A stretch of 64,000 nucleotides of DNA from Diplolepis rosae (lineage: Eukaryota > Arthropoda > Insecta > Hymenoptera > Diplolepididae): contig JAPYXD010000696.1 in NCBI GenBank assembly GCA_030998225.1, forward strand, positions 2,170,001 to 2,234,000. Reading direction: 5' to 3'. Both the position numbers and the translations under genes were made by a program. Below the pieces are notes generated by a model, which did not search any database, was not told the origin of the DNA, and worked only from the letters and a program-made list of their open reading frames with translations. Shown here in pieces: positions 1 through 64,000 of this stretch (its first letter is position 1; each line of letters opens with the position of its first letter).

Positions 1-357
1 AAAAAATTGTCTTGATTAAAGTTTTAGATTGACGCAGGTAAACCCAAGTGCAATCTCGAATCCTCGCGTCCGCTTCATTCAAGATTTATGTTTTAAACGT
101 TTAAGCGAAAATCACCCGTTATAATTAATTTCTTGAAATCCAGGTTTTATAATGATTTATTCATTTTAAAAAATTGTCTTGATTAAAGTTTTAGATTGAC
201 GCAGGTGGCCCCAAGTGCAATCTCGAATCCTCGCGTCCGCTTTATTCAAGATTTATATTTCAAACGTTTAAGCAAAGATCACCCGTTATAATTAATTTCT
301 TGAAATCCAGGTTTTATAATGATTTATTCATTTTAAAAAATTGTCTTGATTGAAGTA
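1..357. repeat. 167-bp tandem repeat, 2.1 copies
   Basis: The block starting AAAAAATTGTCTTGATT at position 1 recurs at 168 and again, partially, at 335, giving a period of 167 bp. The first two copies differ at only a few positions. The array is cut by the window start, so its true length is unknown. No coding potential is seen. Confidence 0.9.
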
Positions 358-741
358 TTAGAGAATCTCTTCTCCAAAATATTGAGCTTTTATATATTAA
401 ATTTATTATTTCCGGAAAAATTGTAAGAAACAGTATTACAAAGATACAGCTTCAATCAAAAATAAAATTTTCTAAAACCTTTTCTTTCTAAATTTTTCAT
501 GAAAAATAGTTTTTGTTAAATTTACACATCTATGTGTATATTGATAGAAGTATTCAAAATTAATATATGTAGATATGTATAAGTGCGCCTTATAATTCAC
601 GTATACATGAATCCAAACATACATATAAATTAAATATCCCTTTTTGTACTTTTCGGTGTCACAAGCTTTAGTTGTAAACGGACTGGCTTGCAAAGCACAC
701 ACATTTGCTATCTGTACGATACAGATACGATGTTGCAGCTC
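358..741. other. AT-rich intergenic stretch, no gene seen
   Basis: This is AT-rich DNA with no credible coding frame. It separates the tandem repeat from the TATA-like box upstream of the 108-codon ORF. Confidence 0.5.
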
Positions 742-748
742 TATAAAA
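742..748 (+). promoter_or_regulatory. TATA-like box upstream of hypothetical ORF
   Basis: TATAAAA lies 39 bp before the ATG of the following ORF. A start about 25-30 bp downstream would leave a very short 5' leader. In AT-rich DNA a chance match is quite possible, so this supports the ORF only weakly. Confidence 0.3.
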
Positions 749-786
749 GTATATGCTTCAATAATTAAATATATTAATTCTTTCGA

Positions 787-1113
787 ATGATGATTCGTTA
801 TCTTATCAACGTTAAAACAAGTTATGGGCCCAGGGTGCGTTCAATCAGTTATATTGTCACAGCAGAGGAAGGCGTTGAAAACTTAAATATGGCTGAACAA
901 ATGAAGCTTTATCATATATATAGATTCAATAGTGAGAATTTTCATCTATGCTGTAAACAGATGGAAATATACATGAAGGAGAACAAATTAAAGCCATACG
1001 TCCTCGAAATTACGGCTAGACTTGCTGAAAACACTGACATATGGGATGCAAAAAACGCACAGGCTCAAGCCTTCCTGATGCGAGATCTTGAGCTTGACCA
1101 ACTGAGATATTAG
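787..1113 (+). CDS. Hypothetical 108-aa protein
   Basis: An ATG-to-TAG frame of 108 residues with balanced, charged composition. It reads as soluble: no signal peptide, membrane segment or low-complexity run is visible. A stretch around residues 55-80 (YMKENKLKPYVLEITARL) could be helical. I do not recognise the family. A TATA-like box lies 39 bp upstream and no intron signals are needed. No polyadenylation signal stands out downstream. It may be a short host gene, a piece of a mobile element or a chance frame. It is listed because it is longer and less biased than the other unexplained frames here. Confidence 0.35.
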   Translation: MMIRYLINVKTSYGPRVRSISYIVTAEEGVENLNMAEQMKLYHIYRFNSENFHLCCKQMEIYMKENKLKPYVLEITARLAENTDIWDAKNAQAQAFLMRDLELDQLRY

Positions 1114-1353
1114 ATAGATTGTTCCATAGCAGCTCAAAAGTGCTCGCGCTTAAAGACTGTGCATCCGAAATTACAAGATGAGAGAAAGAAAAGGGGGTGA
1201 CTACATCGACGGTTCCTGATTATACTGCGACCGGGGCCGCTCACTAAGGGAAGAGTAGGAGGGGAAGGTCGAGAAAGGTGTTCACATTAAATACACACGT
1301 AATGGCGGTTAATCACTTTACTCTCACTTACAACAAAATCCAGGCGATCGCGG

Positions 1354-1494
1354 TGTAACGAGATTCGACTGGAGAGCAAAGTAAAACTTGCACGAAAACT
1401 CGAGACAGCACTCGACCGACGGACACCTGGTCAGCACCGAGGCCGGAACGAGAAGAAACAGGAATCGGCGTGCCGGGCATGTACCTTCGTTACA
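1354..1494 (-). repeat. Short LTR (about 141 bp) of the gypsy element
   Basis: The segment begins TGTAACGA and ends TCGTTACA, a perfect 8-bp terminal inverted repeat of the TG...CA form typical of LTRs. A polypurine tract on the minus strand abuts its high-coordinate end, exactly where the 3' LTR of the minus-strand gypsy element should start. The interior is more GC-rich than its surroundings. 141 bp is short for a gypsy LTR. No matching 5' LTR is seen in the window. Confidence 0.65.
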
Positions 1495-1511
1495 ACCCCC
1501 TTCCCCCCAAC
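1495..1511 (-). other. Polypurine tract next to LTR
   Basis: On the minus strand this reads as an almost unbroken G/A run ending at the LTR start (plus strand ACCCCCTTCCCCCC). A polypurine tract primes plus-strand synthesis during reverse transcription and sits immediately upstream of the 3' LTR, which matches this position. Confidence 0.6.
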
Positions 1512-1797
1512 CGGGTTGAGGTCTATTCTCCTCTTTTTGAGCTTCCAATGATTTTTATTTCTTTCTCAAATTCCAGCCAAATCGGATCTGTCTCAATGTC
1601 GAGCGTCTTCTACGATCTGGTTATTTTCTTCTGGCTTTATTCTCCTTTCTTTGTCAAAATTGATTCCTATAATTTTCTTACATTTTTTACTTATTTCTAT
1701 TCATTCGCCTCTGATATATCTGGTCCTTGTGCTATTGGTGTTGCATAATGATTCCTATCCCCATTCGTTGTCTTTTCACAGAAAGTGTCGTGAAATA
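1512..1797. other. Pyrimidine-rich stretch, no gene seen
   Basis: This stretch lies between the polypurine tract and the short inverted-repeat element, inside the gypsy interval. It is T- and C-rich on the plus strand, the reverse face of purine-rich 3' gypsy sequence. No conserved domain can be read from it. Confidence 0.35.
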
Positions 1798-1972
1798 TAT
1801 ACAGTATGAGGCACATAAAGTGTTACAGAGCGATAGCACTCAAACTATTGATCATATCCAAAAATGTTTCAGACAAAAGTTTCAGTGTTCGAGAAGGCCG
1901 TCATACTTTTGGATATGATCAATAGTTTGAGTGATATCGCTCTGTAACACTTTATGTGCCACACCCTGTATA
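1798..1972. mobile_element. 175-bp palindromic MITE of a Tc1/mariner-like family
   Basis: About 70-bp inverted repeats form both ends (TATACAG...GGCACATAAAGTG, mirrored at CACTTTATGTGCC...CTGTATA), with TA at each tip as expected for Tc1/mariner insertions. The left 108 bp, including the centre, match the right-hand 105 bp of the transposon that ends at 30,780. This short element therefore looks like an internally deleted, inverted derivative of that family. It inserted into the 3' part of the gypsy element. Confidence 0.8.
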
Positions 1973-1979
1973 GTTCTCC

Positions 1980-2770
1980 TGGTACTCTTCTTGTGCCAAA
2001 ATCTGCACTCCCACATCTCAATGCTCTCCATTGCTGCCTCTGAAACAAAATGAACCTCGCCTATTTCTAAGTATATAAAAAATTTTGATCTCTTTTTTTG
2101 TGGAACATTTCCTGTTCTTCTTTTTTTTTGTCTCTTTCTTCTTTCTAACGTTTGTGTAGCCTTTCTTCTTTTTGTTCCAATTTCCATCTTTTTTAAGTAT
2201 TCTCTTTGCTTCTTCCATTCTTTTTCATTCTTTTCTTGGCCTTTTCTGTTTTCTTCCTACTTTACGTCTTTCTTGTGCTCCTGTAATTTTTTTTTCCCCA
2301 CCTTATGACATCTACTTTTTCCTTCTTCTTTTCTTCTAACTCTTGTCTTTCTTCTTCGTACTTTTTCATCGCCCACTTTTTCCTTGTCTCCTCTACTATT
2401 TTCAAGATCTCGTCTCCTGTCTTATTTTCTTTTCTATCTCTTAGTGCTTTTCCCCCTTGTTTCAATTTTTCTTCTTTCTGTACTCTCTTAAACTCATTTC
2501 TATTTCATTTCTGGCTCTCTCCCTTCTTCCTACTACCTCCTTCCATTCTCGCGCTCCATCTTCTGTTTCTGGGCCTAATGGTTTCTGGAAGAGGTCCAGC
2601 AGTCTTGAGCACTTTTGCCCCAGGGAATCTGAAACCTTTAATTTCCGGAAGCACTGCCCGCATTTCAATTTTGGTTGCTGCTCCATAATCTGTAAACATA
2701 ATTGTTTCTGTTGTGTCTTTAGTGTTGGTTCCTGTTATTTTTACTATTCTACGCGCGTCTTTTTACCTAT
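1980..2770 (-). pseudogene. Charged coiled-coil-like tail downstream of gypsy integrase
   Basis: Two or three overlapping minus-strand frames give strongly lysine/glutamate/arginine-rich peptides, for example EERQELEEKKKEK, that look like a broken coiled coil. They follow the integrase C-terminal domain in the same direction. Some gypsy families carry an extended basic tail after integrase, and this may be such a tail or a separate 3' ORF. Frameshifts prevent reconstruction of a single reading frame. The plus strand reads as pyrimidine-rich low complexity. Confidence 0.4.
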
Positions 2771-3115
2771 TTATTTAGCTTTTACCATATATTTTTTTAT
2801 ATCTTTTATGTTCCTATTGCCAAGTGACTTGCCTTTTTTGTTTTTCATTTTATAAATTGTTAGTGAAATTTTTGCTTTGATAAAAAGTGGACCTTCGAAA
2901 TTTTCATTAAATTTTTTCGCTATATTATCTGCTTTATTTGATAACGTTTTTTTGCTTCTCAATATCTGTTCTTCAATATCATAACTAATTGGTCTACGCC
3001 TTGAGTTATAATATTTTACCTGCTTTTCGTCTGCTACTTGTAAATTTTTGAGTACCTCGTCTTTTATTATTTTTAAGCTATTTAGTCTTTCTACCCATTT
3101 ACCTATTTACAGTGA
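2770..3115 (-). pseudogene. Gypsy integrase C-terminal domain
   Basis: The minus-strand translation begins VERLNSLKIIKDEVL, then YYNSRRRPISYDIEEQIL and GPLFIKAKIS, and ends near MVKAK. This matches the layout of the insect gypsy integrase C-terminal region: a helix, a YYN-type stretch, an 'R-x-x-L-S' loop and an SH3-like 'FxGP' strand. The domain helps integrase bind DNA and choose targets. The frame is separated from the integrase core by the inverted-repeat element at 3,132-3,922, whose insertion explains the break. Confidence 0.75.
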
Positions 3116-3303
3116 TTCTATTTCCTCCATGCTCTAGCGAACCGGCTGAACAGTAGGTTTACGCTACAGCGTAAACCTAGCGTAAAGTAACAATATAACT
3201 CATGAAAGCGAAAAAATAAATATTTACCTTCATTGTATCCTTATTCTTAATTAAAATTGACGTTGAACCGTGATGGTTATAAGCAATAATTTCATTTATT
3301 AAC

Positions 3304-3489
3304 TAGTTGAGTTTGAAATTTCTGCCACTGCATACATTATCGGAGAATTACTAGTCGCGTATCAGATAGGATAAGTTGCCGACAGTGTCCTCGTAGACAA
3401 TTTTAAACTGTCGGCAACGTATCCTATCTGATACGCGACTAGTGATTCTTCGATAATGTAGACAGTGGCAGAAATTTCAAACTCAACTA
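3304..3489. repeat. Nested near-perfect palindrome, about 90-bp arms
   Basis: The left arm runs from AGTTGAGTTTGAAATTTCTG to TTGCCGACAGT. The right arm is its reverse complement with a few mismatches, around a short centre near 3,398. Its arms are more alike than the outer inverted repeats, so it may be a younger insertion or a recently gene-converted hairpin. It could fold into a very long cruciform. Confidence 0.85.
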
Positions 3490-3573
3490 ATTAATTTGAA
3501 ATCATTAAATGCCGCGAGGCTGAGCCACTAGGTGATATAAGGAGATCTTCCCGCGGAGGAGGAGATGTCGGAC

Positions 3574-3644
3574 GCCTGTGTAGCTTAGTGGTTAGAGCAG
3601 TCCACCGGCAATCGAAAGACCTGGGCTCGAGTCCCAGCGCAGTC
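3574..3644 (+). tRNA. tRNA-like unit (SINE head or degraded tRNA gene)
   Basis: An A box (TAGCTTAGTGGTTAGAGC) and a B box (GGGCTCGAGTCCC) are correctly spaced. The acceptor strands GCCTGTG and CGCAGTC pair at six of seven positions, and the D and T arms pair. The anticodon stem pairs poorly, so a working tRNA is doubtful and the anticodon cannot be read safely. A T-run at 3,653-3,659 would terminate RNA polymerase III. It is most likely a tRNA-derived SINE head or pol III promoter captured by the surrounding inverted-repeat element. Confidence 0.5.
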
Positions 3645-3652
3645 GAAAGCGT

Positions 3653-3659
3653 CTTTTTT
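3653..3659 (+). terminator. RNA polymerase III T-run terminator
   Basis: Seven consecutive T residues lie nine bases after the tRNA-like unit. This is the usual position and form of a pol III terminator. Confidence 0.4.
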
Positions 3660-3924
3660 TCCACAGAAAGATTTTCAAAATTCTTTAATATTTATTTATT
3701 AACGTTAAAAATTTCCAAAATATAGAAATTATCTTTTTGAAATTTTTAGCGTTAATAAATAAAATTATTGCATATTTTCATCACGGTTCAACGTCAATTT
3801 TAATTAATAATAAGGATACAATCAAGTTAAATATTTATTCTGTCGCATTCATGAGTTAAATTGCTACTTTACGCTAGGTTCACGCTGTAACATAAACCTA
3901 CCGTTCAGCCGGTTCGCTAGAGTG

Positions 3925-4374
3925 TTTACTAAATCTTTGTTTAATGTTTGTATTGGTTCTAATTCCCTTCCAAAATTTAGGAATGCTGATGTAAACCCTG
4001 TTGATGAATTTTTTTTGGTATTCAGCGCGAATTGTAGATCGTCCAAATTTTCGTCCCATTCTTTGTGGTCTTTTCCTAGGTATACTTCTATTGCTGTTTT
4101 TGTTGATCTGTTGCATCTTTCTGTTGGGTCTGATTGTGGGTGATATCTTGGTGTTTTTGAATGGCGTATTCCGAAATTTTGTGTTAAATTTACCATGATT
4201 CTGTTGACGAATTTCTAACCGTTATCCGTAAACAAAATTCTTGGTGATCCCCATTTAGATATAATTAGTCCTGGGAAATTCTTTTTCTATTGTTGTTGCT
4301 AGTTTGTTTTTTATCGGGATTATTTACAACCATTTGTTGAACATGTCTACGAAAAAACGTATATATTGATTTTT
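3925..4374 (-). pseudogene. Gypsy integrase catalytic core, broken
   Basis: In pieces the minus strand reads LFTDNG*KFVN (second catalytic Asp, with a stop just after), then HPQSDPTERCNR (catalytic Glu in the usual HPQxxxxxE context), then VYLGKDHKEWDENL and FGRELEPIQTL. The first catalytic Asp should lie in the segment before the GPLP motif in the preceding domain, where this copy reads VASIIGPLP with Ser at that site. Integrase joins the cDNA to the host chromosome; this one cannot be active. Confidence 0.8.
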
Positions 4375-4695
4375 TTATTTTGACCTCGGCAGTGGGCCTA
4401 TTATACTTGCCACCACTTCTGTCCATGGTTCTTCAACTATTCTATTCCCCAATAGTCCCACTTGGTTGTTAATCTTAGGTTTAATTCTCTGGCATGTGTC
4501 GCATTCTTTCACATATTTTAATGTTTCGAGCATTCCTGGCCAAAAATAATTTTCCGCTATCCTTGCATATGTTTTTTCAATGCCTGAGTGTCCTGCTTGT
4601 TTAGTTTTGTGATTTTGTCTTAATATTTGATCTCTTGATTCTTTTGGTATTGTTAGCTTCCAGGGCTTATTATCTAGGTTAAAGGTTGATTTCAA
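4375..4695 (-). pseudogene. Gypsy integrase zinc-binding domain
   Basis: A 106-residue open segment carries the HHCC zinc-binding motif. Histidines lie in NHKTKQAGHSGIEKTYARI, and the cysteine pair lies in CDTCQRIK about 30 residues later. It is followed by the start of the catalytic core (GPLPRSK). The motif spacing and the FWPGM-type segment are typical of Ty3/gypsy integrases. This frame is undamaged over its length, unlike its neighbours. Confidence 0.85.
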
Positions 4696-4921
4696 CAGGT
4701 CTGGTCTGAAAAAACGCAGCTGGTCTTCTCTTATTTGCCAGTTTGAGTCTTCTGATGATTTGTTCTTGATTTAAAACGATTTTTGCCTATACCATTCATC
4801 CTTAATTGCGTCTAGCTTTTTTTTATTTTTCTCCTATTAGTGATAATGTACTTACTATTGAATTTAATTTTTCGCTTGTACTTTATAAAGCGTCAGGTGC
4901 ATAAATCAAAGAGCCTTTTCT

Positions 4922-5350
4922 CTATTTTATTTCGTAATCATATTCCAGCAATTCTAGTGCCCATCTTGCCAGTCGTCCAGTTGAGTTCTTTAGATTATGC
5001 AACCATTTTAATGCAATGTGGTCCGTTATCACTTTGAAGGAGTAGCCCTCCAAATAAGGTCTGAATTTGCGTATTGCCCACACCACTGCTAGGCACTTCT
5101 TTTCTGAGGTTGAATATTTTTTCTGTGCTTCGTTGAGGCTTCTACTTGCGAACGTTATCGCGTGGTTATTGCTATTTATGTTTTGAGTCAAAACAGCTCC
5201 TAAGTCCGTGTCGCTTTCATCGGTTTCGAGCTGAAGTGGGTGGTCAAAGTCAGGACATGCTAGTATCGGTCCTGTCGTTCGTACTTCTTTTATTTTTTTA
5301 AGTGCCTGTTCTTGTTGTGTGACCAATTTCCGTTCTGTTTCTTTTCTCAA
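4922..5350 (-). pseudogene. Gypsy RNase H domain
   Basis: A 142-residue minus-strand frame contains LETDESDTDLGAVLTQ (position of the first catalytic Asp), ITFASRSLNEAQKKYSTSEK (the conserved SRxLxxxExxY segment with the catalytic Glu), AVVWAIRKFRPYL, and VITDHIALKWL, with Asp-His in the last catalytic block. This is the Ty3/gypsy RNase H that degrades the RNA strand of the hybrid. The core residues look present, although flanking domains are broken. Confidence 0.85.
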
Positions 5351-6130
5351 TAACTTTGGTAGCGGTTCTATTATTCCAGAAATTTTGTTTATGAATCTTC
5401 TGTACCACGATGTTATTCCTATAATTCTTTACAGTTGTTCAACGTTTTTTGGCGTTGGGAATTCTAGTATGGATTTTATTTGATCCTTGTCTAGTTGTAG
5501 TTCGTTTTCATTGACTACGAATCCTAGATATTTTACTTCTGAACACCCGAATTCCTGGTACTGTAAACGCTGTTATTTGTCCCGATTCTTATTCTAGTGG
5601 TAAATTTTAATGCATCCATCATTTCTGCCATAATTGGTATTGGGTATAAATCCTTTTTTGTTATTTTATTCACATTTATAAAATCTAAACAGAACCTATA
5701 TTCTCCATTTGGTTTCTTGATTATAACTACTGGGTTTGAGCAATCACTATTTCATGATTCGATCACGTCTTCTTCTAACATTTTATCTATTTCCTTGTAC
5801 GTATACTTTCTTACTTTGGATGGGACGTAGTAAAATCTTTGTTAAATTGGCATTAGGGTATAGGATAAGATTTTTTTATATGCTTTATCCACTCCTCCAA
5901 TGTTTCATTGTAATCAAAAACGATGTTAGATTCAAGTTTTTTTGGCCTATGTTTTGGTGTCGATTCATGGAAAGAAATATCATCTCCAGTGCTTATCTCA
6001 TTTTTCTTAAATTTTCAGGTAAATCCTCCCAATTAGTCTTTATCGTATAAAAAGCATCAGGTTGCCTGGACATAAGTATTTCATATAGTTCTGAAGGACT
6101 ATGAAAATTGTCTATGAAGAAACAGTACCC
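5350..6130 (-). pseudogene. Gypsy reverse transcriptase, catalytic segment deleted
   Basis: Pieces read EEDVIES (with a stop), PVVIIKKPNGEYRFCLDFIN and KKDLYPIPIMAEMMDALK, which are the fingers of a Ty3/gypsy RT. The next readable sequence is TAFTVPG and then YLGFVVNENELQLDKDQ and WYRRFINKISG. The whole palm between these, including the SLDLxxGY and YxDD motifs, is missing at about 5,555-5,590. Further upstream a weakly readable stretch (MSRQPDAFYTIKTNWEDL) belongs to the same polyprotein. The 5' end is lost. Confidence 0.8.
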
Positions 6131-6853
6131 TTGTAAAACAAGTTTTTACCAATATCTAAAACAATGTATGTTGTGACATTTCAGATATCTTGGTCTTTCT
6201 TATTTTCTTACCGATATACAAAATAGTTTTGATAATGTATCCCGATTGACTCTCACACATCATATAAATTCTTATCGCAAATCTGGCACGCTTTTGAAGG
6301 AATAAATTGAACCCAACTAAAACGATGTCTAAATGACATCAAACTTTCGTGACAATTAAAAAAAAAATTGATACATTTTTTCGAACAAAAAATAAGCATA
6401 AAAAAGGTTTGAAAATTTTGAAATTTTTTTTTCTATGTTTTTTTAGAGATACCACTTTTATTTGTTCAGGAAAACATCCGTGCACTGTATGCTACAACTC
6501 AGATTTTTAATGATTTTTTGTGTGTGGTGGAACATAGTTAAAAAAATCAAACAATTTCATTCTTATAAAAAATTGTTAAACAATTTTTTATTAACAATTT
6601 TAATTGCAAATATCTATTAAACTAGGAATGATAGCAACAAACGGAAGCCAGATTCTTGTTCAGCATTGAAAAGTACTTTGGAAATGATATGTCGCATTCA
6701 GCGAGGACTTAGATGATTTTTGTTGATCAGTGTTTCTAATAAATCTGAGTTTGAATAATCAATTTTGCTGCTTATTTTAAATATCACAAACATATATTTA
6801 TTTATTATTAATAATTAAAATGGTAGTTTGTATCGACCCTTGATTCAATTTAT
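6131..6853. other. AT-rich stretch, no gene seen
   Basis: No reading frame or repeat of note is supported. The sequence contains several A- and T-runs and separates the gypsy remnant from the ribozyme-bearing inverted repeats. Confidence 0.5.
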
Positions 6854-6912
6854 AAAACTTGGTACGTTTGCATTGGCTTTAGGGTCCATAAATGAAGAAG
6901 TCTATTTAATCA

Positions 6913-6944
6913 GACGTTTCGGCTCTGATCGGAGCCCTCATCAG
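6913..6944 (-). ncRNA. Hammerhead-ribozyme-like core, minus strand
   Basis: The minus strand reads CTGATGA, then a stem (GGCTC/GAGCC with a six-base loop), then GAAAC and GTC. These are the conserved CUGANGA and GAAA boxes around helix II. Helices I and III are short or unclear from sequence alone, so self-cleavage is an inference. The core is intact here. Confidence 0.55.
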
Positions 6945-7264
6945 TGATATTTATTAAAATCTAATAATACAAGAAAGATGCTGTCGCTAATTTCACATAT
7001 AATTCAATTGTAGACACCAGCATAGAAAAGACAGTCAAAAATGTTCACACATTTTTATAAATAGTCTATAAATAGGTTAAAATAGTTTCAGGGAAAAAAT
7101 AGTCCAAAGAATAGTCGTATATCCAGGCTTTCCATTTTCAATTACAGATTAACATACCAAGTACACCTTTTTATATCATATTATAAGTACTCTAGTTATT
7201 CCGTTAAAATATGTGAAATTAGCGACAGCATCTTTTTTGTATTTTTAGATTTTAATAAATATCA

Positions 7265-7296
7265 CTGATGAGGGCTCCAATTAGAGCCGAAGCGTC
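7265..7296 (+). ncRNA. Hammerhead-ribozyme-like core, plus strand, altered box
   Basis: This is the mirror copy of the core at 6,913-6,944. It reads CTGATGA, stem GGCTC/GAGCC, then GAAGC in place of GAAAC. The change falls in the second conserved box, which would be expected to weaken or abolish cleavage. Stem II is kept. Confidence 0.5.
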
Positions 7297-7374
7297 TGAT
7301 TAAATAGACTTCTTCATTCATGTACCCTAAAAGCAATGCAAACGTACCAAGTTTTATTTATTATTATTATATAT

Positions 7375-8304
7375 AAAGTGAGATCAAATTGGAGGTACTT
7401 TTTCCAATAGGGTTTTATTGACATGTCACGCGTGACTACTGTCAAACTAAATACACAATTTTATTCAGTTTTTATTGACATTTCATCATGGAAAGACTTA
7501 CGCCTCAACAACGTTTACAAATCGTACAATTATAATACGAAAATGGACGCTCTGTGAAAAGTGTTTATCGCGCGCTCATGCCAATTTATGGTGTACATAA
7601 TCGTCCTACCGAACGCACTATTCAGCATACAATCGGCAAACTCGAGAATAATTTAACATTATTGGATGATACTCGACCGATTAGACCACGTACAGCCCGA
7701 ACTGTAGAGAATATTGCGGTTGTAAATGAGAGTTTTGCCGAAGACCCGGAAGAATCGATTCGGCGCCGATCTCAACAACTTGGCCTATCTTAAGGCACTA
7801 CTTGGGCGATTTTTGATGCCGGAAATTGAAGCCCGTAATCTCCACGACATTTGGTTCCAACAAGACGGCGCTACATGTCATAAAGCCCGTGAAACAATGG
7901 ATTTACTGCGTAGTCGTTTTGGAGAGCAATTTATCTCTCGTCTCGGACCGGTGGATTGGCCTCCAAGATCGTGTGATATCACACGTTTGGACTTTTATTT
8001 GTGGGGGTATGTAAAGTCTAAATGTTTTGTAGGTAAATCAGCTACTATTGAGGCATTGGAAGCCAACATTACTGAAGTTATTAGCGAAATACCGACCGAA
8101 GTCCTCGAGTGAGTCATTCAAAATTGGTGTTTACGGATGGACGAATTAAAGCGCAGTTGCGACCAACATTTGAAAGGGGTTATCTTTAAAACATAAATGT
8201 CGTGAATGGTTCTACACAAAAATAAAAAATATTGACCTATCAATTTGAATTTTCGTTGTTTTATTTCAATTTAAAATCCTATACCTCTAAATTGATCACC
8301 ATTT
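7375..8304 (+). mobile_element. Tc1/mariner element, internally deleted (0.93 kb)
   Basis: Imperfect inverted ends (GATCAAATTGGAGGTAC at left, mirrored at ATACCTCTAAATTGATC on the right) bound a broken transposase. At 0.93 kb it is shorter than the usual 1.2-1.3 kb, consistent with loss of the middle of the gene. It lies just downstream of the ribozyme-bearing inverted repeats. Confidence 0.75.
7488..8196 (+). pseudogene. Mariner-like transposase, deleted and frameshifted
   Basis: It starts MERLTPQQRLQIVQL and meets a stop at 7,533. It resumes with a helix-turn-helix segment (NRPTERTIQHTIGKLE) and a second one ending SIRRRSQQLGLS. The catalytic half follows in another frame: DIWFQQDGATCHKARETMDLL (second Asp), then WPPRSCDITRLDFYLWG in place of the usual PRSPDLxxLDFFLWG (third acidic position), then VKSKCFV and a C-terminal helix. 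The section holding the first catalytic Asp is deleted. Transposase would bind the ends and cut and paste the element; this one cannot. Confidence 0.85.
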
Positions 8305-8507
8305 ACATGGGCATATCTCAGGAACCTTTCACTATTATGTCCCTCGAAGATATCAATGTAATTTATAAATGTATTAACGCTGTAAATTTGTTAATAATTT
8401 TATATCTCGCAAAGATTACTCTATTTTGAATATTTACTCGATTTTTAATGGTTAATAATTTAGTAACCTTTATTTCAAGAAGAATTTCTGTCTGTAATTT
8501 TCTCTAG
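8305..8507. other. AT-rich stretch, no gene seen
   Basis: Nothing beyond AT-rich flanking DNA is supported here. Confidence 0.4.
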
Positions 8508-8960
8508 TCATGTCACCCCGTTTGGGGACTGAATCATTAAATAATATTGGATTAGAATCATTCTGAAAACTTTAAGATGTTTTTTCAACAAATTGGATAA
8601 ATTTGCTGCTGTTCCTGTTCCTGGTTCATTTAAATATTCCCTCCTTAACTTAACTTGACCTGGCGTGCCTAATAAATTTGAATTGATACTTGTCTTACCC
8701 AAGGATTTTGTATCATTTTTGAATGTCAACTGTATACTTGTTGTATTGTTGCCTTGGGATACATGATTGACTTCTTCACCTGGCGTGAAATTCAACATTT
8801 CCATGCCTTGGAAAATTTCATTGTAATATTGAAAACATTGCGCTTCAGGTCTCCTATATCTGCGGATTCGCTAAAGTCATTATCATTATGGTGATGTTCT
8901 TCCGTGCCAGTTCTATATATATTTATATAGTTTGCTAGCCACCTTATTGAAATATTGGTA
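8462..8960 (-). pseudogene. Unrecognised decayed reading frame
   Basis: Minus-strand peptides in different frames join at apparent indels. EEHHHNDNDFSESADIGDL gives way to QCFQYYNEIFQGMEMLNFTPG, then a 98-residue open stretch with SLGKTSINSNLLGTPGQVKL, and finally FQNDSNPILFNDSVPKRGDM in another frame before a stop. Composition is polar and low in Cys. The piecewise continuity suggests a real gene that has decayed, perhaps part of a mobile element. No family is recognised. Confidence 0.35.
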
Positions 8961-9229
8961 TTAGAGGAGCGCTATGTTGAATAACTATTTTTCTGGACTA
9001 AATTATTTGAATCTGATTCATTGCTTGAAAAAAAAGAGAGTAATTCTAATTTCTAGACAAATACCCTTCAAGAATGAGGCACTGAAATTTAATCAATATT
9101 TAGTGGAACATGATAAATTTTGAACCATCTGAATTTGGACTATTTTGTCAAGAAAAATCAATACTTCTAAAACAAAACCATATTGATTGCTGATAAAAAG
9201 TTACTAACCATTAGAACCATGGTTGGAAT

Positions 9230-10180
9230 CAGGTAAAATGCCATTTAGAACCCGGGTAGATTCCCATTATAAGCTCTGGCACTTTATCCAGATCTACCTG
9301 GGTTCTACCGGGAAATTATAACATAATTGTGGAATGCTATCCGGGTGTAAGAGAGTTCTACATGGGTAATTGGTACTCAAATTATATTATTTTAATTGCA
9401 AAACAGGAACTAACAGGGTATAACTGGCTACCGTCCGGGATTATTACAATAGATGAAAATTATTCTTTCAAAGTGCACTTTGGGTGTTTGAACGGGTCTA
9501 CCGTGGTTCTACCAGGGATCTCTTGAATCGAAGGTATGGGCATCTAACAGGATCTAAACGGGTTATAGCGGGGACATAGATTGACAAATTTGGCCAAGTG
9601 CGCTCGGGGTGTCTAAACGGGTCTACCATGGTTCTATCAGGGATCTCTTGAATCGAAGGTGTAGGCGTATAGCGGGGTCTCTGCGGGTAATAGCGGGGAA
9701 ATAGATTGACAAATTGGGCTGTGCACTCTAGGCGTCTAAACAGGTCTACCGTTCGAAATCGAAAGTATAGGCGTTTAACAGGGTCTGAACGGGTCATAGC
9801 GGGGGCATAGATTAACAAATTCGGTCAAGTGCGCTATGCGTGTGACCATATATGCGGAACAATTTCAGGTCCCACATAAAACCCAGATAAAACCCTTTAA
9901 AGTCTTTCGTAGAACCTGCTTGACACCCATATAGAACCTGATTGGCGCACAATTTTTTGAACCATTTAGATCACTTTTTAGGGTCGGGTACAACCTAATT
10001 ACAACCTGTGTAGAATCCGATAGTTGCAAAATTTTTGCATCTATTTAGAACCATTCTTAGGACAGGATAAAACCCGGGGCAGGACCCATTTGCAAAAACC
10101 GTGTACAACTCCGTTTACACTCAGGTAGAAACCCATGTTCTAACAAGGTTGTATCGAGGTCTAACAGTTTTTTTAAGCAG
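9230..10180. repeat. Degenerate repeat region rich in GGGTTCTA / TAGAACCC words
   Basis: The left part has plus-oriented words such as GGGTTCTACC and GGGTCTACC. The right part (9,860-10,170) has the opposite orientation (AGAACCTG, TAGAACC, GTAGAAACCC). This suggests an imperfect inverted arrangement around a tandem core at 9,470-9,842. No credible coding frame exists. Confidence 0.5.
9470..9842. repeat. Tandem repeat, period about 124 bp, nearly 3 copies
   Basis: AACGGGTCTACC recurs at 9,491 and 9,616, with a variant at 9,739. Each is followed by a TCGAAGGT/TCGAAAGT word, AACGGGTYATAGCGGGG-type sequence and an ACATAGATTRACAAATT word. The periods are 125 and 123 bp. Confidence 0.8.
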
Positions 10181-10671
10181 GGCAGCCTGATCCATTACAC
10201 AAACCCACAATAAAAAAAGTGTCTTGAGCTAGAAACGAGATCCATCATATTCTATGGATTTTGACCCGCTGATGACGAATCTGAAGCCCGTTTATCGTGT
10301 TGTTCTTAGTTTTCAATAACTTCACAATTTTCGAAATTTTGAAAAAAAAAATCTTTTTTTTAACCACATAATTTTTTTGAATTGAAAATAGGTAAGAAAA
10401 ATAGTTTGACGTGTTTTGTGCTGAATTTTGTAGGACAATAATTTATTAAGTACAATAACTGCAAGCAAATTACTGAAAATACCGATATTCATGTATTTTC
10501 GAACTTCGACTTTACAGTTAGTACCTTAAATTACACAACATCATGAAAATTGTTCTTTATCACTGACAACTACAAAATAATCTTATTCTTTACATCAGTT
10601 GATCACCCTCAGGCGGTGAACTCACCTGCAATCGGGCCAGGAACCCTAATGTGCGGGCTTTTTAAATAAAC
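10181..10671. other. No gene seen
   Basis: AT-rich sequence with no supported reading frame. It leads into the decayed gene starting near 10,672. Confidence 0.4.
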
Positions 10672-11860
10672 ATGGACCACAAAAAACAACAAAACAGTAA
10701 ATGTCACAAAACTCGTATTTCTCGAATGAGCAACTGTGGCGTCACAAAACATGATTGTGACAAGAACTCGGATCTATATTGCTACGTATGTGGCAAATAT
10801 GAAGTACAAAAGAATCGGCGGATGATGAATGATAAAATCAAGGATGTGTACGAACGTTGCTTCAACCTCAAAATTAGAAACCAAGATAACACTTGGGTGC
10901 CATACTCAATATGTAGTGCTTTTTAAAACATGTTTTTGCGATGGGGAAAAAGCAAGGACTGGAAACATCTTAAATATGACAAACCTAAAATATAGCAACA
11001 ATCGAGAAGCAGTGCTGACTGTTATTTTTGCAACACACTAAATGGTCTTGTCAGAGATCTTGGACTCTCAAAAAATAATTCAGAATATCTAGTAGCAATA
11101 TTGAAAAAAAACATGCTATCCAAATGAGTAACTGCTTCCTTTTATTGTGACAAAAATAAAAGTTTTCGTAAGTATTTTCTGTCGCTGAAAAATCTTTATT
11201 AGTTTACTGCCATGACATTCATAGGTTTAAAGCATGAGTTGAAGCAAAATTGTTATAAAAATGAAGAATGGAGACTTTGTATTACAACTCGAATGTTTAA
11301 GCTTCAGTTACAGTTGGGCACTATGTCACGATGAAAGAAGAATACGATATCAGAATCTTGCTAAAAAAAATAAAATATGCTGAACATCAGTGGGAAATTT
11401 GTGGAGATTTAAAGATTGCGACAATCATACTTGAGCAACAAGGAGCGTTTACAAAGAATGGAGAATTGTTGTGTTTTTGGAACAGTCGAGACCGCAAGAA
11501 ACATTACAAACAAACAAAATGGCCCACAAGAAACGAGATGACACCTGGTTCGAATAATGTTATCAAAGAGTCTTTAGTAGATAGATAAAAAATCTTGCTC
11601 CCACCTCTTCATATAAAACTCGATTTGATGACGCAATTTGTGAAAGCTTTAGACAAAGGAGGAGATTGAATTAACTATGTTGCGCAGATACCAAGGAAGG
11701 TGGGATGTCAATATGATGTCCGACTATTGTTAGACAATTAAAAGAGACATGCCATCAAATAAACAAAAAGGAACAAGAGCGCCGATGAAAAGAAGTTTTG
11801 AAATATGCGATTTATTCATATCATTGAAAGGAATGTGTATTAAAATTGAAGAATCAGGCA
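10672..11860 (+). pseudogene. Transposon-associated conserved protein, decayed (YCYVCGKY family)
   Basis: Translation gives, in order, a zinc-finger-like N-terminus (YCYVCGKYEVQKNRR, then NTWVPYSICSA and, after a frameshift, SADCYFCNT), a central block (MKEEYDIRILLKKIKYAEHQ, WEICGDLK, FWNSRDRKKHY, KWPTRNEMTPGSNNVIKESL) and a C-terminal block (RRYQGRWDVNMMSDYC). I recognise these as segments of a large, multi-copy protein found in many insects and cnidarians, of unknown function and probably a mobile-element product. The copy has an early stop, several frameshifts and a deletion near 11,660-11,690 that removes the long segment between 'FVKALDKGGD' and 'RRYQGRW'. It is not functional. Confidence 0.75.
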
Positions 11861-12929
11861 ACGTGATTTGTATTTGATAAAATAACTACAAAATAAAATT
11901 CTGTACGCCTGAAAACTCGAGAAAAATAATTATACGCACACAGTTATATATATTTAACAATTTTAATATTTTCAACCAACTCACCAAAATTTATCCTAAT
12001 ATACCATAAATCTCTACAACTGAAACAAAACATAATAATTTTAATTTTGGAAATTTAAATAAACTTTACACAATAAAACTCTGTACGATAAAAGAGAAAA
12101 CCCTACTGAACATAAGTTTATTAATAATTTTTTAAGCACAATGAAATTGTACACTAAATTATAGAAATTAAATTTTGTACATTTAAATGAACTCTATTAG
12201 AATCTACGAGAAAATATTATGCACACGATTAAATACTTTTTTATTGGTTTAATTTCAGGGCCATGACACACTTACCCGATTACTACCTTACTTTTTTAAA
12301 CCAACTTCCAGCCACAAGAAATAAGATATCGATTTGAAGTTTTGAGAACTTAATTGAAAGGCACTAAGAAATGTTTATGATTAAAAAATAATTTTTTTCC
12401 AAAATTTTTTACCTAAATTGTTATTGGAATTGTAAAACTTTTGAAGTAAAAAATGTCCCTTCGTGACTCTTATTCAAGAGCCTAAAATTTCAAGTCGATA
12501 TCTTATCTCGATATCTTAAGATAGTCGAAAAAAATGTTATATCTATACACTGCTGTTCAGCATTATTTACAAATTCCCGCAACATCCAGAAGTTCTGACA
12601 GATTGTTCACGAGTAAACGAACTATCTTTGAAGAGAAAAGAGATCTGCTGCCACCCTCTTATGTAAAAGAGTATATTTATTTGTATAAAATCATAAGTTC
12701 TTAAAGCAATCATAATGAAGTTAAAAGTTTCTTTATAACATTACTCGTATTTATTTTATACCTATACACTTCTATTATTAATAGACCAGCATACAAATTC
12801 CAAAACTATGTTGCACACACTTTCTCAAATAATCAGTCTCAAAGAAATTAGAATTTAAAAACAGTATCATTAGAGAAAAATCCGACTTTAGCTGAAAGAA
12901 AACAATCTAAATTGTGCATAAGACTAAAA
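11861..12929. other. AT-rich stretch with weak internal repeats
   Basis: No gene is supported. A phrase like ACAAAATAAAATTCTGTACG recurs in degenerate form near 11,889, 12,070 and 12,140-12,180, suggesting an old tandem repeat. The rest shows nothing recognisable. Confidence 0.4.
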
Positions 12930-13305
12930 ATAAAAATCTGCCCGCTTGGCGGGCACATTCTCATCGCGCGCTTCGCTCGCAAGTTTGAGCGCACCTAGGG
13001 CGCGCGATTTGATCGTCACGCTCCGTAATACTTGATCGTCGTGCTGCGAGCTTCGCGCTCCGTACTTTCTGGACCTCGCGCTTCGCGCTCCGTCTTGTGC
13101 TCTTCGCATACATTTAAGTTTATTTCTTATAATTTGATACTGAAGCTCAAACCAATTTTATAATAATATTAGAGATGATGTGAATTACACATTTTCTCAA
13201 AGTCACTCAATTTCTTTTTGAATTTAAGTGAAACAGGAAATTCAATTTACTTAAGGCTCTATCAGCCTTAAGGAACACATTCTCATCATGACGCTCGCGC
13301 TTCGC
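12930..13305. repeat. GC-rich word cluster (CGCTTCGCGCTC)
   Basis: Within AT-rich DNA, variants of GCGCTTCGCGCTCCG occur several times between 12,960 and 13,092 and once more near 13,290-13,302. The short words are self-complementary in part (GCGC, TTCGCGAA-like) and could form small hairpins. The coding frame across it is an artefact of the repeat. Similar CGCCTCGGCT-type words occur at 38,375-38,450. Confidence 0.6.
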
Positions 13306-13429
13306 GCTCGATTTTCTGTATACATTTCAGTAACTTTTTAATAAATTACATGATTAAAATAATTTATTTTCTTCCAAATCTCTCAAAAAGAAAAAACAAT
13401 CGTAGACTTTATTTAAGGAAACGATTTTC

Positions 13430-13925
13430 AGGAACAACGCTTATTTCGTATCTCACATATTTTGTTGAAAAAAATCGAATTTTTTAAATATTAAAAATCA
13501 AAACATAAAATATACATCCTGTCCTGAAATGTCCTAACGAGAATTTGTCGACCTGATTTAGGCAAACAATTTTCCATCTAAACGTTTTTTTTGTATCTCA
13601 CATATTTTGTCTAAAAAATGGAATTTTTTAATTTTAATCGTATTTTTTGGAATTGAAACGAAAAATATATGTTTCATCAGAAACTGTGTCAGACAAAATT
13701 TGTAGATCTTTTTGAAACAAACAACTTTCTACTCTTACGTTTTTTTTGTATTTCACATATTATTGTTAAAAAATTGAATTTTGGATTTTCAATAATTTTT
13801 TTTTTTAATTAAAAAGAAAAATATGCATCTTATGAAAAAATGTTACAATTCAAATTTGTAGGTCTTTATGTAGAAAATAATATTGTATCATAACGTTTTT
13901 TCGTATCTCGTATAATTCAACTGGA
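13430..13925. repeat. Diverged tandem repeat, period about 150 bp, 4 copies
   Basis: The anchor phrase ACGTTTTTTTTGTATCTCAC recurs in variant form near 13,437, 13,583, 13,737 and 13,893. Each copy is followed by an AT-rich stretch and a phrase such as AATTTGTAGATCTTT. Copies are strongly diverged, so the array is old. Confidence 0.65.
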
Positions 13926-14234
13926 AAAGAGAATTTTGAAAGTGACTTTTTTCGAATTTGAATATGCTGTAGCATTTCTAATTTTGCTTTAATCAAAAAA
14001 TGTTATGGGGATAATTTGTAGAAATTTATGAGCACTATCAAAAACCAGTATTGAAATTCTTGATTTTTTCAAAAAGTTATTTTCAAAAACACAAAAGTAG
14101 TGCTCAATCCCTCAACTTTTATTGGAAGTGGCTGGTTAATGAACTTGTCCTTACGTTTTCGGCTCCGATAAAGTGTACCAAAGCTCAATTCAATCTGATA
14201 ATTCTATGGAGAGTTATGCCGCACACGACCTACT

Positions 14235-14257
14235 ACAGACAGACAGACAGACAGACA
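14235..14257. repeat. (CAGA)n microsatellite at the edge of a dispersed repeat
   Basis: About five CAGA units are followed by a stretch resembling ACTCAGGGGGTCTCAAAACG. I have the impression that this pairing recurs in insect genomes as the end of a dispersed repeat, but no second copy exists in this window to confirm it. Confidence 0.6.
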
Positions 14258-14507
14258 CTTTCGTAAAAACCGTTTTTTCTGACTCAGGGGGTCTCAAAAC
14301 GTAAAGATTTGATGAAAATTTCGAAAGTCATTTTTCACATAAAACCAATACCTTCTCATCCATGATGAGAATGTAATAAATTCATTCGACTATGGCGATA
14401 TAAAATCAAAATACAACTATACAATGTATGTATATTGTGTGATGTCTGGTTAAAAGTTGCAAACAACATCCTGCGCTTATCGAATGTTCAATATCCGAAT
14501 TGAGGCA

Positions 14508-14655
14508 CTTCGGTTGTCGAATATTCGATATTCGACGGACGGTCGATCGAATCGAAAAAATCCGACATCCGAAGAAGGGCGCTTCGGATGTCGAATATTC
14601 GACATTCGACGGACGGCCGATCGAATCGAAAAAATCCGACATCCGAAAAACGTCT
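14508..14655. repeat. 74-bp tandem duplication rich in TCGAATATTCGA palindromes
   Basis: The block beginning CTTCGG at 14,508 is repeated at 14,582 with few changes. It holds short palindromes (TCGAATATTCGA and CGATCGAATCGA-like words). The overlapping reading frames on both strands are products of the repeat. Confidence 0.85.
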
Positions 14656-15668
14656 AATTATGGGAAACCTAAAAGAAATTTATTCAAAATTTTTCGATGA
14701 AAATCAGTTTGGGCAAATTTTGTTCTCTGCAGCCACGTCATTGCGTTTTAGCTGGTTCGGGCGGGATGCATATCGTTTGTGTATGTCCCATACATGAAAA
14801 TATAAAATTCATGGCAATTGGTAATTCCAGTATATTTAGCTATTCAAAAATTTTTTCCTGTTAAAATTTTTTTCCATAACATAAATGAAGAATGCTTATG
14901 TACTATTAATATAAAAAATTATATTTCTCAAGCAGTATTAATTTGATATCTTGACTATCACTGTTTAAAAATATTTAATTTTTTTGCAGGGAGTCATATT
15001 GTCAATTTGATGAAGCAAGAAAATTATCTTGTGAGTAATTGCCAGGATATTCTATTGCTTCTGTTGTGTTCAAATCCATCCGCGGAATGTTATTTCGGAC
15101 AGTGCCAAGAATGCCAAAAAACCAAAATTTTGGATGATAGAATGCGTGAGGTGTTAGACGAAATACATCAAACAAATTTGTTATAAACAGTGGGTTCCAC
15201 AGCCCAAAACGACCCTACAAAAAGCGAGCGTCCCTACTAAAATATTTATTCAAGATTTTACCAAATTTGGGAAAACATTCCTGACTCATTCATTTATGGC
15301 AAGTCAACAAGCAGCTTGTTATAAAAATCCGAAAAAAATCTGCAAAGTAACCAGTGTCTCGTAATTTATGATTTTGCAGAAAATTATGCGTTCGTAATAC
15401 AAAATGCTGTTCCCGAGTTCCATTGGAATAATAATCAAGCAACTACTTTTCCAATAGTTTTTTATTACAACGGCTATGGTTTAATCAGTCACAAAACTTT
15501 GGTTCTTATTTCAGATTGCAAAAAACATGACTCAGTAGCGGTTTATATTTTTATAAAGGCATTTAACAAATTTCTTTCAAGCTATCATCAACGTATAAGT
15601 GATTGTATTTACTTCTCTGACGATGCACCACAACAATTCAAGAATGTTAAACATTTTTCAACTATATA

Positions 15669-16588
15669 ACACGTGGATCAATAAGTCCCGGGACTAACTA
15701 GGAAAAACACATTTTTTTGGCAAAACTCGACTTTATTCATCAACATAGTCTCCTTCAAAAGCAACACAATCAGTTTCACCGATTTCGTTCTTCAAACGCA
15801 TCAATTGGCAAATGTAACGTTCGCTATTGATCGTCTTACCTTTTTCAAGGTAGTCGATGAACAAAACTCCATGCGCATCCCAAAATACTGAGGCCATAAC
15901 CTTAGCGGCCCACATTTGCGCTTTTGGCCACTTTGGACTCCGGAGTGTAGTGATGGATCCAGGTTTCGTCGATTGTCACATACCGACGCAAAAAATTCGG
16001 TTTATTTCGGCGAAACAACTCCAAACAGCGCTAGGAATTAACGACACGTTGTCGTTTTTGATACACCGTGAGAAAACGCGGCACCCGCTTTGGCAACAGC
16101 TTCCTTATAGACAAATGTTCATGCAAATAGCGTACACACTGCCGTATGATATCTTTAAGGTGTCAGCTATTTCACGCAATTTTAATTTACGGTTTTCGAA
16201 AATGATTTGGTGGACTTTTTTGATGGTTTCCGGTGTAACTACCTCATTTGGCCGGCCGGAGCGTTCAGCATCTTCAGTGTCTGTACGACCACGTTTAAAC
16301 TCAGCATACCACCGACAAATGCTTGTTTTTGATGGAGCAGAGTCCCCGTAGCACTTTTCAAGCTATTGCTGAGCTTGCACTATTTTTTTTTCATCAAAAA
16401 GCAATGGTAAATCAACACACAAAAAAGACTAGCGTCACTTAAATCACTGTAACTCGTGGACCAAACATCAGCATGTCATGAAATTTTGACAGGTATCTTT
16501 TGAAGGTTGGTACTCATGAAAAATCATACAGAACTTTTGTTGGCAACGTCATCTATGTGTCAGTCCCGGGACTTATTGATCCACGTGT
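15669..16588 (-). mobile_element. 920-bp mariner, perfect terminal inverted repeats, TA target site
   Basis: Both ends read ACACGTGGATCAATAAGTCC and continue CGGGACT, flanked by TA at 15,667-15,668 and 16,589-16,590. It sits inside the decayed gene at 14,660-17,015, and removing it brings the two coding pieces together. It is shorter than a full mariner (about 1.28 kb). The identity of the two ends suggests relatively recent movement, probably with transposase supplied elsewhere. Confidence 0.9.
15720..16420 (-). pseudogene. Mariner transposase remnant
   Basis: On the minus strand, N-terminal pieces (SGRPNEVVTPETIKKVHQII, ENRKLKLREIADTLKISYGS) form a helix-turn-helix region. The linker YVTIDETWIHHYTPESK holds the first catalytic Asp, and KVMASVFWDAHGVLFIDYLE with KGKTINSERYI is typical of the mariner core. 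After ICQLMRLKNEI the frame jumps to the C-terminus (CVAFEGDYVDE), so the block with the second and third catalytic Asp is deleted. Several stops and frameshifts are present. Confidence 0.8.
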
Positions 16589-17015
16589 TATTATCACAAA
16601 CAAGACTGGTCGCTCTGCAGAATGGCATTACCAAGCTACAGCGCATGGAAAAGGTCCTGGCGACGGGGCGGATGGGGCTTTAAAAAGGAAAGCGCGAAAA
16701 GCTAGTCTTCAAATAAATTCAGATAATCGAATAAGTACCGCCTTTGAATTGTATGAATGGGCTAAGCAAGATGGACAATTTTCAAATATCACAGTTATTT
16801 ACAAAAATGAACAAGATTACGAAACAGCCGCTGAATTTTTGAAACATCGATTTGAAAATTGCGCCACAATACCAGGTACCCAAAAGTTACATTTTGTCAA
16901 ACCGGTGCAAAATAATGAATTAAATGTCAAAACTTACTCTACGAACTCGAAATCTGAATGCGTGAGCTTCACAAAAAGTGTATCTAAACGATCTTTGAAA
17001 CGAAAGACAGAATAG

Positions 17016-18906
17016 TAATTCTCATAATGTAGCAGTAATATTGTGTTAGATTTTCCATCAAGTACGCGGTCATGTAAATCATAACCATGCGTAACTTGGA
17101 TCAAAAGTGAGCAAAGACTATGAATATAACATTGATAAATAAATTATCAGATGTGCTCGTTGTCCTTAATAAAATGTTGAAATTATTTATCATATATTTT
17201 ATTATTACATGCGTGTACTTCTGGAATAAAAACATGGATAAATTTATCTTTCCACAAACTAATTGAACTAAACAAGTTAAGTAAAACAATCGTTTAACCA
17301 GTCCAATGCCTTTGACTTCATATTCTTTGACGACTTTTCGAAAGTTACGTCTAAATGTTTATAAAGCCTGCTTCAGGCGGTGCAAGTTTTCATGCATAAT
17401 TACATGCCTGCAATGTTATGTATGTCTATATTAAAACAGTAGCCTTATTTTTACATAAATAATTTACGAAAATTTACTCAACATCGCTTAATGAAAACCT
17501 TTGACAATTGGCAACTTGTCATGTGAACATGACTTCTATGTGGAATAGTTTTCTCACAGGAGATTATTAAAAAAAATCTGATTTATGCAAGTCCAAAAGT
17601 TCAAAAATTCATAACTCGAGAATGAAACATATCATATTCGAAAGAAAAAATACGTCTTTTATTTTTGTATTTAGAACAAAAAAATATATATTCTGACCGA
17701 ATTTAATTTGTAAGTGTAAATTCTCCGTGGAACGACCCATAAGTTTAATCTATTATATTTCTAATTTAATCATGAAATACCAGACAAAGGGCATAGGTTA
17801 ATCAAATTTATTTTATTTTACTAGAACATTGCACTGTGAATAATCCACTAATAATCAACTTTGTAAAGTAATCTATTTGTCTCAATTAACTAGTTTATTT
17901 GAAATAGCTTAGATGAACCACACCCTCTCTTACTGGAAAATTAATCTTGCCCTAAAGTCCCGCGTGGTATTATAGTAATTCTGATTTTATTTTAATTAAT
18001 TAATTTAGTAACAAGGGTTACATTTTAAAATGGGGCAACAATATCAAATTAGTTCTGATTTTAAAGTATGTATTATAGTGTAAAGTATACTGCACAAATA
18101 GGTTTAGATAGATTTATTCACTAGATCAAAAGTAATTCAAGTCTGAATGTTCGATTTTTAATGAAGTCAACTTGTCTCGATCCACATTTTAAAATGTTAT
18201 TTGTCTGTCACGTCCCACGCCGTATTAGAATGTACCATAGGCACAGGCTAGTTTTTGAGAAAAATATGGGGGAAATCACTAAAGAGAGAGAAAACCACCT
18301 ATTAAAAAGACAGGTATAATTACGTCACACACAGCGGGATACTGCGCAATGCGTGACGTCACCAAAAAATATAATATAAAAAGTACACGCACCAATTATG
18401 AAGTGCTTATTTATTCTTGTCATAAAAAGTCTTTTTTTCATCCAAAAAAGAAGAATAATGCAAATATTTCTATATTTTTCTTTCAGTGATAAAATAAAAT
18501 GTTGATTCGAATGAAAACTAGCATTTGTCTTACTAAAAAGTTTATTAGTTTGTTTTTTGAAAGGTTGGTGAACAAAAATAAAATTGATTAAATTAAATGC
18601 AAAGAAAGTACTCATAAGAATTTTAAAGAAATATAATTTCTTTAAAAGTTGAAAAATTTTGATGCATTTGATAAATACTTGCTAGATTCAGGAGTTTAAT
18701 TTACTCTGAAAAAAAAACATGAAATATATTAAAATTTTTTGATTGCTATTTGAAGGTACAGTGAGCATCTCGAATCTCTAGAATAGAAAAAATATGATTA
18801 GAATAAAATTTAAAAGGATCTTTTGTTTAAAACATTTCCTGGTTTAGTTATTCTAAACGCTTTGGTTTTATGCAAAGTTTATATTATTTTAAGTTTAAAT
18901 TCAAAT
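17016..18906. other. AT-rich stretch, no gene seen
   Basis: No coding frame looks real. A GC-richer segment with TGACGTCACC and ACGTCACACAC words at 18,320-18,365 might belong to an LTR of the neighbouring gypsy element, but no second copy exists in the window to test this. Confidence 0.4.
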
Positions 18907-19310
18907 TCAGTTAATCAATTTTGTATATTTATGTGCGATCTTTTTATTCGGTTTGACGTGAACTACTGTCGGTTTTCCTTTTATGTTGATTTTTAAATTT
19001 CCTTTTCCTAGTACATCTAAAACTTCGTGAGGTCCTGTGTATTGATTATCCAGCTTTTTAATTTTTCCTCCTTTTAATAAAAATACATTATCACCAATTT
19101 TTATTTCCAAGGGATTTATTTTTCTATCGTGGTACATTTTTGATTTTTCTTTTGCTGTTATGAGATTTTCTCTTGCTTGAGTTCGCATTTCATGCAGTTG
19201 TGTGACAAAGTTGATCAAATAATCATCATAGGTTTGCAGTTTTTCATTTTGTGATAGAGGTACACTTGTGTTATATTAGAACATTGCTAATTTTAGCCAA
19301 TCGTCCCATT
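18907..19310 (-). pseudogene. Gypsy integrase C-terminal domain (second element)
   Basis: The frame reads MINFVTQLHEMRTQARENLI, then KSKMYHDRKINPLEIKIGDN, VFLLKGGKIKKLDNQYTGPH and a final strand (VVHVKPNKKI). 'GDxVxL' followed by 'F/YxGPxxV' is the usual integrase C-terminal barrel. It continues from the core in the same direction after an in-frame stop near 19,278. Confidence 0.8.
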
Positions 19311-19910
19311 CTGAGTTTTTTGCTACAAATTGCTTGAGATATGCGCCTAGAACATGATGTGACTGTTCAAGTGATCCATTGGATTGAGGGTGAAAAGCTG
19401 TGGTATGAAATTGTTTGATTCTAAAGCGTTTTGCTAATCTTTCTAATAAATTGCTTTAAAAATCTCTGCCTTGATCCGTTAGTACTCCTTTTGGCGATCC
19501 AAATATGCAAATAAATTTTTTCACGAAAGCATCTGCTATTGTGCCAGCTTGATGATTAGGAAGAGGTATTGCTAGAGAGTATTTTGTAAAATTGTCTTGT
19601 ATAGTAAGAATATACAGATTTCCAGACTTTGTTTCTGGTAGTGGACCAACAATATCCATTGATATTTTTTCGAAGGCAGTAGTGGGTGTATCAGTAATAA
19701 CCATAGGATTTTTGGTTTTAAACCGAACTAATTTTTTTATTTGGCATTGTAAACAGCCTTGAATATACTTTTGAATATCGACTTTTATATTTTCCCAAAA
19801 AAATTTTTGGCGAATTCGATTCTAGGTCTTTGTGACGCCTTTATGGCCTCCTAATGCTGAGGCGTGTGCTTCTTCAATTAATTGTGATCTTCGTTCTTTT
19901 GTTGGATATT
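19311..19910 (-). pseudogene. Gypsy integrase zinc finger and catalytic core (second element)
   Basis: The zinc finger is readable as EEAHASALGGHKGVTKT (His pair) and CLQCQIKK (Cys pair), with a stop between. The core follows: ISMDIVGPLPETKSG (first Asp), GVLTDQGRDF (second Asp), a stop, then HTTAFHPQSNGSLEQSHHVL (catalytic Glu). All three acidic residues are therefore still recognisable, but stops and one frame change inactivate the gene. Confidence 0.85.
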
Positions 19911-19929
19911 ATGTTATGCAATTACAATC

Positions 19930-21180
19930 TATTATTTTCGTGAGTGAATTTGCAAAAACTAAATCAAATATTAATTTTATTTCTTCCCAAGATATATGGT
20001 TGATTTTTGAAGTCTTTGAAATACTAATCGATCGTAGATTCAATTTTTGAGATAATTCATGTAATAAGTAAATTGACAATTTTATATTATTTAAGATTTC
20101 AGATAAATTATCTTTGGCTTCTTCTTCAATCGGAAGAGCAAAAGGATAGTAGTTTCCTTTTTTTATTCCTTTTGCTGTTCCCTCCTGTAAGTTTTTAAAT
20201 TTTTGTAAGGTTCCACGTTTTTCTAGACTTTTTGATCCATTACCCCGAGGAATTCCATTTGTTGTAACAAAATATACATAATTATCTTTTCGCATCGTTA
20301 ATTGATCGCGACATTCAACGATATTTTTAATCGTTAAAATTTGCCTGGTAGATTTTGAGTTGGGTGGAGGGGGCTCTGGGGGTGGACGGTTTTCCCCGAA
20401 TTCTGAATTATTATCATTTTCGAGATTTCTTCTGGTTTTTATTTGTTGATTTTTGTTTATTTCGGAATTTCGTTCATTAAAAGTGTCTTCCATATTTTCA
20501 TTTTCAAAAATTTCTTCAATACAAGAGTTTTCAGAGTTTTCTTCATCTTCAGAAGTAGGAAAATAATTTTCGCTTTCTTTCTCTTGAGGTATAATGAATT
20601 GTTTAGGATTTTTGCCATTTTTCTCCCTTTTATTTTTTGCTTGGATTTCTTTCAAATAGTTCAAATATTCAGGATCAGAATCAGAGTCAGAATCGGATCC
20701 CAGTTTTATTTGATTTGGCTTTTTCGTATATGTTTCTGGAAGTTCATCTTCAATTATTTGTTTCTTTGGTCTGCCTCTCTTTCTTTCTGTTTGAGAGGGG
20801 GTATTTTTAAAATATGTAAGTACATTATTTCTTGGCTTACCTCGCGATCTCTTGATGGGAGGTTCAAAAAGTATATTTTGACTTGAATTTTCTAGATTTT
20901 TAGGTTGATTTGAATTTTCCATTTGTTCTTGTTTTTTCTTTTTATCCCTATTAGTTATGGTTTTCTATGGCAAATTTTCATAATTTATAACAGGAAGTTT
21001 TGAAGATAGTAGTTTAAATAAATGTTTACATTTGACTATATCTTTATTAATTTCGTTAAGTAATTCTTTATTTAGGATTCCATTAAAAATTTCCGATGAA
21101 CTCAAATTAACATTGGATATTGGTCCTTCTGAAGTTTCACTAAAGTCATTCGCATTATCTTCGGCAAATACTGAATTAAA
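19930..21180 (-). pseudogene. Acidic, AT-hook-containing linker of gypsy polyprotein
   Basis: A continuous minus-strand frame of 337 codons starts MENSNQPKNLEN at 20,922. The linker extends upstream to about 21,180 through one stop. It carries two basic motifs, KRSRGKPRNN and RKRGRPKK (the second an AT-hook core, about residue 50), then long Asp/Ser/Glu/Asn-rich stretches (DSDSDSDPEY, SEDEENSENS), a proline run (PPPEPPPPN) and a more ordered C-terminal part ending near the integrase zinc finger. It lies between RNase H and integrase, where most gypsy elements have a short tether. It may be an extended tether binding AT-rich chromatin, or an insertion. It is the longest intact frame outside the core domains. 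Confidence 0.6.
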
Positions 21181-21359
21181 ATATTTATTTTTCGAAGTAT
21201 TTCCTTTTTTTTATATTATTTTCTTGATTAACTTTTATAAAAGCATTCTCAAGATTCATTTTTTCTTGAGATGTCATGAAGGTATCGTCATCATCTTTGT
21301 GTAAATTTCTTGATTTTTCTTCATTAACAATAGGGTTTCTTGAGAGAACGTCTGCATTG

Positions 21360-21880
21360 ACATTCATTTGTCCTGCTTTGTATACTACATCAAAATCATA
21401 TTCAGCGAGTTTTGACCTCCAGCGCGAAACTCGTGAGCAAGGATCCTTAGAGTTTTGAAATCAAACTAGTGGTTTATGATCAGTTTTCTCCCATATAAAA
21501 AAGGACGGAAATGAGTGACACAAAATGTTATTTCAGGTGCTTCTTTTTCATATGTGTCATATTTTTTCTCAGTGTCACTTAGACTACGTGAAGCATATGC
21601 TATTGGCTTATCCTTGCCTATTCTACCTTGTGATAATATACCTCCTATTGCGTATCCTGAGGCATCTGTTGTGAGAACAAAGGGTTGAGAAAAATCAGGT
21701 CGTTGTAAAAGTGGTTCTTCACAAAATCTTGATTTTAAAATATCAAAAGCTGTTTGCTGTTTATCCGTCCATATGAAAGGAGTATCCTTTTTCAGAAGTT
21801 GATTAAGAGGATTGGCAATTTTTGAAAATCCTTCGATAAATCTACGATAATATCCTGGCAATCCTAAAAATTTTTAAACA
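21360..21880 (-). pseudogene. Gypsy RNase H domain (second element)
   Basis: The end of the RT thumb reads LPGYYRRFIEGFSKIANPL, then FIWTDKQQTAFDILKSR. RNase H follows with VLTTDASGYAIGGILSQG (first Asp), AYASRSLSDTEKKYDTYEKE (catalytic Glu block) and FLYGRKLIINHKPL, where His stands at the usual TDH position (the Asp is changed to Asn). A stop follows, and then RWRSKLAEYDFDVVYKAGQM leads into the linker. Confidence 0.85.
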
Positions 21881-22010
21881 TTCTTTTGTGTTTTTGGAAC
21901 TGGAAATTCTTTTACGGCTATTTTTTTTGGGGGTCCGGTCGAACTCGATTTTTATCAATTATATGACCTAAATATCCTATCTCAGGTCGTAGAAATTCAC
22001 ATTTGTCTGG

Positions 22011-22815
22011 TTATAAATGAAGGTTTGCTTTTCGAAGATGTTGTATTAAATTATTAAATTTTTTCTCATGTTCTTCTAGTTTATCAGCAAATATGACTGT
22101 GTCGTCAAGATATACAAAGAGTTCTGTTCCTATTAATCCATTGAAAGTAATATCCATTAACCTTCGAAATGTTGCAGGAGCGGTTTTTAAACCAAAGGGC
22201 ATTCTATCAAGTTCATAATGGCCATGAGGTGTAGAAAATGCAGTTTTATAAGAGTTTTTAGGGCCCATTTTTATATGATGAAAACCAGTAGCTAAATCGA
22301 ATACTGAAAAATATCTAGCAGATCCGAGTGAATCGAGTATATCGTTTATGTTAGGTAGGGGGTAAGAATCTCCGATTGTTTTTTCATTAAGTTTTCTGAA
22401 GTCAAGAACCATTCGCCATTTTATTGTACCTTTAGAGTCTGTTTTTTAGGAACAATCCAAACTGAAGTGTTATACGGTGATTGTGAAGGTTTTATCATTT
22501 TAATTTTTAATAATTCGTCAATTTGTTTTGTAATTTCTTCTTTATGAACAGGGGGAAATCTATATTGTCTTGAAAAAGTTGGAGAATCATCTGTAGTTGG
22601 AATCGAATGTTGCAAAACGTTAGTAGCTTCAAGTGGTTCTCCTGGGATTTGAAATCTGTCTGCACTGTTAATAATTAATCTTTCTACATGTTCGTATTCG
22701 TCTTGATTCAAATGATCCAAATGAAGAAGTTTTTTGATGCATTCTATTCTTTCTTCAGCTGTTATGTTAAAAAATCTGCATGGATTGTTGAAAAAATTGT
22801 CGGTTTTTAAGAAGC
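22011..22815 (-). pseudogene. Gypsy reverse transcriptase with intact YLDD (second element)
   Basis: The frame reads FNITAEERIECIKK, FPPVHKEEITKQIDELLKIK, PSQSPYNTSVWIVPKK, then a one-base frameshift in an A-run near 22,430. It continues MVLDFRKLNEKTIGDSYPLP, FSVFDLATGFHHIKM (motif A, catalytic Asp), MPFGLKTAPATFRRLMD (motif B) and ELFVYLDDTVIF (motif C, YLDD). All RT active-site motifs survive; only the frameshift and two downstream stops break the polyprotein. Confidence 0.9.
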
Positions 22816-22855
22816 TATTCAGAATTTGTCATCAGGTTTTTGTTGTGGGACTATA

Positions 22856-22938
22856 ATGGAAGAAATTTCTATCAATATTGTAGAAAAAAAACTTGTATGC
22901 AATGAATGTTACAATACGAGACTAACGTTTTTCGAATC
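22856..22938 (+). CDS. Possible short Cys-containing exon
   Basis: An ATG-started frame reads MEEISINIVEKKLVCNECYN, then TRLTFFE, and runs into GTAAGT at 22,939, a perfect splice donor. Further on, the same strand reads FSTFSCYICYTIICYVR and RCLFCAEYVIE. CxxC spacing suggests a small zinc-binding protein. No acceptor or further exon is confirmed, and 22.8 kb is the edge of a gypsy remnant, so this is tentative. Confidence 0.2.
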
Positions 22939-23080
22939 GTAAGTGATACTACCATTTGGTTATAATCATATTGTCAGGGACGATTTTTCGACTTTTAGCT
23001 GTTATATTTGCTACACAATAATTTGCTACGTACGGCAAAGAGCAAACAGGTGTTTGTTCTGCGCCGAATACGTTATTGAA

Positions 23081-23858
23081 CTTAAGGTTGCATGTAAAAA
23101 AATCGATCTCTGGTAGAATTTTTTAAAAAGGGAGCTGATATTTAAATAGAATAATTATTTATATGCTAAATTAATTTCAAATTTCAACCGTACCGATGCA
23201 GAGATAATCAATGTCAAAGTTGACTATTTTAACACATAATTCAGGGGCAATGCATAGGCACTCTCCACATTTTAATTCGTAGTAAATAAACGCTCTGGTA
23301 GAGAAATTTAAAAAATGTCGGTATTTGTGCTGCTTAAAAATATAAATTTTTGAAAAAAACATCAAATCTCTCCACCATGCAGATTTATAGATGATCTAAT
23401 TTAGAACATTTAAATTTCAGTCACTTTCAAACAGATAACACACACAGGACCAGCTTGGAAGCATACGTGAAATTGCCGGCAGAATATTTTCTTTTCCTCG
23501 CTTCAACCAGTCTCGAATTTTGACGCACTTCATAGTCTAAAGTTTTGTTTTTTACAAATCTTCCTTTCCATCTCACTTGACCTGGCATTTTTTTAACTGT
23601 TAACAATAACCTTTAACAACCAGCTATTCAAACGCATATCACAGTTAGGTTTAAATTGCAGTGTTGCACGATCTACGAGTCGGCCGCTGGCATAGCATTG
23701 ATGACTATACGTATACACACATACTACGAATTCTAAGCCAGTAGCGCACTAAAATTTTCACCATGCAAGCCCATGAAATTTTTTCAAAGCAGCGTAGCTC
23801 GACGGCGCCCCACGGGACTACTATTTGTACGGGGATGGGACTTACATTCAACCTTAAG
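23081..23858 (-). mobile_element. Putative 0.78-kb DNA element with CTTAAGGTTGMATGTAA ends
   Basis: CTTAAGGTTGCATGTAA at 23,081 is mirrored by TTACATTCAACCTTAAG ending at 23,858, giving 17-bp inverted ends with one mismatch. A GAA triplet flanks both sides and might be a 3-bp target duplication. A small basic ORF starts 270 bp inside the right end and points inward, as an internally deleted transposon would show. Confidence 0.45.
23427..23588 (-). CDS. Basic 53-aa ORF, truncated N-terminus of an element protein
   Basis: The frame starts MPGQVRWKGRFVKNKTLDYE and continues VRQNSRLVEARKRKYSAGNF, then a hydrophobic end before TGA. It is rich in Lys and Arg and lacks low complexity. The start is chosen because it is the first ATG and is followed by a balanced, charged sequence. 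It lies inside the putative inverted-repeat element and may be the first part of a larger, deleted protein. No family is recognised. Confidence 0.4.
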   Translation of the reverse strand: MPGQVRWKGRFVKNKTLDYEVRQNSRLVEARKRKYSAGNFTYASKLVLCVLSV

Positions 23859-24402
23859 GAAATCAAAAAAATGTCTTATAAATGTTGCTAAAATTGAACT
23901 TTTTCTCATTTTTCCATCTAAAATTTGAAAAAATTTCTGTTATTCAGACACAAACATGCAGAGACCAATAATTAATCCACTTTTTTAATTTCAACTCCAG
24001 GTTTATGTCTAGCAACCTCAGAAAGTCTTACATACAGAACTTGATATGCATCAGTTTATTTTTCACCATTTTTGATTATTGTATTGTATCTGCCGTCTTG
24101 AATTTTGAAATCATAACCTCATATTAAAGAAAACTGTTTTTTTAAAACTTAAACTAAACGAAACGCGAGATAATTTCTCCTTATTCTATTTAGGATCTAC
24201 GACATAAAACAACCTATTAGAATATTTTTATTTACTTTTTGTGTACGAAAACTAATTAACTAGACTAATGAGTTTTCTTTATGGTTAAACAATATAATGC
24301 TAAAATGCATGAAGATTTGCGAATTTGTAAAAATGCTTTAAAAAATATGAAATTCGTAAACAACCATTATTTTATACTAAAATAGTTATTAAAATAAAAT
24401 AC
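23859..24402. other. Probable intron or intergenic sequence flanking the Fis1 exon
   Basis: AT-rich, no coding frame supported. If the Fis1 exon is spliced as proposed, this lies in the intron on its 3' side. The final Fis1 exon (membrane anchor) was not found here. Confidence 0.4.
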
Positions 24403-24508
24403 CTTTGTCCATTTTCTTCTTTATAAGTGTCTCTAAATGTTGCACTTGTTGATTTCCTGGTTCTATTTGCAGAAAGGCTCTAACGTAAGATAATGCTTTC
24501 GTATATTC
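24403..24508 (-). CDS. Fis1: Internal exon of mitochondrial fission 1 protein (Fis1)
   Basis: The 106-bp exon encodes EYTKALSYVRAFLQIEPGNQ followed by QVQHLETLIKKKMDK, the second half of the Fis1 tetratricopeptide-like bundle. Fis1 is a small tail-anchored protein of the mitochondrial and peroxisomal outer membrane that recruits the fission machinery. Splice sites fit: on the minus strand an acceptor TTTATTACAG precedes GAATATAC, and a donor GTATTT follows ATGGACAAAG, leaving one base of the next codon (phase 1). The frame has no stop and no frameshift, so this looks like a live host exon, not a processed copy. Neighbouring exons (the N-terminal helices, and the C-terminal transmembrane anchor) were not found in the window and may lie behind the transposons upstream or past the gypsy element downstream. 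Confidence 0.75.
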
Positions 24509-26165
24509 CTGTAATAAACATTGTCTATTTTAACCATTGATAAAACCCAGAACGATTTCATAAAGGGACTAACCAGATAAACATGGTTGGTCTGCCCCCG
24601 ATTGCATTAGATTCATATTTTATAATTGATTGGGCTGAAGATTCAGACACCTAGACTGACGATTTTTTTCCATTCAACTCGTAGTGGGTAAGATTCAGCA
24701 AAAAAATTATCATCACGTTTTTTTATGTAACATGCATGAAAAAAGGTTCAAATTAAAAAAGGGAGTTCTGTCAAAAAATTTAAATTTTTCTCGAGGTTTA
24801 AAATGCATTATTTTTTTAATTTAAAATTGACCAGAAAATACTATTGAATTTTTTAATTTAAGAAATGACCAAATCCATGCACATTTAAAACTTCATGACA
24901 ATTAAACATATTAAAAAAAGAGTGTGCCAATTTTCATTACATGCTATAATAAGCGATTCATAAAAGAAAAAAAATTGCATTTGGATAAGAAGGCCCTCAG
25001 TTGTGGTTGAAACTAGAAAAATTCGGGCATGTACGAACACAGATGTCAAATATTTTATAGAAAATATAAGTATCCTCGTATTAAACAGTACGTGTAAATA
25101 CATTTTTTGATAAGCTATCTATAAAAAAAATTCGAAATCAAATGTTGATGGGCGGACGACCCTAGAATTCTTTGAAATCTACAATAATTTATGCATCTGC
25201 GAAAATAGACGGCAAATATTTCTGTAAGAAGAAAAATATGTCTTTATTTTTACGAAAACCTATCATTATATGCTGTACTGAGCGATTTAAAAGGCGATTG
25301 AAAATTGAATTTCAATAGCTTGATGGCCCACAACTTTGGTCACTGAAAATATAGTACAGTTTTGGCAACTGAAAAAAGTGGTTTCTAGTAAACTGTTGTC
25401 AAAATTGCGAATTTTCAGTGGAAAATGCAGAAAACTTGTATTTTTTTTTCATTACAACGCCATAAATTCTTTGGAAACTACATTTGATATCGAAAGACAG
25501 TTTTTAAATGCAACTTTATACTATGAAACTTCGGAAAATCGCAGCAGAAAGTTCCAGAACTATACACATAAGAATATGGACAGCACATCTCTGCGAGAGA
25601 GGTTAAATACAGGGTATAAGCAGAGTTCAGTATTATGTATAGAATTTTACAGTCGTCAGCTTGTTCTTGTCCAAACTATAGTGGCATCTGTTACAAGAAC
25701 ATAGCGCTAGAGGTTAGAAGAAAAACACATCGAAAATTAGAAAGAGTACAAAATATAATAATAAAATAAAGAAACGATGCAGCTCAGAATATATCAAGGT
25801 CTTCATTGATTTAATTATCATGTTGAATATACTAAGAAGTGGTGAAAAATTAATGAAGCATTCGCCTTGGTTTCCGACGGCCTAATTGGTAAGAAGTATG
25901 CGATTAACTGTGGGAGTGATGAGTTTGTTTGGTTTTGTGTCTTTATATTGTTCCCTTTAAAAAACTGGAGTAGTGCTTTGATCGAGTAATTAGCAATTAT
26001 TTATACGCGAAATTTTCTGACAGTAATACCTTGTTCCAAAATTAATCTGGTTCAGATGTATTGCGTACTTCATCATTGGGCTGAGTAGGTACATCGAAGA
26101 AAGAGCTAGATTATTGGCGTCATACCTACATTTATATAATGAATAAACATTATATTAAAAAATTA
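24509..26165. other. AT-rich stretch, probable intron or intergenic, no gene seen
   Basis: A 122-codon frame at 25,336-25,704 has a Phe/Lys/Ser-biased composition expected of chance in this base content, and no recognisable domain. Nothing else is supported. Confidence 0.4.
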
Positions 26166-27307
26166 TTAGGTGCGCAACTAAGTTCCCGCTGTTATTTTTT
26201 ATGAAAATGCAACTTTATTCTGAAAAAATGGTTACAAATGGATTATTCAAAGTATTTCCCATCGTTAGCTACAACTTTTGCCCATCTTTCTGGTAAAGCT
26301 CGAATACCGTTACGGTAAAAGTGTTCATCTTTTGAGGCTATCTACGAATCAAGCCATTTTTCGATGTCTTCATATGAGCGGAACTGCTGATCAGCCAGAC
26401 CATGTGCCATCAACCGGAACAAGTAATAATCGGACGTCACAATATCTGGGGAATACGGCGGGTGGGGTAAGACTTCCCATTAGAGTGTTCCCAGGTAAGT
26501 TTTAACGGGTTTGGCAACGTGAGGCCGAGCGTTGTCATGCTATAGAATCACTTTTTCGTGCCTCTGCTCGTATTGTGGCCGTTTTTCACGCAGTGTTCGG
26601 ATCAAACGCTTCAATTGCGTTCGATACCGTTCCACAGTGATAGTTTCGTCCGGTTTCAACCGCTCATAATAAGTAACACTGACCTAGTCCCACCAGATAC
26701 ACAGCATAACCTTCGCAGCGCGAATATTCAGCTGAGCCGACGACGTAGAAGCATGACCCGGCAGTCCCTATGAATTTCTTTTCTTTGGGTTACTGTAATG
26801 AATCCATTTTTTAATACCCGTCACGATGCGATGAAGAAAACACATCCTTTTCTTCCGCTGAAGCAGTTGTTCACAGGCGAAAAAACGACGTTCTACGTCC
26901 CTTGGCTTCAAATAATAAGGAACCCAAGTTTCTTGTTTTTGAATCATTCCCAACGCATGCAATCGCTTGAAAATGGCTTGGCGGGTAACTCCTAATGCTA
27001 AAGCAAGCTCTTCTTGCGTTTGGCACGGATCCTCATCGAGCAATGCCTCCAATTCAGCGTCTTCCAAGGTTTTTGGCCTTCCTTGACGCCAACGGTCGTC
27101 AACATCTAAATCACTGTCTTTGAATCAGCCGCCGTTTTCTTCGAATGAAAGAAAAAAATCCACACTTCCCACAAGTGACGATTATTTGGCACAAAATCAG
27201 AAATTTGCACACAACCAAAAGTATATGACGTCAAAACAAAATCACTAATGTCTCAAAACGGTTTGTGTACCATAAGTCTAAGCTTGGTTCGTGATGTGCG
27301 CACCTAA
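26166..27307 (-). mobile_element. Mariner element, 1.14 kb, TA-flanked
   Basis: The element starts TTAGGTGCGCA and ends TGCGCACCTAA, with TA on each side (26,164-26,165 and 27,308-27,309). The inverted repeats are short, and past the first 11 bp they agree only loosely. A broken transposase fills the interior in the minus direction. Confidence 0.85.
26200..27130 (-). pseudogene. Mariner transposase (DD34D type), broken
   Basis: Minus-strand pieces in order are: LEALLDEDPCQTQEELALAL and VTRQAIFKRLHALGMI (helix-turn-helix), VPYYLKPRDVERRFFACEQL, LHRIVTGIKKWIHYSNP (here Ile replaces the first catalytic Asp-Glu context TGDE), KVMLCIWWD, VILxHDNARPHVAKPVK (second Asp), PHPPYSPDIVTSDYYLF (third Asp) and the C-terminal RNGIRALPERWAKVVANDGK. 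Several stops and frame changes occur. Subfamily features (HDNARPH, YSPDxxxSDYxLF) are those of mariner with a DD34D triad. Confidence 0.85.
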
Positions 27308-27309
27308 TA

Positions 27310-28035
27310 CCATGCCACCATGTTAAGTATTGGAACAAACTTTCCCCTTGACTTTATTTCGCGGCAAAGTTTGACAAGGATGTGTCGGCATCTTTCTCGG
27401 AAATTTTATATTTGCGCAGGGTTGCCATGGCACTTTTGTTTAGCGAGTTGAGACATTAAATCAACACCCAGGTAAGTATTCATTCAAGTATTTTATACTG
27501 CTATCTGGGCAAATGTCGTTGAGAAAGTTGCGGAAAACCATAATTATGAGACATGTATATAAGCAAAAAGTATGTGTATGCTGTCATTATCCGGCTATAT
27601 ATCACACTTAAAACCGCCTTCTCAGAATAGAAGTACTCATTATGTTCTGTAATTTCCGGCAGTACCGATTGCAGAAAGTAATAATAAGCTTTGATAAATG
27701 CATCAGATAAGTTTAAATGAATGGTGTCCGCAGTCTGAAGGCGCAAGTTCAGTGTTTAGTCACTAAAGTATAATTTTAGCGCATCCCAATTTTCTAGAAT
27801 ACGCTGCACCACTACAGTGAGCAACAACCAACGCGTCTGACGAGGATGGAGGGTATTGGGAATTTTCAGATAAAATATTCCCGGATCTGAATAAACTGTC
27901 TTCGATGTTCTTAACTGTTGCTGGAATAATTAAAAATATGCCGACGCAGGTTTTCGCAAATACAAAGCAGCACTTTGTATGCATCACTGGGGCATACGTG
28001 CAGAAAGTGACAAATATAAGTCAATATTTAAATTC
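27310..28035. other. No gene seen
   Basis: Mixed-composition DNA between two mariners. Short frames exist on both strands without domain support. Confidence 0.4.
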
Positions 28036-29010
28036 CAGGACAAAGTGACTTTATTTTTATTACAAAGACTTTTTCGGCAAAAATCCTATTTATTCTTTAA
28101 CATAATCTCCTTTCAACTTGGGACACTTAATCTAACGATCTTTTAACATTCCGATGCCTCTCTTGTAATACGACTTGTCAAGGCTTCCAAGGTAGCCATC
28201 GAATCCCCATTTGACCTCTTCATTTGATGAAAATCTCCGTCCCTGAGGTCATCTTTTCAAGTTTAAGAACAGATAAAAGTCACTGGGGGCCATATATAAA
28301 GAATAAGTTGGGCAGGGAAGCAATTCGAAACGTAATTTATTAATTTTTTATCGTTTTAATCGATTTGTAAGCTGGTGCACTGTCTTACAAAAAGATGCAT
28401 TTGTGCTTAAACGAATGAGGCCGTTTTCTTGTGATTTATTCCTTGAATAGGTTCAATAATGCACAGTAATAGTCGCTGTTGATTGTTTTCCTTTCCTCCA
28501 AATAGTCGATAAATAATATACCACTGGAATCCCAAAAAATAGAAACCATAACTTTTCCAGCCGATTGTTGGTTTTCGCTCGCTTTTGTGTACTTCTATCG
28601 GATCCTACCCACTGTTTCGCTGGTTGTTTTGATTTTGATGTATAGTGGCAGATTAATGTTTCATAAATGGTCACTAATCAACGCAAAAAATCGCTTGGGT
28701 TACAGTTAAAAAGGTCTTAAAAACTCATTAAATCCCGAACTCGTTGGCGTTTTTGATCGATTGGTAGCAAACGCGGTACCCATTCTGCGGTAAGCTTTTC
28801 CAGGCCCATACCCTCATGCAAAATTTTAACCACTGACCCAATTGATATACATGCGGCTTCTGCTAACTCACTGCCACATAATTAGCCAGTTTGATATCCT
28901 CGCATTTCACTTTTTTCCGGATAGGATTGTTTTTCAAAGATTTTATTCACACCTTGCTGGGTCTCTGGACACAAAAATTTTTACTTTCATTGAATAATTT
29001 ATCCCCGCAT
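28036..29010 (-). mobile_element. Mariner-type transposon remnant
   Basis: The minus strand carries broken mariner transposase blocks: ETLICHYTSKSKQPAKQWVG, STQKRAKTNNR, FGIPVVYYLSTIWRKGKQS, and further on PAYKSIKT, PHPPYSLDM-type and SFYKRGIEMLKDR-like pieces. They correspond to the central and C-terminal part of a mariner transposase similar to the one at 15.7 kb. Clear terminal repeats could not be set, so the limits are approximate. Extensive frameshifts make it the most decayed mariner here. Confidence 0.7.
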
Positions 29011-29084
29011 CATGTTTTTTAATGTCAGATCTAAGAAAATAGACAAAAATTAGAAGTAAAACTTGTCAAGCATAATTTATAAAA

Positions 29085-30780
29085 TACACTATTCAAAATG
29101 TAATTGTTGATGCCTTAGTTTGATAGTAACTCAATCATATTCGAAAAAAGTGTATCACTGTGATATTTTTTTATGCTTTGTTTTACCGAAGTGCATAATA
29201 AATTTACTGACTCCACCACCCTATTTTTTTATCGGTGAAGAAGCTGAAGCTACGTCAAGGTCAACTCCACTTTTTTAAATGGAACCATGTATTATTTTTC
29301 GATGAAATTATTACCAATTTTGAGACGAATTCAGCGACCTACAACACAAGGTCATTCTAGTCACGCAAAGTATGAAAATAGTCGAAAAATCGAAATAGAT
29401 CAGAATAATCACTTTCAAAGGATCCATTAACCTTGGTTTGGGTCTACCTACAGAAGATGCTCGAAGTGATGACCCTCAACTTGTAAGCACTTGTTAACTC
29501 GCTGAAGAAAAGACCGTCTAACATCAGTCAACATTTGTCGTGTAATTTCGCTACATGCTCGGCATATTCTTTCTTTCATGTCGTCAGGTGTGGTAGGTGC
29601 TACCGCCATTACGCGTTCTTTGACAAAACCCCATAGAAAATAATCTGTTGATGTTAGATCTGGCGAACGAGGTAGCCAAGCTACAGGGCCGCCTCGTCCC
29701 ATCCACTTTTTGTCAAAAATCTCATTCATCACTTGTCTGGAACACAGAGCATAATGAAGTGGTGCACCGTCGTGTTGCATCCACATGTTCATGCGAACAT
29801 GAAAGGGCACGTCTTCCATTGATTGATGCAGTACGTTTTGCAGAGAGTTTGCGTACACTTGCCCAGTCAAGCGACCTTCAAAAAAATATGGACCAATGAT
29901 GTGATCGCCGACAATGCCACGCCAACAATTAACGGACCGCGGATGTTGAAATGGTACAGTTCTCATCCATCGAGGATTGTAATTTTCCCAATAATGCATA
30001 TTATGCTTATTCACATTTCCCGTATTTGCGAAGTTAGCTTCATCAGAAAAGAGCCCATAACACAAAAATGAGACATCTGTGCGGATTTTTGTACGAATCC
30101 AATTACAGAAATTGATACGGATGGAACTTGTGTTGATGTAAGATTCTTAATACAGATCGCTGACTAATCCCACTCTTTTCTTCCATTTGCCTGCTGCTCG
30201 CATGTGTATTTAGTGCAGCAAAAGCTAAGATAGTAGCCGCATTATTTTCATTAAGAATCGGTCGACGTTTGACTCGTGTTTGTTTTACTGTACCGAAGCT
30301 ACAAAAACGGTCAGCTAATCGCTTAAAAGCCCTGTGCGATTTTTGTTGCCCATTCGGATTCAAATCGTTCATTTTCGCGTTCCGATTCACTCACATTAAA
30401 AGTTAATGCACGACTAACTGATAGGGCAACTGAAAATACTTACTGTCTGCCGATGTCAACAATAGCCTATCGTTGCGTATTATCATGGGTATCGTAAGAA
30501 ATGAAAATAAATAAAAATGATTTTTCGACTATTTGTGTTGTAGGTCGCTGAATTTGTCTTAAAATCGGTAATAATGTCATCGTAAAAAAATACATAGTTC
30601 CATTGAAAAAAGTGGAGTTGACCTTGACGTAGCTTCAGCGCCTCCACCGATAAAAACAATAGAGTGGTCGAGTATGACGGCCTTCTCGAGCACTGAAACT
30701 TTTGTCTGAAACATTTTTGGATGTGATTGATAGTTTGAGTGCCATCGCTTTGTAACACATTATGTGCCTCACCCTGTATA
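29085..30780 (-). mobile_element. Tc1/mariner-like transposon with long inverted ends (about 1.7 kb)
   Basis: Inverted repeats of about 150 bp are clear at 29,217-29,375 and 30,515-30,667 (shared GAAGCTACGTCAAGGTCAAC). The right side continues to a terminus CACCCTGTATA at 30,780, ending in TA. The last 105 bp match the short palindromic MITE at 1,798-1,972, identifying the family end. The left terminus past 29,217 is strongly diverged, so 29,085 is an estimate. The interior encodes a transposase on the minus strand. Confidence 0.75.
29448..30390 (-). pseudogene. Tc1/mariner-like transposase, one or two frameshifts
   Basis: The N-terminal part (30,390-30,103) reads RAFKRLADRFCSFGTVKQTR, then NAATILAFAALNTHASSRQM and SGISQRSVLRILHQHKFHPY: a tandem helix-turn-helix with linker. 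The catalytic part (30,065-29,448, 205 aa) reads MCYGLFSDEANFANTGNVNK (first Asp in SDEANF), NPRWMRTVPFQHPRSVNCW, MWMQHDGAPLHYALCSRQVM (second Asp), VAWLPRSPDLTSTDYFLWGF (third Asp) and VKERVMAVAP. Both frames are long and otherwise clean, and the gap between them is about 37 bp with a frame change. This is the best preserved transposase in the window. Confidence 0.85.
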
Positions 30781-31049
30781 CCTACCGTTTATCCAAATGA
30801 CTTCATATATATTTATATTGAATTTTATACAGATATTCTAATAGTGCAATTTCAAGATTGTGGTATATGACGGCAAAAAAAACCAAAGCGGAAAATCATA
30901 AGATTAACAGATAGAACAGATTCACTCTCACCGTTATAGGACGGCACCCTTAAAAGTAAAAAAAGCCTACGCTTTTATGTCCTAAAACTTGCATAGTAAA
31001 GCTTGTGTTTACACTCGTATGTTTCAGTAGGGTCCGGCTTCAGAAATTT
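30781..31049. other. No gene seen
   Basis: AT-rich flank between the transposon end and the LINE remnant. Nothing recognisable. Confidence 0.4.
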
Positions 31050-31323
31050 GTATCACGATTGTTCAAGGTTTTTTAAGTATCGAGGGAACGAGTCCGCATA
31101 CCGCAACCATGTAAACGGCTGGACGGCATTAGGGTCACTAAATCTGCGGAATGGACCGGGCGAAAGACCGAGGTTCACAGCTGCGGCGCCCACGGGGAAT
31201 CCTCCTGCGAAGATGCTTCATCCCCGGTTTCGGTAAGGTACGCCGCGCAGCGGGACAAATAGTCTTAAAGAAGGGACTGGCTAGGAAGCCAGATACTGGG
31301 GTTAAGCCAGAGTATTAAGTATC

Positions 31324-31337
31324 GGGGGGGGGGGGGG
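31324..31337. repeat. G14 homopolymer
   Basis: Fourteen G residues in a row in an AT-rich genome. It sits inside the LINE remnant. Its exact length may be a sequencing estimate. Confidence 0.9.
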
Positions 31338-31529
31338 TGTCACGAATTAGGACATTCTCTTCATTTAGATCAACTTGAACCAAAGAAGACGCGCCTCGGC
31401 TTTTCTGGCCATGTACATGGCCTTGATATTAGAACCTTTTGTTTTCAGGGGGCCATCAGGGGTCTGGGAGGTAGTGGGGAATCCTCGTATTATCTCTGGG
31501 TGGTGAGGGTCAAATATTGAAGCAGAGTT

Positions 31530-32450
31530 AGTGGGCTGTGGTAACCCGGTTGGTGGACTTCTGTCAGCAGAAGGGTCATTCACTCATAGTGGAATGTGAC
31601 GCGAAAGCACGCCATAGGGTTTACTGTAGCTGTACTCTAGCCAAAGACTTCCATCCTGACAGTCTAACGTTTTTCATTCTGGTAACATCAGAAAAACTAC
31701 TGGGTAGGTATATTATGGACGAGAATTAAACTTAAGAAAATTCAATTTAATTTGAAATCATCCTCTACACAACGGACAAGGGCGCCTTTACAGTCGGCTA
31801 TTCGGTGGAATCAGCCCTTCATGTGGAACAGGGATTTTACGTGCAGTTATGCAGATGATTTCCTTATTATTATGGACAAAATTTCACTGTAATTCCTAGT
31901 TCACCTAACTCAGACAGTTTTAGGGATCATCCAAAGACGGTGTGAGGATACTTAACTGTCGGTGAATTCGGAGAAAACAAGCATGCTAGTTTTCTTTGGA
32001 AGATACAAGGTACCCGTACTACAGGAACCGAATTTCTCCAACGAAGTGCTCCAGTTTTAGGACTAATCTAAATATTTAGAAGTAATCCTCGATGAGAAGG
32101 TGAGTTGAAAAATGTACTTAGAATGTCAATACAACAAGTTATGTGTTGCCTTTTGGGCGTGCAGAAGGGCGTTTGGCCCGGCCAGGGAGCCGGTCAACAA
32201 ATCAGGATTTGCGTTGACAGCCAAGCGGCACCAGTGGCCTTCTAAAATCCTGTTATAACCTACAGACTTGTCTAAGAATTTTGAACAGCATTGGAAAAGC
32301 TGGAAGGTAATAACAATCTGGCTTTAATTTGAGTCCCAGGTCACGCTGAAATCCATAGGAACGAAAACGCGGATCAACTGACCAGAAAAGTCTCAGGTAA
32401 ACCTCTGGTGGGGTCCAAGCCGGTGGTGGGATTGGCACACAGCTCGGTCT
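31530..32450 (+). pseudogene. LINE endonuclease / reverse transcriptase / RNase H pieces
   Basis: LVDFCQQKGHSLIVECDAKA resembles the conserved LINE endonuclease block with a catalytic Asp. SYADDFLIIMDKI carries the RT YADD motif. Further RT pieces read LGIIQRRCEDT, LSVNSEKTSM, GRYKVPVLQEPNFSNEVLQF, VILDEK and NKLCVAFWACRRAFG. An RNase H block reads ALEKLEGNNNLALI and VPGHAEIHRNENADQLTRKV. The pieces sit in several frames with stops between them. Reverse transcription by such a protein is target-primed; this copy is dead. Confidence 0.75.
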
Positions 32451-32640
32451 AAATAGTGTCAGAACAGGACATCACTGTATTCTCTGCCTGAGAAATCCTG
32501 GACTTCCGGAAAAGAAACGGTCTGGGGCAGGGCAGCGTGTAGAAAATTTGGGGTATGTATAATGGGTCTAGAATCGAAGTGCCAGAGATTGCTAGCCCAC
32601 CCCTCTAGAATGTAATATAATGTAAGTATTAATTTTATTA

Positions 32641-33200
32641 AATAAGTTATAGTGGTTCATTATTCTTAAAATAATTCAAGAGCAGATTCTTCAGGATAAT
32701 GAATTATGATTTCAGGAAAATTAATTATCTGAGGGTAATGTAACACTAGACGTCATTATTAAATATGCCATATACTCACTGGACCTGAACATTAAATTTT
32801 ATATTACATTTTTCTCCACGCAGTAAATAATTTGAGCATAAGATATATATTTCAAATGAATCGTTATTGTTAATTATTTAATTCAAAAGGAATTTATTTT
32901 GTAAAGCTGTCTTTTTTATTTTTATTTTTTTATAAGAATAATTTGTTAAAAAATGAAAATTGTATTGTACTTTTAAGATTGATATAAACCAACATTATTT
33001 AGACTGATATTTTACATTATTTCGTGAAATTTATTGAATTAAATTGCTTTGATAATGAAGAAAACATGAAAATATCACATAAGATCAACAATTATTTTAT
33101 TTCAACTTCTCAGCTGTGGCAACCAATTTGGCTGATGTAACTTTCTCGGATTTTTATTTTTCCGACACTGACGATGATTGTTTGTCTATATTTAGCGACT
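32641..33200. other. AT-rich stretch, no gene seen
   Basis: Nothing supported beyond the AT-rich tail of the LINE and unannotated DNA. Confidence 0.4.
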
Positions 33201-33244
33201 TTTCAGAATTAATTATTCGATGTTATTCATATTTACGAGTTAAC

Positions 33245-33546
33245 TATAAAAATTAGAAAAATTAAGTCGCTTTGTACTTTAGGACGAACAATAAATGCCT
33301 TCTGCATTTATTACCGAACTTCAACAAAAATTTAATGCAAAAGATTTAACTAAATTCAAAAAATGCAAAACAATACCAAAAATGCAATTTTTTCATTGTG
33401 TTGAGCCGGACAGAGATTTCAAATTGAAAATGAAAGTATTTTCTGCCTGCGATGATTTTGAAATACTAAGTTTTTGGAAATCAGAGCTTAAACGTAAATC
33501 TAGTAGTCCAAGAAGGGTGATAGGAGACACAACTTTACTTAAATAA
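33245..33546 (+). pseudogene. Possible C-terminal fragment of the HGKGxxDGxxG family
   Basis: An open frame (MPSAFITELQQKFNAKDLTK, CKTIPKMQFFHCVEPDRDFK, LKMKVFSACDD, then a basic end) has the same layout as the end of the decayed gene at 16.8-17.0 kb (a helix, then IPxxQxxHFV, then a KxYS-type strand and a basic tail). Sequence identity is modest, so the relationship is tentative. The last codons (SSPRRVIGDTT) overlap a nucleotide motif that recurs at the window's right edge, and a ribozyme-like core follows 20 bp later. Confidence 0.4.
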
Positions 33547-33568
33547 TTTTTTCTGTAGTGTTACAGCT

Positions 33569-33601
33569 CTGAAGAGGGTGCTGGAAGAGCACCGAAACGT
33601 C
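33569..33601 (+). ncRNA. Hammerhead-ribozyme-like core (Penelope type)
   Basis: CTGAAGA, a stem GGTGCT/AGCACC closed by a short GGAAG-like loop, then GAAAC and GTC. Both conserved boxes are intact and stem II is perfect. The form CTGAAGAGG...GAAACGTC is that expected for Penelope-like elements. It lies 4 kb upstream of the Penelope RT fragment in the same orientation. Confidence 0.6.
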
Positions 33602-35330
33602 GGCGAAAATTTAAATTTTTATTTATGTTAATGGTGGTGGGTAATAAAAACAAAAGTGGACGAATGAAAGAAAAAGAAGGAAGGGGTTTTGGAAGTTTGC
33701 CTTTTTTTTTCTTTCCTCTTTTTTTGTTTGTTTTTCTCACGGTTTGTTTTCTAATGGTTCTATTGAGGTGTGGTGACTTTGGTCCAAATTTGATTGTGTT
33801 TTTTGTGTTTTGAGGATTCGATTAGTTTCAAATCCTTGAAGTTTTTAATTGGTCTTTTGTTTGGACGTTGAGAGGAATCTGGGTTGGTTGTGATACGGGT
33901 TCAGGTTTAAAAGTTCTTAATTCTAATAAGAAAAAATGGTTAGCCTATTCATACTTACATTATAATTCTTGAATGATGATCATTTTCCAAAAGAAAAGCT
34001 GATTTCAATAGATTTACTTGTTTTGAAAAATTATTTTAATTTAAGGGATAAACAAAAAGGACCCTTTCAGTTTAAGCCACGATAGTTTATGATTTTAGAT
34101 TCTATAGAATTTTAGACGACAGTGGATGTAAAACAGAACTGTAAAGAAGAATGGAGACTTTATTCCTTTAAACATTTCTTCATAATTTTGAAAGTAACTC
34201 AGTCCTAAGAATCACTGGACTGAACTATTCCCGATGCTTAAGACGCACAGGGGAAAACTCTGGTGGAACTGTTGGGCATGAGTGACGGGCAGCGACGCCT
34301 TTTAAGTATGATTAGCTAGAGGGCCTTCGCCTGTGAGTCCTAAACTAAGGAGTAGTTTCTCAAATGGTTATTTGCAAAGTCCATTTGAGTATTAAGGGCA
34401 TGAGTCTTCGAGCCCCCAAGCCAAGATGTGTCAAATATATCAAGGGCTGAATGGCACTAGGGTTAATAAATTCGCGTTGACTCAATAACTCAAAACCAAT
34501 CGATGTGATAGGGAAGAGCCTGGGCATCTATGTGTTCAAACTATTTCTCTTTGAATTTCAACTTTACAATATCCATTGTTCTTCGTGCACTTATAGTCAT
34601 ATTAAGCGTAATAAGGGAAAACACAATGTATTAACATTACGTTTTATCGGAACTGCATTATAATTCAAGGGCACAATTAGGTGAAATTTTAGGTTTATTT
34701 ATTTACCAAGGTTTATTTACCAAATAAATTGGTAAATTTATACATCAAATGGTCAATTGATTGTAACCGAATTCTTTTTAATTCCTTTTCGCCATCGGGG
34801 TTTTAATTTTACTTAAAGGAATGATTCAATTTTCGCAATAAATTCCTTCCTATGATTGGCAGTGGCAGTACTTTATGAATACCTTTAGATTACACAAAGC
34901 GAACTTTGAATCTACAATGTTCAATCTCCTTCATTTATATTACCACTTTTTCTGTTTTTATTTACTAATTCCCGAATAACTATTGAGTAAAAATCTGAAC
35001 TCTCTTTAACCCATTCGAAGTCATACGAAAAAGAACCTATTGTGCCACTTTCGCTATAAAAAATAAAAGTTTTTAGAAAATTCTGATGATTGCTTTTTAT
35101 ATGTTTTTGGGGTCGCTCAATTCAAATTTCATGTCAGATTTGAAAAACTCAAAATGGCTGCATCAATATGACGGACGCAATTTCTAAGTGTTCGAAAGAT
35201 GATAAAAATGGTTTTATAAAGGCTCGGCTCGTCCATAGGCTTTCTCACTCACACAGGCTCTGCCGTCTTTGCAAACTTGCAGGGCTAAATCTTATTCGCT
35301 TCCCATTCTGGAAACACCTATCATGATCCA
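33602..35330. other. No gene seen; possible LINE leader fragment
   Basis: A 62-codon frame at 33,625-33,813 is Phe/Val-rich low complexity. The segment 34,190-34,540 loosely resembles the LINE leader at 31,060-31,160 (GGGCTGAATGGCACTAGGGT against GGCTGGACGGCATTAGGGT), so it may be a second, truncated LINE leader. Nothing else is recognised. Confidence 0.35.
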
Positions 35331-35489
35331 ATAGTTCAAGTTCATTCTTTTACAAAAATTTCTGAAAATGATTGATTTATTACATATTTTTGAAAAAGTG
35401 GATCAGCACCTGATTACTGTCAGGGCAAAACAGCTAGGGCCCTACCACGATCGAATTAAAATTTCTGTTGCCTAGAAATTGTAGCTGAT

Positions 35490-36810
35490 GTATCAAAATT
35501 TTCACCTCGCGTTTTTGTGGCCTATGCATAGATTTTTAATAAAAAATTTAAAAATCTACGAAAATGAACAATTTTCTGATTAAAATAGTTAACTAACAAA
35601 GCTACTAAATTTCCAATCAATACCTTAACTTGAAAGTTTAAACATTTATTGACTATGGAATTTTATTGATATCTGAAAAACATTCGCCTAATATAAACAA
35701 ATTGAGATTATGTAAAATTCTTTGAAAATTCTATGTAAAATTTAAAGTCAATAAATCTTTGAAGATTTAAATCAAGATATTAATTAAAACACGTTTCGGG
35801 CTTATAAATTTGATCAACTGTATCAATTATAAAATTTTGCCTTTGTGTAAAGAATTTCTTTTTTTCATAGAAAAGTCTATGCATATAAGCCACTAAAACG
35901 TTAAATGAGAACATTTTTACCTACTATCACCATGTAATTAGGAATGTAGATTTTCAACCTTAATTTCTTATTTCTTATTTTTTTGGAATAAAATATTTTC
36001 CACTTAATTTTTTAATTAATATAGTTGATTCACGTACTATAAAATTTTTTTAAAACTATTTTATTCGAAATAAATATTTTATATTTGTATTTTATATAAG
36101 AGAAATCGTAAAGTGTAATTTCGTATGCAAATTTAGATGTGATTTTGGTTGCTTTGAATATTGAAACCTTTTATTCACAGTTTTATACTGAAATTCATAT
36201 GTGAATAATATTGCGTATTTTAAAAAGTTTTGAGAGTATTTTATTTGAATGAAATTTTTGTCAATGTTGCCTTATACCAGAGAAGACATTCTACTGTATA
36301 ATTTCGAGTGTATAATTAGATTTAATTTATGTATTACTTAAGTATTTTAATATTTTATTATTTTAAACGTCAATATCATATTTTTTCATTCCTTAATATA
36401 TAATATTCTTTACATAATTTTCTAATTGAATTATTTGATTTGCATAGTTAAAAAATATTGAAATTGATATTTTGTTTTGAAACTTTGAAAAATGATTGAG
36501 TTTAAATGTCAATAGAAAATCATTTTTTAAGTCTTTAAATCATCCTAAAATTCGAAATAAAATGTTTAGATATTCATTTTAAGTGAATGTTTTCAAAAAT
36601 ATCAAAGAAAGAAAGGTAATATCTTAAATGATATATTTGTAGATTTTATATTTGTCGTCTGCTTCGCGCCACTTTAACACGAAGTCGACAGAAACATAAT
36701 TTTCGATCTTGGCTCAACAGACGAAAGCGTGAAATCGAAGCGCGGAAGTGGGGACACACCGACACGGCGCGCTTGATTGTATGTGCTCCCACACGGGAGC
36801 ATGGTTCTTT
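35490..36810 (+). repeat. Diverged relative of the hAT terminal repeat
   Basis: CGTCTGCTTCGCGCC at 36,657 and GACGAAAGCGTGAAATC at 36,720, followed by CCGACAC-type and GGGAGCATGGTTC-type sequence to about 36,810, match the right terminal repeat of the hAT element at 62,893-63,130 in the same orientation. Further left, the phrase GTGGCCTATGCATAGA near 35,516 and its inverse near 35,875 recur in the hAT at 39,076, 40,000, 62,150 and 62,540. This is probably an older member of the same element family. Confidence 0.6.
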
Positions 36811-37317
36811 TTCGATTTTTTAAAAAATCATTAGATACTATTTCTTCTTCACTATCTGAACTAAATAGTCTTATTCGGTTATTCCCAATGGGTGAAATAA
36901 TTTCTAAAATTTATTAATAAATTTTAAATTTCATATTAATTGTCGTATCCATGTATTACACCATCCATATGTTACACTACACGTTCAAATTACGGACAAG
37001 AAATTACCTTTTAAGGATAAATTAGTAGACCAAAACTAAAAAAGAGCATTTCCTTGTTCAGACGATGTTTAGAAACGTTTATATAATCTTAAATAGAAGA
37101 AAAAAACACAAAAATGCATACCAGGGTCGATATAACCGCCCAGTTGGCCATATATGGATAGTGTAACATATGGATACGGCATTAATTAAACGTACTGGTT
37201 TTTCAACTAACGCAATTGTCCAAAAACTGAGGTTAACTTGCAAATACTAATTAATTAAAATTACCTTCATCACTGCTTTCCGACATTATCACTAGTAAAT
37301 ATCAAAATGTAAGTAGA
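36811..37317. other. No gene seen
   Basis: AT-rich DNA. A weak inverted repeat built on GTATCCATATGTTACAC words joins 36,948-36,980 and 37,148-37,182. Confidence 0.4.
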
Positions 37318-37532
37318 AATGGAGTTAGGCCACTTTCTAACTAAACGGTTCAATTATTGATCTAACTCTGAAAAATTATGTGTCAAGAATTATCGTATTT
37401 GCTCGGAATAAAAGAAAACTAAAATGCTTTACTGATAAATAACATCAAGTTGTACATGTAACCATGGTAACCGGAAATTATTGAAAAACGGAGTTAGGCC
37501 ATATTCAAAATAAACGGCTCAATTATTGATCT
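37318..37532. repeat. Direct repeat (about 45 bp, spacing 170 bp) upstream of the Penelope fragment
   Basis: GGAGTTAGGCCA...AACGGYTCAATTATTGATC occurs at about 37,320 and 37,490. The second copy abuts the start of the Penelope reading frame. Confidence 0.7.
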
Positions 37533-37533
37533 T

Positions 37534-38365
37534 TTGAAACATCAAATTGTTCTAAATAATAGATTTCTACAAACAAAATTAGATAAAAAAGAGTTTCTCA
37601 AAGGATTAGATTTCATTATGAATACTACTAAATTTAAATTTAATGTTAAATTCTATATACAAAAGTTTGGTACTCCAATAGGTTCTATTTTTTCTCCAAT
37701 GTTGGCTGAAATAGTCATGAAAGATTTGGAAAAGACTGTCTTTGAGAGGTTGGAGTTTGTTGTGCCCTTTTATTTTAGATATGTTGATGATTCTATATTG
37801 TGGATACCTTTGGATAAGTTGCAAAAAGTTGTAGATACTTTCAATGACTATCACCGAAGAATTCAATTTACCCATGAAATGGAAAGAAACAATAGAATTA
37901 GTTTTTTGGACTTGGAAATAATTAAACGTGATAATGGTAAAATAGTGTCAAATTGGTACAGAAAGAGTACATATTCTGGTAGAATGTTAAATTTCATGTC
38001 AAATTACTCCTTTCAAAATAAAGTCGCTATTAATAAAAATCTAGTTGACAGAGCTGTTTTTTTGTCTCAAGAATTATTCCCCTCATCAAATTTAGAAGTT
38101 GTTATGAAGATTTTATTTTTTAATCACTACCCACAAGATTTGATTCAAAAACATATAAAAATTAGAATTCCACAAATTAAAAGTAGAAAGAGTAGAAACG
38201 TTGACACGGATACACAGTGAAATTTTTGGTAAAAATAACACTATTGTTCTTCCATATTTTGGTCAAATTTCAAAAACAATTCAATATATGTTAAAAAAAT
38301 TTCAAACCCATACAATTTTTAGAATACCGCTTGGGATGGAAGGACTTATAACTTTGGGTAAAGAC
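37534..38365 (+). pseudogene. Penelope-like element reverse transcriptase, truncated
   Basis: A 228-codon frame lacks the first RT motifs and begins in the palm. IQKFGTPIGSIFSPMLAEIV is the region before the catalytic centre, FYFRYVDDSILWI the catalytic YVDD block, and RISFLDLEIIKRDNGKI the following strand pair. NWYRKSTYSGRMLNFMSNYS and the later helices are characteristic of Penelope-like RT. A frame change at about 38,205 leads to VLPYFGQISKTIQYMLKKFQ and LITLGKDN, the linker usually followed by the GIY-YIG endonuclease, which is absent. The copy ends about 100 bp before the hAT insertion. Penelope-like enzymes resemble telomerase RT. Confidence 0.85.
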
Positions 38366-38462
38366 AATGCTTGCAGGACTGATCGCGCCTCGGCTGCGTC
38401 TCGGCTTTGCCTCATCTAAGTCTCGACTACGCCTTGGCTTCGATCACCTGCGAGCATTGTCG
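38366..38462. other. GC-rich degenerate stretch at the hAT target site
   Basis: CGCCTCGGCTGCGTCTCGGC-like words resemble the GC-rich cluster at 12.9-13.3 kb. The hAT element inserted at its right edge. Confidence 0.4.
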
Positions 38463-38470
38463 CTCGTCAC
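38463..38470. repeat. 8-bp target duplication of the hAT element, left copy
   Basis: CTCGTCAC directly precedes the terminal repeat CAGTGTCTCC. The same eight bases follow the other end at 63,159-63,166. An 8-bp duplication is the hallmark of hAT insertion. Confidence 0.9.
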
Positions 38471-39334
38471 CAGTGTCTCCAGAACGTGGGATTTTTCGGC
38501 CTCCACCACGTTCCCATCTGGGAGAAACACATGCAAACGTGGCGTGTCAGTGTGTCGGTTCTGCTACACGCTGCGGTCACCAGCTTCGTGTAAAGCCGAA
38601 GGTGCACGAAGACGGACTTCGTTACAATGCTTGAGTTTTCAAGTTATTTTTAGATTTCACGCTTTCGTTTATCGAGTCGAAATTAAGAATTGTATTTTTC
38701 TCGAGTACGTGCAAAAGAGGCGCGAAGCAGACGACGAATTTGAATTTACGAAGTATATAGTTCAAGAAATAACACTTTTCTTCAATTTCTTGAAGAAAGT
38801 CTGCATGAAATAAACATCAGTATGATCTTGGAAAATTTCATGAGGATTTCAACACTTCAAAAATAAACTTTCAGTGAAATTTAGTGACAATAAATGTATA
38901 AAATTTGAATCAATATATAATTTTCCATTCAAATTTATATACTTCTTACTAATTTTGTACATTTAACAATTTTTCAATTAGAACAATATTTTCTATCAAG
39001 ATAAAATGAACATAAAATTCAAGTTCATAATTTATATTTTCAGTTATATGTTAAAAATATTTTCATCTCACATTTTTGTAGCCTAAGCACAAACTTTTCA
39101 TTCCAAAACTTAAAATCTCTACGGAAATGGAAAATTGACTAATAGCAGTAGATAAATTAAAAAGCTAAAATATGTGTTTATTGGTATTTCCATATTAACA
39201 TATAAATATCAATCAACTTTAAATTTTACATAAAAATGTCCGTTCGAAGTGTTCAAATCTTGTTACAATTTGACAAGATTTTATGGAGGAGTGCAATCTT
39301 TTGGATGAAATATTTTGTAGTTCTTAATTTGTCT
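38471..39334 (+). repeat. Left terminal inverted repeat of the hAT element
   Basis: It reads CAGTGTCTCCAGAACGTGGG inward and stays nearly identical to the reverse complement of the right end until CTTAATTTGTCT. Differences are scattered single bases and small indels. An open frame over its first 340 bp is present in both copies but has no recognisable domain and is probably fortuitous. Confidence 0.9.
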
Positions 39335-40081
39335 ATTTTAAATGTATGAACATTCAAGAAATTGATAAATATTCCATCTTTTTATAGGAACTAAAAATTT
39401 CCGGATAATTCTTTTATTGAGAAAGCTAAAAATTTGTCAAATATTGATATAAATTGCAATTTTACAATTGCATTATTTTTCAAATATTTTAACATCTCTT
39501 CAATCTTAATAATTCTTACAGAAGTTTATTTCATGTGAGTGACTTTTTCTTTTTCTAATGAAAGATTTCGTAATTCTAAATTCGGCCCAATTCGTAACAT
39601 TGTAAAAAGATTTTAAAACTTCATAAAAATTTTTTTTCTGTTTTATTCAAAGTCAATAAATATTCAATGTTTGGAATCGAAATATTAAGTAAATGATTTT
39701 TAATTTCTGGGAATAAACTGCTTTAATAAGACAATCTTTCTTCTTTGTGAGAAATCTCAATTTTAAAATTAAAATTCGACGCATAGGATACAAAAACATA
39801 ATATGAAAATACTTTTATTACAGAATTTTGAAATATACAAGTTGACCAATTTTTATCGAGTAAATCGGCTACTTTAAGCAAAAAATTATGTTAAAAATAT
39901 TTTATCAAAAAAAATAAGACACATTAAATTACGGTTTAAAATCCACATTTATAGATTGATGGTAAAAGCAGTTTAAAGTTTTTTAATCTTACGTTTTAGT
40001 GACGTATGCACAGACTTTTAATCAGATAAATGAAATGCTTTATAGAAAGTCAAAATTTTCTTATTACTGCACTTAATCAAA
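39335..40081. other. hAT internal sequence, left, no gene seen
   Basis: AT-rich. The phrase GTTTTAGTGACGTATGCACA at 39,993 repeats, with divergence, a segment of the terminal repeat at 39,076, giving an internal direct repeat about 0.92 kb apart. Confidence 0.5.
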
Positions 40082-40090
40082 TTTAGAAGA
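40082..40090. repeat. 9-bp target duplication of the inner element, left copy
   Basis: TTTAGAAGA directly abuts the inner terminal repeat starting ATGATATAGAAG. The identical 9 bases follow the other end at 60,338-60,346. A 9-bp duplication is typical of Mutator-like elements, among others. Confidence 0.85.
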
Positions 40091-40434
40091 ATGATATAGA
40101 AGTTTGAGACGTCTCAAACCCAAACTTGTGACGAATTTGAGACGAAAAATAAAGAAAGATTCTCATAAGAGACGGAAATTTATCCCTAGATCAGGTAGCG
40201 AAAAAATACAATAGAAGCAATAAACAATACCTCTATAAATCAAAAGACTTTTATACCTAATTTCGGGATGACACTTACACGCGTACAACCCTTGGGACAC
40301 GCGACAATATTTCGACTTCGAGTTAAATAAAAATTACCGCAAAAAACACTCCTTATATTTTAACCCTACATGTGCGAAGTCCGCGAAGATTGCATATGTG
40401 CATATATGCTATAGGACGAATCGTCTCACAACTT
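40091..40434 (+). repeat. Left end of the inner element, non-satellite part of the inverted repeat
   Basis: The tip holds TTTGAGACGTCTCAAA, a perfect 16-bp palindrome. The rest mirrors 59,999-60,337 with scattered differences. It joins the satellite at a GACGAATCGTCTC junction, the same in both arms. Confidence 0.85.
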
Positions 40435-41542
40435 CTGTCGGACCGCTTGAAGTCGAACTCAAAAGCAGGTAGCAGATCATGACAATGGAAGCAATAAACT
40501 GTACGCGTGGCGTACTCCTAATTGAAAATTAATATTATCCCTCATTAGCCCATGAGATTGAAAATCGTTAAGTTTTCTTGCAAAACACATAATATGAGTG
40601 TCATGCATGAAATCATAAATATTTGAGAAAATCATGCGTCACTTGCATCCAGAAATATGGTTTTTCCATTAGAATTTCTGTATATGCATTTCTGGATTAT
40701 TCAAATTATTTATCAAACAAGTAACTTTTTGAGATTGCGTTACTCTTTGTAAAAGAGTAACATTTCAAGCTCACGTGACTACGGAAGACATGGGGCAAGC
40801 CATCAGTGTTTTGCGAAGGGAACAAGTGTTGGAGCAAACACTAGTGGCATAAAACTGACAGCCGATATGATACGAGACATTTCCAAAACACATGTAATAA
40901 ATTGACTTCGTAGACGGTCGAAAGAAACTATGACGTCCTCCTATTCTTTAAAGTTTTAAATGTCCAGCTGATAGACAAAACCTTAACGAAGCGAAAGAAT
41001 CGTATTAAAAAGTTCGCGTCGAATGGGAAGTTGGTTTTTTATTAAAAAAAAAAATATATAATTTTCGGGAATTTGGGGTCTATTTGAACGTACAATTGCT
41101 CCGAGCTACAACGGCATTTCTGATTCGTAGTTTAGCATGGATGATAAAGCAAAGTTTCAACTTCATATTGCAGAAAAGTATGTCAAGTAAAAGTGCATAG
41201 AACTTGAGATTTTGCTCTTTTCGCAGTTGCATAAATTCGTCTAACTTGCCAGAAATCAAATTTTCTGAATGCCAGATATGAGACGAAAATCGTCTCACAA
41301 CTTCTGTCGGACCGCTTGAAGTCGAACTCAAAAGCAGGTAGCAGATCATGACAATGGATGCAATAAACTGTACGCGTGGCGTACTCCTAATTGAAAATTA
41401 ATATTATCCCTCATTAGCCCATGAGATTGAAAATAGTTAAGTTTTCTTGCAAAACACATAATATGAGTGCCATGCATGAAATCATAAATATTTGAGAAAA
41501 TCATGCGTCACTTGCATTCAGAAATATGGTTTTTCCATTAGA
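40435..41542 (-). repeat. Left arm: 1.3 satellite monomers in minus orientation
   Basis: This is the reverse complement of the satellite in the main array, including all three hairpins. It carries the variant ACTTTTACTTGAC (here on the minus strand at 41,182-41,200), otherwise seen only in monomers at 54.9 and 58.4 kb, so it is related to that subtype. Confidence 0.9.
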
Positions 41543-41622
41543 TTATTTAAAATTTAATGCTTGAACTTGAAGTATTTTTTGCTATGACCTATTTTTTCTG
41601 ATATAAGTATGTACTATAGCCA
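41543..41622. other. 80-bp pivot between the inverted arms
   Basis: This short AT-rich sequence is unlike either the monomer or the termini and marks the switch from minus to plus monomers. The first plus monomer beside it is the most diverged of the array. Confidence 0.75.
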
Positions 41623-42351
41623 AATATTTATGATTTCATGCATGACACTAATATTATGTGCTATGCACCAAAACTTAACGATTTTCAATCTCATGGGCTA
41701 ATGAGGGATAATATTAATTTTCAATTAGGAGTACGCCACGCGTACGGTTCATTGCTTCCATTGTCATTATCTACTACCTGCTTTTGAGTTCGACTTCAAG
41801 CGGTCCGACAGAAGTTGTGAGACGATTTTCGTCTCATATCTGGCATTCAGAAAATTTGATTTCTGGCAAGTTAGACGAATTTATGCAACTGCGAAAAGAG
41901 CAAAATCTCAAGTTCTATGCACATTTACATGACATACTTTTCTGCAATATGAAGTTGAAACTTTGCTTTATCATCCATGCTAAACTACGAATCAGAAATG
42001 CCATTGTAGCTCGGAGCAATTGAGCGTTCAAATAGACCCCAAATTCCAGAAAATTATATATTTTTTTTTAATAAAAAACCAACTTCCCATTCGACGCGAA
42101 CTTTTTAATACGATTCTTTCGCTTCGTTAAGGTTTTGTCTATCAGCTGGAGATTTAAAACTTTAAAGAATAGGAGGACGTCATAGTTTTTTTCGACCGTC
42201 TACGAAGTCAATTTATTACATGAGTTTTGGAAATGTCTCGTACCATATCGGCAGTCAGTTTTATGCCACTAGTGTTTGCTCCAACACTTGTTCCCTTCGC
42301 AAAACACTGATGGCTTGCCCCATGTCTTCCGTAGTCACGTGAGCTTGAAAT

Positions 42352-42374
42352 GTTACTCTTTTACAAAGAGTAAC
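42352..42374. repeat. Hairpin 1 of the monomer (GTTACTCTTT/AAAGAGTAAC)
   Basis: Ten-base perfect arms around TAC. It is present once per monomer and is almost invariant; the copies near 54.46 and 57.94 kb carry a single change in one arm (ACTGTTTTAC). Confidence 0.9.
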
Positions 42375-42597
42375 GCAATCTCAAAAAGTTACTTGTTTGA
42401 TAAATAATTTGAATAATCCAGAAATGCATATACAGAAATTCTAATGGAAAAACCATATTTCTGAATGCAAGTGACGCATGATTTTCTCAAATATTTATGA
42501 TTTCATGCATGACACTCATATTATGTGTTTTGCAAGAAAACTTAACGATTTTCAATCTCATGGGCTAATGAGGGATAATATTAATTTTCAATTAGGA

Positions 42598-42612
42598 GTA
42601 CGCCACGCGTAC
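42598..42612. repeat. Hairpin 2 of the monomer (GTACGC-CAC-GCGTAC)
   Basis: Six-base perfect arms around CAC, once per monomer. One copy near 55.58 kb has GTGTAC on one side. Confidence 0.9.
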
Positions 42613-42685
42613 AGTTTATTGCTTCCATTGTCATGATCTGCTACCTGCTTTTGAGTTCGACTTCAAGCGGTCCGACAGAAGTTGT

Positions 42686-42702
42686 GAGACGATTTTCGTC
42701 TC
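42686..42702. repeat. Hairpin 3 of the monomer (GAGACGA-TTT-TCGTCTC)
   Basis: Seven-base perfect arms around TTT, eight with the flanking T/A. The GAGACG word is shared with the palindromic tip of the inner element, and the array joins its terminal sequence at this motif. It was conserved in the copies I compared. Confidence 0.9.
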
Positions 42703-45700
42703 ATATCTGGCATTCAGAAAATTTGATTTCTGGCAAGTTAGACGAATTTATGCAACTGCGAAAAGAGCAAAATCTCAAGTTCTATGCACATTTACATGAC
42801 ATACTTTTCTGCAATATGAAGTTGAAACTTTGCTTTATCATCCATGCTAAACTACGAATCAGAAATGCCGTTTAGCTCGGAGCAATTGAGCATTCAAATA
42901 GACCACAAATTCCAGAAAATTTTATATTTTTTTTTTGAATAAAAAACCAACTTACCATTCGACGCGAACTTTTTAATACGATTCTTTCGCTTCGTTAAGG
43001 TTTTGTCTATCAGCTGGACATTTAAAACTTTAAAGAATAGGAGGACGTCATAGTTTTTTTCGACCGTCTACGAAGTCAATTTATTACATGAGTTTTGGAA
43101 ATGTCTCGTACCATATCGGCAGTCAGTTTTATGCCACTAGTGTTTGCTCCAACACTTGTTCCCTTCGCAAAACACTGATGGCTTGCCCCATGTCTTCCGT
43201 AGTCACGTGAGCTTGAAATGTTACTCTTTTACAAAGAGTAACGCAATCTCAAAAAGTTACTTGTTTGATAAATAATTTGAATAATCCAGAAATGCATATA
43301 CAGAAATTGTAATGGAAAAACCATATTTCTGAATGCAAGTGACGCATGATTTTCTCAAATATTTATGATTTCATGCATGACACTCATATTATGTGTTTTG
43401 CAATAAAACTTAACGATTTTTCAATCTCATGGGCTAATGAGGGATAATATTAATTTTCAATTAGGAGTACGCCACGCGTACAGTTTATTGCTTCCATTGT
43501 CATGTTCTGCTACCTGCTTTTGAGTTCGACTTCAAGCGGTCCGACAGAAGTTGTGAGACGATTTTCGTCTCATATCTGGCATTCAGAAAATTTGATTTCT
43601 GGCAAGTTAGACGAATTTATGCAACTGCAAAAAGAGCAAAATCTCAAGTTCTATGCACATTTACATGACATACTTTTCTGCAATATGAAGTTGAAACTTT
43701 GCTTTATCATCCATGCTAAACTACGTATCAGAAATGCCATTGTAGCTCGGAGCAATTGAGCGTTCAAATAGACCCCAAATTCCAGAAAATTATATATTTT
43801 TTTTTTCAATAAAAAACCAACTTCCCATTCGACGCGAACTTTTTAATACGATTCTTTCGCTTCGTAAAGGTTTTTTCTATCAGCTAGAGATTTAAAACTT
43901 TAAAGAATAGGAGGACGTCATAGTTTTTTTCGACCGTCTACGAAGTCAATTTATTACATGAGTTTTGGAAATGTCTCGTATCATATCGGCAGTCAGTTTT
44001 ATGCCACTAGTGTTTGCTCCAACACTTGTTCCCTTCGCAAAACACTGATGGCTTGCCCCATGTCTTCCGTAGTCACGTGAGCTTGAAATGTTACTCTTTT
44101 ACAAAGAGTAACGCAATCTCAAAAAGTTACTTGTTTGATAAATAATTTGAATAATCCAGAAATGCATATACAGAAATTCTAATGGAAAAACCATATTTCT
44201 GAATGCAAGTGACGCATGATTTTCTCAAATATTTATGATTTCATGCATGACACTCATATTATGTGTTTTGCAAGAAAACTTAACGATTTTCAATCTCATG
44301 GGCTAATGAGGGATAATATTAATTTTCAATTAGGAGTACGCCACGCGTACAGTTTATTGCTTCCATTGTCAGGATCTGCTACCTGCTTTTGAGTTCGACT
44401 TCAAGCGGTCCGACAGAAGTTGTGAGACGATTTTCGTCTCATATCTGGCATTCAGAAAATTTGATTTCTGGCAAGTTAGACGAATTTATGCAACGGCGAA
44501 AAGAGCAAAATCTCAAGTTCTATGCACATTTACATGACATACTTTTCTGCAATATGAAGTTGAAACTTTGCTTTATCATCCATGCTAAACTACGAATCAG
44601 AAATGCCATTGTAGCTCGGAGCAATTGAGCGTTCAAATAGACCCCAAATTCCAGAAAATTATATATTTTTTTTTAAATAAAAAACCAACTTACCATTCGA
44701 CGCGAACTTTTTAATACGATTCTTTCGCTTCGTTAAGGTTTTGTCTATCAGCTGGACATTTAAAACTTTAAAGAATAGGAGGACGTCATAGTTTTTTTCG
44801 ACCGTCTACGAAGTCAATTTATTACATGAGTTTTGGAAATGTCTCGTATCATATCGGCAGTCAGTTTTATGCCACTAGTGTTTGCTCCAACACTTGTTCC
44901 CTTCGCAAAACACTGATGGCTTGCCCCATGTCTTCCGTAGTCACGTGAGCTTGAAATGTTACTCTTTTACAAAGAGTAACGCAATCTCAAAAAGTTACTT
45001 GTTTGATAAATAATTTGAATAATCCAGAAATGCATATACAGAAATTCTAATGGAAAAACCATATTTCTGAATGCAAGTGACGCATGATTTTCTCAAATAT
45101 TTATGATTTCATGCATGACACTCATATTATGTGTTTTGCAAGAAAACTTAACGATTTTCAATCTCATGGGCTAATGAGGGATAATATTAATTTTCAATTA
45201 GGAGTACGCCACGCGTACAGTTTATTGCTTCCATTGTCATGATCTGCTACCTGCTTTTGAGTTCGACTTCAAGCGGTCCGACAGAAGTTGTGAGACGATT
45301 TTCGTCTCATATCTGGCATTCAGAAAATTTGATTTCTGGCAAGTTAGACGAATTTATGCAACTGCGAAAAGAGCAAAATCTCAAGTTCTATGCACATTTA
45401 CATGACATACTTTTCTGCAATATGAAGTTGAAACTTTGCTTTATCATCCATGCTAAACTACGAATCAGAAATGCCGTTGTAGCTCGGAGCAATTGAGCAT
45501 TCAAATAGACCACAAATTCCAGAAAATTTTATATTTTTTTTAATAAAAAACCAACTTCCCATTCGACGCGAAATTTTTAATACGATTCTTTCGCTTCGTA
45601 AAGGTTTTCTCTATCAGGTAGAGATTTAAAACTTTAAAGAATAGGAGGACGTCATAGTTTCTTTCGACCGTCTACGAAGTCAATTTATTACATGTGTTTT

Positions 45701-48700
45701 GGAAATGTCTCGTATCATATCGGCAGTCAGTTTTATGCCACTAGTGTTTGCTCCAACACTTGTTCCCTTCGCAAAACACTGATGGCTTGCCCCATGTCTT
45801 CCGTAGTCACGTGAGCTTGAAATGTTACTCTTTTACAAAGAGTAACGCAATCTCAAAAAGTTACTTGTTTGATAAATAATTTGAATAATCCAGAAATGCA
45901 TATACAGAAATTCTAATGGAAAAACCATATTTCTGAATGCAAGTGACGCATGATTTTCTCAAATATTTATGATTTCATGCATGACACTCATATTATGTGT
46001 TTTGCAATAAAACTTAACGATTTTCAATCTCATGGGCTAATGAGGGATAATATTAATTTTCAATTAGGAGTACGCCACGCGTACGGTTTATTGCTTCCAT
46101 TGTCATGATCTGCTACCTGCTTTTTGAGTTCGACTTCAAGCGGTCCGACAGAAGTTGTGAGACGATTTTCGTCTCATATCTGGCATTCAGAAAATTTGAT
46201 TTCTGGCAAGTTAGACGAATTTATGCAACTGCAAAAAGAGCAAAATCTCAAGTTCTATGCACATTTACATGACATACTTTTCTGCAATATGAAGTTGAAA
46301 CTTTGCTTTATCATCCATGCTAAACTACGTATCAGAAATGCCATTGTAGCTCGGAGCAATTGAGCGTTCAAATAGACCTCAAATTCCAGAAAATTATATA
46401 TTTTTTTTTGAATAAAAAACCAACTTCCCATTCGACGCGAACTTTTTAATACGATTCTTTCGCTTCGTAAAGGTTTTTTCTATCAGCTAGAGATTTAAAA
46501 CTTTAATGAATAGGAGGACGTCATAGTTTTTTTCGACCGTCTACGAAGTCAATTTATTACATGAGTTTTGGAAATGTCTCGTATCATATCGGCAGTCAGT
46601 TTTATGCCACTAGTGTTTGCTCCAACACTTGTTCCCTTCGCAAAACACTGATGGCTTGCCCCATGTCTTCCGTAGTCACGTGAGCTTGAAATGTTACTCT
46701 TTTACAAAGAGTAACGCAATCTCAAAAAGTTACTTGTTTGATAAATAATTTGAATAATCCAGAAATGCATATACAGAAATTCTAATGGAAAAACCATATT
46801 TCTGAATGCAAGTGACGCATGATTTTCTCAAATATTTATGATTTCATGCATGACACTCATATTATGTGTTTTGCAAGAAAACTTAACGATTTTCAATCTC
46901 ATGGGCTAATGAGGGATAATATTAATTTTCAATTAGGAGTACGCCACGCGTACAGTTTATTGCTTCCATTGTCAGGATCTGCTACCTGCTTTTGAGTTCG
47001 ACTTCAAGCGGTCCGACAGAAGTTGTGAGACGATTTTCGTCTCATATCTGGCATTCAGAAAATTTGATTTCTGGCAAGTTAGACGAATTTATGCAACGGC
47101 GAAAAGAGCAAAATCTCAAGTTCTATGCACATTTACATGACATACTTTTCTGCAATATGAAGTTGAAACTTTGCTTTATCATCCATGCTAAACTACGAAT
47201 CAGAAATGCCATTGTAGCTCGGAGCAATTGAGCGTTCAAATAGACCCCAAATTCCAGAAAATTATATATTTTTTTTTAAATAAAAAACCAACTTACCATT
47301 CGACGCGAACTTTTTAATACGATTCTTTCGCTTCGTTAAGGTTTTGTCTATCAGCTGGACATTTAAAACTTTAAAGAATAGGAGGACGTCATAGTTTTTT
47401 TCGACCGTCTACGAAGTCAATTTATTACATGAGTTTTGGAAATGTCTCGTATCATATCGGCAGTCAGTTTTATGCCACTAGTGTTTGCTCCAACACTTGT
47501 TCCCTTCGCAAAACACTGATGGCTTGCCCCATGTCTTCCGTAGTCACGTGAGCTTGAAATGTTACTCTTTTACAAAGAGTAACGCAATCTCAAAAAGTTA
47601 CTTGTTTGATAAATAATTTGAATAATCCAGAAATGCATATACAGAAATTCTAATGGAAAAACCATATTTCTGAATGCAAGTGACGCATGATTTTCTCAAA
47701 TATTTATGATTTCATGCATGACACTCATATTATGTGTTTTGCAAGAAAACTTAACGATTTTCAATCTCATGGGCTAATGAGGGATAATATTAATTTTCAA
47801 TTAGGAGTACGCCACGCGTACAGTTTATTGCTTCCATTGTCATGATCTGCTACCTGCTTTTGAGTTCGACTTCAAGCGGTCCGACAGAAGTTGTGAGACG
47901 ATTTTCGTCTCATATCTGGCATTCAGAAAATTTGATTTCTGGCAAGTTAGACGAATTTATGCAACTGCGAAAAGAGCAAAATCTCAAGTTCTATGCACAT
48001 TTACATGACATACTTTTCTGCAATATGAAGTTGAAACTTTGCTTTATCATCCATGCTAAACTACGAATCAGAAATGCCGTTGTAGCTCGGAGCAATTGAG
48101 CGTTCAAATAGACCCCAAATTCCAAAAAATTTTTTATATTTTTTTTTTAATAAAATACAAACTTACCATTCGACGCGAACTTTTTAATACGATTCTTTCG
48201 CTTCGTAAAGGTTTTCTCTATCAGTTAGAGATTTAAAACTTTAAAGAATAGGAGGACGTCATAGTTTCTTTCGACCGTCTACGAAGTCAATTTATTACAT
48301 GTGTTTTGGAAATGTCTCGTATCATATCGGCAGTCAGTTTTATGCCACTAGTGTTTGCTCCAACACTTGTTCCCTTCGCAAAACACTGATGGCTTGCCCC
48401 ATGTCTTCCGTAGTCACGTGAGCTTGAAATGTTACTCTTTTACAAAGAGTAACGCAATCTCAAAAAGTTACTTGTTTGATAAATAATTTGAATAATCCAG
48501 AAATGCATATACAGAAATTCTAATGGAAAAACCATATTTCTGAATGCAAGTGACGCATGATTTTCTCAAATATTTATGATTTCATGCATGACACTCATAT
48601 TATGTGTTTTGCAAGAAAACTTAACGATTTTCAATCTCATGGGCTAATGAGGGATAATATTAATTTTCAATTAGGAGTACGCCACGCGTACAGTTTATTG

Positions 48701-51700
48701 CTTCCATTGTCATGATCTGCTACCTGCTTTTGAGTTCGACTTCAAGCGGTCCGACAGAAGTTGTGAGACGATTTTCGTCTCATATCTGGCATTCAGAAAA
48801 TTTGATTTCTGGCAAGTTAGACGAATTTATGCAACTGCGAAAAGAGCAAAATCTCAAGTTCTATGCACATTTACATGACATACTTTTCTGCAATATGAAG
48901 TTGAAACTTTGCTTTATCATCCATGCTAAACTACGAATCAGAAATGCCGTTTAGCTCGGAGCAATTGAGCATTCAAATAGACCACAAATTCCAGAAAAAA
49001 CCAACTTCCCATTCGACGCGAACTTTTTAATACGATTCTTTCGCTTCGTTAAGGTTTTGTCTATCAGCTGGAGATTTAAAACTTTAAAGAATAGGAGGAC
49101 GTCATAGTTTTTTTTTCGACCGTCTACGAAGTCAATTTATTACATGAGTTTTGGAAATGTCTCGTATCATATCGGCAGTCAGTTTTATGCCACTAGTGTT
49201 TGCTCCAACACTTGTTCCCTTCGAAAAACACTGATGGCTTGCCCCATGTCTTCCGTAGTCACGTGAGCTTGAAATGTTACTCTTTTACAAAGAGTAACGC
49301 AATCTCAAAAAGTTACTTGTTTGATAAATAATTTGAATAATCCTGAAATGCATATACAGAAATTCTAATGGAAAAACCATATTTCTGAATGCAAGTGACG
49401 CATGATTTTCTCAAATATTTATGATTTCATGCATGACACTCATATTATGTGTTTTGCAAGAAAACTTAACGATTTTCAATCTCATGGGCTAATGAGGGAT
49501 AATATTAATTTTCAATTAGGAGTACGCCACGCGTACAGTTTATTGCTTCCATTGTCATGATCTGCTACCTGCTTTTGAGTTCGACTTCAAGCTGTCCGAC
49601 AGAAGTTGTGAGACGATTTTCGTCTCATATCTGGCATTCAGAAAATTTGATTTCTGGCAAGTTAGACGAATTTATGTAACTGCGAAAAGAGCAAAATCTC
49701 AAGTTCTATGCACATTTACATGACATACTTTTCTGCAATATGAAGTTGAAACTTTGCTTTATCATCCATGCTAAACTACGAATCAGAAATGCCGTTTAGC
49801 TCGGAGCAATTGAGCATTCAAATAGACCACAAATTCCAGAAAATTTTATATTTTTTTTTTGAATAAAAAACCAACTTACCATTCGACGCGAACTTTTTAA
49901 TACGATTCTTTCGCTTCGTTAAGGTTTTGTCTATCAGCTGGAGATTTAAAACTTTAAAGAATAGGAGGACGTCATAGTTTTTTTCGACCGTCTACGAAGT
50001 CAATTTATTACATGAGTTTTGGAAATGTCTCGTATCATATCGGCAGTCAGTTTTATGCCACTAGTGTTTGCTCCAACACTTGTTCCCTTCGCAAAACACT
50101 GATGGCTTGCCCCATGTCTTCCGTAGTCACGTGAGCTTGAAATGTTACTCTTTTACAAAGAGTAACGCAATCTCAAAAAGTTACTTGTTTGATAAATAAT
50201 TTGAATAATCCAGAAATGCATATACAGAAATTCTAATGGAAAAACCATATTTCTGAATGCAAGTGACGCATGATTTTCTCAAATATTTATGATTTCATGC
50301 ATGACACTCATATTATGTGTTTTGCAATAAAACTTAACGATTTTCAATCTCATGGGCTAATGAGGGATAATATTAATTTTCAATTAGGAGTACGCCACGC
50401 GTACAGTTTATTGCTTCCATTGTCATGATCTGCTACCTGCTTTTGAGTTCGACTTCAAGCGGTCCGACAGAAGTTGTGAGACGATTTTCGTCTCATATCT
50501 GGCATTCAGAAAATTTGATTTCTGGCAAGTTAGACGAATTTATGCAACTGCAAAAAGAGCAAAATCTCAAGTTCTATGCACATTTACATGACATACTTTT
50601 CTGCAATATGAAGTTGAAACTTTGCTTTATCATCCATGCTAAACTACGTATCAGAAATGCCATTGTAGCTCGGAGCAATTGAGCGTTCAAATAGACCCCA
50701 AATTCCAGAAAATTATATATTTTTTTTTTAATAAAAAACCAACTTCCCATTCGACGCGAACTTTTTAATACGATTCTTTCGCTTCGTAAAGGTTTTTTCT
50801 ATCAGCTAGAGATTTAAAACTTTAAAGAATAGGAGGACGTCATAGTTTTTTTCGACCGTCTACGAAGTCAATTTATTACATGAGTTTTGGAAATGTCTCG
50901 TATCATATCGGCAGTCAGTTTTATGCCACTAGTGTTTGCTCCAACACTTGTTCCCTTCGCAAAACACTGATGGCTTGCCCCATGTCTTCCGTAGTCACGT
51001 GAGCTTGAAATGTTACTCTTTTACAAAGAGTAACGCAATCTCAAAAAGTTACTTGTTTGATAAATAATTTGAATAATCCAGAAATGCATATACAGAAATT
51101 CTAATGGAAAAACCATATTTCTGAATGCAAGTGACGCATGATTTTCTCAAATATTTATGATTTCATGCATGACACTCATATTATGTGTTTTGCAAGAAAA
51201 CTTAACGATTTTCAATCTCATGGGCTAATGAGGGATAATATTAATTTTCAATTAGGAGTACGCCACGCGTACAGTTTATTGCTTCCATTGTCAGGATCTG
51301 CTACCTGCTTTTGAGTTCGACTTCAAGCGGTCCGACAGAAGTTGTGAGACGATTTTCGTCTCATATCTGGCATTCAGAAAATTTGATTTCTGGCAAGTTA
51401 GACGAATTTATGCAACGGCGAAAAGAGCAAAATCTCAAGTTCTATGCACATTTACATGACATACTTTTCTGCAATATGAAGTTGAAACTTTGCTTTATCA
51501 TCCATGCTAAACTACGAATCAGAAATGCCATTGTAGCTCGGAGCAATTGAGCGTTCAAATAGACCCCAAATTCCAGAAAATTATATATTTTTTTTTAATA
51601 AAAAACCAACTTACCATTCGACGCGAACTTTTTTAATACGATTCTTTCGCTTCGTTAAAGGTTTTGTCTATCAGCTGGACATTTAAAACTTTAAAGAATA

Positions 51701-54700
51701 GGAGGACGTCATAGTTTTTTTCGACCGTCTACGAAGTCAATTTATTACATGAGTTTTGGAAATGTCTCGTATCATATCGGCAGTCAGTTTTATGCCACTA
51801 GTGTTTGCTCCAACACTTGTTCCCTTCGCAAAACACTGATGGCTTGCCCCATGTCTTCCGTAGTCACGTGAGCTTGAAATGTTACTCTTTTACAAAGAGT
51901 AACGCAATCTCAAAAAGTTACTTGTTTGATAAATAATTTGAATAATCCAGAAATGCATATACAGAAATTCTAATGGAAAAACCATATTTCTGAATGCAAG
52001 TGACGCATGATTTTCTCAAATATTTATGATTTCATGCATGACACTCATATTATGTGTTTTGCAAGAAAACTTAACGATTTTCAATCTCATGGGCTAATGA
52101 GGGATAATATTAATTTTCAATTAGGAGTACGCCACGCGTACAGTTTATTGCTTCCATTGTCATGATCTGCTACCTGCTTTTGAGTTCGACTTCAAGCGGT
52201 CCGACAGAAGTTGTGAGACGATTTTCGTCTCATATCTGGCATTCAGAAAATTTGATTTCTGGCAAGTTAGACGAATTTATGCAACTGCGAAAAGAGCAAA
52301 ATCTCAAGTTCTATGCACATTTACATGACATACTTTTCTGCAATATGAAGTTGAAACTTTGCTTTATCATCCATGCTAAACTACGAATCAGAAATGCCGT
52401 TGTAGCTCGGAGCAATTGAGCATTCAAATAGACCACAAATTCCAGAAAATTTTATATTTTTTTTAATAAAAAACCAACTTCCCATTCGACGCGAAATTTT
52501 TAATACGATTCTTTCGCTTCGTAAAGGTTTTCTCTATCAGGTAGAGATTTAAAACTTTAAAGAATAGGAGGACGTCATAGTTTCTTTCGACCGTCTACGA
52601 AGTCAATTTATTACATGTGTTTTGGAAATGTCTCGTATCATATCGGCAGTCAGTTTTATGCCACTAGTGTTTGCTCCAACACTTGTTCCCTTCGCAAAAC
52701 ACTGATGGCTTGCCCCATGTCTTCCGTAGTCACGTGAGCTTGAAATGTTACTCTTTTACAAAGAGTAACGCAATCTCAAAAAGTTACTTGTTTGATAAAT
52801 AATTTGAATAATCCAGAAATGCATATACAGAAATTCTAATGGAAAAACCATATTTCTGAATGCAAGTGACGCATGATTTTCTCAAATATTTATGATTTCA
52901 TGCATGACACTCATATTATGTGTTTTGCAAGAAAACTTAACGATTTTCAATCTCATGGGCTAATGAGGGATAATATTAATTTTCAATTAGGAGTACGCCA
53001 CGCGTACAGTTTATTGCTTCCATTGTCATGATCTGCTACCTGCTTTTGAGTTCGACTTCAAGCGGTCCGACAGAAGTTGTGAGACGATTTTCGTCTCATA
53101 TCTGGCATTCAGAAAATTTGATTTCTGGCAAGTTAGACGAATTTATGCAACTGCAAAAAGAGCAAAATCTCAAGTTCTATGCACATTTACATGACATACT
53201 TTCCTGCAATATGAAGTTGAAACTTTGCTTTATCATACATGCTAAACTACGAATCAGAAATGCCGTTTAGCTCGGAGCAATTGAGCATTCAAATAGACCA
53301 CAAATTCCAGAAAAAACCAACTTCCCATTCGACGCGAACTTTTTAATACGATTCTTTCGCTTCGTTAAGGTTTTGTCTATCAGCTGGAGATTTAAAACTT
53401 TAAAGAATAGGAGGACGTCATAGTTTTTTTCGACCGTCTACGAAGTCAATTTATTACATGAGTTTTGGAAATGTCTCGTATCATATCGGCAGTCAGTTTT
53501 ATGCCACTAGTGTTTGCTCCAACACTTGTTCCCTTCGAAAAACACTGATGGCTTGCCCCATGTCTTCCGTAGTCACGTGAGCTTGAAATGTTACTCTTTT
53601 ACAAAGAGTAACGCAATCTCAAAAAGTTACTTGTTTGATAAATAATTTGAATAATCCAGAAATGCATATACAGAAATTCTAATGGAAAAACCATATTTCT
53701 GAATGCAAGTGACGCATGATTTTCTCAAATATTTATGATTTCATGCATGACACTCATATTATGTGTTTTGCAAGAAAACTTAACGATTTTCAATCTCATG
53801 GGCTAATGAGGGATAATATTAATTTTCAATTAGGAGTACGCCACGCGTACAGTTTATTGCTTCCATTGTCATGATCTGCTACCTGCTTTTGAGTTCGACT
53901 TCAAGCGGTCCGACAGAAGTTGTGAGACGATTTTCGTCTCATATCTGGCATTCAGAAAATTTGATTTCTGGCAAGTTAGACGAATTTATGTAACTGCGAA
54001 AAGAGCAAAATCTCAAGTTCTATGCACATTTACATGACATACTTTTCTGCAATATGAAGTTGAAAGTTTGCTTTATCATCCATGCTAAACTACGAATCAG
54101 AAATGCCGTTTAGCTCGGAGCAATTGAGCATTCAAATAGACCACAAATTCCAGAAAATTTTATATTTTTTTTTTTGAATAAAAAACCAACTTACCATTCG
54201 ACGCGAACTTTTTAATACGATTCTTTCGCTTCGTTAAGGTTTTGTCTATCAGCTGGACATTTAAAACTTTAAAGAATAGGAGGACGTCATAGTTTTTTTC
54301 AACCGTCTACGAAGTCAATTTATTACATGAGTTTTGGAAATGTCTCGTATCATATCGGCAGTCAGTTTTATGCCACTAGTGTTTGCTCCAACACTTGTTC
54401 CCTCCGCAAAACACTGATGGCTTGCCCCATGTCTTCTGTAGTCACGTGAGTTTGAAATGTTACTGTTTTACAAAGAGTAACGCAATCTCAAAAAGTTACT
54501 TGTTTGATAAATAATTTGAATAATCCAGAAATGCATATACAGAAATTCTAATGGAAAAACCATATTTCTGAATGCAAGTGACGCATGATTTTCTCAAATA
54601 TTTATGATTTCATGCATGACACTCATATTATGTGTTTTGCAAGAAACCTTAACGATTTTCAATCTCATGGGCTAATGAGGGATAATATTAATTTTCAATT

Positions 54701-57700
54701 AAGAGTACGCCACGCGTACAGTTTATTGCTTCCATTGTCATGATCTGCTACCTGCTTTTGAGTTCGACTTCAAGCGGTCCGACAGAAGTTGTGAGACGAT
54801 TTTCGTCTCATATCTGGCATTCAGAAAATTTGATTTCTGGCAAGTTAGACGAATTTATGCAACTGCGAAAAGAGCAAAATCTCAAGTTCTATGCACTTTT
54901 ACTTGACATACTTTTCTGCAATATGAAGTTGAAACTTTGCTTTATCATCCATGCTAAACTACGAATCAGAAATGCCATTGTAGCTCGGAGCAATTGAGCG
55001 TTCAAATAGACCCCAAATTCCAGAAAATTTTATATTTTTTTTTTCAATAAAAAAACAACTTCCCATTCGACGCGAACTTTTTAATACGATTCTTTCGCTT
55101 CGTAAAGGTTTTTTCTATCAGCTAGAGATTTAAAACTTTAAAGAATAGGAGGACGTCATAGTTTTTTTCGACCGTCTACGAAGTCAATTTATTACATGTG
55201 TTTTGGAAATGTCTCGTATCATATCGGCAGTCAGTTTTATGCCACTAGTGTTTGCTCCAACACTTGTTCCCTTCGCAAAACACTGATGGCTTGCCCCATG
55301 TCTTCCGTAGTCACGTGAGCTTGAAATGTTACTCTTTTACAAAGAGTAACGCAATCTCAAAAAGTTACTTGTTTGATAAATAATTTGAATAATCCAGAAA
55401 TGCATATACAGAAATTCTAATGGAAAAACCATATTTCTGAATGCAAGTGACGCATGATTTTCTCAAATATTTATGATTTCATGCATGACACTCATATTAT
55501 GTGTTTTGCAAGAAAACTTAACGATTTTCAATCTCATGGGCTAATGAGGGATAATATTAATTTTCAATTAGGAGTACGCCACGTGTACAGATTATTGCTT
55601 CCATTGTCATGATCTGCTACCTGCTTTTGAGTTCGACTTCAAGCGGTCCGACAGAAGTTGTGAGACGATTTTCGTCTCATATCTGGCATTCAGAAAATTT
55701 GATTTCTGGCAAGTTAGACGAATTTATGCAACTGCAAAAAGAGCAAAATCTCAAGTTCTATGCACATTTACATGACATACTTTTCTGCAATATGAAGTTG
55801 AAACTTTGCTTTATCATCCCTGCTAACGTACGAATCAGAAATGCCGTTGTAGCTCGGAGCAATTGAGCATTCAAATAGACCACAAATTCCAGAAAATTTT
55901 ATATTTTTATTTTAATAAAAAACCAACTTCCCATTCGACGCGAAATTTTTAATACGATTCTTTCGCTTCGTAAAGGTTTTTCTCTATCAGGTAGAGATTT
56001 AAAACTTTAAAGAATAGGAGGACGTCATAGTTTCTTTCGACCGTCTACGAAGTCAATTTATTACATGTGTTTTGGAAATGTCTCGTATCATATCGGCAGT
56101 CAGTTTTATGCCACTAGTGTTTGCTCCAACACTTGTTCCCTTCGCAAAACACTGATGGCTTGCCCCATGTCTTCCGTAGTCACGTGAGCTTGAAATGTTA
56201 CTCTTTTACAAAGAGTAACGCAATCTCAAAAAGTTACTTGTTTGATAAATAATTTGAATAATCCAGAAATGCATATACAGAAATTCTAATGGAAAAACCA
56301 TATTTCTGAATGCAAGTGACGCATGATTTTCTTAAATATTTATGATTTCATGCATGACACTCATATTATGTGTTTTGCAAAAAAAACTTAACGATTTTCA
56401 ATCTCATGGGCTAATGAGGGATAATATTAATTTTCATTTAGGAGTACGCCACGCGTACGGTTTATTGCTTCCATTGTCATGATCTGCTACCTGCTTTTGT
56501 GTTCGACTTCAAGCGGTCTGACAGAAGTTGTGAGACGATTTTCGTCTCATATCTGGCATTCAGAAAATTTGATTTCTGGCAAGTTAGACGAATTTATGCA
56601 ACTGCGAAACGAGCAAAATCTCAAGTTCTATGCACATTTACATGACATACTTTTCTGCAATATGAAGTTGAAACTTTGCATTATCATCCATGCTAAACTA
56701 CGAATCAGAAATGCCGTTGTAGCTCGGAGCAATTGAGCTTTCAAAATAGACCCCAAATTCCAGAAATTTATATAGATTTTTTGTAATAAAAAACCAACTT
56801 CCCATTCGACGCGAACTTTTTAATACGATTCTTTCGCTTCGTTAAGGTTTTGTCTATCAGCTGGAGATTTAAAACTTTAAAGAATAGGAGGACGTCATAG
56901 TTTTTTTCGACCGTCTACGAAGTCAATTTATTACATGAGTTTTGGAAATGTCTCGTATCATATCGGCAGTCAGTTTTATGCCACTAGTGTTTGCTCCAAC
57001 ACTTGTTCCCTTCGAAAAACACTGATGGCTTGCCCCATGTCTTCCGTAGTCACGTGAGCTTGAAATGTTACTCTTTTACAAAGAGTAACGCAATCTCAAA
57101 AAGTTACTTGTTTGATAAATAATTTGAATAATCCAGAAATGCATATACAGAAATTCTAATGGAAAAACCATATTTCTGAATGCAAGTGACGCATGATTTT
57201 CTCAAATATTTATGATTTCATGCATGACACTCATATTATGTGTTTTGCAAGAAAACTTAACGATTTTCAATCTCATGGGCTAATGAGGGATAATATTAAT
57301 TTTCAATTAGGAGTACGCCACGCGTACGGTTTATTGCTTCCATTGTCATGATCTGCTACCTGCTTTTGAGTTCGACTTCAAGCGGTCCGACAGAAGTTGT
57401 GAGACGATTTTCGTCTCATATCTGGCATTCAGAAAATTTGATTTCTGGCAAGTTAGACGAATTTATGTAACTGCGAAAAGAGCAAAATCTCAAGTTCTAT
57501 GCACATTTACATGACATACTTTTCTGCAATATGAAGTTGAAAGTTTGCTTTATCATCCATGCTAAACTACGAATCAGAAATGCCGTTTAGCTCGGAGCAA
57601 TTGAGCATTCAAATAGACCACAAATTCCAGAAAATTTTATATTTTTTTTTTGAATAAAAAACCAACTTACCATTCGACGCGAACTTTTTAATACGATTCT

Positions 57701-59998
57701 TTCGCTTCGTTAAGGTTTTGTCTATCAGCTGGACATTTAAAACTTTAAAGAATAGGAGGACGTCATAGTTTTTTTCGACCGTCTACGAAGTCAATTTATT
57801 ACATGAGTTTTGGAAATGTCTCGTATCATATCGGCAGTCAGTTTTATGCCACTAGTGTTTGCTCCAACACTTGTTCCCTTCGCAAAACACTGATGGCTTG
57901 CCCCATGTCTTCTGTAGTCACGTGAGTTTGAAATGTTACTGTTTTACAAAGAGTAACGCAATCTCAAAAAGTTACTTGTTTGATAAATAATTTGAATAAT
58001 CCAGAAATGCATATACAGAAATTCTAATGGAAAAACCATATTTCTGAATGCAAGTGACGCATGATTTTCTCAAATATTTATGATTTCATGCATGACACTC
58101 ATATTATGTGTTTTGCAAGAAAACTTAACGATTTTCATACTCATGGGCTAATGAGGGATAATATTAATTTTCAATTAAGAGTACGCCACGCGTACAGTTT
58201 ATTGCTTCCATTGTCATGATCTGCTACCTGCTTTTGAGTTCGACTTCAAGCGGTCCGACAGAAGTTGTGAGACGATTTTCGTCTCATATCTGGCATTCAG
58301 AAAATTTGATTTCTGGCAAGTTAGACGAATTTATGCAACTGCGAAAAGAGCAAAATCTCAAGTTCTATGCACTTTTACTTGACATACTTTTCTGCAATAT
58401 GAAGTTGAAACTTTGCTTTATCATCCATGCTAAACTACGAATCAGAAATGCCGTTTAGCTCGGAGCAATTGAGCATTCAAATAGACCACAAATTCCAGAA
58501 AATTATATATTTTTTTTTTTAATAAAAAACCAACTTCCCATTCGACGCGAACTTTTTAATACGATTCTTTCGCTTCGTAAAGGTTTTCTCTATCAGCTAG
58601 AGATTTAAAACTTTAAAGAATAGGAGGACGTCATAGTTTTTTTCAACCGTCTATGAAGTCAATTTATTACATGAGTTTTGGAAATGTCTCGTATCATATC
58701 GGCAGTCAGTTTTATGCCACTAGTGTTTGCTCCAACACTTGTTCCCTTCGCAAAACACTGATGGCTTGCCCCATGTCTTCCGTAGTCACGTGAGCTTGAA
58801 ATGTTACTCTTTTACAAAGAGTAACGCAATCTCAAAAAGTTACTTGTTTGATAAATAATTTGAATAATCCAGAAATGCATATACAGAAATTCTAATGGAA
58901 AAACCATATTTCTGAATGCAAGTGACGCATGATTTTCTCAAATATTTATGATTTCATGCATGACACTCATATTATGTGTTTTGCAAGAAAACTTAACGAT
59001 TTTCAATCTCATGGGCTAATGAGGGATAATATTAATTTTCAATTAGGAGTACGCCACGCGTACGGTTTATTGCTTCCATTGTCATGATCTGCTACCTGCT
59101 TTTGAGTTCGACTTCAAGCGGTCAGACAGAAGTTGTGAGACGATTTTCGTCTCATATCTGGCATTCAGAAAATTTGATTTCTGGCAAGTTAGACGAATTT
59201 ATGCAACTGCAAAAAGAGCAAAATCTCAAGTTCTATGCACATTTACATGACATACTTTTCTGCAATATGAAATTGAAACTTTGCTTTATCATCCATGCTA
59301 AACTACGAATCAGAAATGCCGTTGTAGCTCGGAGCAATTGAGCATTCAAATAGACCACAAATTCCAGAAAATTTTATATTTTTTTAATAAAAAACCAACT
59401 TCCCATTCGACGCGAAATTTTTAATACGATTCTTTCGCTTCGTAAAGGTTTTCTCTATCAGCTAGAGATTTAAAACTTTAAAGAATAGGAGGACGTCATA
59501 GTTTCTTTCGACCGTCTACGAAGTCAATTTATTACATGTGTTTTGGAAATGTCTCGTATCATATCGGCAGTCAGTTTTATGCCACTAGTGCTTGCTCCAA
59601 CACTTGTTCCCTTCGCAAAACACTGATGGCTTGCCCCATGTCTTCCGTAGTCACGTGAGCTTGAAATGTTACTCTTTTACAAAGAGTAACGCAATCTCAA
59701 AAAGTTACTTGTTTGATAAATAATTTGAATAATCCAGAAATGCATATACAGAAATTCTAATGGAAAAACCATATTTCTGAATGCAAGTGACGCATGATTT
59801 TCTCAAATATTTATGATTTCATGCATGACACTCATATTATGTGTTTTGCAAGAAAACTTAACGATTTTCAATCTCATGGGCTAATGAGGGATAATATTAA
59901 TTTTCAATTAGGAGTACGCCACGCGTACAGTTTATTGCTTCCATTGTCATGATCTACTACCTGCTTTTAGTTCGACTTCAAGCGGCCGACAGAAGTTG

Positions 59999-60337
59999 GG
60001 AGACGATTCGTCCTATAGCACATATGCACATATGCAATCTTCGCGGACTTCGCACATGTAGTGTTAAAATATAAGGTGTGTTTTTTGCGGTCATTTTTTT
60101 TAACTCGAAGTTAATATATTGTCGCGTGTCCCAAGGGTTGCACGCGTGTAAGTGTTATCCCGAAGTTAGGTATCAAAGTCTTTTGATATATAGAGGTATT
60201 GTTTATTGCTCTTATTGTATTTTTTCGTTACCTGATCTAGGGATAAATTTCCGTCACTATGAGAATTTCTTTCTTAATTTCCCGTCTCACAATTCGTCAC
60301 AAGTTTGGGTTTGAGACGTCTCAAACTTCTATATCAT
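59999..60337 (-). repeat. Right end of the inner element, non-satellite part of the inverted repeat
   Basis: Mirror of 40,091-40,434. The satellite is truncated at GGGAGACGATTCGTCC and the sequence runs to CTTCTATATCAT at the terminus. Confidence 0.85.
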
Positions 60338-60346
60338 TTTAGAAGA
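60338..60346. repeat. 9-bp target duplication of the inner element, right copy
   Basis: TTTAGAAGA, identical to 40,082-40,090. Confidence 0.85.
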
Positions 60347-60479
60347 AACTTTAAATGAAATTTTATGTCCATAAATGCTTAAAGTTCTATATAGAAATAT
60401 CAACTACAACATTCTCAAATTTTATAAATAAACTACTAAATTCAAAAAGTTTCGGATTTTTTTAAAAACTGTACAAATT

Positions 60480-60700
60480 TCAAATATGAATCAGTCAAAA
60501 TCTACTGATTATCAGTGAAATTTGACTGATTTAAATAACTAAAAACAGGTTACTGTGAATCAGTCAAATTTCACTGATTACTTCAGTGAAAAGTAACTGA
60601 TTTAACAGTGAAAAATATTGTTTCCACTGATGATTCAGTGAAAAGGCAAATCACTGATTCAATCAGTGAAAATTTGACTGATTCAGATTTAGAGTGTATA
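60480..60700. repeat. Cluster of AATCAGT / ACTGATT words
   Basis: About ten copies of TCAGTGAAA, TGACTGATT and their inverses lie in 220 bp, alternating in orientation and able to form several small hairpins. They lie in hAT sequence just right of the inner element. They could be protein-binding repeats or a short degenerate insertion. Confidence 0.65.
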
Positions 60701-61757
60701 CAAATTTCAAATATAAAGTGTACTCTGTACATTAATCAAACAAATTTAGAAGATGAATATTTTAATAAATATTCCTAAATATTATAGGAATATGATACAT
60801 ATCGATTTAGAAAAGCTTCTTCAAAGTACTCAGACATTTTTCTTATTTTACGACATTTTTGCACCATGTTTGACCTTTGGGTAGGACTCAAGAAAACAAT
60901 TGTAGACATACTTTCATTACTTAGTAAAATACTATGAAGACTTGCTTTTTAAATTAAAGCGAAAACTTTTAAAACCTGTAACAATCGGTTGCATAGATTC
61001 GGCTCTAATCTTGGACGTAATTAGAGAAATAGGTTTTTTTGCTTTTTTTAGATCTAGTTTTTGCCTTATACATAAAAGAAAGAAAACAGATTTGAAATAT
61101 TAAAATAAAAAAGCTGGTTCATTCTTAGAGAATCCCAAATATTCTGAAATAAAACTCCTTTCCACACCACCACGGAGGTAGAGTTTAAGGCTCGTTTTTT
61201 TTTACGTGGTACCTGTAGGCCTAGTCCACGTCCTACGAAACGAAAAGGGTTTTTGCTTTCAAGCAAAAAGAAAAACGGAAAAAAATGAAGCAAAGTGGTA
61301 AAAAACGCTACAAATGTAGCCCGTACTTCAGGCTTGCCTCTATCAAATGCCAGTATACGTCGAACAAAAATGTTTTGTTGCAAATCAAATAATGAAGAAG
61401 TTTGATTAATTCGGGATGATTTGGGGTGCTTGATTATTGTGAGTCCCCTTGCCTCTCACTTATGCCCAAAGCGTGATATTACTCAATTTCAGTATGTTTC
61501 CTTACTCACAAAATAATAATTAAAACTAAACAATTTCCATACCCGAGGCACGCGAAGAAAGGAATAAAGAACGTATCTCTGATATAAGAAATAAAATGTC
61601 ATTATTTTGTGAGTAAGAAAGGGGTTTGAAATTGATTAACGCCATGCCTTGGCCATTAGAATTAATCCTCTCCTTCGTGAGCGAAGAGCGACAAATCACT
61701 TTCCCTATCACTTTCTGCCATCTCATATAGATTTTCGGTCATTAACTGCAAATGCTT
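60701..61757. other. hAT internal sequence, right, no clear gene
   Basis: Two minus-strand frames (61,066-61,383 and 61,526-61,726) show no recognisable domain and have the Phe/Leu-biased composition of chance frames in AT-rich DNA. Confidence 0.4.
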
Positions 61758-62033
61758 CTAAGTGATGCTCGTTGTTCTGGCTGTTTCAGCTCTCGCCTTT
61801 AGGGCTGATCGAGTAACACAAATTGAGTTGACCGTCCTGTTTCCTAAGCGATGTCTTTTGGGAGTTTTCGCGTCCGTGAGCATGGAGAAACCTCGCTCCG
61901 CCTCAGCATTTGAATGAGGAAGACTCCGAACATGATTCAATACTGAGGTCAAATTTGGAAAAAGTTTTTCTCCTGTACTCGTCGAAGATACACCGATACT
62001 AGACCACATTTCGTCAAAAGATAAATTCGACAT
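61758..62033 (-). pseudogene. hAT transposase C-terminal dimerisation domain, remnant
   Basis: The 91-residue frame contains LFPNLTSVLNHVRSLPHSNA and EAERGFSMLTDAKTPKRHRL, followed by a short helix (VNSICVTRSALKA). 'LPHSNAxxERxFS' is the signature of the hAT C-terminal dimerisation region, which holds transposase subunits together. The rest of the transposase should lie at higher coordinates on this strand, but only about 260 bp separate it from the terminal repeat, so the catalytic core is gone. The fragment matches the superfamily implied by the 8-bp duplication. Confidence 0.8.
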
Positions 62034-62295
62034 TTCATTTCATACATTTAAAAAATATCGAATGAAAGAATTATATGCAAAGTATTTTCCATTAAGAAGA
62101 CATAAACATGACATAATTAGTTTTATATCTACATTTTCGGCTTACTTTTTTGTGGCTCAAGCACACATTTTGAATTCGAAATACAAAAATGCTCTACAGA
62201 GTTGAAGTATTTCCTGAATCAATTATTATTGATCCTGAATTCTATTGGAAAATTTGTTGTTTACTGTTCAAAACTTACTGCGATTTCAGAAGGAC

Positions 62296-63158
62296 AGACA
62301 AATTAAGAACTACAAAATATTTCATCCAAAAGATTGCACTCCTCCATATAATCTTGTCAAATTGTAACAAGATTTGAACACTTCGAACCAACATTTTTAT
62401 GTAAAATTTAGTTGATTGATATTTATATGTTAATATGGAAATACTAATAAACACATATTTTAGCTTTTTAATTTATCTACTGCTATTAGACAATTTTCCA
62501 TTTCCGTAGAGATTTTAAGTTTTGGAATGAAAAGTTTGTGCTTAGGCTACAAAAAATGTGAGATGAAAATATTTTTAACATATAACTGAAAATATAAATT
62601 ATGAACTTGAATTTTATGTTCATTTTATCTTGATAGAAAATATTATTCTAATTGAAAAATTGTTAAATGTACAAAATTAGTAAGAAGTATATAAATTTGA
62701 ATGGAAAATTATATATTGATTCAAATTTTATACATTTATTGTCACTAAATTTCACTGAAAGTTTATTTTTGAAGTGTTGAAATCCTCATGAAATTTTCCA
62801 AGATCATACTGATGTTTATTTCATGCAGACTTTCTTCAAGAAATTGAAGAAAAGTGTTATTTCTTGAACTATATACTTCGTAAATTCAAATTCGTCGTCT
62901 GCTTCGCGCCTCTTTTGCACGTACTCGAGAAAAATACAATTCTTAATTTCGACTCGATAAACGAAAGCGTGAAATCTAAAAATAACTTGAAAACTCAAGC
63001 ATTGTAACGAAGTCCGTCTTCGTGCACCTTCGGCTTTACATGAAGCTGGTGACCGCAGCGTGTAGCATAGCCGACACACTGACACGCCACGTTTGCATGT
63101 GTTTCTCCCAGATGGGAACGTGGTGGGGGCCGAAAAATCCCACGTTCTGGAGACACTG
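62296..63158 (-). repeat. Right terminal inverted repeat of the hAT element
   Basis: Reverse complement of 38,471-39,334, ending GGAGACACTG. It is slightly shorter than the left copy because of small indels. It contains the CTGCTTCGCGCC and ACGAAAGCGTGAAATC words also found in the diverged relative at 36.6-36.8 kb. Confidence 0.9.
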
Positions 63159-63166
63159 CTCGTCAC
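63159..63166. repeat. 8-bp target duplication of the hAT element, right copy
   Basis: CTCGTCAC, identical to 38,463-38,470. Confidence 0.9.
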
Positions 63167-64000
63167 GCAATAACCCTCATTGTGCACAGGGTCATGTTGC
63201 AGTTTCCCACAGTGGGTCCACTCATATAGGAGAAAAGGGGAACGAATTATAATGTTTGCTATCAACAAGTGGTGGCACTATTGTCACTACCGATGTTATT
63301 TTTAAGCTGTTGTAACCATAGCAAGCATATCATTGACAGTTGTAATAATACAGCCGATGCTCATTTTACTCAACTACCGTTCGAAGCAACTCAAGCGTCG
63401 GTGATATATTTATACATTTCAAGTTACCCCACTAACGCATTGTGATGCCCTGTCGTCGACAATGTTTTACTCAACTCCTCACTATTTCCTATGTAACGCT
63501 TATTGATATTCACTTTGGGTCAATTAGGTATTTATCAAATTCATTTTACCCGACTAGGATTTAATAAATGTTCAAATGTCCATATGTCCCAAGTTTAATC
63601 GACAGAGTTGAGTAAAATTACTTCAACTATTTTTCACCGTGTAATAGTAAAGTATTTACCTGTTCATTGTGATTCATATTTAAAATTTCTTGTTGTATTT
63701 TTATTCTTTCACAAATTATTTTCAACTTTTAATCATTTAAATTTATGAAATGGATTTCATACAATATATTTCAAAATTTTCCGCTCTTTAGAATACATCG
63801 GGTTAGGGGGCGGGGGTTTCGTTTGCATTGATATTAGTTCTTGCTATCAAAACTTGGTGGCGCTGATGCTCATTTTCACTTTTGCAAGTACCCTCCTAAA
63901 ATACATGGTAGTGGCCGCACTCTGCAGTTTCCTGTTAGCGTTTCATGGAGAAGGATCTGCGTCCCCAAGGAGACTGATAGGAGATGCAACATTTATTGAA
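63167..64000. other. Right flank, no gene seen
   Basis: AT-rich DNA. TTTTACTCAACT words near 63,365 and 63,462 and the inverse GTTGAGTAAAAT near 63,608 suggest a small degenerate inverted-repeat element. The last 45 bp repeat a motif (AAGNAGNCTGATAGGAGA-like, then CAACNTTTA) present at 33,507-33,540, implying the start of a second copy of that dispersed sequence at the window edge. Confidence 0.4.

Follow-up and report, generated by a model that had tools for sequence, protein, structure and literature searches.

A lopsided foldback-type element with a satellite array in one arm, nested within a hAT-like element of Diplolepis rosae

How satellites originate is an open question. A palindromic stretch in the genome of Diplolepis rosae raises it in a specific form: how does one arm of a transposon come to hold about 21 satellite monomers while the other holds 1.3? 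The window, i.e. the whole stretch of 64,000 nucleotides that was analysed, contains a bounded insertion of 20.2 kb at 40091-60337, a non-autonomous foldback-type element.

Anatomy of the element and its host

The element and its flanks comprise the following features.

40082..40090, no strand: left copy of the target-site duplication, 9 bp, TTTAGAAGA
40091..40418, + strand: type A terminal domain (TERM_A), 0 substitutions relative to the A consensus from 18 other copies
40419..41542, - strand: A arm, 1.28 monomers of type A, with 1 of 9 marker sites B-like
41543..41620, + strand: pivot, 78 bp, the remaining edge of a centre that is up to 1.98 kb long in other copies
41621..60008, + strand: B arm, 21.22 monomers of ~868 bp, head-to-tail, type B throughout
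60009..60337, - strand: type B terminal domain (TERM_B), 93% identical to TERM_A
60338..60346, no strand: right copy of the target-site duplication, 9 bp, TTTAGAAGA

The inverted ends are ~329 bp long (40091-40419 and 60009-60337, 93% identity), and the long inverted terminal repeats contain tandem subrepeats, as is characteristic of the foldback class. The two copies of TTTAGAAGA directly adjoin the ends ATGATATAG...CTATATCAT on their outer side. The computed probability of 9/9 agreement between two specified positions is ~9e-6. A third TTTAGAAGA is found at 60745, by rough estimate about what chance would yield for a 9-mer, the window being AT-rich. TERM_A contains the palindrome GTTTGAGACGTCTCAAAC and, in its outermost 84 bp, four partly overlapping GAGACG/CGTCTC motifs. 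The full monomer of the A arm has two substitutions relative to the A-monomer consensus, and the 21 monomers of the B arm, 843-870 bp long, are ~98% alike. The initial annotation had described 1.3 and about 21 monomers of 868 bp around an 80-bp pivot, with 340-bp ends and a 9-bp duplication, all of which are near the measured values. Its proposal of a foldback-type transposon is borne out by the inverted ends, the tandem subrepeats and the dispersed copies with target duplications.

The annotation had also placed this element inside a larger one, and such nesting was indeed found. The host is a foldback-like outer element that looks like a hAT transposon, at 38471-63158.

38471..39334, + strand: left arm of the outer hAT element, flanked by CTCGTCAC at 38463-38470
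61761..62039, - strand: remnant of a hAT transposase C-terminus (PF05699, E 4e-7), within the outer element
62296..63158, - strand: right arm of the outer hAT element, flanked by CTCGTCAC at 63159-63166

Its arms (864 and 863 bp) share 98.5% identity, and its ends are CAGTGTCTCC. The 8-bp duplication CTCGTCAC, the CAGTG ends, of a type typical of hAT elements, and the transposase remnant place it in that superfamily. Approximately 250 bp are absent from the host here and present in all ten other hAT copies that were fetched, from 40 listed. The 9-bp duplication of the inner element spans the scar of this older deletion; the foldback insertion came after the deletion in the host. A search of the assembly for the empty site gave no match within 3 mismatches.

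Dispersed copies and arm-specific monomers

The initial annotation had suggested searching the genome for other copies with the same ends. The element proved to belong to a large family of ~250 copies: we found 514 near-exact end matches over many contigs, and none for the reversed control pattern. Queries with the A and B ends identified 35 end pairs, 34 of which join an A and a B end. The list of exact ends gave 13 further pairs: six A+B, one B+B and six in which one or both ends are of another type. The B+B and other-type copies have 9-bp duplications, which rules out the pairing of unlike ends as an obligatory rule. Among 49 end pairs, the 9-bp target duplication is perfect in 42, matches at 8/9 positions in six and is imperfect in one. 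Copy C412 has CAAAAATAC at both sides. Thus, the dispersed copies carry flanking target-site duplications, as expected of foldback elements. An exact search of viral contigs with the end and the monomer gave no match, in a collection that may omit records from the genome of the window itself.

These data bear on two trivial explanations of the locus. Twenty-one monomers of ~868 bp that are ~98% alike might suggest that there is no transposon here but a satellite block of centromere type containing an inverted junction. However, the exact ends, the 9-bp duplications and the dispersed end matches refute this reading at 40091-60337, and we give it practically no credence. Palindromes and long arrays are also classic assembly traps, and hairpin reads or a collapsed or expanded repeat could produce either. 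Such an artefact is very improbable, since 25 substitutions over a ~329-bp consensus separate the ends and recur in other copies, and since C379, C313, C182 and C283 are independent copies with 10-24 B monomers and perfect target duplications. Decay after insertion was rejected as the source of the 7% difference between the ends because the same A sequence and the same B sequence recur in other copies.

In the layout common to the family, TERM_A is followed by a small number of 868-bp monomers of type A and then by a non-coding centre that reaches ~1.98 kb; beyond it lie a variable, oppositely oriented B-type array and TERM_B. The centre, equivalent to the middle domain of foldback elements, reaches 1978 bp in other copies, and the one centre that was read for transposase coding has no ORF longer than 81 aa. 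The copy at 40091-60337 lost all of it but 78 bp by deletion, and the deletion junction at the pivot occurs once in the assembly. This deletion, unique to that copy, took the centre and trimmed the short arm, and it is responsible for part of the asymmetry. The equal phase of the inner arm ends had seemed to prove integer expansion here; we abandoned this argument once comparison with other copies had revealed that the A arm ends, on its inner side, at the deletion breakpoint.

In most young copies read, the arms hold separate monomer lineages, which we call A and B. A tree built from 129 monomers of 11 copies, a set that leaves out C395, C398 and C412, united all 21 A-arm monomers in a clade (support 0.887) that contains none of the 108 B-arm monomers. 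Across a broader sample (99 monomers, 19 loci), C395, C398 and C412 break or blur arm specificity, and one C399 monomer is mosaic. The lasting difference between arms is a test of the mutual homogenisation of long inverted repeats, of which little is seen in most of the young copies read. We also looked for a conserved block in the monomer, where variable sites were not significantly uneven (KS p 0.44).

Length usually favours the B arm, which exceeds the A arm in 17 of the 18 copies measured, with a maximum of ~24 monomers (25.3 kb); C313a is the copy with a longer A arm (4.85 vs 1.22 monomers). Lopsidedness is therefore a trait of the family.

Growth of the arrays

Differences between the arrays of different copies largely correspond to whole monomers. 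Arm lengths step accordingly: B arms that keep the pivot measure k+0.22 monomers, and A arms with a full inner edge k+0.85. Within the B arm of our copy, monomers R01-R05 are colinear with R09-R13, a block duplication with a shift of 8 monomers across 5 monomers that was matched by none of 2000 shuffled orders. R04, R07 and R12 are mutually at 0 differences, and some growth is therefore recent. In the tree of 11 copies, the nearest tip lies in the same copy for 63 of 108 B monomers, where 14% are expected, which points to growth within copies. The integer steps and the block duplication support the earlier proposal that unequal exchange expanded the arm, as a deduction from pattern rather than from an observed exchange between alleles.

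When this growth took place is another matter. The insertion-age proxy is ~0.13% (2 substitutions in 1528 bp; 95% upper bound, 0.47%), yet the 21 B-arm monomers form 16 groups at ≤3 differences and 7 at ≤8. Some of the array diversity therefore predates the insertion. In addition, the pivot-side monomer R01 is one substitution away from the pivot-side monomer of C379, and the pivot-side edge was therefore inherited. From these sequence comparisons, the array appears to have reached the site partly grown.

These two observations argue against post-insertion expansion alone, in which a short symmetric element with ~1 monomer per arm landed and one arm then grew in place to 21. The short copies that the initial annotation expected as ancestors do exist (C395, with 0.85/1.22 monomers and a 9-bp duplication; C408, with 1.41/2.22), and they favour growth in place, as do the identical monomers and the arrays of the seven copies compared, which show no long colinearity past the first ~3 pivot-side monomers. 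Nevertheless, we consider in-place growth unlikely as the sole process. An asymmetry that is peculiar to this insertion or wholly later than it, as had been supposed, is not supported: the B arm is the longer one in nearly all copies measured, the diversity is partly older and the deletion contributes its share.

Amplification by rolling circles or extrachromosomal circles would also yield multi-monomer jumps, with monomer circles being excised from an arm, amplified and reinserted. Duplication in blocks is consistent with it, and whole-monomer steps suit circles as well as crossing over. However, in the 11 copies mapped over their full length, the monomers of each arm share one orientation and sit between the terminal domains, and we regard amplification through circles as improbable.

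The account that we favour, and hold to be highly probable as a whole, combines a foldback transposon, a cut-and-paste transposase that generates 9-bp duplications, an older hAT target and arm-wise growth of the monomers. The transposase, supplied by another element, would have put the foldback into the older hAT. Monomers would multiply within an arm by unequal exchange or replication slippage, the partners for exchange possibly being sister chromatids, homologues or the array itself under repair following excision. The grown array would then move along with the element and be remodelled at each site.

A duplicated piece of the terminal domain may have given rise to the monomers: they have a 34-bp stretch in common with TERM_A (82%), and the corresponding match to TERM_B is far poorer (73.5%, E 0.65). 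Of the 57 GAGACG/CGTCTC motifs in the window, 53 fall inside the element, with 22 and 21 in the B array. Since monomers and ends share these motifs, the monomers may represent extra transposase-binding sites, and such putative sites may first have favoured duplication.

The transposase is most likely of the Mutator/MULE type, as suggested by the 9-bp duplication, a length found in that superfamily, whose duplications span a wider range than 8-10 bp. The genome has 11 PF10551 matches, and none of the four MULE loci read among them carries the ends of the foldback. A 16-bp match of L087 to TERM_A (E 0.002) and a 46-bp match of L089 to the monomer (76%, E 0.006) were taken as chance.

We tentatively envisage a two-satellite mobile system, a possibility to which we give somewhat less than even weight. 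Near-identical inverted arms would keep separate satellites, with growth mostly in one arm; arrays of up to ~24 monomers would be born in transposons, reach new sites already partly grown and be reshaped at each. A polarity of replication or of post-excision repair would account for the one-arm bias. As regards satellite origin, one genome here holds bounded copies ranging from ~1 monomer per arm to ~24 in one arm. With copies at many stages, most with an intact target duplication, growth can therefore be read copy by copy.

Comparison with known foldback elements

A literature search found no report of satellites that are specific to an arm and grow mainly in one of the two. The FB elements of Drosophila melanogaster are foldback elements with tandem repeats in their arms and 9-bp duplications; their tandem units are short, unlike the 868-bp monomers described here. 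The initial annotation had assumed short units in all known foldback elements, which is contradicted by Tetris (~220 bp; PMC4079207) and Galileo F (~210 bp; PMC3573991).

According to the parts of the source used here, the Mutator/Foldback element Tm1 of root-knot nematodes (~1-2.6 kb) resembles our family in its mostly 9-bp duplications, composite inverted repeats, unequal repeat numbers and ends averaging 93% identity, and a transposase-encoding member is known; its tandem unit is 13-15 bp vs 868 bp here (PMC3169594). Galileo, of the P superfamily, generates 7-bp duplications and has a P-type transposase, and its repeats hold extra transposase-binding sites; in Galileo F, ~210-bp internal tandem repeats lie in long inverted repeats, and repeat numbers can differ between the ends of one copy, as here. 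In contrast to our arrays, there are at most three repeats, and arm-specific subfamilies are not mentioned in the sections consulted of these sources (PMC3573991, PMC3688188).

Tetris, a foldback element of Drosophila virilis, has already been shown to feed a satellite, TIR-220. It is composed of an outer flanking domain, intermediate tandem repeats and a non-coding middle domain, is devoid of coding capacity and makes 8-10 bp duplications, and an allelic difference in array size has been reported (PMC4079207). Compared by architecture alone, our family is similar in its anatomy, in being non-coding and in having arrays between two terminal domains. In both, a short stretch is common to the terminal domain and the repeat (37 bp at ~80% in Tetris, 34 bp at 82% here). 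They differ in the unit, ~220 bp in Tetris vs 868 bp here, and in that the D. rosae repeats cluster by arm type, with most growth in one arm type. The two precedents examined in most detail differ from the present case: Tetris is represented by three structurally complete copies only (PMC4079207), and Galileo, in the portions of its literature drawn on, shows differences in repeat number without arm lineages (PMC3573991, PMC3688188).

The window copy and its insertion site

The inner foldback element was found to span 40091-60337 in the window sequence, with TTTAGAAGA on both sides and ends made of ~329-bp inverted repeats that are 93% identical to each other, in line with the 9-bp duplication and inverted ends proposed in the initial annotation. 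Its left (A) arm consists of 1.28 reversed monomers and its right (B) arm of 21.22 forward monomers of 843-870 bp each, with 78 bp (the pivot) between them; the earlier estimates of ~1.3 and ~21 monomers around an ~80-bp pivot are close to these values. Two hairpins with perfect stems and 3-base loops, GTTACTCTTTTACAAAGAGTAAC and TGAGACGATTTTCGTCTCA, occur in the monomers (at 42352 and in others) and have 19 and 21 exact matches in the window, respectively.

The following features surround the element:

35491-36739, just left of the outer element: pieces 68-78% similar to it, mostly in inverse orientation
37498-38220: open frame that matches reverse transcriptase (PF00078) with a score under the Pfam cut-off; our guess is that it resembles Penelope-like elements
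38471-63158: outer element, a probable hAT with inverted arms of 864/863 bp, 98.5% identical, and an 8-bp duplication, CTCGTCAC
60473-60714: TCAGT/ACTGA palindromic repeat cluster between direct repeats ACAAATTTCAAATAT (at 60473 and at 60700); it may be a small insertion that duplicated ~15 bp

The flank at 39335-40081 is part of a repeated element (best 40 of 283 candidates scored). The outer element has an 8-bp duplication, CAGTG at its ends and a remnant of the transposase C-terminus, and therefore appears to be a hAT that is itself foldback-like; its interior has many copies in the genome. The window hAT lacks ~250 bp that every one of ten further copies has, all of them taken from the upper part of the matches listed. 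As TTTAGAAGA spans the scar of this deletion, the loss in the hAT copy preceded the insertion of the foldback element. A genome search found no undisturbed copy of the deleted hAT site.

Family size, target duplications and arm types

Family searches were run against the 757.7-Mb assembly, in which the window lies on contig C368; remnants of retroelements and transposons suggest that it comes from an animal. The left end and arm used as query gave at least 79 matches (best 23 of 998 candidates scored), and queries for the two end types, one per type, gave at least 40 and at least 41 (best 40 of 778 and of 757 candidates). Pairing these end matches, together with three ends from other searches but not one partial match on contig C427, yielded at least 35 complete elements of 1.3-25.3 kb plus 13 unpaired ends, two of which (C127 and C266) were later partnered. 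A 29-base end pattern, with up to two mismatches, occurs 264 + 250 times in the genome as against 0 for the control, which would put the family at roughly 250 copies, provided that most of these ends belong to pairs.

Absence of duplications from other copies would have made that of the window suspect, but in the 49 end pairs whose flanks were checked (9 + 25 + 15 from three read-outs), 42 are identical over 9 bp and six match at 8/9; those of C373 match only when shifted. C412, with CAAAAATAC on both sides, is counted as a perfect duplication, and no two of the 29 tabulated perfect duplications are alike. Five copies (C58, C86, C94, C95 and C138) have end types other than A and B at both ends and represent older or sister subfamilies. 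They too have 9-bp duplications, three perfect and two at 8/9 (loci L092-L095, L098-L099 and L102-L105), and the shortest copy with other end types measures 1.0 kb.

The consensus sequences of end types A and B differ at 25 positions plus two gaps. A tree was built for 129 monomers of 11 copies, chosen for having both arms available, and in it a single clade (support 0.887) holds all 21 A-arm and none of the 108 B-arm monomers. In another set, of 99 monomers from 19 loci, mean between-copy differences per monomer are 13.1 (A-A), 19.0 (B-B) and 22.2 (A-B). Nine marker sites separate the arms in this set, with exceptions: C395 has a B-like monomer beside its A end, B-like monomers also occur on the A side of C398, an old, diverged copy, the A side of C412 is mixed, and C399 has one mosaic monomer. 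A/B mosaic structure is likewise seen at one end of C283 and, in part, at the B end of C395. Monomer type mostly tracks the arm, and exchange between arms occurs but has left the A/B difference in place.

In the set of 35 pairs, which is biased by the use of A and B ends as queries, 34 are A+B and the remaining one is A+mosaic. Thirteen further convergent pairs, from an exact-end search among the matches listed and typed by eye from marker strings, comprise six A+B, one B+B (17.1 kb), five with other types at both ends and one B with another type; the C127 and C283 pairs, picked for other reasons, are both A+B. The B+B and other-type pairs rule out an obligatory A+B pairing, which is nevertheless common in the young subfamily.

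The B arm is the longer one in 17 of the 18 copies with both arms measured (sign test, p 1.4e-4), a set from which C395 (whose monomer types disagree with its ends), C284 (1.3 kb) and 15 pairs with unfetched interiors were excluded. B arms span 1.22 to ~24.2 monomers and A arms 1.28 to 4.85, with lengths partly inferred from coordinates (C195, C94, C412, C418, C426, C127 and C367) and the C379 array read with a 199-base gap.

Longest copies among the pairs found
C379: 25.3 kb; B arm ~24.2 monomers; perfect duplication
C313: 22.5 kb; B arm ~20.2 monomers; perfect duplication
Window copy: 20.3 kb including duplications; perfect duplication
C182: 18.5 kb; B arm 17.2 monomers; perfect duplication

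Growth of the array and loss of the centre

The initial annotation attributed the long arm to unequal exchange after insertion. Numbered from the pivot side, monomers R01-R05 of the window align in order with R09-R13 with 14 differences in total, a value reached by none of 2000 shuffled orders; this block is most readily seen as the mark of unequal exchange or slippage involving several monomers. R04, R07 and R12 show no substitutions among them, R03 and R11 differ by at most one, R05 and R13 by two, and a ~25-bp deletion is common to R09 and R14. Among seven copies, monomers match well in order between copies only for the first few on the pivot side, and the nearest relative lies within the same copy for 63 of 108 B monomers (14% expected).

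The window copy looks young, because its terminal domains carry no substitutions from consensus (TERM_A, 18 other copies; TERM_B, six others) and its A monomer only two, gaps not counted; its divergence is 0.13% per site (95% upper bound 0.47%). However, its 21 monomers fall into 16 groups when ≤3 differences are allowed; the number drops to 12 with 5 differences and to 7 with 8 differences, 8 being the upper bound for post-insertion duplicates. The block duplication thus agrees with the proposed exchange, but growth in place alone is disfavoured. If conversion did not bring in diversity from outside, the element arrived with at least about seven B-arm monomer lineages.

The pivot is kept in 12 of 19 loci, including the window, where the adjacent arm always meets it at monomer position 676, and is missing in the other seven. 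It forms the edge of a stretch between the arms of 104-1978 bp (17 loci). The opposite (A) arm stops at monomer position 133 in 10 of 19 loci; that of the window stops at 628 and abuts the pivot directly, so that this copy has lost ~1.9 kb of the centre along with ~495 bp or more of its A arm. The deletion junction has a single occurrence in the genome (≤1 mismatch). The one centre read has no ORF >81 aa. In C349 (L088:719-2840), DNA related to part of this centre (93% over 790 bp) adjoins a MULE; the 9 kb read there contain neither terminal domain nor monomer, and hence the centre may be captured DNA.

Movement and comparison with known foldback elements

The 9-bp length of the duplication is compatible with a Mutator-type transposase, the kind also argued for in the case of Tetris (excerpts of PMC4079207). 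There are 11 MULE matches in the genome, and the ends of this family are absent from the four such loci fetched. The MULE elements at L086:3199-5543 and L088:3299-5607 have their own inverted ends with short tandem repeats (GGACGTTTGCGGCCGGGTTC...), no more similar to TERM_A than is shuffled sequence; a 497-aa frame in L086 matches MULE and, weakly, FLYWCH. The element end and the monomer have 34 bp in common at 82%, the TERM_B match being weaker. Of the GAGACG/CGTCTC motifs in the window, 53 lie in the element and 4 outside it; within the element, four fall in the outermost 84 bp of TERM_A and 22 and 21 in the B array. Galileo has binding sites at ~70 bp from its ends and further ones in its tandem repeats (abstract of PMC3688188), and GAGACG/CGTCTC is a putative repeated binding site.

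We compared the element with excerpts on Tetris (PMC4079207), Galileo of D. mojavensis (PMC3573991) and Tm1 (PMC3169594) and of a 2025 review (PMC12628747). Arm-specific satellite lineages within a foldback were not found reported, in searches that did not address exactly that and left most subscription journals outside. The element is a real and mobile one and belongs to a known kind, foldbacks like Tetris as described in those excerpts; what sets it apart is the 868-bp unit, monomers specific to each arm and the recurrent growth of one arm in many bounded copies.
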